Positions 1 through 64,000 of a stretch of DNA of 64,000 nucleotides are shown here, one piece after another. The position numbers and the translations under genes were made by a program. The stretch comes from Sorghum bicolor. Taxonomy: Eukaryota; Streptophyta; Magnoliopsida; Poales; Poaceae. Every line of letters starts with the position of its first letter. The first letter of the stretch is position 1. The stretch spans positions 10,036,501-10,100,500 of the forward strand of contig NC_012870.2 in the NCBI RefSeq assembly GCF_000003195.3, read 5' to 3'. The notes beneath the pieces are model-generated. The model saw only the letters and a program-made list of their open reading frames with translations, was not told the origin of the DNA and ran no database searches.

Positions 1-416
1 ACTTTTTACTCCAAACTTCATTTGTAGTGATCTTGGACTTTTCGGAAAACTTGTTCCGAGGGCTATCTAACCCAACAAAGAACAAGCCCCAAGATCAACT
101 AATGGTGAGCAAGAAAACATCATCAGTTGGAAGAGGAGATTTAGAGGAACTTGGCCATGTGTGTACAAAGGCCAAAAGCTACTATCAAATCAGAACATAG
201 TTTATGGAGAAGTAGTTTTCCCTTGATGATGCCACTTTTTTCTATTTGGGCCTAGTTGTTGCCTTGTATTTTCTCCTCTCCCTCTCTCTTCTACCTTTTA
301 GCATAGCTTCTCTATAATCTTAGCTTTGCTTTTGTTCTTTGTACTTTGATTGTTTTATTTAATTGAAAAAAAGAAAAAATATAGGTAGGCGGGGTTTCCC
401 TGCTGATTCGATCAAA
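1..416 (+). mobile_element. Probable 3' end of a LINE-type element
   Basis: The sequence has a pyrimidine-rich stretch, then an A-rich stretch near 361-380, a G-rich segment (ggtaggcggggtttccctgc) and a short A run near 413-418. This resembles the 3' tails of grass non-LTR elements as I remember them. No reverse transcriptase coding is visible, because the rest would lie off the left edge. This is a similarity judgement only. Confidence 0.35.
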
Positions 417-917
417 AAATCTCAAAGATGGACAATATAATTAGGGAAGAACCAAGCATTCCTAGTTAACATGAACGTGATGTGCTTTCAAAGTATCAAC
501 TAAGGATTTGGCAGTTTGGGGAAAATGGTAAAAAATCTCGGACCTGATTAAAATGCAAGAACGTGGAAATTTTAGACCAGGGTTCACTTATCTTGACCGT
601 CAAAATGTTCAAGCTTAGCTATTATCGAAAACCACGAAGAGGAAACAAATGGATGATATAGTTTGATAAGTTTGTACTTCTATATGAATTGAAGAGAGAG
701 CTTGTGGACTAAAATTTTAATTTTAGCTGAACTTTTTTGACTGGTGCGATGTTGTTTCGGACCTCACCAGGATGAATGACGAATTTCGTGAAAATCCGGT
801 TGGTTTGGACCAAATCCTAGAACCATGGTTTTAACTAGTATGATGAGAAATAAATTTACTACTAACATTTTAGCTTGGACATAAATTAAAAGAGGTCATT
901 TGGTTTCAAACTCATTA

Positions 918-1064
918 GGGCTTGTTCGGTTAATCTCTCCGATTTGGAGGGGATGATTGAGGGAAATTTTATTCTCTACGAGCCAAAATCTCTTCCAAAG
1001 TTCCAATCTCCTTCATCCCATCAACCCTCCCGGGATTATAGAGATTATTAAACCGAACGAACCT
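918..1064. mobile_element. Tourist-like MITE, 147 bp
   Basis: The terminal inverted repeats are GGGCTTGTTCGGTTAAT on the left and, read inward from the right end, AGGTTCGTTCGGTTTAA. They are flanked by the 3-bp duplication TTA (915-917 and 1065-1067). Length, TIR style and TSD fit PIF/Harbinger-type (Tourist) MITEs. There is no coding capacity. Confidence 0.7.
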
Positions 1065-4054
1065 TTAAACTTAACTATCCCGGCCTTCTTCATCAGGCCT
1101 CAGTAATTGTAGCACCGGATATACATTGGCCAGTACAACTAGTACTAGGACATGACAAATAATGACAAAGCAGTAGCAAACCCAGTACTAGTGTCCCCCG
1201 ATCCGTTCCGCACAAATATTCGGACACCATAGCGCAAGAAGACAAGCGCGGCCCCTGTCTCCGCCGAGCCAGAGGTGAAAACCCCACCACTGGCCACCAT
1301 GCACACCGGCGTCCAGTCCGGTCCAGTCTCCAGCGTCACCACCACACCATCTCGGGCCTCGTCGTTACTCGTGAGAGCAATCGCCTCTCCAAGCGGAGGT
1401 AGTGGGGGAGTACGGTCACGGCCAGCCAGCAGCGCATGCATGCACGCGCACGCCGTTCCCTCTCGCTTCGCGTTCTCACCCCGGCTCTCCTGCGCCGCGC
1501 AGGCGCAGCTAGCACAGGTGTGGGTGCCAGCAGGCCGTACTCGCCAGGAGGGGGAAAAAAGGCTGTCATCAGCAAGGCAGGCGGCAGCTCGCGGCAAGGC
1601 AGCGCGGCCGGGCCACTGTGGGTGGGTGGCTCGGTATGAGCACACGTACCCGGTACCTCGTCGTCGTAGCGCCTGCCCGCGCTGACGCCTGCGTAGCGTA
1701 GCCCGGCCGGCCGGCCCCAATAATTGGCCCGTCCACTACGCCGGCCGGCCGGCCCCCGATCGAGTCCTTTTGACTGGGCGCGCGGCGCGGCACTCGGCAC
1801 TACCAGGTACCAGCCATGCAGTCGAAGCGCGCGCGCGTGCGGGGCCGGGCCACGGCAGCGCGAAGCGGACGAGGACGATCCAAGGGGGGGCGAGCGACTG
1901 GCGACTCTGGCGAGGCGAGCAGCCAGCCAGCTAGCATGCCGGCGAGGTAGCGCTTGTAGTGCATGCCGGCCCCCGCGCCCGCGGTGGGCCGGGCGGGCGC
2001 GCGCGCGGCAGGCAAGTGGCCAGAAAGACACACATGCCGGCAGGGCGGCAGGCCGGGCGGGGTGCAGTGGTGGCGGCACGCACGTACTGGCCGCGCCGTG
2101 GCACCAACACGGTCGATCGTTGACGCGCGCGCGCCCACTTTTGGGGCGGCACACGGCGGTGGACGACGCGCGGGACGTGGTACCGGCCGGCCGGGCCGCG
2201 GAAAATCCAAGGGGCGCTGCCGCGCTGCGGGGTCTCCGTACGTCCAGCCGGGGGCCGGCCTGGATTCTCGCTCGTGCCGCTTTGCTCGCCTCGTTTGTGG
2301 TAAAACCAGGTGCGCCTCCTCGCTCGCTCGGACACCCTGCTAGCTACACTACAACACGTTTCCAACCTCAAAAAAAAAAAACAACACACGTTTAATTCAT
2401 GTAGTAACCGCTAGGTCTTGGCGATGCATGTTTCCCGGATTTCTTTGGGTTCCGTTGTTGGACTGTACTGTACTGTACGTACGTATCTCTACTAGTAGCT
2501 TAGTGTATAGTACATGGAGCTGAAGCTGTCTGTTGATTGGATAAGTACACGTTGTAATTCAAGGTCTCTCTGTGCACGACATTTTATGTGTAGCTAGTAT
2601 CCATATCCATACGTATAGTTCAAAACGACTCACCTAGCTTGGAGCACTGCAAAGGCAACGGCTCATACTGAAATGGCAGTGACACACTGACACTTACATA
2701 GGGGGCGTCCAACGGGCTCATATATACTGAAAATAATGGCAATCAACTAATCTTTCGATCATCTTCGCTATTTTTTTCTCCTTCTTTATTCATTTCTCTT
2801 TGATTATATGGTGTTTGGCCTCGCACTACTCCATCACCCCATGTCCTTCTCTATCTTCACATTAACCGGGCACTCTTAAATCCTACCACAAGTTCTATGA
2901 TCGCTTCCATTCCATCACTTTGCTAACCTACTCTGGCCTTTTCCGTGTTGTCACCGTACCTTAATTATTACCACCCACCTCTCGCAACTCCGTCAATCCA
3001 TCATTCCAGCGATCACCTCATCACTAGCTCATCAGCTCGACGACATTGCCCCCGACCACACTACAAGGCAAAAGGCATGAATATTTGACGAAGCCTAGGG
3101 CGACACCACCTCTCTTAGGTTAAGAATTTCGGCTAGTTTTCACTGAAAAACGGCGATTTTCGTTTCTATCGATGACCTCTGGTAAATGTATATACTGTAA
3201 TTTCGGTTCCATTTCACTCAATTTTTTTCCAAATCTTTACTAAAATGTGAAAATATTGACCGAATTTCCAACCGATTTTCACTGTTTTTTATGATTTTTA
3301 TTTCTAATGGTCCCCTCCGATATATTTGTGTCTTAGCCGGTAGGCTGAACCCTCCAAACCATATATACAAACCTCCCAAACCATAACCCAGTACTTGTCA
3401 ATCATAGAAACCATTGTTTACCTAGGAAAAATCCCTACCTAGCGTAGGCGATGTGGGGCTCAAGCTAGCCACGTACTAGTAGTACCCACGGTTAACATAG
3501 TATTCGCTCAGTATCTATAAAGAAAATCGTTTTGGATATGGTTTGGGTCAAACATTGGGAATATAAATTATGAATAATTTTTTTAAGTTATTGAGTTTGA
3601 AAATGAGAAAACCATATGAATAAATTTATCTTAAAAAATATTTTCATAAAAGTATACATATACCACTTTTTAATAAATATTTTTATAAATAAGGAGTTAA
3701 AGTTAGGCTTTGGAGACCATATCGTTATCATAAACGACTTTCTTTACATGTATGGAGGTTGGAGGGAGTACAAGGTGGGTCATTTATTTGTTGCCATGAC
3801 GAGGTTTGTACATCAAATATGTAGTGCATTGATTTCGTGCTGGCTTAATTAATCACGATCGAGGTACACACAACAGCTTGACGTACTAGTTAGGAGATGC
3901 TAGCTTGAGGTTATCATACAGGATCCACTTATTGCATTGCATGTAGGAATGAAAATAAATCTAAGAAGGGCAGAAAACAAGCAGCAGATCGACTACTTGA
4001 AATCAAGATAACAACAAAACTAAAAAAGCATACATACATATAGATGGAAACACA
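1065..4054. other. Intergenic; GC-rich island, then AT-rich relics
   Basis: Positions 1190-2340 are strongly GC-rich (runs of CCGGCC and GCGCGC), which keeps long frames open on both strands at once. None of these frames has recognisable protein similarity or sensible codon use, so I call no gene. From 2400 to 4054 the DNA is ordinary AT-rich intergenic sequence. A decayed Stowaway-like end (gttggagggagta) lies near 3755-3768. Confidence 0.5.
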
Positions 4055-4072
4055 ATGCAAGAATACAACAGT

Positions 4073-5782
4073 CTAGGTCGTTCTTTTCCTTTTGACGCCA
4101 GCGGCGGCTCCCTTCTCTTCGTCTTCGTCTCCTCCGGGGCCGGGGGTAGTACCATCGTCCTCGTCGGCTGCCACTGTCAGCCGCGCCATGGTAAGCTTAG
4201 TCAGCAGCTCCGCGGCGGTGTCAGCGAGGACGAAGATGTTCCGTGCCTTGGGGTCGATGAAACCCTCCTCGACACCCTTGTCGAACAGCGACAGCAGGCT
4301 GTTGTAGTAGCCGTCCACGTTGAGCAACCCCACCTGATCGATGATACAAATAAAGCACCGCCGGCCGGCGAGCGACCGCGCAGCGTTGTTGATTAATTAG
4401 TTCATTAATTCGTTGGCTACTTTTAACCAATATCCCCCTTTCGTGTCAGCAACGAGAGGAGATAGTACTAGCAATAAACCTAGCTACTCCATTATTAGGC
4501 AATAGGCATGAGGCATGACGACGCTTGATTATAGATAATGCTGGCAGCGGCATTATAGAATGCAAAAATGAACAATGGCAGTTAAATACGACAAGATTAC
4601 CGGTTTGCTGTGGATCCCCAACTGCGCCCACGCTATGATCTCCAGCAGTTCTTCGATAGTCCCGTAACCGCCTGCCCATGTTAGTTACGTTAGACAACTA
4701 GATATAGCTCAGATCATTCTTCGGTTCTTGAGAGCTGTCCACTACAACGTAGTACGACCCTAGATATACTACATTTACTAGCCAACGAAGGCGATAGTTG
4801 TTATTTTAGGAGCTAGCAATCCAGAATAATACTAGTATTAGCTAGAGCATCATCACTGGTATTAGCAATCCAGAATATTACTGGCTTTAGGAGCTAGCAA
4901 TTCAGAATATTACTGGTATTAGCTATACTACATTACTACAACGTTGTTTTAATTAGGAGCTAGCAATAATCCAGAATCTTTGACGACGACTGACCTGGCA
5001 GGGCGATGAAAGCATCGGCATGCTTCGCCATTTCCGCCTTGCGCTCATGCATGTCCCTGACCACTTTCACCTCTCCCAACGTCTCCCCTGACACCTACAG
5101 GTCGTCGCCACACGTTTAATTCATGCGCACACTGAAACCTGTGGTTTCTTCCATCCTAGCTCGTGGTTGGCTGTTGGGAAAGACGCGAAGGGTGACAGGA
5201 CGGAATGGAGATTTGGCATTACCTCTTCAGGTAGAAGGGCGGTGGGGATGACCCTGCAAGAACACGAGCAGCAGAAGCCGGAAGGGTAAGATTCCAAACG
5301 CAGGAGGGACGAGGGAGACGAACAACTGAATGAGAGAGTGTGCTGCTGTGCTGTGCATTACTACTGAAAAAGAGAGTGCTTGCACGGGGGTCAGGGAGCT
5401 ACGCTAACGCTACGGCGGCGGCGGCGTCTATTACCCGAGGACGTGGCGGCCGCCTTCGTAGACGGCCTTGGACACCAGGCCCATCAGGCCGCCGCTGCCG
5501 CCACCGTAGACCAGGTTGATCTGCCTTTCGACCTGCGTGCACAAGTACCAGCAATCAAGCAAGCATCGGAGTACATCCGCAAAAGCTATAGCATTGTTTC
5601 CTAGAAGGACACTGACGAAGTAGTACTAGCTAGTAGTCGCTCACCAGTTGCTTTCCAAGGTCGAGCGCGGCAGCGCTGAAGGACGGCCGGTTCCCCGGCC
5701 TGCTGCCGCAGAAGACGCAGATCGTTCGCACCGGGCCGCCGCTGCTCTCCGGAGCAAGCTTCTCAGCTTGATTCTCCTCCAT
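4073..5782 (-). CDS. LOG-like: LOG-type cytokinin riboside 5'-monophosphate phosphoribohydrolase
   Basis: This enzyme family releases active free-base cytokinins from their riboside monophosphates in one step. Six exons read in phase on the minus strand: 5645-5782, 5435-5532, 5223-5253, 4995-5094, 4601-4671 and 4073-4333, all with GT-AG introns, giving 232 aa. Visible family motifs are CGSRPG near residue 25, [11 protein letters not shown] near 54, the [11 protein letters not shown] stretch (102-112) and the [12 protein letters not shown] signature (122-133) that shapes the active site. GLLNVDGYY follows at about 148-156. The start ATG opens MEENQAEK, just after a pyrimidine-rich 5' leader. 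The last 31 residues are odd: an acidic stretch followed by KRKR. No signal peptide is seen, so the product is expected in the cytosol or nucleus. Family assignment is firm; the paralogue number is not assigned. Confidence 0.93.
4800..4980. repeat. Degenerate minisatellite in LOG intron 4
   Basis: Imperfect copies of a roughly 35-60 bp unit built on GGAGCTAGCAAT, CAGAATATTACTGG and TATTAGCTA recur three to four times. They occupy the intron between LOG exons 4 and 5, ending about 15 bp before exon 4. There is no coding or splice signal of its own. Confidence 0.6.
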
Positions 5783-5843
5783 AATCACGAACCACGGGTG
5801 AGGAGCTAGGGAGAGGATGAGACACGTACGGACGCCCACCCAC

Positions 5844-5871
5844 GAGAGAGAGAGAGAGAGAGAGAGAGAGG
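5844..5871. repeat. (GA)n microsatellite in the LOG 5' leader
   Basis: About 13 GA units lie on the plus strand, so the LOG transcript would carry (UC)n about 60 nt upstream of its start codon. Pyrimidine-rich leaders like this are common in grass 5' UTRs. Confidence 0.8.
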
Positions 5872-5930
5872 GTGGATATTTCCCTTTGCGAGTTGCCTCT
5901 GGATGGTCGATGGCTCGGTGCCTCGTTGCC

Positions 5931-5937
5931 TATTTAT
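5931..5937 (-). promoter_or_regulatory. Probable TATA box of the LOG gene
   Basis: On the minus strand the sequence reads ATAAATA within GCATAAATAGGC, about 150 bp upstream of the LOG ATG. A transcript start about 30 bp downstream would give a leader of about 120 nt that includes the UC repeat. Confidence 0.5.
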
Positions 5938-5959
5938 GCACGCGAAATAGACCGCTTTG

Positions 5960-8900
5960 CATGCAGTTCAATAATTACAGCCCCTCTAAAAAGAGTACGT
6001 ATAAATTTACATCTGAAAAATATTTTAATCTATTAAATTTATATAAAAAATCAAAACAAACAATTATGTTTTAAAATAGATATATTATAAAAATACATTT
6101 AATGAGATGAATCAAATAGTACTTATTTACTTTGAAAACTATTATTTTAAAAAATGGTTACAATAAAAATATTTCAGCATTGTTAGAAGTGTACTTTTCT
6201 ATGAGACAGAGGGAGTATATATAAAGAGCATAAGGTACGAGCAACTCTATTTTTTCTAAAAGGCGACAAAAGCTTTGTTGTCATTTGTATTAGATAGAGA
6301 AAAATAAAAAGACAAGTGTCAATGTCAACCTAGTTTTTTTGAGTGAAAACCGGGCCACAAAACCACACAACTAGAAATAATGCACTACTCATCCTAAACA
6401 ACTTCAACGTACAATGACCGACAACTACAATCACTTTCTCACACTGAGCCAACTTGATGAAAAAACAATACAACTAACAATTGTACTATACAGATACATG
6501 GTTAACAACTTAAACAACTCAAGGCACCACAACCCTAAAACCAACTAGCCCTAGCAACCAACCTAGAGCAACCTAGAGCACCACCAACCACCATGGCTAG
6601 ACGGCACGAGTGAAACAACGAAGTGGAGAGCTAGATGAAAACCTCGTGACATCTTCAGGAATGAAACAATGCCAAAGACGCCGATGTCACAAGCTCACCA
6701 TGTCAAGATTTCACCCGCAAATTGTAGCCGGGTAGGAGAAGAGGTACGAAGAGGGCGCGCCTCCAAGGAGAAAGTGACCTCCCGCACACGTCACCATCCA
6801 AGATTTTTCCTTGACCTCTCACCTACACCTACTATGGCTCGTCGTTGCTCATCGCAGAAGGGCACCATCCCACAGAGGCATATGTTGAAATATGGGAGTC
6901 CCTACCGACACCTAACGCCACCGCGTGTACCACGAACATCCTCTCCGCATGTGTAGCCATAAGGAGATGCCCTCGACCTATCAATTAAACAGGACACAGG
7001 GAACCAAGGGGACACCTGCTGCTCGAAGGAAACAGTGGGCCTGCACAACGACTTGAGTCACCTCGAGGAGCTGCAACGACCCGACCGCCACCCCGAGGAA
7101 GGACATCATTTTATTTTTTAACTAGACACTATTATTTATGTGATTGATGAAAATTAGTTGATAATGGCAAGTATCGATATAATACATATCAAGTTTGCTC
7201 GACTAGTTAATGCAAAATAACTCTTGTCCCCTAAATATCCAATCCTATACTTTAATATAATTTTAAAATGTTAGAATACACTATATCATAGAATGGGTGT
7301 AGTATCTAACATGCATTTTACATTTCAACTTTTTTGAAGAAAGATATGAAGGGACCATTGTGTCTCTTCCGCAACTGCCTTCTTAGACCCTCTTACACGA
7401 TATCACCTATGGTCACCCTCCTCCCCGTGTGGCGACTTTGTTAGTGGTGTGGGCGAGCAAGTAACCCTGATCTAGTCGTAGTGATGGAATTTAGATAGGA
7501 TACCAAATGTATTGTCTTCATTGAGGTCATAGATTGGAAATGAAGAATATAGCGTTACTAGCTCTAGATTTACTCTAGCTTATATTTCTTATTAGAGAGA
7601 GAGAGAGAGACTTGGGTTGCTCGCGCCGGCCAGTCGCGCGCCGTACGATGGCGCACATCCTTGGCCGTGTGCCGGTGTGCACCTGCATACTGTCTGTTGA
7701 GCCCATCCAGCCGCTGCATGTTGGATTGGGTCGTAGCACTGCATTGCTGGGGTCTGAGGCGTTGCAGCGAATCGAGCTTCCTGCCTTTTTGTCTCGTTAC
7801 ATTAGAAGGTTTCTTTGGTTGTACTGATTTTAGCATCTAAGTGTATTTTTAACATGTCTAAAATTTGATCAAATATGTAAATAAATATATTAATATTTAT
7901 GACACCAAATTATCACACCATCCAATTTGCTAACAATCTAGTAGATGAAAATTAAGGTGAATATATGTTATTAGCATGGATATTAGTAAGATATAATACT
8001 CTGTGTAACTTAGCTAGTTGGTTGAGTTTCTTATAGTGGAAACTACCTACTCAGATTAATTTCTTGACCCACACAGGTACTTTGTTTTCTAGATTTATTC
8101 TACGATTTAACGATAGAGTTATTCTTGTGATTTCATCGATCTAAAGATCAGTTGGCTTAGTCTACGGTGGTGTGCCATTGTTATTTCTATGGGAGATGGC
8201 ATGTCAACCGTCTATATCTCTATGGTGACTTTGTCAATCTTGAAGTTTATCAGCTCAGTTCTTTGGAGATACACTATTGTCCTTTCAGTGGAAGTTGATG
8301 TGCCCGTCAATAACGATGTGTTATTGTTCTTTTTTGTGGACTCAAAGTTCAGCACTCTGACATCCCATTGATGGTGAGGTGTCTGTGCCTTTGTGATGAT
8401 TTCATCAAGCACGAGATTTACCAGCGCAGCTCTGAGATATGACATTGTTCTTTAGTGAAAGATGATGTTCTCATAAATAACGAGGTGTTATTGTTCTCTT
8501 TTTGTGGATCAATCAAAAGAAGGAAAACCATGACCTAAGTACGCAAGAACTAGGAAGAACAAAATGCCTCTGATTGTGAGGTATTGCGATTTGGTAGAAT
8601 TTGTGTCATCAGTGCTCTACGATGAACCACGTCTATGCGTCCAAGATAGGGAGAAGATAAAAAGAATGATATACCACATCATATAGATAGGTGAAAGATA
8701 GAAGGAGATAAAATGAAAACCACATATTATCATGTGTACACTTTAAACGAACTATAATCGTTTGGACTCATTAATCCAATAATCCATTGAAAAGTATTAC
8801 ATGATTTTTGATCTTGGGTCTATAGTTGAGTGAGAGAAATATTGTTCCTTAGAACTTAGGATCTATATAGCTGGCTTAAAAGAGACTAAAAGGTGTTGAT

Positions 8901-11589
8901 TAAAGTAGTCCATCAAAACATGTGGGGCTAATAGAAATGGACTAATTGAGGTTTTAGCTAAAATTAGCCAACTAGATTTAGCCCATCCAAATAGATATTT
9001 ATTCTTAACTAGTGATATTAGTGCCCACTTACAAATTTCATACTCTTCTCAGTCCATTGTGCAACAACCATTCCTACAAAATTCTTGTAGTTTTTATTAA
9101 TTCCTCGATTTTCCCACTTTATTCCTTTTATATTCATATGTATGCTACTTCTATTCTAAATGGGGCCTCACACAATTGTCTAGCATGTTTCTTAGTGCAT
9201 GATCTGGTTCCATTCATATCATCAATCGCTACTGGCATAACAATTTTTAGAGACGAACAAATGGTATTTTTAGAATGTTCAAAGGTCATAATCACAAAGT
9301 GCAAAGGCGGCACTAACTGTCTGCCCTGAAAACCGGTCAATCGCCGCCAAGCCCACTCTTGAGCCCGTTGTCCAGCCACCATTAACGTATGTTGTTTGAT
9401 CCCAAGTTTTTGGATCCTCCACCACCATCCTCGTGTCTAGCCACCGCTGATGCTAGGGTTTTGCGGTGTTATATACTGCAAGGGTGACAACGGGTTGAGA
9501 TGGACCTAGCAGGCTAGCCTCAATTTACACAAGCAGGCCCCGTAGGATCATTTTTAGAGGCGGATATCTTAAGTGGTATGTCTCTGTGAGTACATTTTAG
9601 GAGGCAATACTTCATTGAGTGTCTTTGTAAATGGTCTGACAACCTCCGAAAATCACACAGACAATCTTTAACCATCTATATAAATATGACTCGCTATTTC
9701 CTAAAATAATATTTTAGAAGTGAACATCGATCCAAGGGTGTGTGCGATCTTCTTCTCCCTCTTGCTAGACCTAGTGGTCTCCGCCGCCTCATCAAGGTAC
9801 GGTCTCACCGCAACAACATGAAGGGAGCTGCCCCAAGGTAATCAGGTGAGAGACCCTGGTCCATATCTTGTTTCCACAACACCTTCTCATTGCCATCTTT
9901 TCTTACCACATAAGGACGCTTTTTATAGAAATCGTTGTCATTCTTATCCTAATCCTATCCGCTAGCTATTCACCACCGCCTTGATTGGCACCACCTTACC
10001 TCACTGCCCATTCACTCATTATCTGCTAAGTTGAACTTATGTTGTGTGTGGCCTTTGCTCCATGGCTACCAGTTCTCCCAAGCAGGGACACTAAAACTTA
10101 AAACACCAAACCTTGACAAAACTGAAGAAGATGAACTCATGCAATTGTCATAGCATAGAACCCAAGTGTTGGTTTGGCTTCAAAGCACTCGAGTCATGGT
10201 TAGCTTATCAAGTATCAACAGTAGTTATGACATTGTTATTGTTTTAGTGTTGCACAAAAATCCCTCCAAAACTTTAGCTACCATATATTCTTGGAGGCAA
10301 GAATATGATAGACTGGGTTGCTTAATGTCCACCTCTGAGAGGATGTGAGAGCAGCTCTACCATTCTACCAAATTTATATTATACTACGTCTTAAGTTGTT
10401 TTAGAAGAGTATCCTAGAGCTATTTTAGCATATATATAGAGAGAGGAAGAACACTGCTATACCTAATCTTTTTCCTCCTATTAGCTAAGATTCTTCGGGA
10501 CCCAGCATAACAAATAATTGAACAGAGAAAGATTCTATATAAGGCCGGTGTACTATAATATATCTTGAGCTATAATCTCAAGAGCTAGAAAGTTGGATAT
10601 GAAGTGGATCTTAGTGGGGCTGGTTGTTGCAGCTGACGGCTCTCTTTATCGGTGAACTAGACCACACCATTCTTGTAAACAAATCAACAACTTATTTACA
10701 GGAGGCACAACTAATGTTCCGACACAACTCGACAAACTTGGCCATCCCCAATTCCCCATATAAATCAAAATATTCGATCGTCAGTCGGCTGAAAATTCAG
10801 AAAAAACGGAATCAATTTTATATGTGATCGATCATATACATGCTTCAATGCTTGTGCATAAGAGGGTGCTCTGTTCATCAAAATAATCCATCGATGGATC
10901 TCAGTTGGGGGCTTGGGGCACTACGGCCATATGCTACGGCGGCATCAATAAAATTAGTCAGAGAGACCACGTCGTGCATTAATCGGTCCAACAGCCCAGA
11001 TGATACGGCCGAGTCAGTACCCACCTTTTCCAGTGAGCCAAACGGTTGTAGTACCGGTAATCGCTGTAAGAAATTACTGACTGCGTGCAGCTATGATGCA
11101 TAGTGTAGCTGACTCTCCGCAGGCAATGATACAAAAGGACCGTGCCAGTCCTGAAATGAATTAACTAATCACTGCGATAGTTTTAATCATCAGCATCCGT
11201 GCGATAATTTCTTTTAACCACCGTGTCAGGGCAGTAACCGAAGTTCTACTTTTACTTTTGGTCTGCATGCGGTCTGATCTCCTTTGAAAAGCCGAAACAA
11301 GATAATGCTGTACTACTAGTTCCACGAGAAAACATGGCAAAACATTTAATTAAGTTAAACTAGTCCATATGTTCGTGCTCTTAGAATCTATATGACACGT
11401 TTTCGTAGAATAACATACTCACAACCTTTCATAATAGAAGATGTGACCAATCATGTCGGAGGAAAAGACAACGAATCGATCACGTACTCGACCCTAACTC
11501 TGAAATACGACTATTCTTTTCGACCCAGCCCATTTGAATCCTTAGAATTAAATTTATTCTGACAAAATTATAATTTAGACACATATTAA
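5960..11589. other. Intergenic stretch with TE relics, no gene
   Basis: No frame here has codon structure or recognisable protein similarity. A Stowaway-like end (acagagggagta) lies at 6206-6217. Between about 6253 and 6360 the minus strand resembles the 3' tail of grass non-LTR retroelements (ggcgacaaaagctttgttgtc). An imperfect local duplication lies at 8250-8507. The rest is AT-rich, unassigned DNA. Confidence 0.5.
8250..8507. repeat. Imperfect direct duplication of about 90 bp
   Basis: The segment around 8250-8340 (cagctcagttctttggagata to ttcttttttgtgga) recurs in diverged form at 8422-8507 (cagcgcagctctgagatat to ttctctttttgtgga). The copies are about 170 bp apart and no function is apparent. 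Confidence 0.55.
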
Positions 11590-11910
11590 GGTCATGTTTG
11601 GTGGGAAGCTATCTTTTGGCTTCAGCTTCATGAATGGATTTTCTAGTGGAGCTAAAGCCATTTTAGTGCGTCTTGTTTGGCAAAACAGCTCCTTGTAGTA
11701 GACAAAACATGCCTCTCTCCTCTCCATGTCCACGTGGCTAAGGTGAAGCCAGGGGAAGCCACTATTTTGGCTCCATCCCACTCCAATTCTCTATAAGAGC
11801 ACGTTTGAAGGGGCTTCTCACCAATGAAGCCATTCCATTTTAATCTGTTTGGTAGAAAATGGCTCCAAATGACTTCTAAAGGCCATGAAGAAGTTCTGCC
11901 AAATAGAGCC
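11590..11910. mobile_element. Tourist-like MITE, 321 bp
   Basis: The ends are GGTCATGTTTGG and CCAAATAGAGCC, inverted repeats with few mismatches. They are flanked by TAA at 11587-11589 and 11911-11913. The size and TAA duplication fit PIF/Harbinger-derived MITEs. Confidence 0.75.
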
Positions 11911-12111
11911 TAATTACGTTAATAATATGGTTGTATAATTTGTATACTATTATTATCTATGCAAAGGTGATGTTCATATATTGTATTTCTACTATAGAGA
12001 AGCGAGTTGAAGAGTGTGCTATAGTTATGGATAGAAACAAAGCACGGTGATATGTAGAACTGATTTCCGTCTTCTACCCTGTGAAACCTAAGTATCACTA
12101 GTACATTGGCA

Positions 12112-12320
12112 CACTATACAGGCGGTTGGTAACATATTTCTACAGACGTTTTCCGGATCCGCCTGCGCTGGAGGCCAGTAGAAATCGTCCATTTCCACAG
12201 GCGGTCACTTGAGAGCCGCCAGTATAAACCTTTTACACAGGCGGCTCTCTTAGGAAACCACCTGTGTAAATGTTCATTTACACAGGCGGTTTCCTAAGAG
12301 AGCCGTCTGTGTAAACCTAT
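12112..12320. repeat. CACTA left subterminal repeats with a large hairpin
   Basis: There are about seven copies of the CAGGCGG/CCGCCTG type in both orientations. The stretch 12232-12318 is nearly self-complementary: TTTACACAGGCGGCTCTC, the loop around ATGTTCAT, then the inverted copy. In CACTA elements such arrays bind the element's own regulatory protein. Confidence 0.75.
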
Positions 12321-12324
12321 TAAA

Positions 12325-12412
12325 ATATGTATTATTTATTTATTTATTTAATTTATCTATTTATTTATTTATTATTTTATTGTTATTATTTAAATATATT
12401 GATATTTGTTGG
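12325..12412. repeat. (ATTT)n-type low-complexity DNA
   Basis: ATTT/TTTA units with interruptions form an AT-only stretch just inside the CACTA left end. Confidence 0.8.
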
Positions 12413-13038
12413 TCTTCTAACATAGCAACATGTAATTTAAATATTTCATCTCATACATACATTTGTATACATCAAAGTTTGGTGCTCAAAGACATAAATT
12501 TAATTACAAGAGTATATCCATCATCACACATCATATAGATATATATACATCAAAGTTTGTTTCTGTCCTCTAATAACCCTCTTTAGTAAGTTTTAGCTTA
12601 CTAATCTCTGTTAGCACTCGGAACTCTGGCCTGGATAATTGGCTTTCATCATCATGATATTTACCTTCACGTGGAATGACATGCTTCATGATGAACGAGC
12701 AGATGTCCTCTACTATGTTGTCTAAAGCACGTTCGTCCATGCGCTCCGCCGTCCCTTGCTTATATACCTGCAAAGAAAGTTTATAAACATTATATATTTT
12801 ATGACTTCCAACTTTAATAGACTATTACTTATATTACCTTGTCAGGGTTCCTTGCATATCGTTTGTTTTCTCTCATGTTCTCGCACACGTAGTAGCCACA
12901 GAGGACAGATAACGGTGGTTGCTTCATGCACTGTATAACAGGAGAGTGGTTATTGAATTATAGTTGCAACTGTGGTCGTATGTGTATGATTTGTATTCAT
13001 AATAGTAAATTTTTATACGTACCGGCCAGTTATGTATA

Positions 13039-13043
13039 ACCTC
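13039..13043. repeat. Target-site duplication ACCTC, left copy
   Basis: ACCTC directly precedes the retroelement and recurs at 16416-16420. Deleting the element plus one copy restores an unbroken coding exon of the CACTA protease ORF, which independently fixes both boundaries. Confidence 0.85.
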
Positions 13044-13323
13044 TGTAACGTCCCGCCTCTACGAGGCCGGGCCCGCTTACATCTGGCAGCTTTTCTAGGA
13101 CATAGTCAGCCCCCACAGACCAACACTTCGTCTTTTCTGCACACTTTGTTCTCACTCGCGCGCACCCGGAAAGTACTTCCCGATCGGTCACCCATCCCTA
13201 AATTGCTCTAGGCTAAGCACGCTTAACTTTAGAGTTCTTTATAGATGGGCTCCCGGAAAAGAAGTTGCAACTTGTTGATATGAGTCTCCTATTAATCCTA
13301 TTAAGCCCTGGCCGGGTGTTACA
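13044..13323 (-). repeat. LTR copy A (inverted), with 5S rRNA-like core
   Basis: This 280-bp copy, read on the minus strand, runs TGTAACACCC to GGACGTTACA. It contains AAGTTAAGCGTGCTT (complement of 13215-13229) and GGATGGGTGACC (complement of 13186-13197), in the order and spacing of the 5S rRNA internal promoter. It is nearly identical to copy B. This combination marks Cassandra-type TRIM elements. Confidence 0.85.
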
Positions 13324-13339
13324 TCCTCACCCCCTTAAG
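13324..13339 (-). promoter_or_regulatory. Polypurine tract next to LTR copy A
   Basis: On the minus strand CTTAAGGGGGTGAGGA ends exactly at the start of LTR copy A. A purine run at this place primes plus-strand DNA synthesis in LTR elements, so copy A is a 3' LTR lying on the minus strand. Confidence 0.7.
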
Positions 13340-13506
13340 AGATCGACGTCCTCGTCGATCAACCCCAAGCCAGGAACGTCCCCTCTTGGCCACGTCCGTG
13401 CATCCAGTGCCAGCGCATGTGCCATGTTGTGTGACCACTCTGGGTCCACACCAGCCATGCACACCATGCCTGCGCAACTGCGACACACGCGTCCGTGAAA
13501 CCGCGA

Positions 13507-13787
13507 TGTAACACCCGGCCCAGGGCTTAATAGGATTAATAGGAGACTCATACCAACAAGTTGCAACTTCTTTTCCGGGAGCCCATCTATAAAGAACTCT
13601 AAAGTTAAGCGTGCTTAGCCTAGAGCAATTTAGGGATGGGTGACCGACCGGGAAGTACTTCCCGGGTGCGCGCGAGTGAGGACAAATTGTGCAGAAAAGA
13701 CGAAGTGTTGGTCTGTGGGGGCTGACTATGTCCTAGAAAAGCTGCCAGATGTAAGCGGGCCCGGCCTCGTGGAGGCGGGACGTTACA
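13507..13787 (+). repeat. LTR copy B (forward), with 5S rRNA-like core
   Basis: This 281-bp copy starts TGTAACACCC and ends GGACGTTACA. The 5S-like blocks are AAGTTAAGCGTGCTT (13602-13616) and GGATGGGTGACC (13634-13645), followed by GGGAAGT as in plant 5S rRNA. A tRNA primer site follows at once, so this copy is a 5' LTR. It is not a 5S gene: the 5' third of 5S is absent and the sequence between the blocks has diverged. Confidence 0.88.
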
Positions 13788-13790
13788 GAT

Positions 13791-13802
13791 TGGTATCAGA
13801 GC
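13791..13802 (+). promoter_or_regulatory. Primer-binding site (initiator tRNA-Met type)
   Basis: TGGTATCAGAGC lies 3 bp after the LTR end. It is the standard plant retroelement site complementary to the 3' end of initiator tRNA-Met. Confidence 0.85.
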
Positions 13803-13866
13803 TTTGTTGACTGTAGGACGCAAACCTAGGTATCAGAGCTTTGTTGACTGTAGGACGCAAACCTAG
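13793..13866 (+). repeat. Perfect 37-bp tandem duplication over the primer site
   Basis: Positions 13793-13829 (GTATCAGAGC to AAACCTAG) are repeated without mismatch at 13830-13866. All but the first two bases of the primer-binding site therefore occur twice. Confidence 0.85.
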
Positions 13867-15119
13867 TTAGCAATGGTCGAAAATTTAGGTCCTTCATTTT
13901 ACTTACTTCATGCTTTCCACTATGGCCTTCTTATTTGCTAAAAGTTTTATGCTTCTCTATCTTGCTCTATTGTGAAATTATTGCATCCATTTGATCTATG
14001 TCTAAAAACTGTTTGCAGATGCCGCTCCAGCCCAGTCTTTTTTTTTCCGCAGCTGAGCGGCCCAGCTCGCCAGGCAGCGGCGCCCTCCCTCCTTTCTGCA
14101 ACGGACAACGCGGGCCCGCCTGTCGGTGTCCTGTTCTTCTTCCTCATTTCGGAACCGAGCCGGACTCCCATCGCAGCCGCGTTCGATCCCGAAAACGACG
14201 GGATTTCCTTGCTTTTTCGCGCAACCGACCCCTATTTAACCCCCAAGCGTCGCTCGCGTGTTTGTTTTCCGCCCCGACGCGAGTCTTTAGCCCTAGCCGC
14301 CTGGTTTCCTCGCCGTCGGGATCTTGCCGAAAGCCGAATCCGCCACCGCACGTCGTGCGCCTCTCTCGCTACTCCTCGGCCCCAGCAAAACACTCCAGCG
14401 AGTCCGTGGTGAGCTCCTCTATCCCGTGGCGTATTCCTTTCGCAGTTTGGTGCGCAGAAGCGAGAAAGCCGCAAGCTCCGGCGAGCACGGGCCCTCCGGC
14501 CATGGCGGCCACCGCGCCGGAGAGGAAGAGCCAGGCCGGCCGCCGCCGAAGCCCCCTGGAGGCGATCTCAGCCCTCGGATCGGACATCAACGGCTCCAAA
14601 CACAACTTACCCTTTCGCCGGCATTTATGTTAAAGAGTCCCTGGATAATTCTACAAATTACCCCGCGGTCCTTGGCGCCCCGAGCAGGTTTACGCTTTCC
14701 AAATTCAGAAAGCGTATTCTCTGTCGGTTAAACTAAAATACGTTTTCCAGAAATTACAGAATTGCCACTGATTTTATAATGCTCATAAAATATTCATTTT
14801 AACTCCGTTTTTGTCCGTTCAAATTTCATTGGATTCGTATTTACGAGCACTACATGTTAGAAGTAGTAGTTTACTGTTTTGAAACTTTTTATTTTCGCAG
14901 TAGTATTTAATTAATTATTTCTCTATAGGAAATCTTAGAAAATTCATATCTTTCACGTTTTAATTCCGATTTTCGTGAACTTTACGTTTGTGTGATCGTA
15001 GCGCTGCGTAGATTATTTTCATAAACTTTTATATTTGTTTTACCACTGTTTGGTGTATTGTTCTAATTATATCTTGTTTGCTTCGTGTATGATTGTCTAC
15101 ATTGGATTGCGTGTTGTTG

Positions 15120-15900
15120 ATTGATGATTGGGATTAGACGGTGAGCCGTACGTTGGTGACCAAGACTAAGCTTTTGAGGACCAGCAGGCTTAGGAGAGCT
15201 TTGAGCAAGGCAAGTATAACTTGGGATCATCCTTGTCACCTATTCACTTAAGTACACATATATATCATATGCATGCTATCACCTTGTCGACCTTAGCAAA
15301 ATCATAGATGATTGTTACCTGTATTCCTTGCTACCTACTTGATATGCATTTGGTGTAGATGTGCTACTGCTTGATATAATCCATGATCTTGTAAGATAAT
15401 TAATAGCTATGCAATGAACATAAAAGAATGACAAATAACTGTATGAGATCTTGTCTGTACGCGATCACCCGGGATAACAGTGCAACCATGAGGGCTATAA
15501 TGGCTCTGGCTTTAGCTCAGTATGAAGACCTTTTCTAGCTTGTTAGAGGTTACCCGAAAGGGCGGAGGGGCTGAACCGTTTTGGGTATAGTGCGAGCCCC
15601 TGTCCCTATGTGTATAGGCTGCGCGTCATTGTGCCATTCGGAAGGGGGGTATCTATATCTGCGCGTAAAGGAAACCTTGCGGCCCTAACATGTTAGACGA
15701 ACTTTTGAAAGGCTTCATAGTGATCCCTACCGACCTCCCTTGGAAGGGGGTTAAGAGATTAGCTACCTCAGGCGAAAGGGTAAATCATGACTCATGGGTA
15801 AAGATGTACAACCTCTGCAGAGTGTAAAACTGGTATACTAGCCGAGCTCACGGTGAGGAGCGGCCTTGGGGACATCTACATTAAGATGATGAGCTTATTA
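15120..15900 (+). other. Non-coding internal region of the retroelement
   Basis: No frame is open. The sequence (around ggtgagccgtacgttggtga and gagcaaggcaagtataactt) looks like internal DNA of the grass non-autonomous gypsy-type elements I know, but no domain supports this. Confidence 0.4.
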
Positions 15901-18317
15901 TGTTGTTATGTTCATTTGATAATTGTTTATGCTATGATTTAATTATGCTTACACTTGATCATGTGGTTAAAGGGTTATTTATGCTACCTTGACAATTGCT
16001 ATACAATTATGAATATGCTATCTACTATTAAAAGCTAAATGCAGTCAAACTAGTGTCAGCTATTTGAGCCTCATGAACCCCTGGTTATACTTGTTGAGGA
16101 CGATATGTGCTCACTCTTGCAATTTCCCAACACCTCAGGATATGATAATGAAGATGACTGGAATGAGGATTATCGTTATGAGTACTAGGTTTGGAGTCAA
16201 CCAGTCAACAGTGTCCCTGTGTGGAGCTTCCGTCGAGAGCGTTGTTTACTTTATGCTATCATATTTGTATGAGACTATGTGATATTTATATTCCGCTATG
16301 TAATAAACACTGCAATGGTACATTTGAGATTTGTCTACTTATGTGTGCGACTGTTTCTGGGGCACATATGAGTCTTTTATGCATCCTATTTTGTTCTTAA
16401 AATATGGGTGTGACAACCTCCAATGGTTGCCCTGGTCTCTTGGACTCACACTTTCCATAATTTATCTTATAGAACCTGTATGCCCTATGATCTCAAATAG
16501 AATCACCATGTTATTGTCAAATTCTCACTATGCTTAAGTATGCATGCATAGCTTGACTTACAGCTCTAGCAGTTTGATGAATGGAGCATAGCTTTCTTTC
16601 GCGTAATCTGCGGAGTCTAGTACCAACACCCTTCCCTCCTTGGGATAAATGATGAAGCATATCCAGTGCCTCCTGCTCGAATTAAATCCATGATGCATTT
16701 ATGCATTGGAATAATTTAGATAGATATTTGTAAACTCACACTTACCCAAAGTGGTACGGGGCCACCACCGCTTTCCTGTCTTAAAACTTTATTAGTGAAT
16801 GTCCAATGTAGAAGGCATATTTGCCTTCAAAATCAAGTTTCAACTTTCGGAGTTTCTCATCCCGTTCTGCACCTTCCAAACCCTGTACCTCTGTGCTGTC
16901 ATTCCCGATCCGGAATGTGTGCCGATCTTCGGCTATATCTATTGGGCAGAGATAGGCATTCCTTTCTTCGGCACAATAATTTAGGTCCGAACCAAAATAC
17001 ATATCTTGATCATATAACATTCTGCAAGACAGAAGCATGTCAGATATTGAAAATTGATGCAACTATAATGTGTGTAACTATGTAACACTTACAATGCAAA
17101 TGCCGTTACGATCTGTACATCTAGCATCTTGTGGTTCATCAGTGCCCACATGTCATCAAATGTAAGCATGCATTTGTCAGTACTCTGGCTGAGAAATGCT
17201 ATTTGTGGTATGCGCATGCTTATGGTGTCGATGCCAGCAGAAGAGGCTCTCAGTACCAGTCATGAAACCTTTTTATACCACTTGGTTTATTCATAAGTTT
17301 GGTCCGACTGAGTAGAGGCTTTCCCCACACGTACTTTTTGGGGATATTCTTGTAGTCTTCTGCAGTTGGCACCTTGAAATTGACAGGAGTTATGACCTTA
17401 GGCGCCGGCACCTCTGACTTTGCTAGCTCAGAAATCTCATGCTCTTGTATTGTGCGTTTCGAAGCAATGCCTGACAAAAATCTCACTTGCCGAGCTGATT
17501 TTTTTCTTTGGCTCGAATGGTGAAATCAACTTAGGTATCAGAAATACTTTCTTCTTTGGCACCTTTGGTGGCTCACTTATTGGTCCTAGATCTTTGAGTT
17601 GTGGGGAAGGGGTGGAATTGAATGGTGGTGGAGATTGTGTTGACTGTGGGGTAGAAAGATCATGGAGAGGAGATGGTTGATGGATAGGGAAAACATGGAG
17701 AGGTGATTCTGGTGGGTCAGAAAGAGACTGGGGAGGTGAAGGTGGTGGGTTAGGAAGAGGATCGACATGAGCTGACGACTCTTGGGTTAGTGGCATCTCT
17801 TGAGAGGGTGGTGGTGGCTCCCTTAGTTGCACGTCCCTCCGAGGCCATAGGATGAAATTGTTTATCGCCTGTCCTAGTTTCACAATGTCCTCGGGACCAG
17901 GGATGTCTAGAATCTCGTCCTCGTATCCTTGGACCATGGTTGATACCTCTACTCTGCAGTAGTCTTTAGGGATGTCGGCACCATGGTATTTAGGTCCTCC
18001 TAGGATCGCTTTGCCCGTGGCTACTTCCCTTGTACGATGATTGTTAATCCCATATCTTATGACAAGGGAGCAAGGTGTAGAACTAACAATGTCGTCAACT
18101 GGATAGTGATCCTTATTTGCCGTAGATGCGACACTGCTTGGAATGATTGTTTCACTTGATGCCACCAACGGTTGCGACACCACTGGGACTAGCTGCATTT
18201 GGGGAGCTTGAGTGCTCATTTGGGTAGCTGCATTTGACATGGCACTCGCTAGTTTCTGCATCAACTCAGGAGGAGGATTTTCTAGCAACTTCCCCATCAT
18301 CTCTTGGAAGTCTCTTC

Positions 18318-18905
18318 CTAAAAATAATTTGCCATTTGATCCTTGTACCGATCACGTTTCTTATACTCATTTGCCCATTGAGGGCCAAATCCATCCTTCC
18401 ATCCTTCTTTGGATGAGATGCCACGAACACGGCCAGGATGCTCAGGGTTACCGAGGCCAACACTAAGGATGTCCCTCTCCCTTCGTGGCGTAAACTTGCC
18501 TTCCTGCTGCATGCCTGCCACAGCAAAGATGCTCTTCATTGCTTCATCAAGCATTGGGTCTTCAAAGGACACAACCGTCTCGGTTTTCTTTGGTTTCCGA
18601 GCACGGATCCAATTCGCGGACCTTTCACCGACTTGCTCGGACAACACTGGCAACCCTACTGCCTTCTTCGCAGCCTCTTCTTGCCTCTATTTAGGAACTT
18701 GGTATCGGTAACCACCTGTGCCTAGATGGTGGTGGTACTTGTTCCTCTTTGCGAGCTGGGAGTTGGCTTCGCTCCGAGCTAAGAAGTTAGGGTCATTCCT
18801 CTACTCTAGAAAAACAGCCCACTGCCCTTTAGTAATATTGTATTTGGATGTCGGATCCATCCCTGTCTTTGCATACTTGACCTTCATCTCCGACCTCTAA
18901 TTTCG
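18318..18905 (-). other. Cluster of three TAG nonsense codons in CACTA ORF2
   Basis: In one otherwise coherent frame there are TAG codons at 18897-18899, 18801-18803 and 18687-18689, each followed by AGG. Each is one C-to-T step from CAG, and CAG is a CHG methylation site. Confidence 0.75.
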
Positions 18906-19680
18906 GAAACTAACCGCACATTGCTTCATTGTATATGCCTTCACTAAATCTTCTGGCACATTCCTAGGAAACTGGAACCTGGTCTTAATCTTATCCCAAA
19001 TTTTGATCTTGTGATTATTCGACACACCGGCCCAGTTCTTAACTGTGATATCAAGAAAGTCCCTCACACAGAAACCAATTGCGTTCCTGTATTTGGGTAG
19101 GGCCTCCTCTGGAGCTAGGGGCTGCCCGGTAGGGCTCACATCTGTGATGGCATATGTGTCATCTGGAAATTGGTTCAACCCTCTCTCGCCTCGTTTCAAA
19201 CCTTGTCGCTTCCTTTTTGTAGACTGACATGGCCTCTCAGGGCTCGTCGTTGCTGTCGTCGGTTCCGGTGCGTCTTCGTGTGCCACTTCCTCCTGAGACA
19301 TCATCTCTCTAAACTGAGACATTGCCTCCTGAGTATAGACATGTGAATCATGGGCGTGTTTATATGTAGGAACTATGAATAGAAATCATTTAATTACATG
19401 AAATCGTGAATGTCTCTAATTTACCTCATCGGCTTCTAGATTGTAATCGGGGTCACGTGCCAATTCACGACGAGTCTTCCTCACTTCTAGAGGCTCCATG
19501 CCGTCGTCGCTAGCTTCTTGCTCATAGGACGAACCTGATGCTTCGCCTGTTTCTACTTGTTTCGTGACCTCACGAGCTTGTTCCATAGGGTCAGTTGACC
19601 CTTCTACTTGCTCCGTGGGTTGGGATTGCAGTGTTTCGTCCTTGTGCGGAGAACTCATCGTAGAAATCTATGTAATTTAT

Positions 19681-20168
19681 TAACATATGAAATAACAAGT
19701 ATTTAACATAATCACATATGAAATAATAATTATAAATAATACATATATATATTTCTATACAAATAATACATACATATATTTCTATACAACATAATCACAT
19801 ATAAAATAATAAGTATTTAACATATGAAATAACAAGTATTTAACATAATCACATATGAAATAATAATTATAAATAATACATACATATATTTCTATACAAC
19901 ATAATCACATAATATTTCTATACAAATAATACATACATATATTTCTATACAACATAATCACATATAAAATAATAAGTATTTAACATATGAAATAACAAGT
20001 ATTTAACATAATCACATATGAAATAATAATTATAAATAATACATACATATATTTCTATACAACATAATCACATATGAAATAATAAGTATTTAACATATGA
20101 AATAACAAGTATTTAACATAATCACATATGAAATAATAATTATAAATAATACATACATATATTTCACT
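19681..20168. repeat. AT-rich tandem array upstream of CACTA ORF2
   Basis: The block built on ATGAAATAACAAGTATTTAA, followed by AATACATACATATATTTC, recurs with starts near 19686, 19823, 19986 and 20095. The spacing of about 110-165 bp varies by insertion or loss of subunits. It lies directly before the ORF2 start on the minus strand. Confidence 0.8.
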
Positions 20169-20214
20169 AAACAAATAAATTACTAAAGTAAAAAAAGGAA
20201 ATCTACAATCACGG

Positions 20215-20492
20215 CCCAGCCCGTGACTCCCTCTCCTCTCCCCTCCTCTCTCCCTCTCTCCCTCTCTCTGGCAGATGGGCTCCACGTGTCGGGGCCATCC
20301 CTAACCTCGCGCCGCGCGCTGCCCGCACGCCGCCCGCACGCCGCACGCTCGCCTCGGTGCCCGCGCAGCCACGCGCTCTCCTCGGTGCCTCGCGCCGCCG
20401 CCCTGGCTTCCGCCGCCGCCCTACCTGCCGCCGCGCGCAGACTGCCGCCGCCGCCGTGCGCGCACGCAGAGAGAGAGAGCGAGTGAGGAGAG
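20215..20492 (-). other. GC-rich leader-like DNA interrupted by the solo LTR
   Basis: This is a GC-rich block (CCGCCGCC runs, GA-rich edge) that continues after the solo LTR at 22451-22560. It lies between the middle repeat cluster and the ORF2 start, so it may be the 5' leader of the ORF2 transcript. The alternative is a captured host gene fragment; I cannot tell which. Confidence 0.35.
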
Positions 20493-22450
20493 TGAAAGCC
20501 CTAGTTTGGTTTTGGATAATTGATGAAACCCTAATACTAACCTCTATACTAAGTGTGTGTAGATTTAATGAGGTTGGTACATGCCAAGTGATGGAGCAAG
20601 TAATGATCATGGTGATGATGGTGACGACCACAAGATGATCAAGTGCTCAACTTTGAAAAGAAGAAAGAGAAAAACAAAACCCTATGGAGATCAAGGCAAA
20701 GGTATTGCTTAGGGTTTTGGTTTTGGTGATCAAGACACCAAATCACATTTAGGATAGATAGCCGTACTATAAAGAGGGGAATTCTTTGGCTAAGCGGTTA
20801 TCAAGTGCCACTAGGTGTCTTTGTTCATGTGCATGCATTTAGAACCTAGTGAGCTAACTTAACTCCTTCGAAGAAGATGGTTGTGAAAATGCTAACACAC
20901 GTGCACAAGTTGGTTTACACTTTGTGGTGTTGGCACACTTTGAGAAGGAGGTGGAGTTTGAAAGGTAGAGAGAGGATGGGTTCCTCTCTCCCTCCCGCCG
21001 AGCTTGCGAGGCGGGATTCGGCGCTTTTCGAGAAAATGAAGTGCATATTCTCTATTGCGCCGGTGGGAAATTTGGAGAAGTCACGGGAGTGTTTCTCGCT
21101 GAGAAAACACTCACCGGACGCTGGCTTCTGGAGCACCGGACGCTGCGTCTGAGCGTCCGGTGCAGACAGTGCCTGGCCCAGCTAGGGTAAGGCACCGGAC
21201 GATAGGCACCGGACGCAGCTTGGAGCGTCCGGTGGTGTGCGTCCGGTGTGCGGGCATTTTGCGACCCTCTCTGCGCATGGGTCCGGTGAGCACCGGACGC
21301 TAAGGGTGCGTCCGGTGGCTTGCGTCCGGTGACCCTGCAAGTTTTCGAAGCTCTCTGCGCATGAGTCCGGTGTGCACCGGACTGTCCGGTGCTCACCTTC
21401 CTCAGCGTCCGGTGCACTGCAGGTGACCGTTAGATTCTGACACGAGCGTGACACGTGGCTGACGTTGGAGCACCGGACGCTGGTGTTGAGCGTCCGGTGC
21501 CCCTTTAAGAGCGTCCGGTGACCCCGCAGTTTGCCCAGTGAAAGAGCCAACGGCTCTATTTGCTTGAGGGGTTATAAATACGTGTTTGGCCGGCTTGGGG
21601 CTCACACTCTTGGCATTCTAACATACTTGACATCCTTGTGAGCCTAAGAAAACACCTCCCACTCATCTCCTTCATAGATTATACATCTTTGTGAGATCGG
21701 GAGTGATTCCAAGTGCATTTGCTTGAGTGATTGCATCTAGTGGCACTTGGGGATTGTTCTAGCTGCGGTTTTCTTGTTACTCTTGGTGGTTGCCGCCACC
21801 TAGACGGTTTGGAGCAGCGGAGGAGGATTGGCACGAGTTGGTGATTGTTCGTGGCCATCTCCCAGTGATTGTAAGGGGTCTTGTACCTTCCCCGGCGGAG
21901 AGCCGAAAGGTAACTCTAGTGGATTGCTCGTGTCATTGAGTTACCTCACTTGTGGGTTGGTTCTTGTGGTGTCCTAGTGAGGACGAGGTTCGTGCTACAC
22001 CTCTTAGCCACCGAACCACCAAGTGTTGGTCGACACAACGGGGACGTAGCGTGCCGGCAAGCACGTGAACCTCGGGAGAAAAATTCTTTGTCTTCATTGT
22101 GTTTATTCATTGGATTTCTCCCGGTGATTGGACTTCATATTATTGATTGGTTCATCCCCTCTACGCGGCGGTATAAAAATCAAACCATCTCTTTTACATT
22201 CCCGCAAACTAGAGTAGCTTTCTTACTTGTATAGAAACTTTAGGTAGCTCTCTAGTGTAAGTAGTGACATAGCTCTTGTGTTCCTAGAGATTATATCAAC
22301 TAGAATTATTGGATAGGTGGCTTGCAAACACCCCTTTAGAGCTAGAGCAAAAAGCTTCGCTTTGTTATTTACTAACCTCTTGCTCTAGTGAGTTTGTAGA
22401 ATTTTTAAATAGGCTATTCACCCCCCCTCTAGCCATATTAGGACCTTTCA
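20493..22450 (+). mobile_element. Solo LTR, 1,958 bp
   Basis: It begins TGAAAGCCCTAG, ends GGACCTTTCA (TG...CA with TGAAAG/CTTTCA inverted ends) and is flanked by GAGAG at 20488-20492 and 22451-22455. There is one LTR only, with no primer site, polypurine tract or internal coding, which is the footprint of recombination between two LTRs. A TATA box (TTATAAATA, about 21571-21580) lies after a U3 part packed with CCGGAC/GTCCGG motifs. The terminal block (ccccccctctagccatatta) is the reverse complement of a very common grass repeat end. The superfamily is not assigned with certainty. Confidence 0.85.
21110..21525. repeat. Array of CACCGGACGC/GCGTCCGGTG motifs in the LTR
   Basis: I count 18 CCGGAC or GTCCGG cores in about 415 bp, in both orientations. 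At 21364-21390 three cores form back-to-back palindromes. The array ends about 50 bp before the TATA box. Confidence 0.85.
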
Positions 22451-22635
22451 GAGAGGCTCACCGTCGGACGGCTACGGCGTCGAGGGCGGACTGCTCTGGC
22501 AACGGGAGCAACGGCGTCGCGGGCGGCTACGGCGGCGTGGGAAATTCCGGCAGCCTGACGGTGTGGTTTTAAATGAACTGAGCGCCAGACTTAGAAAAAT
22601 TTCGAGAGGGAGCTCGAGAGTTTTATTCCTGGGGC

Positions 22636-22785
22636 ATTAGTACAGGCGTAGAAACCATTTCTACATGCGGTTGGCTTAGCCGACCGCCATTACTAATGCA
22701 TTTGTACAGACGGTTAGCTAAGCCAGCCGCCAGTACTAATGCATTAGTACTGGCGGTTGGCTAAGCCAACCGCCTGTACAAATGT
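22636..22785. repeat. Middle cluster of CACTA-type GGCGG repeats
   Basis: There are six to seven copies of ACAGGCGG or GGCGGTTGGCTTAGCC in both orientations, including the palindrome GGCGGTTGGCTAAGCC around 22754. It sits between the 3' end of TNPD and the leader of ORF2, where a single CACTA element would not be expected to carry an end-type array. Confidence 0.7.
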
Positions 22786-23716
22786 ATTTTCAATTTATTT
22801 AAAGTTTTCCTTATATATATTTTTAGAAATTATTTAAATGATTCAAAAAATCATATCTTCAAAAATATTTGTCCTAAATTAGTGAAATTTTTTTTGTTGT
22901 GTTCCTCTTGACCAGAGACACATGTTAAAAATATGAAATTTCATGTTTGAGGTACTTTTGTATGCAGCTTTATTTAAAATGATTTAAATTGAATATGTGC
23001 CTCGTATCTTGTTTAATAAATAAATAATTCTAGGAATACCAGAAAAATATAAATCCAATTTTGTTAGCTTTATTGTAGTGTGTAAATGCTATAAAAAATA
23101 TATTTCTTTGTGCAATTTATCGTTGACAATATAAATGTGAGGAACCCATATGTTCGAGCATAGTTCGGTGGAAAGACTCTTATACGTTTGTGAAGTATGT
23201 ATGTTATGCCTATCTCCAAATGTCTTGAAATATTTTTGGCAAGCTTCTACACTCAAATGATAACCCCACACAAGATCTTAGGATTTTCTGGTCATGCAAG
23301 CTATTATTACATTTTTCTTTGTGCTAAATGAGATGAAAAATAGTGGACTACACCTAGAACCTACTAGGTTTTTCCACCAACCACAAGGAAGTTTTATTTC
23401 CTATGGTATATAAGACCATTTGGAGAAGTTTGGCACCATTTGGAGTCATTTCAGGGGTAGACTTAGTTCAAGCGCTAATTAGTGGGCGACGTCGCACGGA
23501 AATTCAATTAAACCGGATAAAGTAACAAACCACATCAGAAAAATCCCAAACTTGGTGGATTGAACATCAATGGCACTAGTAACCCTTAGTAAAAGTTTGA
23601 GACCAATACGACACCAATGGCACTAGTAACCCTTACATGTAGAAATAGAAAAGGGCACATAGCATAAGGTACACATTTTATCATAAATACATTACATGGT
23701 AAATGACAAATAAAAT

Positions 23717-26700
23717 CTAGGCAGCTACTGTTCTTCCTTGTCCATCGTGACGCACCCAAGGCAACGAGCTCTGTGGAATGCTTCGCTCAACATTCCTTAT
23801 CTTTACTGGATAGTCGTCTACAAAGAGAGACATGTCACTGAACTGGTTAAATTCATCCAAGTCAGATACACCATCAACTCCGATGGCTTGTTGCTTTCCA
23901 GGGAAAACTATGTGTTTTGGATGGTCCGTAATTTTCTTCTTATCATTAGGAGAGAGGACCTGCTCAGCATAGAAGACCTGTGCAGCACGGTTAGCCATTA
24001 TCCATGGATCATCTTTGTAGCCTACCTTGCTTAGATCTAGAACTCTAATCCCATAGTTGTCCACTGTGACATGGTTGTCTTCAACCCATTGACACCGAAA
24101 TACAGGGATCTGAAATGTACCATAGTCTAGTTCCCATATGTCCTCAACGAAGCCAAAGTAAGTTGTTTCCTCACCAGTTTCAGAGTCTAAGGCGTCGCAT
24201 CGAACACCACTATTTTGTGCCATGCTCTTTTAGTCTTTGGACTTGGTACAGAACGTGAAGCCACTAATGTCATAGGTTTGCCAAGTCGTGACCTGGCATG
24301 ATGGCCCAGATGCCAAGACCTTGATGGTGCGATCCTCGAGTGTTTCCCCATCTAGAATGTCCTGCTCCCTTAGCCATGAGGTGAACTGATTCTTATGTTC
24401 CTTCATTATCCATTCATCTGTGTGCCCATGATTATGTTTTTGAAGCTCTTCAATGTGTAGATTGATCAAAGGCTCCATTATCGAGAGCTGATGCAGGACG
24501 CTGTGATGTGCTTCGAGGACCGAATTGTAATCTTTTGGGACCTATGATTTCTTTCCCATCCTACCTCTTCCATTCAGCCTACCCTCGTGTCGTGACGGAG
24601 GCAAACCTATTGCAACCTGGTCTTTTAGGACCCTATTGCAGAATGGACCTCCGGACTCAGTGGCCTCTTCGGTTAAGTACCCCTCTACCATAGACTTCTC
24701 TGGACGAGCACGAGTTGATACATAGCCATTTAGTATTGACATGAAGCGTTCATACGTCCACATCTCATGCAAATACATGGGACCCAATGCCTCTATTTGT
24801 GAAACCAAGTGCACCACAAGGTGAACCATCACATCGAAGAATGCTGGGGGGAAACACATCTCAAACTGTGAAACTGTCTCCACTGTGAATTCCTTAAGAG
24901 ACACCAACTCATCACATTCAATCACCTTCTGTGAGATCCTGTTGAAGAAGTAGCACAACCGTGTAACTGTAACCTTTATCCACACTGGGTTTATAGCCCT
25001 AATGGCAATAGGGAGAAAAGTAGTCAATGACATGACAATCATGTGAGTTGTAGTTGGTGAGTGTAAGGTCTTTCATTGACACAATACTCCGTATGCTAGA
25101 GCAGAATCCAGATGGGACTTTCAATTTCTTCAACCACACACACATCTCATGTTTCTCTTCATTGTTGAGGTTGTAGCTTGCTGCCGGGAGGTGGTACTTC
25201 CCATTTTCTAGCCTAACAGGGTGAAGTTCTTTTTTTTGCCTAACTGTACCATGTCTAAGCGTGAATTTAATCCTTCCTTTGTCTTGCCCTTCATGTCCAA
25301 CAAGGTGCCAATTACGCTTTCAAACACGTTCTTCTGAACGTGCATACCATCGATCGTGTGGCGGACGTCTAACTCTGGCCAGTATTCCAAATACTCGAAG
25401 AAAATTGACTTCTTCTTGAATGTAGCCCCTAGAGCTGGCTTGACATTCTTTCTTGGTTTTCCATCTTTTCTCTTCTTCCCAAAAACAAATTTGAGTTTGC
25501 TGACTATGCTGAAAACTCTTTGGCCTTTACTGTTACCTGATGGAGCAGTAGTCTGTAGTTCACTATTATTGTCAAAGTACTTATCCATCTTTTTTAGTCG
25601 GTACCTGTGTCCTTTTGATAAGAAGCGTTTGTGCCTCATGTACACTATCTTCTTAGATGCAGTTAGGGACACGTAAGCGGTGTCATCTATGCATACCACA
25701 CAACCTAACTTTCCCTTGAACTGCCCTGATAATGTAAAGAGAGCTGGGTAGTCATTGATCGTAACAAAGATAATTGCTCTCAGTGTGAATGATTCTTTGC
25801 GGTACTCGTCGAATATTTGAACACCTGTTTCCCATAGTATCTTCATGTCTTGCATTAAGGGCTCCGAGAAAACATCCATATCAACTCCAGGTTGTGTAGG
25901 TCTAGAGATAAGGATGGTTAGTAAAAGGTACTTTCGCTTCTGCATCAACCATGGAGGGAGGTTGTAGATGGTGAGGATCACTGGCCATGTGATGTGCTTG
26001 CTGCTCCTCTCAGCAAATGGATTCATTCCGTCAGTACTCAGTGCGAACCTAACATTCCTTGGTTCATTAGCAAAGTCCTTGTGGTTTTCATTGAAATCTT
26101 TCCACTGCTGGCCATCGGCTGGGTGCCGAAGCTTCCCATCATCTTTGTGCTCATCAGAAGCATGCCAGCTCATAAGTTGGGCATCCTCTGGGTTAGCAAA
26201 CAAGCACCTCAATCGATCGATCACAGGAAGGTACCACATCACCAAAGCAGGAATCTTTTTCTGCGCATAATAGACTACTTCTTCCTTTTCTTGGCCGGTG
26301 GGTTTTGAACTACTCTTCTGGGTCTTTTGTTGGGCCTTCTTTCGTTTTTTGCCCTTAGGCACAGAGGCAACACACTCTTCCTCTATGTAGTCTTTATTTG
26401 TCTTGTACCTACTTGCACCACACTTGGGACAGCTGTCCAAGTCTCTATAATCATCGCCTCGATATAGGATACAATGATTTCTACAAGCGTGGATCTTCTC
26501 AACACCCATTGTGAGTGGGCTGATTAGCTTCTTTGCATAATATGTGTTAGCAGACACTTTGTTATCCTTAGGAAGCATGTCTGCGATAATGCTTAAGAAC
26601 GCATCAAAGCCAGCATCAGAAAGACCATATCTAGCTTTGCACACCAACAATTTTAGCACAGACCACAGCGTCGTGAACTCTTTGGTGCAACCCTTGGACT

Positions 26701-27247
26701 CATCATACAAAGGCTCTTCTACTGCCTTCATTAGGGCCTCCATACCTTTCATGAAGAACACTGATGGATCTTCCGCATGACGACGCAACATTGCCTCTAG
26801 AAATTCTGCATCTTCCGCAGCCATGTTAGTTTCGGTGCCATCTTCATTTCCTCCAATAAAACTATGATCAGGAACATTTGGCACAACATGTTCAGTGGCT
26901 AGACCATCGGTATTAGGTTGTTGTGTCTCATGTACGAACTCAAACCCGTCAATAATTCTAGTTGTATAAGGCGCAGAGCTACCCTCTCCATACTTTGTCC
27001 AAATCAAGTAATCTTTCATAAATCCTCGACGGACCAGATGAGTAAGGATTTGTTGAATGTCATCAGATACAACAAGATTTCTACAATCCATGCATGGACA
27101 ATGTATGTGCGTCTTTCTTGTTCTTGAAGCATGGTTTTGAGCAGCATCAATAAACCTCTGGACCTTTGTTATGTATGATGGATCTAGTCTTGATAAATTA
27201 TACATCCAAAATGACCTCTCCATCACTACCTGTAAAACACCATTCAT
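23717..27247 (-). pseudogene. CACTA TNPD transposase (tnp2 family), frameshifted
   Basis: A 679-codon open frame (27247-25208) starts with a transposase-associated N-terminal domain (about residues 10-90; HCPCMDCRN). Next comes a Cys-rich segment (CRNHCILY...CPKCG) and then the tnp2 catalytic region (about 360-660). At 25231-25238 an A8 run shifts the frame: one more A would continue into LHPVRLENGKYHLPAASYN, as in other tnp2 proteins. A second shift near 25035 leads to a DUF4218 part (25042-24542), which ends in TAG. A further stop separates the last segment, a DUF4216 part (24223-23717). Domain order equals that of known TNPD proteins, so family assignment is firm, but at least two shifts and two stops prevent one product. 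Confidence 0.88.
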
Positions 27248-27351
27248 ATGATCTAAGGGTTTACAAAGGATTTATCTAGGGTTTATTAGCTAGGGTTTAT
27301 GGTTAAGCTTGAGATTAAAAGAAAAAATCTAAGTTACATAATTAAAAAATA

Positions 27352-28340
27352 ATCTAAGTATAGCATAACTATATAAATACATCATTCATTATAAATAGAT
27401 AGATGATGTGGAAGGTGATAATAAAAAACCTAACTACCATATAATTAAAAAAATCCACAATTATCTCTCTACATAAATATACAAAGAACACACCATTGGT
27501 TTAATCTTGTAAAAACTAGCTAAATTGAGAAGCAAACATGTTGAGAGGCATTATCCAACCATATTAAGCAACCCCATCTAACCATATCAACAAATAAAGA
27601 CAAGAGGCTAGTTATTCTTCTCTCTCACTCATAAAACATACATACATGTTGATAAATAAATTGAAAAATTTATAAAGAGAGAGAGAGACATAAATTAGAA
27701 AACCTAAGTATAGCATAACTATATAAATACAACATTCATTATAAATAGATAGATGATGTGGAAGGTGATAATAAAAAACCTAACTACCATATAATTAAAA
27801 AATCCACAATTATCTCTCTATATAAATATACAAAGAACACACCATTGGTTTAATCTTGTAAAAACTAGCTAAATTGAGAAGCAAACATGTTGAGAGGCAT
27901 TATCCAACCATATTAAACAAACCCATCTAACCATATCAACAAATAAAGACAAAAAGCTAGCTATTCTTCTCTCTCACTCATAAAACATACATACATGTTG
28001 ATAAATAAATTGAAAATTTTATAAAGAGAGAGACATAAATTAGAAAACCGAAGTATAGCATAACTATATAAATACAACATTCATTATAAATAGATAGATG
28101 ATGTGGAAGGTGACAATAAAAAACCTAACTATCATATAATTAAAAAAAATTAACAATTATCTCTCTACATAAATATACAAGAACACACCATTGGTTTAAT
28201 CTTGTAAAAACTAGCTAAATTGAGAAGCAAACATGTTGAGAGACATTATCCAACCATATTAAACAACCCTATCTAACCATATCAACAAATCAAGACAAAA
28301 AGCTAGCTATTCTTCTCTCTCACTCATGGTGAAACCCTAG
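27352..28340. repeat. Three tandem copies of a ~347-bp unit
   Basis: Copies start near 27357, 27707 and 28052 (agtatagcataactatataa), spaced 350 and 345 bp, and are more than 90% alike by eye. They lie between the TNPD start codon and its presumed leader exon, and so probably inside a 5' intron. Confidence 0.88.
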
Positions 28341-28540
28341 ATCCAAAAAGTGGCTCAAATTGAGCTAGAATGAGCAAATTGAGGCAATAGAAACATAAAC
28401 TAACCTCTTTTAGCAACCTCCTTCCTAGAAATAAAGATCAAAACCTCCCCCTTGTATTTTGAGAAATCTGGAACTCCAAAATCGCCCCCAATGGAAGGTG
28501 GGTGCGAGATACTGTGTTCCGGTCGAGGAGGAAGAAGAGG

Positions 28541-28690
28541 TATTTATATAGAGATAACACAGGCGGTTGCTTAAGTCAACCGCCTGTGATAAACGTTTCC
28601 ACAGACGGCCGAAAATCTCTGACACCGCCCGATTTATACCACAGGCGCGTCGTAACTGGAACCGCCTGTGGTATAAAAAGGGGGCGCTTG
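28541..28690 (-). promoter_or_regulatory. Right CACTA repeat cluster and TNPD core promoter
   Basis: Read on the minus strand, several GGCGGTT or CCGCCTGTG repeats, including a GGCGGTTGACTTAAGCAACC near-palindrome, are followed at once by a TATA-like box (complement of 28541-28552) and a leader. Subterminal repeats directly upstream of the transposase promoter are the normal 5' layout of CACTA elements. Confidence 0.65.
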
Positions 28691-28719
28691 TATTTGTCAT
28701 ATTTTATTTTTTAGATAAT

Positions 28720-31380
28720 CAAAAGAATCCCGGCTTCATCCATGAAACAGAGGAATCATGTCACACTTATTGCACCAAAGTAACACACTCAAATATTCAT
28801 ACAACATTAAGAGCTCACAAAACATTCCTAAAACCGAAATATCATCCAATGAGGGAAAAAAAGACGTTGAACTTTGAGGTGTAGGCCCGTAGCACGCAAG
28901 ATTGATGATCAACTTAGCAACATCACTGTACTGCAACTAACTTTAGGACTGGAGCCAATATATTCCTTTAAATAAAGGTAAAACCTAAAAACAATTAGGT
29001 TTGCATTTATCAAACACGATATCATTTCTTAAGTCAAATAGACCATTGTTCCCATATTAGTAGTAAAAAGTTTTGTTTTTCCTTCCCTTCTTGGTTATAC
29101 CAAACAGCAAATACATGCTCCACATCTAAAGGTAAGGGTGATACCAAACACAATAGGTAACATCCACCAAAGAAATTTAGCATAGCGGTACTTAGGTCTT
29201 GTTTAGTTTCCCACCTAAAAAATTTCCTTCCATCCCATCAAATCTTTAGACACATGCATGGAACATTAAATATAGATAAAAAAATAAACTAATTACACAG
29301 TTTGGTTAAAAATCACGAGACGAATCTTTTAAGCCTAGTTAGTCTATGATTAGCTTTAAATGCTACAGTAACCCACATATGCTAATGACAGATTAATTAT
29401 GCTTAATAGATTTGTCTTGTAGTTTCCAGAGGAGCTATGTAATTTATTTTTTTTATTAGTTTCTAAAAACTCTTCTCGACATCCTTCCGACACATCCGAT
29501 GTGACATCCAAAAAATTTTATCTTCAATCTAAACAGAGCCTTAAAGAAAGAATATTGAGTAGTCTCAACAGTGCTACAACCTACAGACCCACATCAGTAG
29601 ACCTAGCTATGCCACTCTAGTAGGCTCGTAGCTAAGTTATGTTTTGTTAGTGTCACCTCTTTTTATTCAAGTTTATATAGAAGAGTGTCTAATTTTAAAT
29701 AGATATATTTCAAAAATATATTGTGCTAAATATAATGATATATATTTGGTAGGTGGAATAAATTTGGGTTAAGCTTAGAGTCATTAGGTAAAACAATACA
29801 CTCTTTTTTACAAAACAGTTCGAGACTAGCTACTCGAGTTCAATGGCAAACAATCGAAGTGGGTTTCAAATTTTCGCATGTTACTCATTAACTGGTACGA
29901 TGTTTGCCACATCTCGTAGCACCTACCTCTGCACCAAGCAAGCAACAATGAGCATCCATATGCTCGATTATATTAGGGTATTCTCGAACAACATCCATTT
30001 GACTCACAGTCACAGGGCGGCTAATTGTTGACTTGTTATACTTACGCACAACTAACCTAGTACGCGGTGCGCCGCCCGCTAATTGCAGACAGTTGGGGCC
30101 TAACTTTGCATGGCTGTTAAGTTGTCGCATGTCTTTACAGGGAATCATCAAAGATCCAATAATCGATCGTTGACTCATAAAACACTACACCACCGACCCA
30201 GCACCGCTGAACGCGGGCGCGCGGTTACCGATTATATATAATCATATACTTGATCCCATTCTTTGGAGCGATATGTTTCTCTATCCTGATCCTTGAATGA
30301 ATACGTACAATGTTTGCACAGGCAACTCACGCCTCTAATTATCTACTTGACAATCAATCATCACTCACATGTGCATATATCAACCATGTATACGCAGATT
30401 ACTATGCTTGAAGCGAGATATACCAAGTGCCGCACTTTTAACTATGATCCTAAGCGATATTTCTATGTTTAGCATATGATGGAATGATTCAAAGCCTCTC
30501 TTAATTAGAGCTGGCTCCAAATTTTTGCACCCAACTATATGTGCAAGTCCATCTTGATTATTGAAAAGTCACGCGCAAGCATAAGATGAAATACTCTTAT
30601 TACGACTATTCGTTTTAGAGGAGGACGAAAGAGTGGGTGAGGTTCAAATTACTACCGGAAACAAATCAAGGAGTTACGATTTGGATTGATGATCTTTTGA
30701 TTTAAATTAATGAGGGGTAAAATGAAAGGAATAGAATAGTTGCACATACTTGTCTATTAGTACGAGAAAAAGAAGAAAGATCGACCACGGTGTATAGGCC
30801 CGCTGCCGCTAGTATCAGCCACCGCACTCTCATTGAGCCCGAGGTCGCTGAAAGCATATTGGTGCTGTGGGCCTCCCACGCCACCCACAGGACGAACTGA
30901 TCGGGCGCACTACACCACGGCCCGATTGGCTGATGGGTCATGCGTATACTGGGGTAATAGTACGACGAAACTGACGAAAGGGATGCACATACAGCGGTAT
31001 AGAAGTCGACAAGGCCTAGCCCTCACACACATATGAATTCGTGCGATTCAATCAGAAGCCAGGAACCTTGCACGATTTTGTGCGACTTCCGCACAAAAAT
31101 ATAAATTACTGCGTTGCGTGAACAAATATCGGCACCAAGGCACCAAAAGATATGCAAGCACATGAATACTCAGTACAAGAGTACAAGACCGACGTTGCTG
31201 AGCAACGAACAAAGCCAACATGAGTTCAGCTGTGGCCGTGTTACAGTTCAAAAGCTAAAAGAAAAACCAGACAAAGCACTACCGAGTTAATCCAGAGTTC
31301 GATCTTAATTATACAGATGTTTCACAGTTTCGCCGAACGGCCCAATACAGAGCACAAGCTTAGTTTCACTTACAACACAC
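28720..31380. other. Intergenic stretch with a MITE, no gene
   Basis: Apart from the MITE at 29195-29540, I see no supported gene here. A weak protein-like stretch on the minus strand near 29900-30020 (MDVVREYPN) could be a very old gypsy polyprotein scrap but is too short to call. Confidence 0.45.
29195..29540. mobile_element. Tourist-like MITE, GGYCTTGTTTAG family, 346 bp
   Basis: It starts GGTCTTGTTTAGTTTC and ends AATCTAAACAGAGCC, with TTA at 29192-29194 and 29541-29543. It is the longest and least deleted copy of the family repeated at 41-47 kb. Confidence 0.8.
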
Positions 31381-31409
31381 TAGCGCTACACATGGGTGGT
31401 GGAACGTGA

Positions 31410-31430
31410 AAGCCAAGAATGAATTGCCTG
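31410..31430 (-). promoter_or_regulatory. miR169 target site in the NF-YA 3' UTR
   Basis: The plus strand reads agccaagaatgaattgcctg, which differs from the mature miR169 sequence at about two positions. The minus-strand NF-YA transcript therefore carries the complementary site about 350 nt after its stop codon. Cleavage of NF-YA messages by miR169 at a 3' UTR site is established in grasses and Arabidopsis, and the location here is as expected. Confidence 0.85.
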
Positions 31431-31778
31431 AAACAGCATACACCCATATGGCATTGGACACCTGATGGACTCCTGCGCCCAGATTGCATTGCATGCCTAC
31501 CTCGGTACAAAGCTCATTCAGGTGAACGAGCGTTACCGCAGATATGGCTGCGCATACTGTGGAGCTACGAGTCCGGTTTCAAATGCCTATGCCTGTGGGC
31601 AGAAACTGCTGTTCTAGGATGCCAGAGCCAGAACGCTACTTCAAGCCCCGTTCTGTCGTAGCTGTAGTAAGTCAGGAGGGACATGGAGATGCTCGGAGTT
31701 ACCATCTCCTAGGGCATGCAGAAGCAGGGTATAAGAAATGGAAATGCATGCACTCAAATCAGGTGGAGTATGAAGAGA

Positions 31779-34700
31779 TTATGGAGCAACTGTACTACCT
31801 TTCTTAGGCTCAGCTCTACCATTGGGAGTACCATTGTCACTTTTCTTTGTGTTTAGGAAGCGTCCCCCATTTCCTCTTGCCCTCCTCATCGCGTGCTGAT
31901 GACGAGACTCATGAAGGTATGGCTGCAACATCAAATGCAAGTTCTTAGCAAACTTTCAAGTTATATTCTTCACTTATGAGTATAACTCAACCACTCAAGG
32001 GCATCCGGAAATAACCAAGATACATAGTTTTCTAAGAACAAGCTGAAAGTCACTGATCCTCGATCTTGAAAAGTATAAGGGAAGTACAGAGGAGGCATGG
32101 TCATAATACTACTACACTAACCTTTCTGGCTTTGACCACCTTTTTCTCAAGTTCAGCCTTGGCACGTGACTGCCGTCGTCTTAAAATACCATGGTACTGC
32201 TTGGCATTTACATAAACAGGCTCCTCGGATACTTCAAGAGGTAATGGCATTCGAGATTGGGTTAGTCCAGGTAGCTGAAAATGAGCCTGCACAGACAAAG
32301 GTAAACGTAAGGCGCTTTATACATTAAAAAAAAAAAAGAGTACCACAACACAAGCAGAAGGGAATTGCTTTGAGTACAACAATTTGAATACAACTAAAGT
32401 ACAATAAACAGTTCTCATCCATGTGACTATGTGAGCTTAACAGTTGGAATCTTGAGTTGTATTCAAATCATTGTGCGTGTAGCAGTCCTCTTTTTGTTTT
32501 TTCCAAGTTAATTCAGGCAGTTCCATTAAGCTTTGAACACAAAGAGGTATTGATATACATAATTACATAGATTGTATTTTTTCGCAAAAAAAATTACATA
32601 GATTGTATAAAGTAGAGATGAATTCATCTGTTCAGAGTGTTGTACTTGATCCAAAGACATCTGAGCACTACCATCTTCCATAGTTATGACAACCTTACTT
32701 TTTTCTTCTTTTGACACCTTTATTGGGACAAGCTGTAGTGTCAGTTCTTGTGCACATACACACACACACACACCCCCCCCACCCCCCCACCCCCAACATG
32801 CATACAACCAAACGTTTCTTCTTACCGTAGGTTACCATTTTTTAAAACCAAAAAAGCAACCCAACTATTTTCAATTCAACTTTGCTTCGATTTTCTGGAT
32901 CATGTGCTGTAATTTTAATAGGAAGCATGGTCATAAGACTGACAATTGTTCAATACATCTCCACTCTCTGTAATTCTTTATCTCAGATTTCATATTTTGC
33001 TTAAGCATACTAGTAGCTAGTGCTGTTATTAGACCAGTGCTATTAAAATTTGCATAAAGGGGCCCCATGGTTTATAATGCTTAAATCAGCATAGAATAGT
33101 ACCACAGCTTGACTTCCATAGGGAGCAACCATGCCTGAGTAGTAAGGATCTGGGTACTGATATGCTGCAGAAGCCTACACGAGGAAAGATATAAACATGA
33201 GACAGGAAACACGTTGCCTCACAAGTTCTCAGAAATGGAAACATAAACAGACAAGAAACAGAGTCCATAGAGAAAAGGGTACACACAATTGATTGGTTCA
33301 GTTCCAGCTGTGAGTATGGTGCCAAATACTCTGGCACCAAAGCAGGTATCTGCGATGTGGCATGGTTCTTTTCTTGACCAGAGCTTCCATCTGGAATTAA
33401 AGTAACATCAGTTCTTGATTTCTTTTGTTGGTAGCAAAAAGTTGGTTGGAGCTAAAAGGCTTTCTTATTATTGTTGTTAGGTAGCAAAAGATCTACTTTT
33501 GTTGCCAACGCAATGATTGATAATGAATCAAACTCTTCAAATCTAACACTATAGCATGTTTATCCAAGTAGAACGTGTACAGCTGTACTCACACCAATGT
33601 TTAAAACATTACGTAAGGAAGTAGCATTCTCCTCTCATCTGACATTACAGAGTGCAGCATTGTCAACAGAGGCAAACCAATACTATGAAAATTTCAAAAC
33701 AAGGAGCATTAGCCAAAGAAAAGAGGGAGGGAGGGGGGGAGGGAGGGATGGATGGAGGGGAGGGGGCTATACCAAAGTTGGATTCAACAGCCTGAGCTGT
33801 TTATAACATCCTTTCAAGGCAGTCAAATGATTCTTGCAAGGAACCATTTAACCTGCTAATGGTGAGATATGATAATACAAAAACGGACACAGGAGCGATG
33901 CAAATCAGTTTTACAGAAGATTGCAGCTTGCTGGGAGCACATTCTCGTGGAGGTATACAAAGAGATAGTCATAAGTAGCTACTGTTGAAATTCTAACATC
34001 TTAACTGACCACTTTTTTGCATTTTTTGCATCAAAACAAACTCAATTATGTTGTTATCATACACATTTCTTTCTTTTTAGTCAATGCAATCAAGGTTCCA
34101 CCAAGCTGCTGGAAAATTGATAAAAGGATGAAATACTTGGCCAAGCAGTGGAAGTTAGGATTAATTAGACAAGCAGGATGCACCAGAAACCTTTTTTCTG
34201 GTACAGAGTGGCAGGAGCTCTGCCGATCATTTTGATGGAGAAGGAAACAGTATAAAGCTTTACAAAAAGAAGCTGAGCACCAGGCTCGTGAGCCAAACTC
34301 CCAGGGAGGCAGGAACCCCAGAAACAAAGACAGAAACTCAAATTATAGACATTTAGATGCTTAAGCTATCTGCAAATGACTACTGTGATTACTTCTGCAG
34401 ACATGAGTTCTCTAAGTCATGCAAGCATTTGATGCAAAAAGTTCTATAATAGGGCAATGCTATGGTACACTCTTTACTTCCTACGAGGTAATACCTCAAA
34501 AGAATCTGAGCCGTTGATTTTTTTTATTTTTACAATTAATTAGTTAACTTGAGAAAAGAGAAAAAGATTTCAGATCCTTAAATCAAGGGAGAGACATGAG
34601 TGGGCGCATGTCCTTTCCTTGTTTGTTCCATGACTGTGCAGCTCTCCATACATGTAATATTATTTTATTTGAAAAAATTAGACCAATGCAAAGAAAAACT

Positions 34701-36613
34701 AATACTACACGTGAATACGTGATAAAATTTATCACGCACCTTGTATTTTGTATTATTTTGTTTGACAAATTTAGACCAATGCCAAAAAAAAAAGCTAATA
34801 CACGTAATAAAAGTTGCCATACACCTCGTATTTGGTATTATTTTGTTTGAAAAAATTGGCCAAAGCAAAGGACACGTATTTTCTTTTGTTCACTTTATAA
34901 AAAAGTCACACATTAAATCATGATGTCGTACACAACTTTGTCTACACCACGTTGTGTCACATTTAAAATAGTTATTGGTAACTTCTATCGTGCCAAAAAA
35001 TATATCAGCACAAAACTTTCCAAAAAAAGTAGACAACATATTTGGACACTTCATTTTCTTCCAAAATTAAAAAAAAATTAAATATAGTTTAATTATTACC
35101 TCCTATGAAGTGATATGTGGTAAAAAACAATCAGATCGACGGTTCACAGTTATTTGGGTGTACCACAGCAAATGCCTCTATAATATTCAACTCTTCATTC
35201 AATTTTCATTTTCCTTTCATACAATTTTCAGGGGGTGTTTAGTTCCCCTTCTATTCCAAAAAAAATTGGGTTTTGGTTCATCATTTTGCAAAATGAAACT
35301 AAACACCATGCAAATTTTTTGGCAAAAAAGTAGTTATTTTCCATTTTGGATTTTGGCCTCAAGAGGCCAAAAAAAAAAGCCCAAAAGAGCCTCAAGAGGC
35401 CCTCATGAAGGCAATAAATTCTGCATTTTGGTTCTACTTGCATTTTGCATTCCATCATTCCAAAGTAGTTGGCATTTTGCATTTTTTTGGAACTAAACAC
35501 CCCCCCTCAGTTAATATATGCACACTGGATAATGATTAGTTGATTAGTGAACACTTCAATGCAGAGGGAAAAAACATTTACACATAAAGATACGATAAAG
35601 AGAAACAGCCATCATCCTAGCACTGTCAATACTATACCATGCAAAAATACAGGACATTTAATACGGTGATAATCATTTGAATCCCATCATCCTTTTGCAC
35701 AAGCTGCTCTAGTTGATTAAAGTACTTGCACAATATGTATACGATGGTATTTCACAAACTGCTCTAGTTGATTAAAGTACTTGCTTAATATCTATATAAG
35801 ATGGTACTCCTTCAACAAGGAACTTTTTTTTTTGAGGTATTCAACAAGGAACTAGGCAAGTAGAACTATGAATATGATGATAAATAAACAATAGTACAAT
35901 ACTACATCAGCACAGCAGATAAGATACCCGTCCATGCTCCAGCTACAAAGATTTGGAATCAGAGAGCTGAGCAAGGTTTCAGACTTCTGGTGGTGCCAAT
36001 ACTGAGAACAAAACCATTTCTTCCCTACGAATCTTAAGGACCATAAGAAAAATAATGAACGAAACACCAGCCTTCAGCAAGGCCTGCATTCAGTGCCATT
36101 CGCCCATACTTTTGTATGCTATATAAGGAAACTGTCGTGCTATGAGCTTCCATTGGGCAATTGTAAATATAGAAAGATCTTCCAACGAATTCGAATCAAG
36201 ATGCAGTACTGTATGCTAAAAGAAGCAACAACGCTGAACTAAGAAGAGGCACCAGTGCACCACTACAACAACTTCCTGCAATAACAGCTCAGCCATCTCT
36301 TTATTAACTAAAACAGGGGGAAAAAAGATAGCAGAGCCATACCTCTTGGTTCCCCAGATCTCCGTGAATCCTCGCTGCTCTCGTCACTCGCGGCTCCTTT
36401 AGCCGTGCCGCCACCACCACTACCACCTGCCGGGCTGCTCGACAGGCCAATCCCCACCCCACTCCCGGGCGCCACAACGGCTGGCGACACTGCACCGAGC
36501 ACGGCCCCGGAGCTCGTCCACCACGGCTGCACGGCAGGGCCACCGGACGGCAGCGCGGCGGCGCCCTGCCCTCTGGGCTCCACCAGGTTCGTCCCGCCTG
36601 GCCGCGACTCCAT
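31779..36613 (-). CDS. NF-YA: NF-YA (HAP2/CBF-B) transcription factor subunit
   Basis: NF-YA joins the NF-YB/NF-YC dimer in the nucleus and supplies CCAAT-box recognition. Five coding exons join in phase: 36343-36613, 33287-33390, 33103-33174, 32122-32286 and 31779-31922, giving 251 aa. The start opens [13 protein letters not shown]. The first 90 residues are Gly/Ser/Ala-rich, then a Gln/Tyr-containing activation-type region follows. The conserved core spans about 170-235: the subunit-interaction helix ([19 protein letters not shown]), a linker, and the DNA-binding helix ([17 protein letters not shown], then GRFLNTKK). All core residues usual for the family appear intact. Post-transcriptional control is indicated by the miR169 site. 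Introns hold a MITE and G-rich repeats. I am very sure of the family but do not assign a paralogue number. Confidence 0.95.
32755..32795 (-). repeat. (CA)n / C-run, G-quadruplex-prone in NF-YA intron 3
   Basis: CA repeats run into C8, C7 and C5 tracts split by single A residues (32773-32794). The NF-YA sense strand is the minus strand, so the pre-mRNA carries the G-runs. Confidence 0.75.
33723..33767 (+). repeat. G-rich purine tract in NF-YA intron 1
   Basis: There are at least seven GGG-or-longer runs within 45 bp (gggagggaggggggaggg and onward). It lies in the large first coding intron, on the strand opposite to the transcript. Confidence 0.8.
34655..34870. repeat. Three imperfect tandem repeats (~86-94 bp) in NF-YA intron 1
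   Basis: The block tattattttgtttgaaaaaa/ttagaccaatgc followed by ctaatacacgt occurs near 34657, 34751 and 34837. No function is apparent. Confidence 0.65.
35231..35506. mobile_element. MITE in NF-YA intron 1, 276 bp
   Basis: The ends are GGGGGTGTTTAGTTCC and GGAACTAAACACCCCCC, perfect inverted repeats apart from G/C run length. TCA flanks both sides (35228-35230 and 35507-35509). The near-perfect ends suggest a recent insertion. This is a separate family from GGCCTTGTTTAG. Confidence 0.85.
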
Positions 36614-36619
36614 GCTGCT

Positions 36620-39600
36620 CACGCTCGCCGCCGCCCTCTTGGCAGCGCCGCTCAGGCCGTGGCCGTCGCTGTTTCAGTGGCATCAGGAAGACGAGTGATG
36701 GAAAAGTCAAACCGAGCTGAACAGTGGCAGTACGTCACAAACGAGGATCGACAATGAAAAGCAGGATATGCTCGGGTGCAAAACAGGGTCGCGATCCCGA
36801 CTCTGATCGGCGGCACGGAAAACTCCGCGACGCTCTGAATCTATCGCAGAACACATGCTCGCTGGATAGTCACGAATCACGGAGCAGAAGAACACTGGAC
36901 ACGAAACATCAGGGCCAATTCAACAACGAATAGAGCAAGGTTTCGCTGCGAGACTCGAGTTTCAGCTCTAGCTACCAAAATCACTCAGAACCATTTAAAA
37001 GCGCAGTCGGTAACAAAACGCCGATCGGAAGGGAAATTCGGAAAACCAAACACCATGTGACAAGCAGGGGCTGAAGAACACGAGAATCTCCCTCTACTCG
37101 ACCAACGAAACCAAGCTGCAGGCCTTGCCGCAGAAATCAATCCTACATCAGAAATAATCACACACCCCATCAGTCCTACTCGAAATCAATCCTGCTGCTC
37201 AGCTCCGATGAGCACGACCCATCTCCCCCCGATCCAACCAGAATTCCCCAACCCACTAGCACTACAAGCTCCCTCCCAGCAACGGCTCGCTCCGTCGAAA
37301 TTGGAGGCCGCCTTATCGGAACCCCGCCCGGCCCTGCCGCCCAAAAATGGAAACGAGGTCACGAGGCGGCGGCCGCATCAAACCCGAGGCAGAGCCGCAG
37401 AGGCGAAAAGAGGGCCAACCAACACCAAACCGCCAATCAGGAAGCAAGCAAGGGAATAAAAGGAAGCAAGCGAAGCGAGGGCGAACGGGAAGTCGGGAAG
37501 AGAGAGGCTCAGGCTCAGACGCCGCTGCTGATACTGACCAACCACTGGGCGCGAAGGAGCGGAGCCGGCGGCCAATAGGCGAGCGCGTCGTCTCCTTCCC
37601 TTGTTTCCTCTCTCTATCTCGCTCGCTCTCCCGCGCGCGCGTTCAGGGGCGGGGCTGGGGCGCGGGGAGGAGGATCCCAGGAGGCCGGCCAATCGGAGCA
37701 CACGCTCTGCGCACGCAGAGGTCGTCGCCGTGGACGCGTAACCCTAGCGGCTAAGACGGGATTGGGCAGGGATTATTGTAGTGTCTCGGACAGGTGGACG
37801 ACGGCCATGGATTATTATTGTTTGTACAAACAATAAAATAATCATTATTATAAGCATGGGTTAGTTTAACAGATAGACAGATTTTTTTTTTTGAGGGGCG
37901 TGGGATACGGTGGGGGGACGAGTGGACGGCCCGGATGCGGCGGGGAGAAGATTTGGCTTCGGATCGGATAGACGTGTGCGCGACAAAAGTGAAGTGGTCA
38001 CCACGGACCCTTTTTTTTTTGGCACGGCGGCGTCAAGTGTGAAGTGACAGAGGGACGGGCCAGAGCTTGACGCTGGAGAGAAGTGGAGGGGGAGGGGACA
38101 GAGCAGGCGCTGTGGTTAACTTTCTTCCAAAGGATAATGCTAAACAAGAGCGAGGTGGGTAATCCCACCCGGGGTCTCCGGTAATGCGTGGCCGCGCGGC
38201 GTGTTTAGTGTCCATTTAATTAAGCTTGCTCTCTGCCAGATGGCGAGTTAGCGAGTTAATCACCATGGGAACCGTGCTCCTTCGGGCCACTTTTCTCCCA
38301 TCTTCTTCTACAAATAATGGTACTTGAGATGATGATATTCTGATTAGCCAGCGCAGTTAGCTCGACTTTTTTATCGCCACTGCAAATGATGTCTTCCATG
38401 GTACGACTGCACTCCTACTTGAGTGTTGAGCCCATACGTTTGTTGGCTCTGTTGCACATAAAAAGTTTGGTGTTAAGGTAGTACGTACGGGTATATGTTA
38501 GCTAGGTACCGTAGTAGTCTGGGAGACTATCTGACGTGCATTACCTAGAATGAGACGTGATGGTTTTGTTGGCCCTTTTTTTTCTTTTTGTTTGGTGTGA
38601 TTAGTAGGACTCCGGTGATTAGATCACTTTTTTAGTTAAGACTTGAAGCACATGAAAAAGGGAGCGCCCGTGATTTTTCTTTCTTTTTTATGCTCCTCGA
38701 GGATATTCTTTTCTTTTTTTTAAAGGACAATCCATCAAGGATATTCTTTTCTAGGAAAAGGAGATTATGCTTATTCGAGAAGCCTGGAAAAAGCACCGGA
38801 GCTCGGTTACATAGAGTGGAAAGTGCAGCCACATGTAAGGAGCACGTTCATCTTGTTGGATGGGTTACTCTTTGGACACAAAAATTTTATAGAAATTTAG
38901 TACATGGATCAGTTCATTTTTAAAAATGCGTGAACGTAAAAAATCTTGCATTCCAAATTGGGTCTTAACTTATATGGCCAAGAGAAAGTTAAAAATCTAT
39001 CAATGATCGTGTCATGTGTTCTAATTCGTTATGAACTTAGTTTAGAACCATGTTAATTAACTCTTACGAGCATGTAAGAGAGTGATAAACCCCCAAAAAA
39101 ACTTCATATTTTCAATCTGTTTTGAAATTGGACTCTGCATTGTATCTAGAGATGCTGCTCTAACTAGTTTTTCTATATTCCTATTAGATGGTTGTAAGCG
39201 ATAAAGAAAAAAAAACTTAGTCTCTTTAATATTGAGGAAATGGTAACATAAATTAAATATATAGATGGATGCTACAGTTTGGACGTGGCAGACATGTTGA
39301 GATAGCCGAGTCACACAATGAGAGTTATATTAGTATTATTTTTTATAAAGTAATATTTAATCAAAAAATGTTCGATTTCTTATTTTCAAAAAGGCCGGTT
39401 TAGTAGCGCCTGAGAGTCTAAGTAGCTTTAGTTGTAATTTTTTTTACTTTAGCTTCTTTGTTTAGAAAAATGTTTAATAGAATAATATCTTCGAATTGGC
39501 TTGTGTACTTACTATAAAGGATGAAATATTGAAGTGTCTATAAGGCTATCAATGAAAGGTTTATTACTCAATTTTCAATATATCCATATTTTGAAAACTA

Positions 39601-39815
39601 TGCAGAATCATTTCTATTGAAACTCTCTTTACTCCCATAAAACTCTTATAATCTCTCTATTCATTAATACAGTGCACATCAGTATATTTAATACCCATAA
39701 AACTCTATTGAAATCACGTTGAGATTGACCTAAGATCAGTCTTAATTGGGGTTTCATGTCCAAGTTTTCAACACACATATTTTGAGAACAATGCACAAGA
39801 GTTTTATCCCCATAA
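36620..39815. other. NF-YA upstream region and intergenic DNA
   Basis: Positions 36620-37750 are GC-rich and probably hold the NF-YA promoter and non-coding 5' exons, since NF-YA genes often have an intron in the 5' UTR. I see no clear TATA box. Downstream to 39815 the DNA is AT-rich, with poly-T runs and no supported gene. Confidence 0.45.
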
Positions 39816-39991
39816 GGCGAGTCTCAATGGGGGTTTCATTAGAGTTGTATACACATTAAATATACTGATGTGACACTATAATAATAAAGAGAAAGATGAT
39901 AAGAGTTTTATGGGAGCAGAGAGAGTTTTATCCTCATAAAAATCTTCTGCAGGTTGGAAAGTGGGCCATGAAACTCCCTCTAAGGATGGCC
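39816..39991. mobile_element. MITE, CTCAATGGGGGTTTCAT family, 176 bp
   Basis: The left end is GGCGAGTCTCAATGGGGGTT. The right end read inward is GGCCATCCTTAGAGGGAGTT, a partial inverted repeat. TAA flanks both sides (39813-39815 and 39992-39994). Diverged relatives of the same unit extend to about 40270. Confidence 0.65.
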
Positions 39992-40309
39992 TAAAACTCT
40001 CTCTACTTCATGAAACTATTGTCATCTCTGTCTTTATAAATACGGTGCCACATCAGTGTATTTAATACTCATAAAACTTTGATAAAACCATAGTCTTAAT
40101 GTGATTTTATCAAGTGTTCATAGGTATTAAATATGCTGATGTGGCATTATATTAATGAAGTGAGAAATGATAAAAATTTTATGAGAACAAAGATTTTTTA
40201 TGGAAATAAAATTATTGTTCACTGTTTTCAAAATAAAATGGATTGGTAACTGTGACATAAAACCCATTAAAATTAGCCTATTATTCTTAAACAATTGCAA
40301 TTCTCTGTA

Positions 40310-41240
40310 GCAGCGGCGGAGCTGTAACACCTCGGGTGCAGCCGTCTTCCTCGATCCGGATCTGCCGGGCGCTATTACCAGCGCTCGAAACAAAACGAGC
40401 CAGATTTGGGTAAACGCTGAAACGCCAAAAGAGGCAGGTCGACCGTCGACGGGGCCGGCCAAGCGCCCCGGCGGCACCCCCGGCCAGCTCATGGAAACGA
40501 CGAAACGCCAGCGGGCCGCACGGGTCCCGCGCCTCCGTCGCAGCACTGTGCGGGTGCGGGGGGCGGGGCAGTACCGTCATTTTCTCCGTCGTTGCGTGTC
40601 CGCGGGCCCCGCGGTGCGCGCGTGCCGAGGACAGCGACAGCCCAGCGGACTGCCGGAGTGCGGACGGCGACGGACGTCCCCACCCACGCGTCCCTCGCGG
40701 TGCGGGGAACGGACGGGGACCATGCGGGCTGCGGGGGCGGGCGACGTGGCCGGCCCCGACGCGGCTGGTGGAGCGGGCGCGACGGCGACGGACGGGGCGG
40801 CCACGTGACGGCGCCGCGAACTCGGGCGTGGCCGCTGGCCGGTCGTCCCTCCTGGTCCTGGGCCTGGGTGCGGGTTAGGTGCCGCTGTCTCGTGGCGAGG
40901 CGGCAGCTCGGGTTTTGGGGAGCACAGCGCCTCCCGCGCCGGCGCGTGCCCTCGTGACGTGCTGCGCCGGCGATCCTCTCCAAGTAGAGGAGTATCCAAG
41001 TGGTGGTCGCTCGTGGGGGCTCCGCTGCATCGAGGAGTGGCCTGCACGCACGAATCATGCCCGAACAGCGAACAGGCATCGGTTTTGTTTTTGCAGAAAC
41101 AACAAACGAGTACCGTGCCTGTCGCTGTGCGCGCTGGCGCTGCCATGCTCGGCTACTCATGATTTTGTTCCAGCCATTGACGCAGGCGTTTGGAACATGC
41201 TGCCTTGCCCTCGCCACCTCGCCTTTTGTGTCGGGAAATG
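40310..41240. other. GC-rich island without a supported gene
   Basis: GC-rich DNA keeps frames open on both strands, but the predicted peptides are low-complexity Arg/Pro/Ala and match no family I know. It may be a CpG-rich promoter relic. Confidence 0.4.
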
Positions 41241-41244
41241 GCAA

Positions 41245-42207
41245 GGCCTTTCCAAAAATTTTGTAAAATTTTTAGGATTTTCCGTCACATCGAATCTTTA
41301 GACGTATGCATTGAGTATTAAATATAGATAAAAATAAAAACTAATTACACAGTTTGGTCGGAATTGACGAAACAAATCTTTTGAGTCTAGTTAGTCTATA
41401 ATTAGACAACATTTGTCAAATACAAACGAAAATACTACTATTTATATTTTGCAAATTTTTTTGAATTAAACAATACGACAAAGTACTACTCCACTCACCA
41501 AGATCTGCTCAATATACACCTAGGTCTTGTTTAGTTCACCCCGAAATTCAAAAACTTTTCGAGATTCTCCGTCACATCAAATTTTATGGTACATGTATGA
41601 AGCACTAAATATAGACAAGAATAAAAACTAATTGCATAGTTTGTCTGTAATTTACGGTACGAATCTTTTGAGCCTAGTTAGTCTATAGTTGGACAATAAT
41701 TATCAAATGCAAACGAAAGTGCTACAGTGTCAAAATCCAAAATCTTTTCACAACTAAACAAGGCCCTAGTTCATTTGGCAATTTTTTTTGAATTTTAGGT
41801 ACTATAACATTTTCGTTTATATGGTAATTATTATTTAAATATGGACTAACTAGGCTCAAAAGATTCGTCTTGTAAATTACAGGTAAATTGTGTAATTAGT
41901 TTTTATTTTCGTCTATATTTAATACTCTATGCATGTGTCACACGATTCGATGTGGCAGAGAATCTTAAAATTTTGTGGGAACTAGTTCGCGGAAATTTTT
42001 GGCTTTAGCTACTGTAGCACTTTCGTTTGTATTTGATAATTATTGTCCAATCATGGACTAACTAGACTCAGAAGATTCATCTTGCAAATTACAGGCAAAC
42101 TGTATAACTAGTTTTTATTTTCATCTATATTTAAAGCTTCATACATACGTCCAAAGATTTGATCCGACATGAAATCTTGAAAATTTTAGGAGACTAAACC
42201 AAGCCTT
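41245..42207. repeat. Cluster of four GGCCTTGTTTAG-family MITE copies
   Basis: There are four head-to-tail or inverted copies: 41245-41475 (truncated), 41523-41765 (complete), about 41770-41995 and about 42000-42207 (both lacking one end). All share core blocks such as TCGTCTATATTTAATGC, ACACAGTTTG and the GATTCGATGTGACA motif. Confidence 0.7.
41523..41765. mobile_element. Tourist-like MITE, complete copy, 243 bp
   Basis: GGTCTTGTTTAGTTCACC pairs with AACTAAACAAGGCC, with CTA at 41520-41522 and 41766-41768. Confidence 0.8.
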
Positions 42208-43014
42208 AGATAATGAACAACTACTACTACATGAGTTTCGAAGTTTAGGGTTGGTTGGTGACTAAAACCTGCCACGCTAATGCCACAATTTATTGGACAA
42301 CTATTTGGTTCACTATCACATCTATAGCACGCCAAACTTTCTTAACATCTTGCCCCATATGTCATAGACTTATTTTTATGTCAAACTTTACCATAAGTGT
42401 GGCTTTAATTGTAGTCATCATTTTTTTTAGCAGCCACAATTCGCCGAAGATTAAGCATGGTAAGTTTTGGTCACCAATTAAACAGGCCTTTAGTATTGGT
42501 CTCCCGCGGCTTTTGAGCCTTCAGAGTAGTTCATCATAAGTTCATGTAATTGTGGCAGCGGCTTTTTATTCCTGAGTTGGTATCCACTCACGGAGCTGGA
42601 AGGTTATCTAGTGAGATGCCACCCCTTTGACTTTTTTTTACGAGCACCCCTTTGACTTTATGATAGGGACCTTTATCAAATGAGGCAAAGAGCAGCCACT
42701 CCTACCTTTTTGTCGGATAATGGATATATACGGCGTAATGTATGTACATCCTTCGGGGTATCGGAAATGGACGCTTCGGATCGTGTGGGTGCAAGTACGC
42801 ACGGTAGCTTTTCTCTAGACAATTGAAAACGTACATGAAGACGTGCATGCTCTCCAGCCTCTCCTCATCTCATCCTGTGCACAGAGCCGTTGACTGATGA
42901 CTGAACCGCAAGATTTGGCTTAAATAAGCTTCCCTCCCACTAGAAGGAATGAGGAATGACCTTAGAACTGTCATCCAGTGGTATAGGAGTAGGTGCTAGT
43001 CGCAATTGGCTTAA

Positions 43015-43175
43015 GGCCTTGTTTAGTTGGACTAACTAGGCTTAAAAGATTAGTCTCATAAATTACAAGTAAACTATACAATTAATTATTTTTTATCTAT
43101 ATTTAATATTTCATGTATATGATATAAAATTCGATGTAATGAGAAATCTTGAAAAATTTTAAAACTAAACCAGCC
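43015..43175. mobile_element. Internally deleted Tourist-like MITE, 161 bp
   Basis: GGCCTTGTTTAGTTGG pairs with AAAACTAAACCAGCC, flanked by TAA (43012-43014 and 43176-43178). It lacks about 80 bp of the family core. Confidence 0.75.
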
Positions 43176-43275
43176 TAAATAAAAGGGCGACGCCCTGTAC
43201 CGAGCTACTACACTATCAGTTGACCGGCAAATGAAGTATATACTGAACCTTCTTTTTCACGTCCCTTTCTTTTCG

Positions 43276-43583
43276 GACATGTTTGGCATATATTACAACA
43301 GTTTTATAGACTGTTTTTTTTGCCAAACACTAATTTTCAAAACAATTTTATGGGTAAAGTTATTTTCTCCTCCTCTAATAAAAACATGAGTTGGACTAAG
43401 ACTGAAAAAATAGCTTATTCTATTTTCATCTCACATAGTCATTTTATTCCTTAATTTATTATGTGAAGCTGTTTTACCAAACACTTGTTACAAAATAATT
43501 TAGCTTTAATAAGAAAGCTGCTTAAAGCTATTCTTTGCACAAAAAAAACTTATATGGTGAAGATGAGCTGTGCCAAACAGGAC
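43276..43583. mobile_element. MITE with GGWCMTGTTTGGCA ends, 308 bp
   Basis: The left end GGACATGTTTGGCA and the right end TGCCAAACAGGACC are near-perfect inverted repeats. I could not settle the target duplication, so a hAT or PIF origin is open. Confidence 0.6.
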
Positions 43584-43763
43584 CTCCTGTTTGTTGCTAC
43601 AGATTCATATATTTAGAAGGCCCAAATCTAGAGCTGCAAAGGCCCAGATCTGGAGCTGGAAAGAACGGGGACCATTGGGTTGGATAGCTAGCTCGGCAGC
43701 TTGTTGGGCCGGCAGGCTGGCCAGTTTAGGTGCTCTGTCGCTCATCAATTCGTCGGGACTCAC

Positions 43764-44005
43764 GCCTTGTTTAGTTCAGGAAAGTGAAAACTTTTCGGTA
43801 CTGTAGCACTTTCGTTTCTTTGTGCCAAATATTATCCAATTATAGACTAATTAGGATCAAAAGATTCGTCTCGTGATTTCCAGCTAAACGGTGTAATTAG
43901 TTTTTATTTTCGTCTATATTTAATGTTTCATGCATGTGTCACAAGATTCGATGTGACAAGGAATCTTGAAAACTTTTTGGTTTTCAGGGTGAACTAAACA
44001 AGGCC
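43764..44005. mobile_element. Tourist-like MITE, GGCCTTGTTTAG family
   Basis: GCCTTGTTTAGTTCAGG pairs with GAACTAAACAAGGC. The copy is full length, but the flanking triplets do not match clearly. A more decayed relative lies at about 44180-44400. Confidence 0.7.
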
Positions 44006-44399
44006 TCAGGCGTTCTCTCTCAAAAAAAAGGAAAAAAAAACGTCGGGCGTGCTTGGTTTTGTGGCATGAACGTGGCTCGTCTTGCTGGGCAAAGTCAGAC
44101 TACCGTTTGGTACCTACTAGTGCGCACCTCGTATGCTCGGCACCTTGGTTGACGAACTGAAGGAGACTCTGCATCACGCATGCACATGGATCCTTGTTTA
44201 CTTTATTTTTTTTTACAGAATATATATTATAGTATTTTTATTTGTATTTAACAAATATTATCTAATCATGAACTAATTAGACTCATAAAATTTATCTTTA
44301 AATTACAAATAAATTATGCAATTAGGTATTTTTATTTATATTTAATGCTCGAAACATTGAAAAATTTTGCAAATTTTTTTAGAAACTAAAAGGCCCAAA

Positions 44400-45102
44400 C
44401 AGTTATGGCAAAACTTGGTTGGCTTTGACAGGCAAGGCAAGACGAGATTACGCCCTTCCCCAAGGGGCCAGGCACTCAATCAGAACTAAATCATCGTGCG
44501 GCAGTCATAGCATGAGCACATAGCGCAAGATAAATGAAGAGAAGGATAAACGCTAAAGAGATCGTCAAGTGTCGAGGTAAACCAGGCAAAGGAACCAAGG
44601 ATGCCCTGCGTAAAAACACGCAGACAAATTTGTCCTTCGAAAGATCGGAACCACGGGCCACTGTCATCGCTTCTTTTTATGCAAATCCAACGGGTTCAAG
44701 CTGGACTAATCGACCACAACGGATCACGGGACGCCACTGCCGCCATCTCTCCCACGTCTCCCAGTCCCAGGTCCCAGCCCAGGCAAAGGCAGCCATCTCT
44801 GCTCTGGAGTCTGGACAAGAGGCAAGTAGGTCAGAACTTCGGATCCCAATCCCCGCCAGCAACACAACAGTCTGCATGGTGGGCGCGCAGCTCTGCGCGG
44901 CGCAGCCGCAAGACGACGCCGAGGCTACAATGACCGGTTGGTGTCACTCAGGTTCTAATTAGCAGGGCTCCTCTTCGATTTTATCTCTGGCTTCTTTAGA
45001 ATAGTTTTATCAGACGTTTTATCAGAGCAACCGTCTTTTATGAAAAATAAAGAAGTTAGAGCTATTTAAAACGGGAATATATCAGGTGGAAATCATAATA
45101 TA
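44400..45102. other. Intergenic, no supported gene
   Basis: Mixed-composition DNA. Open frames near 44534-44962 overlap on both strands and show no known motif. Confidence 0.4.
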
Positions 45103-45345
45103 GGCCTTGTTTAGTTCCGAAAAGTGAAAACTTTTTGGAACTGTAGCACTTTCGTTTGTTTGTGACAAATATTATCCAATCATGCACTAACTAGGATCAA
45201 AAGATTCGTCTCGTGATTTTCAGCTAAACTGTGTAATTAGTTTTTGTTTTCGTCTATATTTAATGTTTCATGCATGAGCCACAAGATTCGATGTGACAGG
45301 GAATCTTGAAAACTTTTTGGTTTTTAGGGTGAACTAAACAAGGCC
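45103..45345. mobile_element. Tourist-like MITE, 243 bp
   Basis: GGCCTTGTTTAGTTCC pairs with GAACTAAACAAGGCC, with ATA at 45100-45102 and 45346-45348. It carries the GATTCGATGTGACA core. A truncated sister copy lies at about 45640-45855. Confidence 0.82.
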
Positions 45346-46066
45346 ATACCCATGCAAACTACAGAAAAAAAATAGTTGAATTATATGACATCTCTTCTAG
45401 CTCCTAGCTCCTCTGAGAAGGCGACCCGCCCTGCCAAACACCCTACGCCTGCCTGCACCCACTGAAGTACTAGTGCTGAAGAGCTCTGAGCTCGACCGGT
45501 CAAAGCCGCTGCGCGTGCCCGCCGCGGTCCCGCGCGCACAGCGCCGAGCCGAAACGACGCGCACCCGCCTGCCCGCGTCCGTGCTGCTGCTGCGCTCTGC
45601 CGCTCTGGCTAGCGCCGAAACGACGCTCTGCCGCTCTGCCGCTTGTTTAGTTCGCAAAATTTTTTGTTTTTGGTACTACAGTATTTCGTTTTTATTTGAC
45701 AAACATTGTCCAATCACGGAGTAACTAGGCTCAAAAGATTCATCTCACAAATTACAGGTAAAATGTGCAGTTAGTTTTTATTTTTGTCTATATTTAATGC
45801 TCCATGCATGCGACCAAAGATTCGATGTGACGAAGAATCTTGAAAATTGTTGCGAACTCAACTGTGCCGCCTCACGGTCACGGGTCACGGCCCAACCACC
45901 ACCCCACCTCGCAGTCAAGGCACTCGCCTCGCCTAGCATGCCTCCCTCCTTTGCCCCTTTCAAACGCGAACGCGAGCGGTTTCCCAGGCGACGGAGGGGA
46001 CGAAAGGGACGCCACGTCGTTTCAAAAAAGAATCATGGCATGCGAGGCAACGGTCGCCTGTACTAT

Positions 46067-46516
46067 GGCCTTACTCCAAAATCCAAAAAGTTTTCAAAAT
46101 TTCCTGTCACATCGAATCTTGCGGCACATGCATGAAGCATTAAATATAGACGAAAACAAAAACTAATTACACAGTTTGACTGTAAATCACGAGATGAATC
46201 TTTTAATCCTAGTTAGTATATGATTGGACAATATTTACCACAAACAAACGAAAGTGCTACAGTTTCGAAAACTTTTCAGATTTTCGGAACTAAACAAGGC
46301 TTATTTCGGTACTGTAACACTTTCGTTTGTTTGTAACAAATATTATTTAATCATGGACTAACTAGGATTAAAAGATTCGTCTCGTGATTTATAGCTAAAT
46401 TGTATAATTAGTTTTTGTTTTCGTCTATATTTAATGTTTTATGCATGTATCACAAGATTCGATGTGACGAGAAATCTTGAAAACTTTTTAGTTTTCAGGG
46501 TTAACTAAACAAGGCC
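46067..46516. mobile_element. Double Tourist-like MITE, 450 bp
   Basis: One copy in reverse orientation (46067-46300) is followed directly by a second, forward copy (46300-46516) that lacks its own left end. TAT lies at 46064-46066 and 46517-46519, outside both, so the pair appears to have inserted or been rearranged as one unit. Confidence 0.65.
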
Positions 46517-46700
46517 TATAGCTATAACCTTCCTTCCTCCGGGAAGCAGCTCGCAGCGGCAACAGTGGCCGGCAGCGAGTGTCACACTGTCACGCTCGAA
46601 CACACACTGACACCGCACAAGGACTTGCCGCTGTTGGTTATTTGACTCCTCTTTTGTCCCGCCGCGCGCATGGCCCCCCTCCTCCTGTCTCTCCGCTCTC

Positions 46701-46708
46701 TTTATAAG
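46701..46708 (+). promoter_or_regulatory. TATA box of the small TM-protein gene
   Basis: TTTATAAG lies 145 bp before the ATG. The leader then holds a (TGTCC)4 run at 46819-46842. Confidence 0.6.
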
Positions 46709-46852
46709 CAACACGCACAGCGGCGGCGTCGGCGAGGGTGAGAAGCGGCGGCGGGAGTCAGCTCCTCTCCTCTGAGCTCTGCAAGTCTGCAGTGCGCGCG
46801 AGCGCGACAGGCCGGGGTGCTGTCCTGTCCTGTCCTGTCCTGGTGGTGGGAG

Positions 46853-47215
46853 ATGGCGACCGTGCCGTTGCCGTGGCCGCTCGCCGCGACTGAGAGCGTG
46901 AGGAGGTCGCTGCAGGAAGGGGCCGCCGGCGCCGCGGCGTCGTACGCGCAGCGATCCCCGCAGCAGGGGGCGGCGCGTCCCGCGGCCACGGCGAGGTCGG
47001 TGGAGACGCTGGTGGTGATCGTGGCCGCGATCGTGCTCGCCGCCGTGCTGGCGGGCGTCCTCGCGCGGGTCTGTGGCGGCCGGCACGTCGTGCCGAGCGC
47101 CCAATACCACGACGAGGAAGGCTGGGTGGAGAGGCGCTGCCGGAGCTGCCTCGACAGCGGGCTGCCGCCGCCGCCGCCGGAGCAGGGGTCGTCAAAGACG
47201 AGCGAGGCCAAATAG
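46853..47215 (+). CDS. Small single-pass membrane protein, plant-conserved, unknown function
   Basis: A single-exon frame of 120 aa starts with ATG in good context (gggagATGGcg). The N-terminal part is Ala/Gln-rich and polar. One hydrophobic helix lies at about residues 50-72 (ETLVVIVAAIVLAAVLAGVL), followed by a Cys-containing juxtamembrane turn (ARVCGG). The C-terminal part carries EEGWVERRCRSCLDSGLP (88-105), resembling a motif I know from uncharacterised small plant proteins; I cannot name a function. A polyproline/Ser tail ends it. The TATA box, leader, codon use and conserved motif support a real gene. It sits between two MITEs, and the downstream one begins 22 bp after the stop, so it very likely forms part of the 3' UTR and perhaps the polyadenylation region. 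Confidence 0.75.
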   Translation: MATVPLPWPLAATESVRRSLQEGAAGAAASYAQRSPQQGAARPAATARSVETLVVIVAAIVLAAVLAGVLARVCGGRHVVPSAQYHDEEGWVERRCRSCLDSGLPPPPPEQGSSKTSEAK

Positions 47216-47237
47216 TGCTTGTGCATTGCGATACTTG

Positions 47238-47474
47238 GGCCTTGTTTAGTTCCGAAAAGACTTCGGTAGTGTAGCACTTTCGTTTGTGTGTGACAAATAT
47301 TATTCAATTATGGACTAACTAGAATCAAAAGATTCGTCTCGCGATTTCCAGCTAAACTGTGTAATTAGTTTTTTGCTTTCGTCTATATTTAATGCTCCAT
47401 GCATGTGCCATAAGATTCGATGTGACGTGCAATCTTGAAAACTTTTTGCTTTTCGGGGTGAACTAAACAAGGCC
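47238..47474. mobile_element. Tourist-like MITE in the 3' UTR of the small TM gene
   Basis: GGCCTTGTTTAGTTCC pairs with GAACTAAACAAGGCC, 237 bp, with TTG at 47235-47237 and 47475-47477. The clean ends point to a fairly recent insertion. Confidence 0.82.
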
Positions 47475-47798
47475 TTGTTAGTGCTTAGCCCAGTAGCCTG
47501 CTGCGTACTGCTGTGGTGCTGTAGTTATAGTACTAATACTAGCGTTTGTGTAGGCATTACTGCAGGCTGCTTATCAGCGTATGCAAAGTTTGTGTGTAAT
47601 TATCAGAACAGCCGGATCTGGCTGTTATCTATTTGTACACAGGAGTGGTACGATGCTAGGACATCAGGCATCCTCGTTGTAGTATTTTGTACCAATAGAT
47701 CAGTACTAGCAAAGTAAACTATAATAAACTACCATCGCCAGTCAGTAAACTACCATCTCCAGTCGAATTTAGGTAGCGCAATTCTGAAGGTAATACAT

Positions 47799-47984
47799 AC
47801 TTTCTCCTATAAGTCGTTCTAAGTCATCTTGCTCAATTAAATACAATAATAATTTGTACGTCTAGAGAAATATTTACACTAATCTTCTATGACCAACTGT
47901 AAAAAAATTTAGATATAATTGTCAAAACTAAAATGTAACTCTAGACAAATATTAGATAGATTTATATGTAAAGTGGGAGTTAGT
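47799..47984. mobile_element. Stowaway-like MITE, about 186 bp
   Basis: TACTTTCTCCTATAAG pairs with GTGGGAGTTAGTA. The ends and the TA duplication resemble Stowaway (Mariner-derived) MITEs with some decay. Confidence 0.5.
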
Positions 47985-48522
47985 ACGAAATCTGTTCGAA
48001 CGACTGGGCATACAAATATGTGCGCTTCGGTCGACCATTCAGTGGCTGATGCAGTGATGCGGACGCAGAATGAAAGAGCCAAGGGAACAAGGTTCTTCGG
48101 ACGACCATTCTGTTCGCTTGGCAAAACACGATTGACATATTAAGAACATAAACTCAAGCGAACACGCTCTCACCGAGGCAAACGACCGGGAATCAAAGAT
48201 CCAGTGTCATCGTGAATCCTATATGCCAAGGAACAATCATACGCGGACTATCCATCGACGATGGGTCGATGGTATACCAGACAATCCGTGTGACATTGTT
48301 GCAATCGAGCCAAACATCACCGTAACATCAATGCCAAATGGCAATTTTCTCATAGGTAAACTGATTGATATAAACATGACGTGCTAACGGCTTTACAATA
48401 GGCGCATTACCCAGTAGAGTTCAGTTGTTCCTTACTTTTACACAACCACGACTCTAAGCGAAGCTTAGAAACGATCCATTCGCAAGGCAAGATAGCTTAC
48501 AGCCTTCCACGCCATAAGCTTT

Positions 48523-51500
48523 TCACTGATACAGGAGGAGAGAAAAGGTCAGTCTCTTGGAGTTCAATCAACCCCTTACAAATAAGCTTGCAGTTGCTTA
48601 CCTCAGGATAGCAGTCTTGATGTACTATGGTTTCGTTGTGTGGATTAACATGCACCACGCAAGATATTCTCCCCTGCAAAGAAGCCAAGAACAATCATTA
48701 AATGACTCAGAAGTACTACACGTGGATCATACTGAGTATACACTACAAGCAAAGAACCAATAACGTGCACTCCTGGACAATCTTTTAACCCTAATATTCA
48801 TCAATCTTTTGTTTAGTGCAACGATAAAATTTGACTCAACTGGAAAAACACCTCTAGCTTGTGAGCGCTACAGGCACTGGTGGAACTGTCATTCTCAAAA
48901 TTGTAAAAAACAATTTTGTTTGCTTATAAGAACTTTGAATACAATATACAAGAACAAATAAAGTAACAATAACAACCCAACCTAGGAATTTGATGGATAG
49001 CCATTAGATAATGAAACCATGAACATTCTTGCAGTCATACAATATTATCAGTTTATCACCACAGAACTATGTTAATAAACCACCTATTCTACAGCAATAT
49101 AGTAACACAAATACACACATAGAAGTACTGTTCTAGCATGTGAAACCAAGACAGGGTAGAATGAAAAGTTGAAAAGTAGCTCCATCAGAAATTTTTCTAA
49201 TTCTAGGATATTTGCTTTTTTTTTTCAATAAAATGAAGAGCCAGGCCTACTGCAATGGAGATTCCACAATGAAAACTTTGCACTGGTCATTGGTCTCCAT
49301 GTAATCAGTGGAACAAAACTAACCATGGCACAGGATTATACATAGGCTTATAAATATGATCTGCTCCTCTACAGCCTAATCCTCCAACAATATTCTGGAG
49401 GAGAGAAAAAAGGAAGATTTGTTGTTTCTTGGCTAAAATAACTATGTCCACTTGTTGCAACTATATGCCAAAACAACTATATCCAAATGCAAAAACCAAA
49501 GGCAGTAGGCAACTTGGCATGCCTTATATCTATCAACATTGCTTAAGGCATTACTTAACAAATTAAGATGGTCACATCATATTTTACATTAGCAGATAGC
49601 TCATCAAGGAATTAAACAAATTACTGTCACCAGTAGTCCAGTACCAAACATATCTTTACAGAACAAGGAGAAAGAACTTTCTGTGAACATCAAACAGGGC
49701 ATGTGATGAGTAGATGCCACACTGAAGCTTGAGCATCTATAGCTTTATGGCAATGAAGGAGAAAACTGAAAATAACAACCTGACTGGCGAGAACCTGGCA
49801 AGGTTTAGGGAGCCAAACTAGCACTTTATCATTGCCACGAGATAGGTAGCTTTCATGAAAATCCGAAGACAGGCTAACCTTGGAGAACTTTCCCTGAGTT
49901 CCTACTCCTACAGAGAACACAAGGCATTGAAAATTGGCTTTTTATGCGTTCGATAATCCTGACACTTGACGGTGAGATTGTTAGGTGATAAGGGGATGAG
50001 GAAAAAGAGGCTAGTTGCCCCATCAAGGTTTTGTAATGGAAACGTGCCAGCAGGACTTGTAGAACTATCCACAATCAATATAAATTTCATTGAACTGTTT
50101 TGATCAACTATAATATATTTTTTGACACTCTTAACTTTAGAACTTCAGGTTGTTCTCCATGCATGCTACACTTTTATTTGTTCAATGAGACGATAGTTTT
50201 GCTAAGTTACAAAATGACAAAATGATGCAGGGGGTATAGAAGTGGAAAGTGCAAGCAACATATTTCATTAACTAACATTGTCCTTTCCTTTGAGCAGAAA
50301 GCCTTCATTTGGGCATAAAAACAGAAAAAAAAAAGCAATATAGCCTCGATGCCAGTAGTTCCATAAATCCATACAGAAGTGGTACCAGGAAGGGATACAT
50401 TAAACTTTCAAGTCTAGGAAGTGAGAAATGATAATAGTTAAAGACACAAGGAAAATGTGAAATGTTGACAAGTATTATTCTTCTCATGTGTTGTTAGATC
50501 TATCATTCTTACTAAGTGTCCGTTAATGATTGCAATTTATTACTCTAAATCAGTTCTCTTCAGTCAATGATTAAACATGGAGTCACTTCAGCCAATGATT
50601 AAACAAGGACACAGAAAATTCAAACAACAGAAGCCAATGCCTTCATAATAATAGGATAACATTTTTGTTTCAAATTTATTAAGGAAGTCAGACAAAGGAT
50701 GTGTTTGATGACCATGCATTCTCACAGAGGCAATAGACTAATTTACGGTTACATCTTGAAACAAAATCTTATAGAAAAATGATATCTAGATACAAGAGGT
50801 AACTTGTCACTGATCATGGTAGAAGTAACAATGAATCAAAATGCCAGCTAAATGCTAAGTACTTATGACATGTCTCATTATGTTATTTTGCAGATATAAA
50901 AAATAATATATCATTTAGTGAATCATGAATATGAGAATTAGAGCATGTATCCTGCTAAAATTACACCATGAATGCTCTGAATATGATGGTCATACTCATA
51001 CCACATCTGACAGAAAGATATCTAGATCAATGCAAGAAGATTGTGCGGATCTTCTTTCCTCACAAATTTTCTTGCTGCATTGCCATGTATTGTTTTTTCA
51101 TTAAAATGCACTGCCCATTTTATAGACCTTAAATCATGTCGGATAAACTATGTGGGGTAATGCTAAGCTCTTGTCAGCAGCAAAAATTCCAAATTACTTC
51201 ACCCGTCAATATCCTACCAAATTTATCGTCATAAACATATGGGGCATTCGCATTAACATATAAGAGGAGAAGGACAAGATGCGTCTAAGCCTGAATACTC
51301 ATACATACAGATTATGATTCAGTTCATGAGATCTGCACATAGCTATATATAACCAAAAAAAATCAGCACATCGCACCTTGACAGGGATGCTGAGGAAGAA
51401 GAAGTGGAGATGGCCCTCGACCTCGACGATGGTATCAAAGGGCACGGATCCCCTCGCGAGGTCCTCGACCAGGTAGATCGCGTCCTCAACGACGCGTATG

Positions 51501-51997
51501 CCGTCGAGCTGCAGGTCGGCGTCGACGTACGACACAGCGCGCGCCCGGACCCGCCCGCCGCCGGACGTGACCCGGCCGAGCGGCGCGCCGCGGTAGGCGA
51601 TGGCGACGTCGAGGCGGTTGTAGTCGAGCGCGAAGAAGTCCGGGTTGCGGACGCGGACCTTGAGCGCGGCGGATATGGTGACGGCGACGGCGGGGCGCGC
51701 CACGACGGAGACGTGCGCGAGGCGGAGGCGGGCGAGGGAGACGTCCGGGTCGGCGGGCCAGAGGAGGAAGCCCGCGAGCGCGAGGAGGAGGAAGAGCGCG
51801 GTGAGGCAGGGGCCGACGCCGCAGCAGCGGCCGCTGCCGCGGCGCAGGCGGTGGCGGAGGCGGACGGGGACGAGGAGGACCGTGTAGGAGTCGGCCGGGT
51901 GCGGGTCGAGGTAGGGCGGCGGGGAGGCGACGGCGGCGCCAGAGGTGGGGAGCAGGGGATCCCGCGCCCCCGCGGTGGGTTGCGTGGTCTTCGCCAT
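48523..51997 (-). CDS. LEA_2 / NHL-like membrane-anchored protein
   Basis: Three exons join in phase: 51377-51997, 48602-48673 and a last exon holding only the stop codon (48523-48525 and onward). The first intron is 2.7 kb and the second only 76 bp. The product is 231 aa: a Pro/Ala-rich cytosolic N-terminus, one transmembrane helix at about 64-80 (CLTALFLLLALAGFLLW), then a LEA_2 beta-sandwich domain (about 100-231). Typical family features are VRNPDFFALDYNRLDVAIAY (115-134), GAPLG (137-141) and the closing QDCYPE. This family (LEA14-, NDR1- and HIN1-like) is linked to stress and defence at the plasma membrane; the exact role here is inference. The start is the first ATG of the frame in good context (gccATGG on the minus strand is ccccATGG). 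Confidence 0.88.
48674..51376 (-). other. Large first intron of the LEA_2 gene
   Basis: It is AT-rich throughout with no recognisable transposon ends or coding exon. GTGCGA at the donor and TTTGCAG at the acceptor are acceptable plant sites and keep phase 0. Confidence 0.7.
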
Positions 51998-52340
51998 GGG
52001 GGAGCAGAAGCAGCGGTGGGTACGCGGGTTACGGGACGATGGACTGAACTGCGTATACCGTAGCTTGGAAGGAAGGGGACGAAAGCGGTTGATTGGAAGT
52101 TGGGAGTGGAGCGGAGCTCGTGAAGATGGGCGCTCGCGATTGGTGGCTTGGCCGCCGCTTGGCTTTGGTCTGTAGCGCTTCTGTCTCTGTTTTGGGTTGT
52201 TTGGGTGCTGACAGGTGACGGCGTGACGGGTGGACAGCGATCTCTCGTGGAACGCAGTCGCGCTACGCGTTGGCGATGTTGAGAAGAAGACCATCTCGTT
52301 AAGCAATTAGTGGTTCACAAGACAAATCTTAAGACGCGGC

Positions 52341-52348
52341 TATATAAA
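52341..52348 (-). promoter_or_regulatory. Possible TATA box of the LEA_2 gene
   Basis: TTTATATA is read on the minus strand about 345 bp upstream of the ATG. It would imply a leader of about 300 nt; nothing better is nearer. Confidence 0.35.
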
Positions 52349-52546
52349 CCAACAATTCGAAATGTTTCCATCATACATGCTTCTGGTAATAGTGACATTC
52401 AGGTTTTGTTTTGAGTCAAAGTATCTTGTGTTCGACTATTTTAGAAAAAAATAGCATGACTTTAATTAGATTTACCATGTGTGTATACCATGTTTGTGTT
52501 TCATACTACCATTTCAAATTATAAATACTTTTGCCTTTTCTAGATA

Positions 52547-52708
52547 CTTCCTCTAGTGAAATATATAATTGTGAAATTGTTTTAACTTTTCTATATATAT
52601 ATATATATATAATTTGCTATGTATTTAGATGTAAGTGTATAACAATAATTTCACAATTATAAATATCTAATAGAAAGTTAAAATAATTTATATTTAAAAT
52701 ATAGGGAG
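52547..52708. mobile_element. Stowaway-like MITE, 162 bp
   Basis: CTTCCTCTAGTGAAATA pairs with ATATAGGGAG, with TA on both sides. The inner halves are mutually complementary (aattgtgaaattgttttaac and gttaaaataattt), so the whole folds into a hairpin. (TA)n fills the loop. Confidence 0.65.
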
Positions 52709-52982
52709 TACACAATGAAATAATGTATCTATAAAAGCTAAAAAATATAGTTTAAAATGGAGAAAGTAGTTATTATAAAGCCCAAAATGCATGGTGACGA
52801 GGACATGAGAAGACTGTGTTGCCACATCGGTGTTTTAGGAAGAGGTGCTTTGAGTAGGCAAGTACTTTAAATATCAAAATGAGTTTCTAACCTTTTATCC
52901 CACTAAAAGTTACTTCGATCCCTCTTTTTTTTCAAAAAATGTTCTATTTGGTTTGTCCTAAGAGCATGTCCACCTTATTTCC

Positions 52983-54300
52983 CTTTTCAATTCTTGGTTT
53001 TTGGCAAGATGAAAATAAATCTCTCTAACAACTCATATCCCTTATTCCTAAAATTTACACAGTTCAAAAATCCTCTCCCGTCACGCGTAACTTTAAGTGG
53101 AGTCGTGGTCACATAGATCTACGTGTATTCTTTAGGCAATTAAAGGTAGAAGGGCAGAAAAAGAAATAAAAAGTTATAGTTGGGTCTACGTTTAACTACT
53201 TACTAGTATAGCTTGTAGTTGGGTAGGTTTAGATTTCCTGGTAGTTAGGTTAGTATGACAACCACCAATTCTATCTCCCTCTATGGTGCATCCACCGTTA
53301 GCGGTGACTTTGGCGATGCTGAACGTTTCAACTGTGATGTGTCGTGGAGGTTTGTTACCTTCCTACTCATGTGTATGGGTTGGAATTTTCAATGCCACAA
53401 CCTTCAATTGGGTTGTTGATTTTCTTCTCCCCTCTTGCGTTCTTCTTCGCTTTTTGGATGGAGTTAGCCATCAAAGCTGCTGGCGGGTCTTCTATTCAAA
53501 GGCGAAGCTATGACCATTGGCTGTGATGTGGTGCTGGGGCGTTCAATGGGTCAACGGTGCATCGCTTGTGTTGATGTGCTACTGATTAATGAGATTCAAA
53601 ATTTTGCCATTGCTTTGTTTAAGGGACCGACTTCCAGCTTCATGCGGCGAGTTCCACCAGAGATGAGGAAGAAAGCCCCTTTTCAATTCCTGTTTTTTGG
53701 CAAGATGAAAAAAATCTCTCTAACAACTCATAATCCTTCCTCCTAAAATTACATAGTTCAAAAATCCTCCCTCGTCGCGCGTAACTTTAAGTGGAGTCAT
53801 GGTCACATGGATCTACGCATATTCTTCAGCCAATCAAAGGTAGAAGGGCAGAAAAAGAATAAAAAGTTGTAGTTGGGTCTATGTTTAGGTTAGTATGACA
53901 ACCACCAGTTCTATCTCCCTCTATGGCGCATCCACCGTCGGCAACGACTTTGGTGACACTGAAGGTTTCAACTGTGATGCGCCGTGGAGGTTTGTTATCT
54001 TCCTACTCATATGTATGGGTTGGAATCTTCAATACCACAACCTTCAGTGGGGTTGCTGGTTTTCTTTTCCCCCTTTTGTGTTCTTCGCTTTTTGGATGGA
54101 GTTAGCCATCAAAGCTGTTGGCGTCGGGTCTTCTATTCAAAGGTGAAGCTATGACCATTGGTCGTGATGTGGTGCCAGGGCATTCAATGGGTTAACGGTG
54201 TATTGCTTGTGTCGATGTGCTACTGATTAAGGAGCTTCAAAAATTTGTCACTGCTTCGTTTGAGGGACAGACTTCCAGCTTCATGCGGCGGGTTACCTCA
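52983..54300. repeat. Tandem duplication of an unclassified ~690-bp unit
   Basis: Unit one is 52983-53668 and unit two 53669-54300. Shared landmarks are CTTTTCAATTC (52983 and 53669), GTATGACAACCACC (53252 and 53892) and the GACTTCCAGCTTCATGCGGC end (53628 and 54268). Unit two is about 46 bp shorter. Both contain a short frame starting MTTT.SISLYGAST, interrupted later. A T-rich tail with TTTTGTAAGGG follows unit two. It looks like an old retro-type or satellite-like repeat, and the family is unknown to me. Confidence 0.7.
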
Positions 54301-54758
54301 GGCTAAAATATAATTCTGGTTTCTTTCAGGGGTTCTTTTGTAAGGGAAAGGACGTAATCATTATGCTTATATAAAAAATTCCAACCCTTTTCTCAAAAAA
54401 AATACAAATGAGAAGCTTTCCCGTACCCAGGAAACGATATCTTTCCCTGGAAGTAAAAAAAATGGGTAAGCTTCCCCGTGCAAAAAAGAAAAAAAACGAT
54501 ATCTTCTCCTTGAAAATAAAAAGGTGAAATCTGAAAAATGGGTAAGCCTTCACATGCAAACAACGATTATTCTGAAAGCTTTTTTAAAAAGAGCTCTTTT
54601 ACAGTGGTTGGGAGTACCTCTTAGTTCCTCCTGATTCCTAAGTAATTAATTAGTGCTAATTATTTTTATGAGTGGAAGGTTAACATGGTAATTGCGGCTC
54701 CTCCTCCACCCCTTCCCCACGCACGCCTCGCCCACACGCACCTGAATGACACAATCTC

Positions 54759-54854
54759 ATGTCTCCGCCTGACAACAAGCCGGTTACTCCGATCAAGGAA
54801 TCAGCTAGGTGGTTGAGTATACGTGATCTTGGAGGGACCGGCTATAGAGGACAG
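54759..54854 (+). pseudogene. Possible gene-fragment exon (32 codons)
   Basis: An ATG opens MSPPDNKPVTPIKESARW, followed by LSIRDLGGTGYRGQ and a good donor site (CAG/GTAATT at 54854-54855). Codon use looks coding-like, but no partner exon or known family is recognised downstream. It may be a relic or a captured fragment. Confidence 0.25.
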
Positions 54855-55529
54855 GTAATTATGGATCAAATTTGTGTCTCCCTATGAGCTGTTACTGTGG
54901 TTGAGGTCACACATTAAGTTCACAAAAATTTCTCTCTGGTTGTATGGACTATATCTTAATGAGTTCGAGTTGTTGAATTGCAGAAGGGAGTTATATATGG
55001 TTGCCCACGTATTACAGGAATGTGGTCACATTTTTTATGTCAAAAATCATAAGCACGAGAATTGTTTCTGGACCTGAGACATGATAGACTTGAACAATTT
55101 GTTTTTGCATTCATTTCACATTACCTCAAACATTGGTAGATTGGGGAGTAACTCAGCAAAAATTACAAGCAGACATCAACTTAAACTGAAGGTATACATA
55201 ACTAAGAGGAATGGTTCGTCTGATGATCTGAACCTTTTGCTCATTTGCTGCCCATCGTATATCAATGAGTAGAGTTCCTATATCAATGACTAAAGCTAAA
55301 GAAGAGAGTGAAATATTAATTTCCAGTTGAAGGCCAGCAGCCACCTATAGACATCTGATATGCAAGTTCCTTCGAAGTGGCAAGCTGCAAATAACAAAGG
55401 GGAATGAGATTAATACAGGTAGGCAAGTATAGCATAATTTTAGAATAATAATCTTGCACCATACCTTGGACATTGTTGGATATCTCCAAATAATTATTTG
55501 GTTCTGAGAATACCCAACTGGTAACAAGC

Positions 55530-55650
55530 TCATGGCCCCATCCCTAGCTTGCTACTGTCGAACACGTCAGAGGTGATCTGGACGGCCTGCGCCTCGATCC
55601 CCAGCTTCCTGCCGTCGAACACCATGTCCACCGCGTACCGTCCCTCCTAG
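55530..55650 (-). pseudogene. Coding-like C-terminal fragment, unknown family
   Basis: The minus strand reads EGRYAVDMVFDGRKLG, then IEAQAVQITSDVFDSSKLG, ending at a TGA (55530-55532). An in-frame TAG sits just upstream, so it cannot be an intact protein. The composition is clearly protein-like but I cannot name the parent gene. Confidence 0.35.
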
Positions 55651-56104
55651 CGCACAATGGACAACCCGCACCCTCCTAGCAATGGGGACAACCGCCGCCT
55701 CGGCAAGGAGCACAGACGCCGCCGAGCCCGAATCTCCCCTATTCCACCGTCTTTGTGGCGGCTGATTTAACCGACCTTGGACCACCGCGTTCGCGGACGC
55801 GTGCATCACGCCGCTTGCACCCTCCGGGCAGCTAGGACAGCCGTCGCCGCCGTGAAGAGGAGCGCGTACGCCGCCGGGCCCGGATCTCACCTCCTACACC
55901 GCCTTCGCCAGATCTACACGATGCCCCCGTTCCTGTCCGCTCTCGCCCTCGCCCTGGTAGCCGGCGCCGCCGCAGCCCTGCCTCACCCTCGCCCTCGCCC
56001 TCACCCTAGCAGCCGGCACTGCCGCAACACACTCTCGGTGAAAAGGAAGAACAGACAGACGAGAGAGTGGATAAGATTGAATTTGAAAAATAAACATGTG
56101 ACAA

Positions 56105-56152
56105 ACTATACTACTTCAATCATTTCTATACTACTTCAATCATTTCTATACT
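56105..56152. repeat. 22-bp tandem repeat, two copies
   Basis: CTACTTCAATCATTTCTATA occurs twice in a row inside AT-rich intergenic DNA. Confidence 0.7.
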
Positions 56153-56497
56153 ACTCAAACATTATTTTTTATTATAAATTTTACTATTGTAACCTTAATT
56201 ACATAAAATAATTTCACAAAAAGAATTATCTCAATTTTTTTAAAGGGTTGATCCCATCAATTTTAGTATACACTTGGTGCATATGGTTCCACCATTTAAT
56301 ATGCACTAGGTGCATCTCTAATTAGTTCCTCTTGGTTCCTATGTATTTTTAGCCGTCGGATTGGTCCTCGTGAGCCGTCCATTTTTAAACAACCATTGTA
56401 AAAATTCTCTTTTAAAAAAGGAATGAAAAATTGGCTTTAGCCCGTGACTGTGGGTCCAACCCCGAGCCGTGGTCCGTGGAGTGGAGGTCGATCGTCC

Positions 56498-56504
56498 TAT
56501 ATAA
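56498..56504 (+). promoter_or_regulatory. TATA box of the RRM gene
   Basis: TATATAA lies in cctatataaccgg, 141 bp before the ATG, and fits a leader of about 105 nt. Confidence 0.7.
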
Positions 56505-56638
56505 CCGGGTCCGGGTGCCGGCGCCTCCTTCCCCGTCAAGCATTCCTTCGCACTTTGTTGCATTTCTGAATCCTGATCTGCAAAGAGAATCCCCAAACTC
56601 CAGCTAGCTCGTGGTTTAGGGTTCCAGAGTCGGCGAAG

Positions 56639-57601
56639 ATGTCGGCGCCGTGGTGGGACTCGGACTGGAAGGACCGCTCCGGGCCGGAGTACCGCGCTTT
56701 CGTGAGCAACCTACCCTACAGCACCAACGACGGCTCCCTCAAAGACGCCTTCTCCTCCTACGGCCCCCTCAACGCCGATGTGAGTGTGTCTCTTCTTGAC
56801 AGATGGCTTCATCGGTTGCTGTACAATGATTGATTACCTGGTCCCGGCGAGTTATGTTTGTTTTGGATGAATCCACACGTGTTTGGGCGTCGTTTTCTAG
56901 TCTTGCATGTTGCTCTCTCTGGGTTGGTCCCTGTCTCTGCACGTGTTTTGGATCTGTGTTCCCCTATCGTCAACACTAATTTTTAACCTATTTATTAGAT
57001 GTGCCCATCTGTACCTGTTTCCCCTTTTGCTTCATCTGCTAAATATTTGTATTTAAAGTTCTAAACTTTGCTAAATATTTGTATTTAAAGTTCTAAACTT
57101 TAATTAATTTTGGCCCGATAGTTTAGATCTGTCCCCCTGCACATGCCGGTTTTAGATCTGCTGATCTGCAACTGTTTTTCTTCTTTGCTTCATCTGCTAA
57201 TACTTGTAGTACTGATTAAAAGTTCGAACTTTTTAATTAATTTTGGCCCGATCGTTTAGATCTGTACTTGTACTTGTTTCCATCCTTTGCTTCATCTGCT
57301 AAATACTTGTTGTGTACTGATTAAAATTTCGATCTTTTTAATTAATTTTGGCCCGATCGTTTAGATCTGTACTTGTACTTGTTTCCAGGGAAGTTTGTTC
57401 TATTGCGGCTAAAAATCTGCACTTTGTATGCAGGTCGCGTATGACCGTGACACGGGGAGGTCACGTGGCTTTGGGTTCGTGCAGTTCGATGACAAGAAGT
57501 CGATGGACAACGCCATCCAGGGGATGAACGGCCAGCAGGTCGGCGGCCGCACAGTCTCCGTCAGCCAGGCGAACGAGCGCCCCCGCCGCTGGAGGGCGTG
57601 A
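56639..57601 (+). CDS. Single-RRM RNA-binding protein, short form
   Basis: Two exons (56639-56779 and 57434-57601) join in phase 0 to give 102 aa. The RNA recognition motif covers nearly the whole chain: RNP2 as AFVSNLP (20-26) and RNP1 as RGFGFVQF (58-65), with the usual DRDTGRS run before it and NGQQVGGRTVSVSQA after it. It matches plant glycine-rich RNA-binding proteins in the RRM but stops at RPRRWRA, before any Gly-rich tail. After the stop the DNA stays GC-rich, so loss of a tail by mutation is possible. The N-terminus (MSAPWWDSDWKDRSGPEYR) is unusual for the family. Binding of RNA in nucleus or cytosol is family knowledge; the target is unknown. The first intron is likely regulatory. 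Confidence 0.88.
56780..57433 (+). promoter_or_regulatory. First intron of the RRM gene with enhancer-type motifs
   Basis: This 654-nt, T-rich intron contains five matches to TTNGATYTG (56948, 57123, 57152, 57256, 57361), the motif linked to intron-mediated enhancement in plants. Part of the intron is built of two to three diverged direct repeats (gcttcatctgctaaatactt, then ttaattttggcccgat, then gtttagatctgt) of about 100-120 bp, which multiply the motif. Confidence 0.65.
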
Positions 57602-57899
57602 GCCGCTCAGCAGGCCGGCGGCGCCTGGCCAGCGGCCGCGGTCAGGGCGTCAGGCAGGCTTACGGCGGGCCAGTTATCATCACCCTTACCGTTTTTTAGC
57701 TCTCTATCAGTAGTGTTTGGTCCTCTATCGTTAGCATTTGCGGTTTGTCAAGTTTAGTGTCGTGGGATGGAACTTGCCTTGATGGTGCTAAGGTGTAAGG
57801 TGTTCGTTGGCTTGATAATGCTAAGTTTCGTCGTTGGCTTTGTGTGCCTGTGAACTCGACAAGTCATCTGTCGTCGTATTCGTATGCTTTGAATCTATG

Positions 57900-59690
57900 A
57901 AATGGAACTTATCGTATGTATTATGTCCTGGCCGCTGGGCGTATGTGTCTTTCGTTTTAATCGATTGCAATGTCTGATTAGCTGATTCTGCGAGTTGCAT
58001 GTTTGCACAATTGTTTAAAAACATCGCTTGCAACAATGTTTTTATCTGACAACAATCAGCATTAGCAACACCTTTTTTTTCAGTCAGACGAACAGAAGTT
58101 GGTATTCTCTATACATAGGCAGCATATTAATTCTGACATAGTAAGAACACATCGACATAGGAAGAACACACGATGATATTGCTTTCATTGGCAATTAATA
58201 GCAACAAGCACCATTTTTTTGGATTGCTTTGCTTGACTATTGGGGTTGAATACTGTGGTTGACAGTTGAATGTAAATTTGATCAATCTTCAGCCGTATGG
58301 TTGAAGTATGTGCTTAACAGTTTTTGTAGCTAGTGATTGATAGAAGAATGATAAATTTGAACAAACATTGGTCGCTAGTTCATTGGGTTGTTCAGGAATA
58401 GATGAGTTTAGTTTTGCACAATTGATTGGGATGTTTTAATTTTAATTTTAATTTTATGCATAGATGGGTTAGTTTTTTCTTGCAATCAAGTGATCGGTGG
58501 ATCAAATATGGCGATCAAATATATGTTGCAGATAAAACCTTGTTAGAAGTATCAATGTATCACCTGTGTACTCCTCCCTTTAATTTAAGGCATGTACAAA
58601 CAAAACGTTTCGACATGAGTGTTTTTAAAAGAAAAAAAAATAAACTACGTTAATACATAGCATCTCCATAGAAGTTAGTTGCAAATGGGTGGTACATAAA
58701 CCAAACTTTATACAATTCCATTCAAGTATCTGGTGATGATTGTTTAGAGCAATTCTAGTAGGGTCATTACTCCGACCTCTAAACCTAAATTGTAATGAAA
58801 ATGGTCATTAGCTTCTGGAATGTGACCATTCTGCATGGATAATCAATCATGGTATAGTCAATCATTCTAACTTCCAAACCCAACATTATGGCCTTGGCCT
58901 TGTTTAGTTCCAATTTTTTTTGTAAAATGAACAATATAACACTTTCGTTTGTATTTGACAAATATTGTCCAATTATGGACTATGGGCTCAAAAGATTCGT
59001 CTTGTAAATTATAAGTAAGTTGTGCAATTATTTTTTTATTTATATTTAATGTTCCATACATGTGTCGCAAGATTCGATGTGACTGAAGAATCTGAAAAAT
59101 TTGCAAAATTTCTTAGGAACTAAACAAGGCCCATATCATAATTATTAGGTCCGACAAATTTAAGGACTCAGACAAATCTAAGTTTTTTTTTAAGAGAGGT
59201 TCTCAAATCCTTCTAGCCTTGATCTGATAGGCATTCTAAGTAAATTATCACAAAAAAACTAAACGCCACCACTAAGCACCCACATTATACATCCTCTAAT
59301 TAGCGAGCTATTACAACTACTCTAACTCAACTCCTATTTACCTATTAGGATAAAAAACTCCTATTTACCTATTATTGCACGTAGAATATTATACTTTACA
59401 TATGTAACTCGCAATGCTATGAACCTCTTGACATTTTTTCTTCTATTTTAGCATACTTCCTTTTCCATGGAACGTTGTTTATTGTATAAGAACAGATACT
59501 CTTTCCCAAAAAAATGATCCATCATTGATGAAAATGTTCTACTTGATTAAAAAATGCCATTATATTAAGTCAAAAATCTTAAATAGATTTTACTCCCTCA
59601 TTCTAAATTATTTTAACTTTCTTTGAGAGTCAAAACAGTTTAACGAAATCTATATAAGCCGGAGAAAACTCTATCAATTCTCAACATCGC
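57900..59690. other. Intergenic, AT-rich, with one MITE
   Basis: Apart from the MITE at 58896-59131 and a Stowaway-like end (tactccctcattctaaatt) near 59591, nothing is supported here. Confidence 0.5.
58896..59131. mobile_element. Tourist-like MITE, GGCCTTGTTTAG family
   Basis: GGCCTTGTTTAGTTCC pairs with GGAACTAAACAAGGCC, about 236 bp. The flanking triplets match imperfectly (CTT/CAT). Confidence 0.75.
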
Positions 59691-60217
59691 CCATTCTATA
59701 ACACGCCCCGTCGCTCTGCGGGCTGCGAGGACAATCCTTTTCACTACGTGGAGTTTAATTGGACTTTGGGCCGTGTCGCAGCCACTCTCCCCAAGTCGAG
59801 GCCCACCACGAGTCTACGACCAGTCGAGCACGTGCTCCGGCATCTCCTCCGCCGGTAGCATCTCCCCCGGGCGCTGCGCCGTCGATCCCCCGTGGCGCAG
59901 TCAAACAGCGCAGCGGCGAGCTCCGGCTCAGATTCCAGCGCCGCGCCAGGGCGCTCCCCTACCGCGACGACTGACCGACCGCCAAGGAATCACGTTCACG
60001 TTCACGCGTACGCAGTCGCAGGCACTCTCCCAGCAAAGGCCCGTATGCCACATACAACCTAACCAGTAACCTACGCCAGTTGACGGGACCAACTTGGCGA
60101 ACTCTTGGCTCCAAAGCTTTCCCGGCCAGTCTCGCAGCAACCCTTCCCCTACCCCGATCGAGCCGTTGTGGAATCGCGCGTCTCGGTCGGGATCCGGCGC
60201 TGCCGCAGCCCGATCCG

Positions 60218-63200
60218 ATGCTCTCCGGCGTCGACCACGACGTCCCCGACGGCATCGGGATGGCGCGGCTCGCGTGGACGCGCCTCCCCACCGCTGACGG
60301 GGAGGAGGCAGGCCCCTCCACTTCCGCGGCGGCGGACTATGAGCTCTTATCCGCCGCCGCCATCGAGAGCCTCGACTACGAGGTCATCGAGAACTACGCG
60401 TACCGGGAGGAGCAGGTACGCGCTGCCCCCCCCGCCCATCTGCTCCTGCTATTGCCCTCGACGCTCGAGCGTGTGGTTTTGGTGTGCGGTCAGCTTAGTT
60501 GTTTGTGTTGCTGGGTCGGCGCAGGCGCAGCGGAGCAAGTTCTGGGTGCCCTACTACGTCATGCTCAAGTGGCTGTTCTCTCTGCTGATCGGCGTTGGTG
60601 AGCACTCTGTTTGATCCTTTGTTGTCAATGTTATAATTAGCCATTTGTCTGATACTATGAGCTGAGTGTAGCAATAGTAATTCAAGTAGCTGGAGCATTT
60701 CCTCAAATCTGTTTTCCCCTGAGCTGTTGTCTACTTGCCTGATTACACTTGTATCACTGGTAACTGTTTATCCCACTAATATAATAAATCACTTACTGTG
60801 AGCCTAATTGCACGAAATGTAGTTCAGACAAGTGATGAATCTCGTCCAACTGATTTTCGGACTTGGTTTGTCTTATCATATTACTAATAATGCTGTATGT
60901 CAGGCAGATAAAAAATGCGCTATGCAACCAAAAAAACCTACTACAGTACTTTTGAACTAAAAGTGCAGGACATGGAAAAGCCATGGTAAAATCGGCTGTA
61001 TAAAAGAATCAGATGCCCTCATGGTTTATAGACTCTATAAGGCTAAAAGGTGGGGTGACTAGCTTAGTACTGGTTACCAGTTTTCAGAACACTTTAATTT
61101 GACATGAACGACGACATATGGATTAATGGTTAAGCAAGAGCTTTTCTGCTATTCTGCACACTTTCTGTTTAATGAATAGCGCGTTCTTATCATATATGGC
61201 ACTGCCCTTCTAAATGCTGTACTGTATTTTCATGAAAGTGGAATCCCAGGGTATGGTTTAGTATTTGTTGCTTACCACAGTTTGCAAATTCTCTATTACC
61301 TTCATTCCTATTTGAGTACTTTTATCGCAACACAAAGGGCCTGTTTGGTTGGTGCTGCCAGGCAGCGACACCAGGCGTCCGATTTCGGTTGCCTAGGGTC
61401 AGATCCACCTGCCTGGGCCTGCACCCTCAGGCCAGGGCGCCAACCAAACACCCATAAACTTTTGTCCTCTATTTTGTTAATAATTAATTTGGGCCATAAG
61501 TTGTATCTTATAGGATGACCATTGCAGTCTGTGTTTATCCTATCTCTCATTATTTGATTCACAGATAGTGATACTGGAACAAGGATTATCCTTAGTAATT
61601 CTTTTTTTTTTTTTGGAAAACTTGATGGCATCTTGGGTTCACTAAATTCCCAGTTGGGGTACAAACAAACATCATGAACTCATAAATAGTACCTAAACAT
61701 AAAGATTGGTGTTGCAGGGTCAAAACAATTCATGCAACATGTTACAAAAGGAAACTCTTTTTGTGATGGTATAATGGCCCTGTTTGGAATAGCTTAATTT
61801 TAGGCGATTTTCTCAATAGCTGCCTTTTTTTATAAGCAATCTTTCCTAAGAAGCGCTTTATAGGAAAAGCTGCCCATTTGACATCATGCTCCAGCGAACT
61901 AAAATCAAGCTCCTGAGTTCCTGACTTCAACATTAGCCACAGGGTAGAGCTTGTTGGCTGTCTCAATCAACCTTCCATGCAACCAAACTGAGCACCTAGC
62001 TAGGAAAATCGAACTTTAGTACACAAATCCCAATCAAACCCATACAAGCCAGTGGAGCTGGAGAAGCTGCGTGGCCAAGGGCTTGTGGAGCAGAAGAGGT
62101 CAGGGGGCAGCCTGGTCAAGGGCTGGCGGAGGAGGTGTGCTGCTGGCAGCTCAGAGGTGTATGGTGTGGTTTCTCCCGGGCAGTTGGCGGCATCGACCAT
62201 TACCTCAACGCTGGCGTGCCATCTCTGTGAGCGAGCTTTGAGAAGGTCGATGTGGCTTGGCAGCGCTATGAGGAGGCCGATGCAGAGCGGCACTGCAAGG
62301 AGGCGGATGCAGAAGGAATCGCACGCCAGAGGAGAACGGTGCTAGTGAGTAGGGAGGGAGGTGCTGTGAGTGAGCGAGGAAAAAAGTTGAGAAGCTGGGG
62401 TGTGATGGCTTCTGAGATTTCAAATTTAACGTTTGGGCTGGGTTGTGGCTTAAGAAAAGCATAAGCTGAGAAACAGGGTTGCCAAACAGGGGCCAACATA
62501 TGTTGAATGATTCAACTAATGAGAAACTATGCCTATTTCTTCTTCTTCTTCCTCCTTTTTTTAATAGAGATTTTAAGCATATAAGACTGTGCGTCCGTTA
62601 TGAGATATATTTTATACACCAAAATTTTACTTGCATTGATTGATTATTCTTGCACTTGATATCATTTTCTGGTTTGTAGGTACTGGATTAGCTGCTATAT
62701 TCATAAACCTGGCTGTTGAGAACTTCTCTGGATGGAAATATACTGCGACATTTGCTATAATAAAGCATTCATATTTTGTGGGATTCTTCGTGTACACAGT
62801 TTTCAATTTAGCCCTGGTCTTCTCTTCTGTATATATAGTCACAAACTTTGCTCCAGCAGCTGCTGGATCTGGTATTCCAGAGATCAAAGGTTACTTAAAT
62901 GGTAAGGTTTAGTTACTGAAACATTTGGTACTGTCGTTCTAAGAAATTGATGATGTAGTTTGAAGTCTTTATGCAGGAGTGGATACACCTGGAATCCTCC
63001 TTTTGAGGACATTAGTTGGGAAGGTGGGTTTACAACTTTTTACATTGCTTTCTTCAGCTAATATGATGTAATATCTCATATATGCTGCTTTGTGCCATAG
63101 ATATTTGGGAGCATTGGATCAGTTGGAGGTGGATTGGCTCTAGGGAAAGAAGGGCCTCTTGTTCATACTGGGGCCTGCATTGCTTCGCTTCTTGGACAAG

Positions 63201-63972
63201 TGGGTTTATGATCATGATTTGAACCTCTCCATTCCCGAGTTACCCATACGTTGATCATGTGGATTTATGCTAAGTACTTCTGTCATGTCTGTTGTTGTCT
63301 TCCTTGGTTAGGAAAGATTTGAAAAGAACAAGCTGTTGTGGTGTCTCATCTCATTATCCTGAAAGATAGTAAATGAATTGTCAATGTCAAAAAGTTAAAA
63401 AAAAAAACAGATGCCCACAAGCATCAATTTAGAAACCTTGGAGACATTCTCAATAAGTTGTGGCATTGAACATGACAATTCTCATGGTCATATTGTGCGT
63501 TGACAAGGGGCCGATGATACATGTAGTGTAGCTTTTGGTGTGTTTATATGTAGAAAGCTATAACCAATGGTTGGCTACTCAGCTTTTGGTGCCAATATGC
63601 TGTCTTGGGGCAAAAAAGGGAGATATGCAACAATCGATGATGTTATACTAGTTGTCAGATAGTGAACTAGTGATGCTTAAAAAATGAACTAATCGACTAC
63701 TTTAGGGTCCACCAGTATTTTGAATTGCTGTTGACTGGTCCAACAAAATCTGTTCACCAAGGTCAACACATAAAGACATGACAGCAGATTAGCTTTTTTG
63801 TTCTACTTCATTTCCACTTGGAAGTCTTTTGTTGCTATCATATGAAAATGCTTCATACTGTCAAGTGTCAACTAATCCTAATGTGCATGTGGTATAGGGT
63901 GGATCTGCAAAGTACCACTTGAATTCTAGGTGGGTACGGATTTTTGAAAGCGATCGTGATAGGCGAGACCTT
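60218..63972 (+). CDS. CLC-d-like: CLC chloride channel/antiporter, CLC-d type, 5' part
   Basis: Six in-phase exons are present: 60218-60415, 60525-60597, 62680-62901, 62977-63023, 63101-63199 and 63898-63972. They encode the first 238 residues; the rest lies beyond the window. CLC proteins move anions, often in exchange for protons, across endomembranes. CLC-d of Arabidopsis is in the trans-Golgi network, and I assign this subtype from SLDYEVIENYAYREEQ (51-66) and the sequence that follows. Membrane helices start at about 78. The selectivity motif is GSGIPE (153-158), with Ser rather than the Pro of nitrate-selective CLC-a. The gating glutamate lies in GKEGP (E197), followed by HTGACIASLLGQ. 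All key residues present so far are intact. Intron 2 (2.1 kb) contains two transposon insertions. Confidence 0.93.
61338..61451. mobile_element. Small MITE in CLC intron 2, about 114 bp
   Basis: GGGCCTGTTTGGTTGG pairs with CCAACCAAACACCC as inverted ends. The inner part is GC-rich and partly self-complementary (gcctgggcctgcaccctcaggc). Confidence 0.65.
61776..62494. mobile_element. Non-autonomous DNA element in CLC intron 2, about 720 bp
   Basis: It starts GGCCCTGTTTGG and ends CCAAACAGGGGCC, inverted repeats of 12-13 bp. The inner subterminal parts (taagcaat, agctta, cataagctgag) are also partly inverted. The flanking duplication is unclear. It holds a GC-richer centre (62050-62360) without known protein similarity, possibly captured DNA. 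Confidence 0.6.
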
Positions 63973-64000
63973 GTAAGTTATTTCTGGCCATGCAATCTAT

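Follow-up and report, generated by a model that had tools for sequence, protein, structure and literature searches.

A compound unit of Cassandra and Ty3/gypsy sequences in Sorghum bicolor, probably a chimeric cDNA that integrated once

Introduction

Cassandra TRIMs, as characterized in PMC7215508, PMC10853983 and PMC10886601, carry a 5S-derived core within a short LTR, a Met-type primer binding site (PBS), a polypurine tract and no coding sequence, with a total size of 565-860 bp (PMC10886601). Their autonomous partner is stated as unknown in PMC7215508 (2020) and PMC10886601 (2024). The locus studied here raises the question of how two LTRs of this type came to stand head to head. A preliminary description of a 64,000-nucleotide stretch of Sorghum bicolor DNA (hereafter, the window) reported two such LTRs at 13044..13787, inverted around 183 bp inside a DNA transposon, and took them for a Cassandra-like element with two divergent Pol III-type promoters. 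We asked what this arrangement is, where it ends and how it may have formed.

Results

The LTR pair belongs to Cassandra

Delimited by their TG..CA ends, the two LTRs measure 280 bp (minus strand) and 281 bp (plus strand), lie 183 bp apart and form an inverted repeat of 97.5% identity over 285 aligned columns, which bears out the head-to-head arrangement. Both hold AAGTTAAGCGTGCTT and GGATGGGTGACC in 5S order, just as first described. The 5S part of a published Cassandra query (from PMC7215508) matches only two places in the 64 kb, one per LTR (Table 1), and the whole query, PBS included, fits the right LTR side (13603-13802). Comparison with shuffled LTRs, named in the preliminary description as grounds for doubting the blocks, showed them to be real: the 5S part of the query was matched in 0 of 20,000 dinucleotide shuffles of each LTR. 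When the LTRs were aligned locally with a plant 5S rRNA gene, the left one scored 61 and the right one 64, above the maxima of 26 and 29 from 1,000 shuffles each. The Rfam 5S model found no match at its gathering score in the 64-kb window, nor at E<=10 in 12000-15000; the LTRs therefore contain a 5S-derived core and no more. No match to the 5S-like core was found in the viral contig and genome contig collections scanned. In the Sorghum genome, a similarity search (428 candidates, 40 scored, 171 matches reported) identified the LTR as the Cassandra LTR of that genome.

The two cores do point outward, back to back as had been proposed, and may act as Pol III promoters. The first TTTT past the core occurs at 13897 on the right and only at 12325 on the left, so that Pol III, if it transcribed the left arm, would make a long RNA.

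Canonical Cassandra copies in the Sorghum genome read LTR-PBS-interior-LTR and span 757-766 bp in the eight copies measured; their flanking 5 bp are identical in 18 of 23 pairs and differ in the other five. These copies have the two direct LTRs and the total length of 565-860 bp expected of Cassandra. The unit in the window, with its inverted LTRs and a length of 3,372 bp, has neither. The Met-type PBS, TGGTATCAGAGC, is found after the right LTR but in the context of another family, and is missing from the inverted half.

The integrated unit extends into gypsy sequences

The LTR pair is only the left part of a compound unit with TG..CA ends, which reaches 16415; the interval first assigned to it is too short. 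Read from left to right, it begins with the 3′ half of a Cassandra in inverted orientation and goes on with a Cassandra LTR in forward orientation; the PBS and leader of a high-copy Ty3/gypsy family (G) come next, and a G LTR reduced to its 3′ part closes it (Table 1). Both termini are U5 ends, the left one belonging to a Cassandra LTR and the right one to a G LTR. Of the single inverted-LTR Cassandra-like element initially proposed, the inverted Cassandra LTRs stand, while the element itself gives way to a chimera with gypsy G parts, in which the left LTR is a 3′ LTR and the right one a 5′ LTR. All junctions described here and below, in the window and elsewhere, come from one assembly.

Table 1. 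Coordinates of the compound unit, its parts and its host within the 64-kb window
Feature	Position	Strand	Basis or remark
Left target-site duplication (TSD), ACCTC	13039..13043	.	identical 5 bp at 16416-16420
Cassandra 3′ LTR, inverted	13044..13323	-	unit begins on the left with its U5 end
5S-derived core of left LTR, A box to C box	13186..13228	-	5S part of published Cassandra query; 5S alignment
Cassandra internal region	13324..13506	-	polypurine tract CTTAAGGGGGTGAGGA at 13324-13339; comparison with canonical copies
Full-length Cassandra LTR, direct	13507..13787	+	now 5′ LTR of the chimera
5S-derived core of right LTR	13603..13645	+	published Cassandra query
PBS TGGTATCAGAGC	13791..13802	+	runs on as gypsy G
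37-bp direct repeat, PBS and start of leader	13792..13865	+	copies 13792-13828 and 13829-13865 identical
5′ leader of gypsy family G	13829..14028	+	similarity search
3′ part of G LTR	14022..16415	+	LTR position 325 of 2,690 to terminal GGGTGTGACA; alignment to G LTRs
Right TSD, ACCTC	16416..16420	.	matches 13039-13043
Host CACTA-type transposon, approximate extent	12573..27271	-	tnp2 ORF 25211-27271; DUF4218 24545-25072

Past the right LTR, the PBS, which we take to be of the initiator tRNA-Met type, runs on as TTTGTTGACTG (TTTGTTG, as in G) rather than as Cassandra's CGACTC. A search with 13790-14640 as query yielded 1,787 candidates, of which 40 were scored; 34 of these matches were confined to 13829-14028, at 94-96%. 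At other loci the G LTR ends in GGGTGTGACA, with AATTGGTATCAGAGCTTTG beyond the boundary, where the same leader follows (loci L037, L039 and L041); the recurrence of this LTR end together with this leader indicates that one G family gave both the leader and the 3′ LTR of the unit. The LTR part in the window is 89.4% identical to the LTR of L046 and 96.2% to that of L048. The unit has no gag-pol, the leader passing directly into the LTR; inspection of the sequences shows 8 bp of microhomology, CCGCCCCG, at this join. By Pfam, a G exemplar (L049/L060) encodes gag, protease, RT, RNase H and integrase, the last with H2C2 and rve domains; a possible chromodomain after the integrase, as expected of a chromovirus, matches Pfam Chromo (E 7.3e-05) with 23.1 bits, below the cutoff of 25.1. 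The unit combines the leader and the LTR by which this Ty3/gypsy family is recognized. G and Cassandra have the LTR start TGTAACACCC and the PBS TGGTATCAGAGC in common and differ in the LTR end, which reads GTTACA in Cassandra and GTGACA in G. A search for tRNA genes in the 64-kb window found none.

A single target-site duplication encloses the unit

The location inside a DNA transposon, noted from the start, was confirmed by a CACTA-type transposase of the host (Pfam tnp2, E 1.9e-74). The host exon that the unit interrupts looks protease-like by eye; three other host frames gave no Pfam match. Weak inverted matches at 12.2 kb/28.6 kb surround the host, whose CACTA termini were sought and not identified. 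A single outer duplication, ACCTC, encloses the whole compound unit, and when the unit is removed with one ACCTC, a minus-strand frame runs for 63 codons without a stop across the join (..AYRFYKINYGKCESKRPGQPLEVIHNWP..). The repeat on both sides, the TG..CA ends and the open joined frame argue together for one integration. Against this, a repeat of 5 bp arises by chance about once in 1,024.

Several other repeats were seen in the window. A 41-bp inverted repeat with 2 bp between its arms (window 12232-12315) resembles CACTA subterminal repeats; its Rfam match to mir-1912 (E 2.4e-05, 33.3 bits, where the gathering score is 72) is probably due to chance. A tandem repeat with a unit of ~350 bp, 93-95% alike, occupies 27336-28327, and many repeats of ~110-460 bp, on both strands and with 71-93% identity, lie in 41256-47475, 58896-59135 and also near 29190-29350.

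The inverted half ends at the edge of the primer site

The minus-strand half retains its 3′ LTR, polypurine tract and interior and has no 5′ LTR. It also lacks exactly the 18 nt from TGG onward, that is, the PBS beginning with TGGTATCAGAGCC, so that its interior starts at nucleotide 19; the forward Cassandra LTR abuts the edge of these missing 18 nt, joined to it without microhomology. A search of the 709 Mb at <=3 mismatches found this junction a single time. Loss of exactly 18 nt, together with the uniqueness of the junction, counts in favor of a join between cDNA ends. It also bears on the idea, implicit in the preliminary description, that the locus represents a regular family with inverted Cassandra LTRs and two divergent Pol III promoters. 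The inverted pair does exist; being present in one copy only, in a unit that holds the leader and LTR of another family, it makes such a family scarcely credible. A simple inversion of LTR and PBS within one Cassandra was ruled out, since G sequence follows the right LTR.

The two Cassandra LTRs of the unit differ at 6 of 280 sites and are each other's nearest or tied-nearest relatives, the right LTR being equally close to a solo LTR (L061; 6 of 279), a tie that counts against a common source. Within-element differences range from 0 to 13 sites in 22 ordinary pairs and amount to 21 in a 23rd, head-to-head pair on C9. In a tree of 62 LTRs the window LTRs are sisters with a support of 0.755. Both have an A at 13589, found in 0 of 54 other LTRs compared, and the corresponding variant, CTATAAAG, occurs at <=1 mismatch in only six LTRs genome-wide, namely the window pair and four LTRs spread over three further loci. 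Rare variant and sister position alike point to one source of both Cassandra LTRs. Two independent, adjacent Cassandra insertions were rejected on account of this variant and of the one outer 5-bp repeat.

A nested history would have a minus-strand Cassandra insert first (with the ACCTC duplication), followed by an element that combined a Cassandra LTR with a G interior and landed at its primer-site edge and, last, by a deletion between GGGTGTGACA at the G end and GGGTGTTACA at the Cassandra end that kept ACCTC. The precise LTR start at 13507 suits this sequence of events, the two termini, alike over 10 bp with one difference, could mediate the deletion, and nesting does happen in the genome, the unit itself lying inside a DNA transposon. 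Even so, we judge it unlikely: the insertion would have struck the exact edge of the 18-nt PBS by chance, the sister LTRs with their rare variant look as if from one source, and a ready-made Cassandra-LTR/G hybrid would still be required, which leaves the chimera in place.

A conversion after integration would instead start from a resident G element flanked by ACCTC, whose 5′ LTR was replaced by a head-to-head Cassandra copy during break repair, with TGTAAC guiding the repair on the left side and TGGTATCAGAGC on the right. Both microhomologies are present, and Cassandra copies do stand head to head in an array at C9:19.675 Mb. That array is joined differently, at ATACCA, and with the window junction being unique at <=3 mismatches no donor is seen; furthermore, boundaries at an LTR terminus and a PBS arise from reverse transcription alone. 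We consider this route very improbable, more so than nesting.

Similar junctions occur elsewhere in the genome

A Cassandra LTR followed by a G-type leader was found at three places: the window, C3:~40416782 and C7:5678551. The pattern of Cassandra LTR end, PBS and TTTG, at <=2 mismatches, recovered the window and the C3 locus. A second pattern, which excludes canonical copies and misses diverged ones, gave 12 places at <=1 mismatch, three with the G-type leader (window, C3 and C7) and nine with altered or deleted Cassandra leaders, as judged by eye. At C3 (L051) the order is G LTR, PBS, Cassandra interior, Cassandra LTR and then a G-type leader with broken gag frames, a double exchange whose foreign-LTR side lies at C3:40416295. 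The Cassandra LTR at C7 is full-length (95%); behind it come a G-type leader (77-78%) and, where gag is expected to start, a reading frame; ~6 kb further on are a G-type integrase end and the start of a 3′ LTR (77%), these being two end pieces only, with 5.1 kb between them. The LTR match of the last piece breaks off and other sequence follows.

The reciprocal arrangement, in which the PBS and interior of Cassandra stand behind an LTR of another family, is present at C3, C6:28.298 Mb, C6:53.831 Mb and C8:19.349/19.372 Mb. A search for the Cassandra PBS returned 187 places; inspection by eye of the 100 matches listed showed a foreign LTR end before the PBS in three (C6:28297733, C6:53830690 and C8:19371961), C3:40416295 and C8:19349619 having been found by other patterns. 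At C6:28.298 Mb the foreign LTR starts with TGTAACATCCC after GAACT, and GAACT also follows the Cassandra LTR; the 6.7 kb searched for GAACT+TG would contain ~0.4 matches by chance, and the fitting TGTAACATCCC comes next. From these flanks the chimera at C6:28.298 Mb has probably integrated as one piece. The LTR at C6:53.831 Mb is ~77% alike to the foreign LTR at C6:28.298 Mb; a flanking repeat was sought there and not found. The C8 LTR belongs to a third family, followed by its own leader in 56 of 58 places and by Cassandra in two; the two C8 loci, 97.5% alike over 758 bp, were counted as one event. The G LTR end with PBS and CGACTC matched 78 places at <=3 mismatches, exactly only at the C3 chimera, most of the others reading CCGTGTT, the leader of a G-like family. 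At least three foreign LTR families are thus joined to Cassandra, so that G, the one shown to be gypsy, is no exclusive partner.

Some further loci came up in these searches. The array on C9 (L002/L052, C9:19.675-19.677 Mb) consists of head-to-head Cassandra copies, the PBS of one half being joined to the next LTR at ATACCA; matching 5-bp flanks were looked for by eye and none were seen. It was rejected as a second copy of the window structure, since it retains the PBS and the join falls inside the LTR. An odd LTR end at C4:23853390 turned out to be that of a diverged Cassandra LTR (88%, L059). At C3:45.764 Mb (L003/L056), Cassandra PBS, interior and LTR, with no 5′ LTR, lie between retroelement-like reading frames, with GAATGG common at the upstream join; this locus was not counted as a chimera, its neighboring frames having been judged by eye only. 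Finally, a Cassandra copy at C8:10853175 (L065) has the PBS TGGTATCAGAGCCAGGTT; this fits 18 nt of initiator tRNA-Met and is presumably a copy of the tRNA.

Discussion

A chimeric cDNA as the probable origin of the unit

On the anatomy of the unit, its 5-bp repeat, the rare variant common to its LTRs and the recurring PBS junctions elsewhere, we think that the unit is most probably a chimeric cDNA of Cassandra and Ty3/gypsy G, integrated once. Its formation could have begun with Cassandra and G RNAs being reverse transcribed in one particle by G enzymes; co-packaging of the two RNAs appears likely from the joined sequences. Cassandra plus-strand strong-stop DNA, comprising LTR and primer site, would then have annealed through the common primer site to G minus-strand DNA, to give [Cassandra LTR]-[PBS]-[G leader]...[G LTR]. 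The G part would have suffered an internal deletion at the 8-bp microhomology, and slippage in the primer-site region would have produced the 37-bp duplication. The free U3 end of the Cassandra LTR might next have been joined, without homology, to the end of a second Cassandra cDNA whose synthesis had broken off where the 18-nt primer site begins; the inverted half would thereby have come to lie on the left. Integration of the linear product by its two U5 LTR ends would account for the ACCTC duplication. The order of these steps, and the joining of both ends by integrase, we infer from the structure of the product. The double exchange at C3 could reflect the same strong-stop transfer occurring twice.

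An exchange at the PBS is what would be expected from intermolecular plus-strand transfer between elements using the same tRNA, and its recurrence, in one direction in the window, C3 and C7 and in the other at C3, C6 and C8, counts for the chimera reading. Other observations weigh against it. Integration by two U5 ends is unusual and seen in one case only, the C7 ends are only ~77% like the G exemplar, and no outer repeat was found at C6:53.831 Mb. Moreover, TGG is preceded by T, as in G, both in the window and at C3, and the two bases before this T, GA, are those of Cassandra. The crossover would then fall a single base ahead of the PBS, a position not expected from plain tRNA-templated transfer. 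The objection is not decisive, since at C7 the whole spacer before TGG is that of G and a Cassandra copy (C6:28842561, among the matches listed) itself has GAT.

Possible significance for Cassandra

The chimeras show that the sequences were joined, most simply in one particle; regular mobilization of Cassandra by G enzymes would go beyond what they show. More broadly, Cassandra could be a parasite that is promiscuous among Met-primed LTR families, using gypsy G as well as at least two more and being copied by their enzymes, with the common primer site letting strong-stop DNA move among them and with cDNA bearing two U5 ends still able to integrate. We put this joint proposal forward tentatively, our doubts slightly outweighing our confidence in it as a whole. 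If it is true, an autonomous gypsy element can gain a Pol III-type 5S LTR (as at C7) and Cassandra can gain foreign LTRs (as at C3, C6 and C8). Hybrid junctions at the primer site are a physical record of the elements copied together with Cassandra: they name testable candidate partners, hint at which elements may power an element so widespread in plants and turn the question into a genome-wide count repeatable in any grass. The inverted unit, for its part, suggests that LTR cDNA with two U5 ends can integrate.

Comparison with known systems

A full-text literature search, most subscription papers lying outside its scope, yielded no Cassandra/gypsy chimera and no known Cassandra partner, which does not prove their absence. 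The available portions of PMC7215508, PMC10853983 and PMC10886601 describe tandem arrays of Cassandra, not inverted chimeras; compared with the elements portrayed there, the unit in the window has one LTR inverted, one half without PBS and 5′ LTR, and gypsy sequence attached.

A close precedent is the set of template-switching LTR complexes reported in Triticeae, rice and maize by Sabot & Schulman 2007 (PMC1950507), which are likewise compound cDNAs with one 5-bp TSD, ascribed to switching between co-packaged RNAs. Those complexes involve the same family, with three LTRs and matching outer LTRs, whereas here a TRIM and a gypsy element are joined at the PBS, an inversion is present and the outer ends are unlike (Cassandra on the left, G on the right). 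Of the features by which these authors recognize such complexes, the single TSD around the whole is found here (ACCTC) and the highly similar outermost LTRs are not. The long Veju TRIMs and BARE-2, chimeras also mentioned in PMC1950507, are ascribed to abnormal template switching in the part of PMC13317346 at hand, Veju being itself a TRIM; they differ in being established subfamilies with other joined sequences, and that part describes no 5S core or inversion in them.

Partnerships have otherwise been argued from shared ends. For RLG_Cereba/RLG_Quinta the argument, as far as the available text of PMC11302176 goes, is the common PBS and LTR termini; here it comes from hybrid junctions, Cassandra and G sharing the PBS and LTR start and not the whole LTR end. 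OsajRetroS10 and OsajLTRA10 (PMC4717578, in the portion available) similarly pair a TRIM with a proposed autonomous element and include a duplicated 25-bp stretch with TGGTATCAGAGCC; theirs is a copia type with shared LTRs, as against the 37-bp duplication of a gypsy leader found here. Chimeras by template switching are thus already known (Sabot & Schulman 2007; Veju; BARE-2). To these the present analysis adds Cassandra/gypsy chimeras whose families are named by sequence, with an inverted member among them and a likely integration through two U5 ends.
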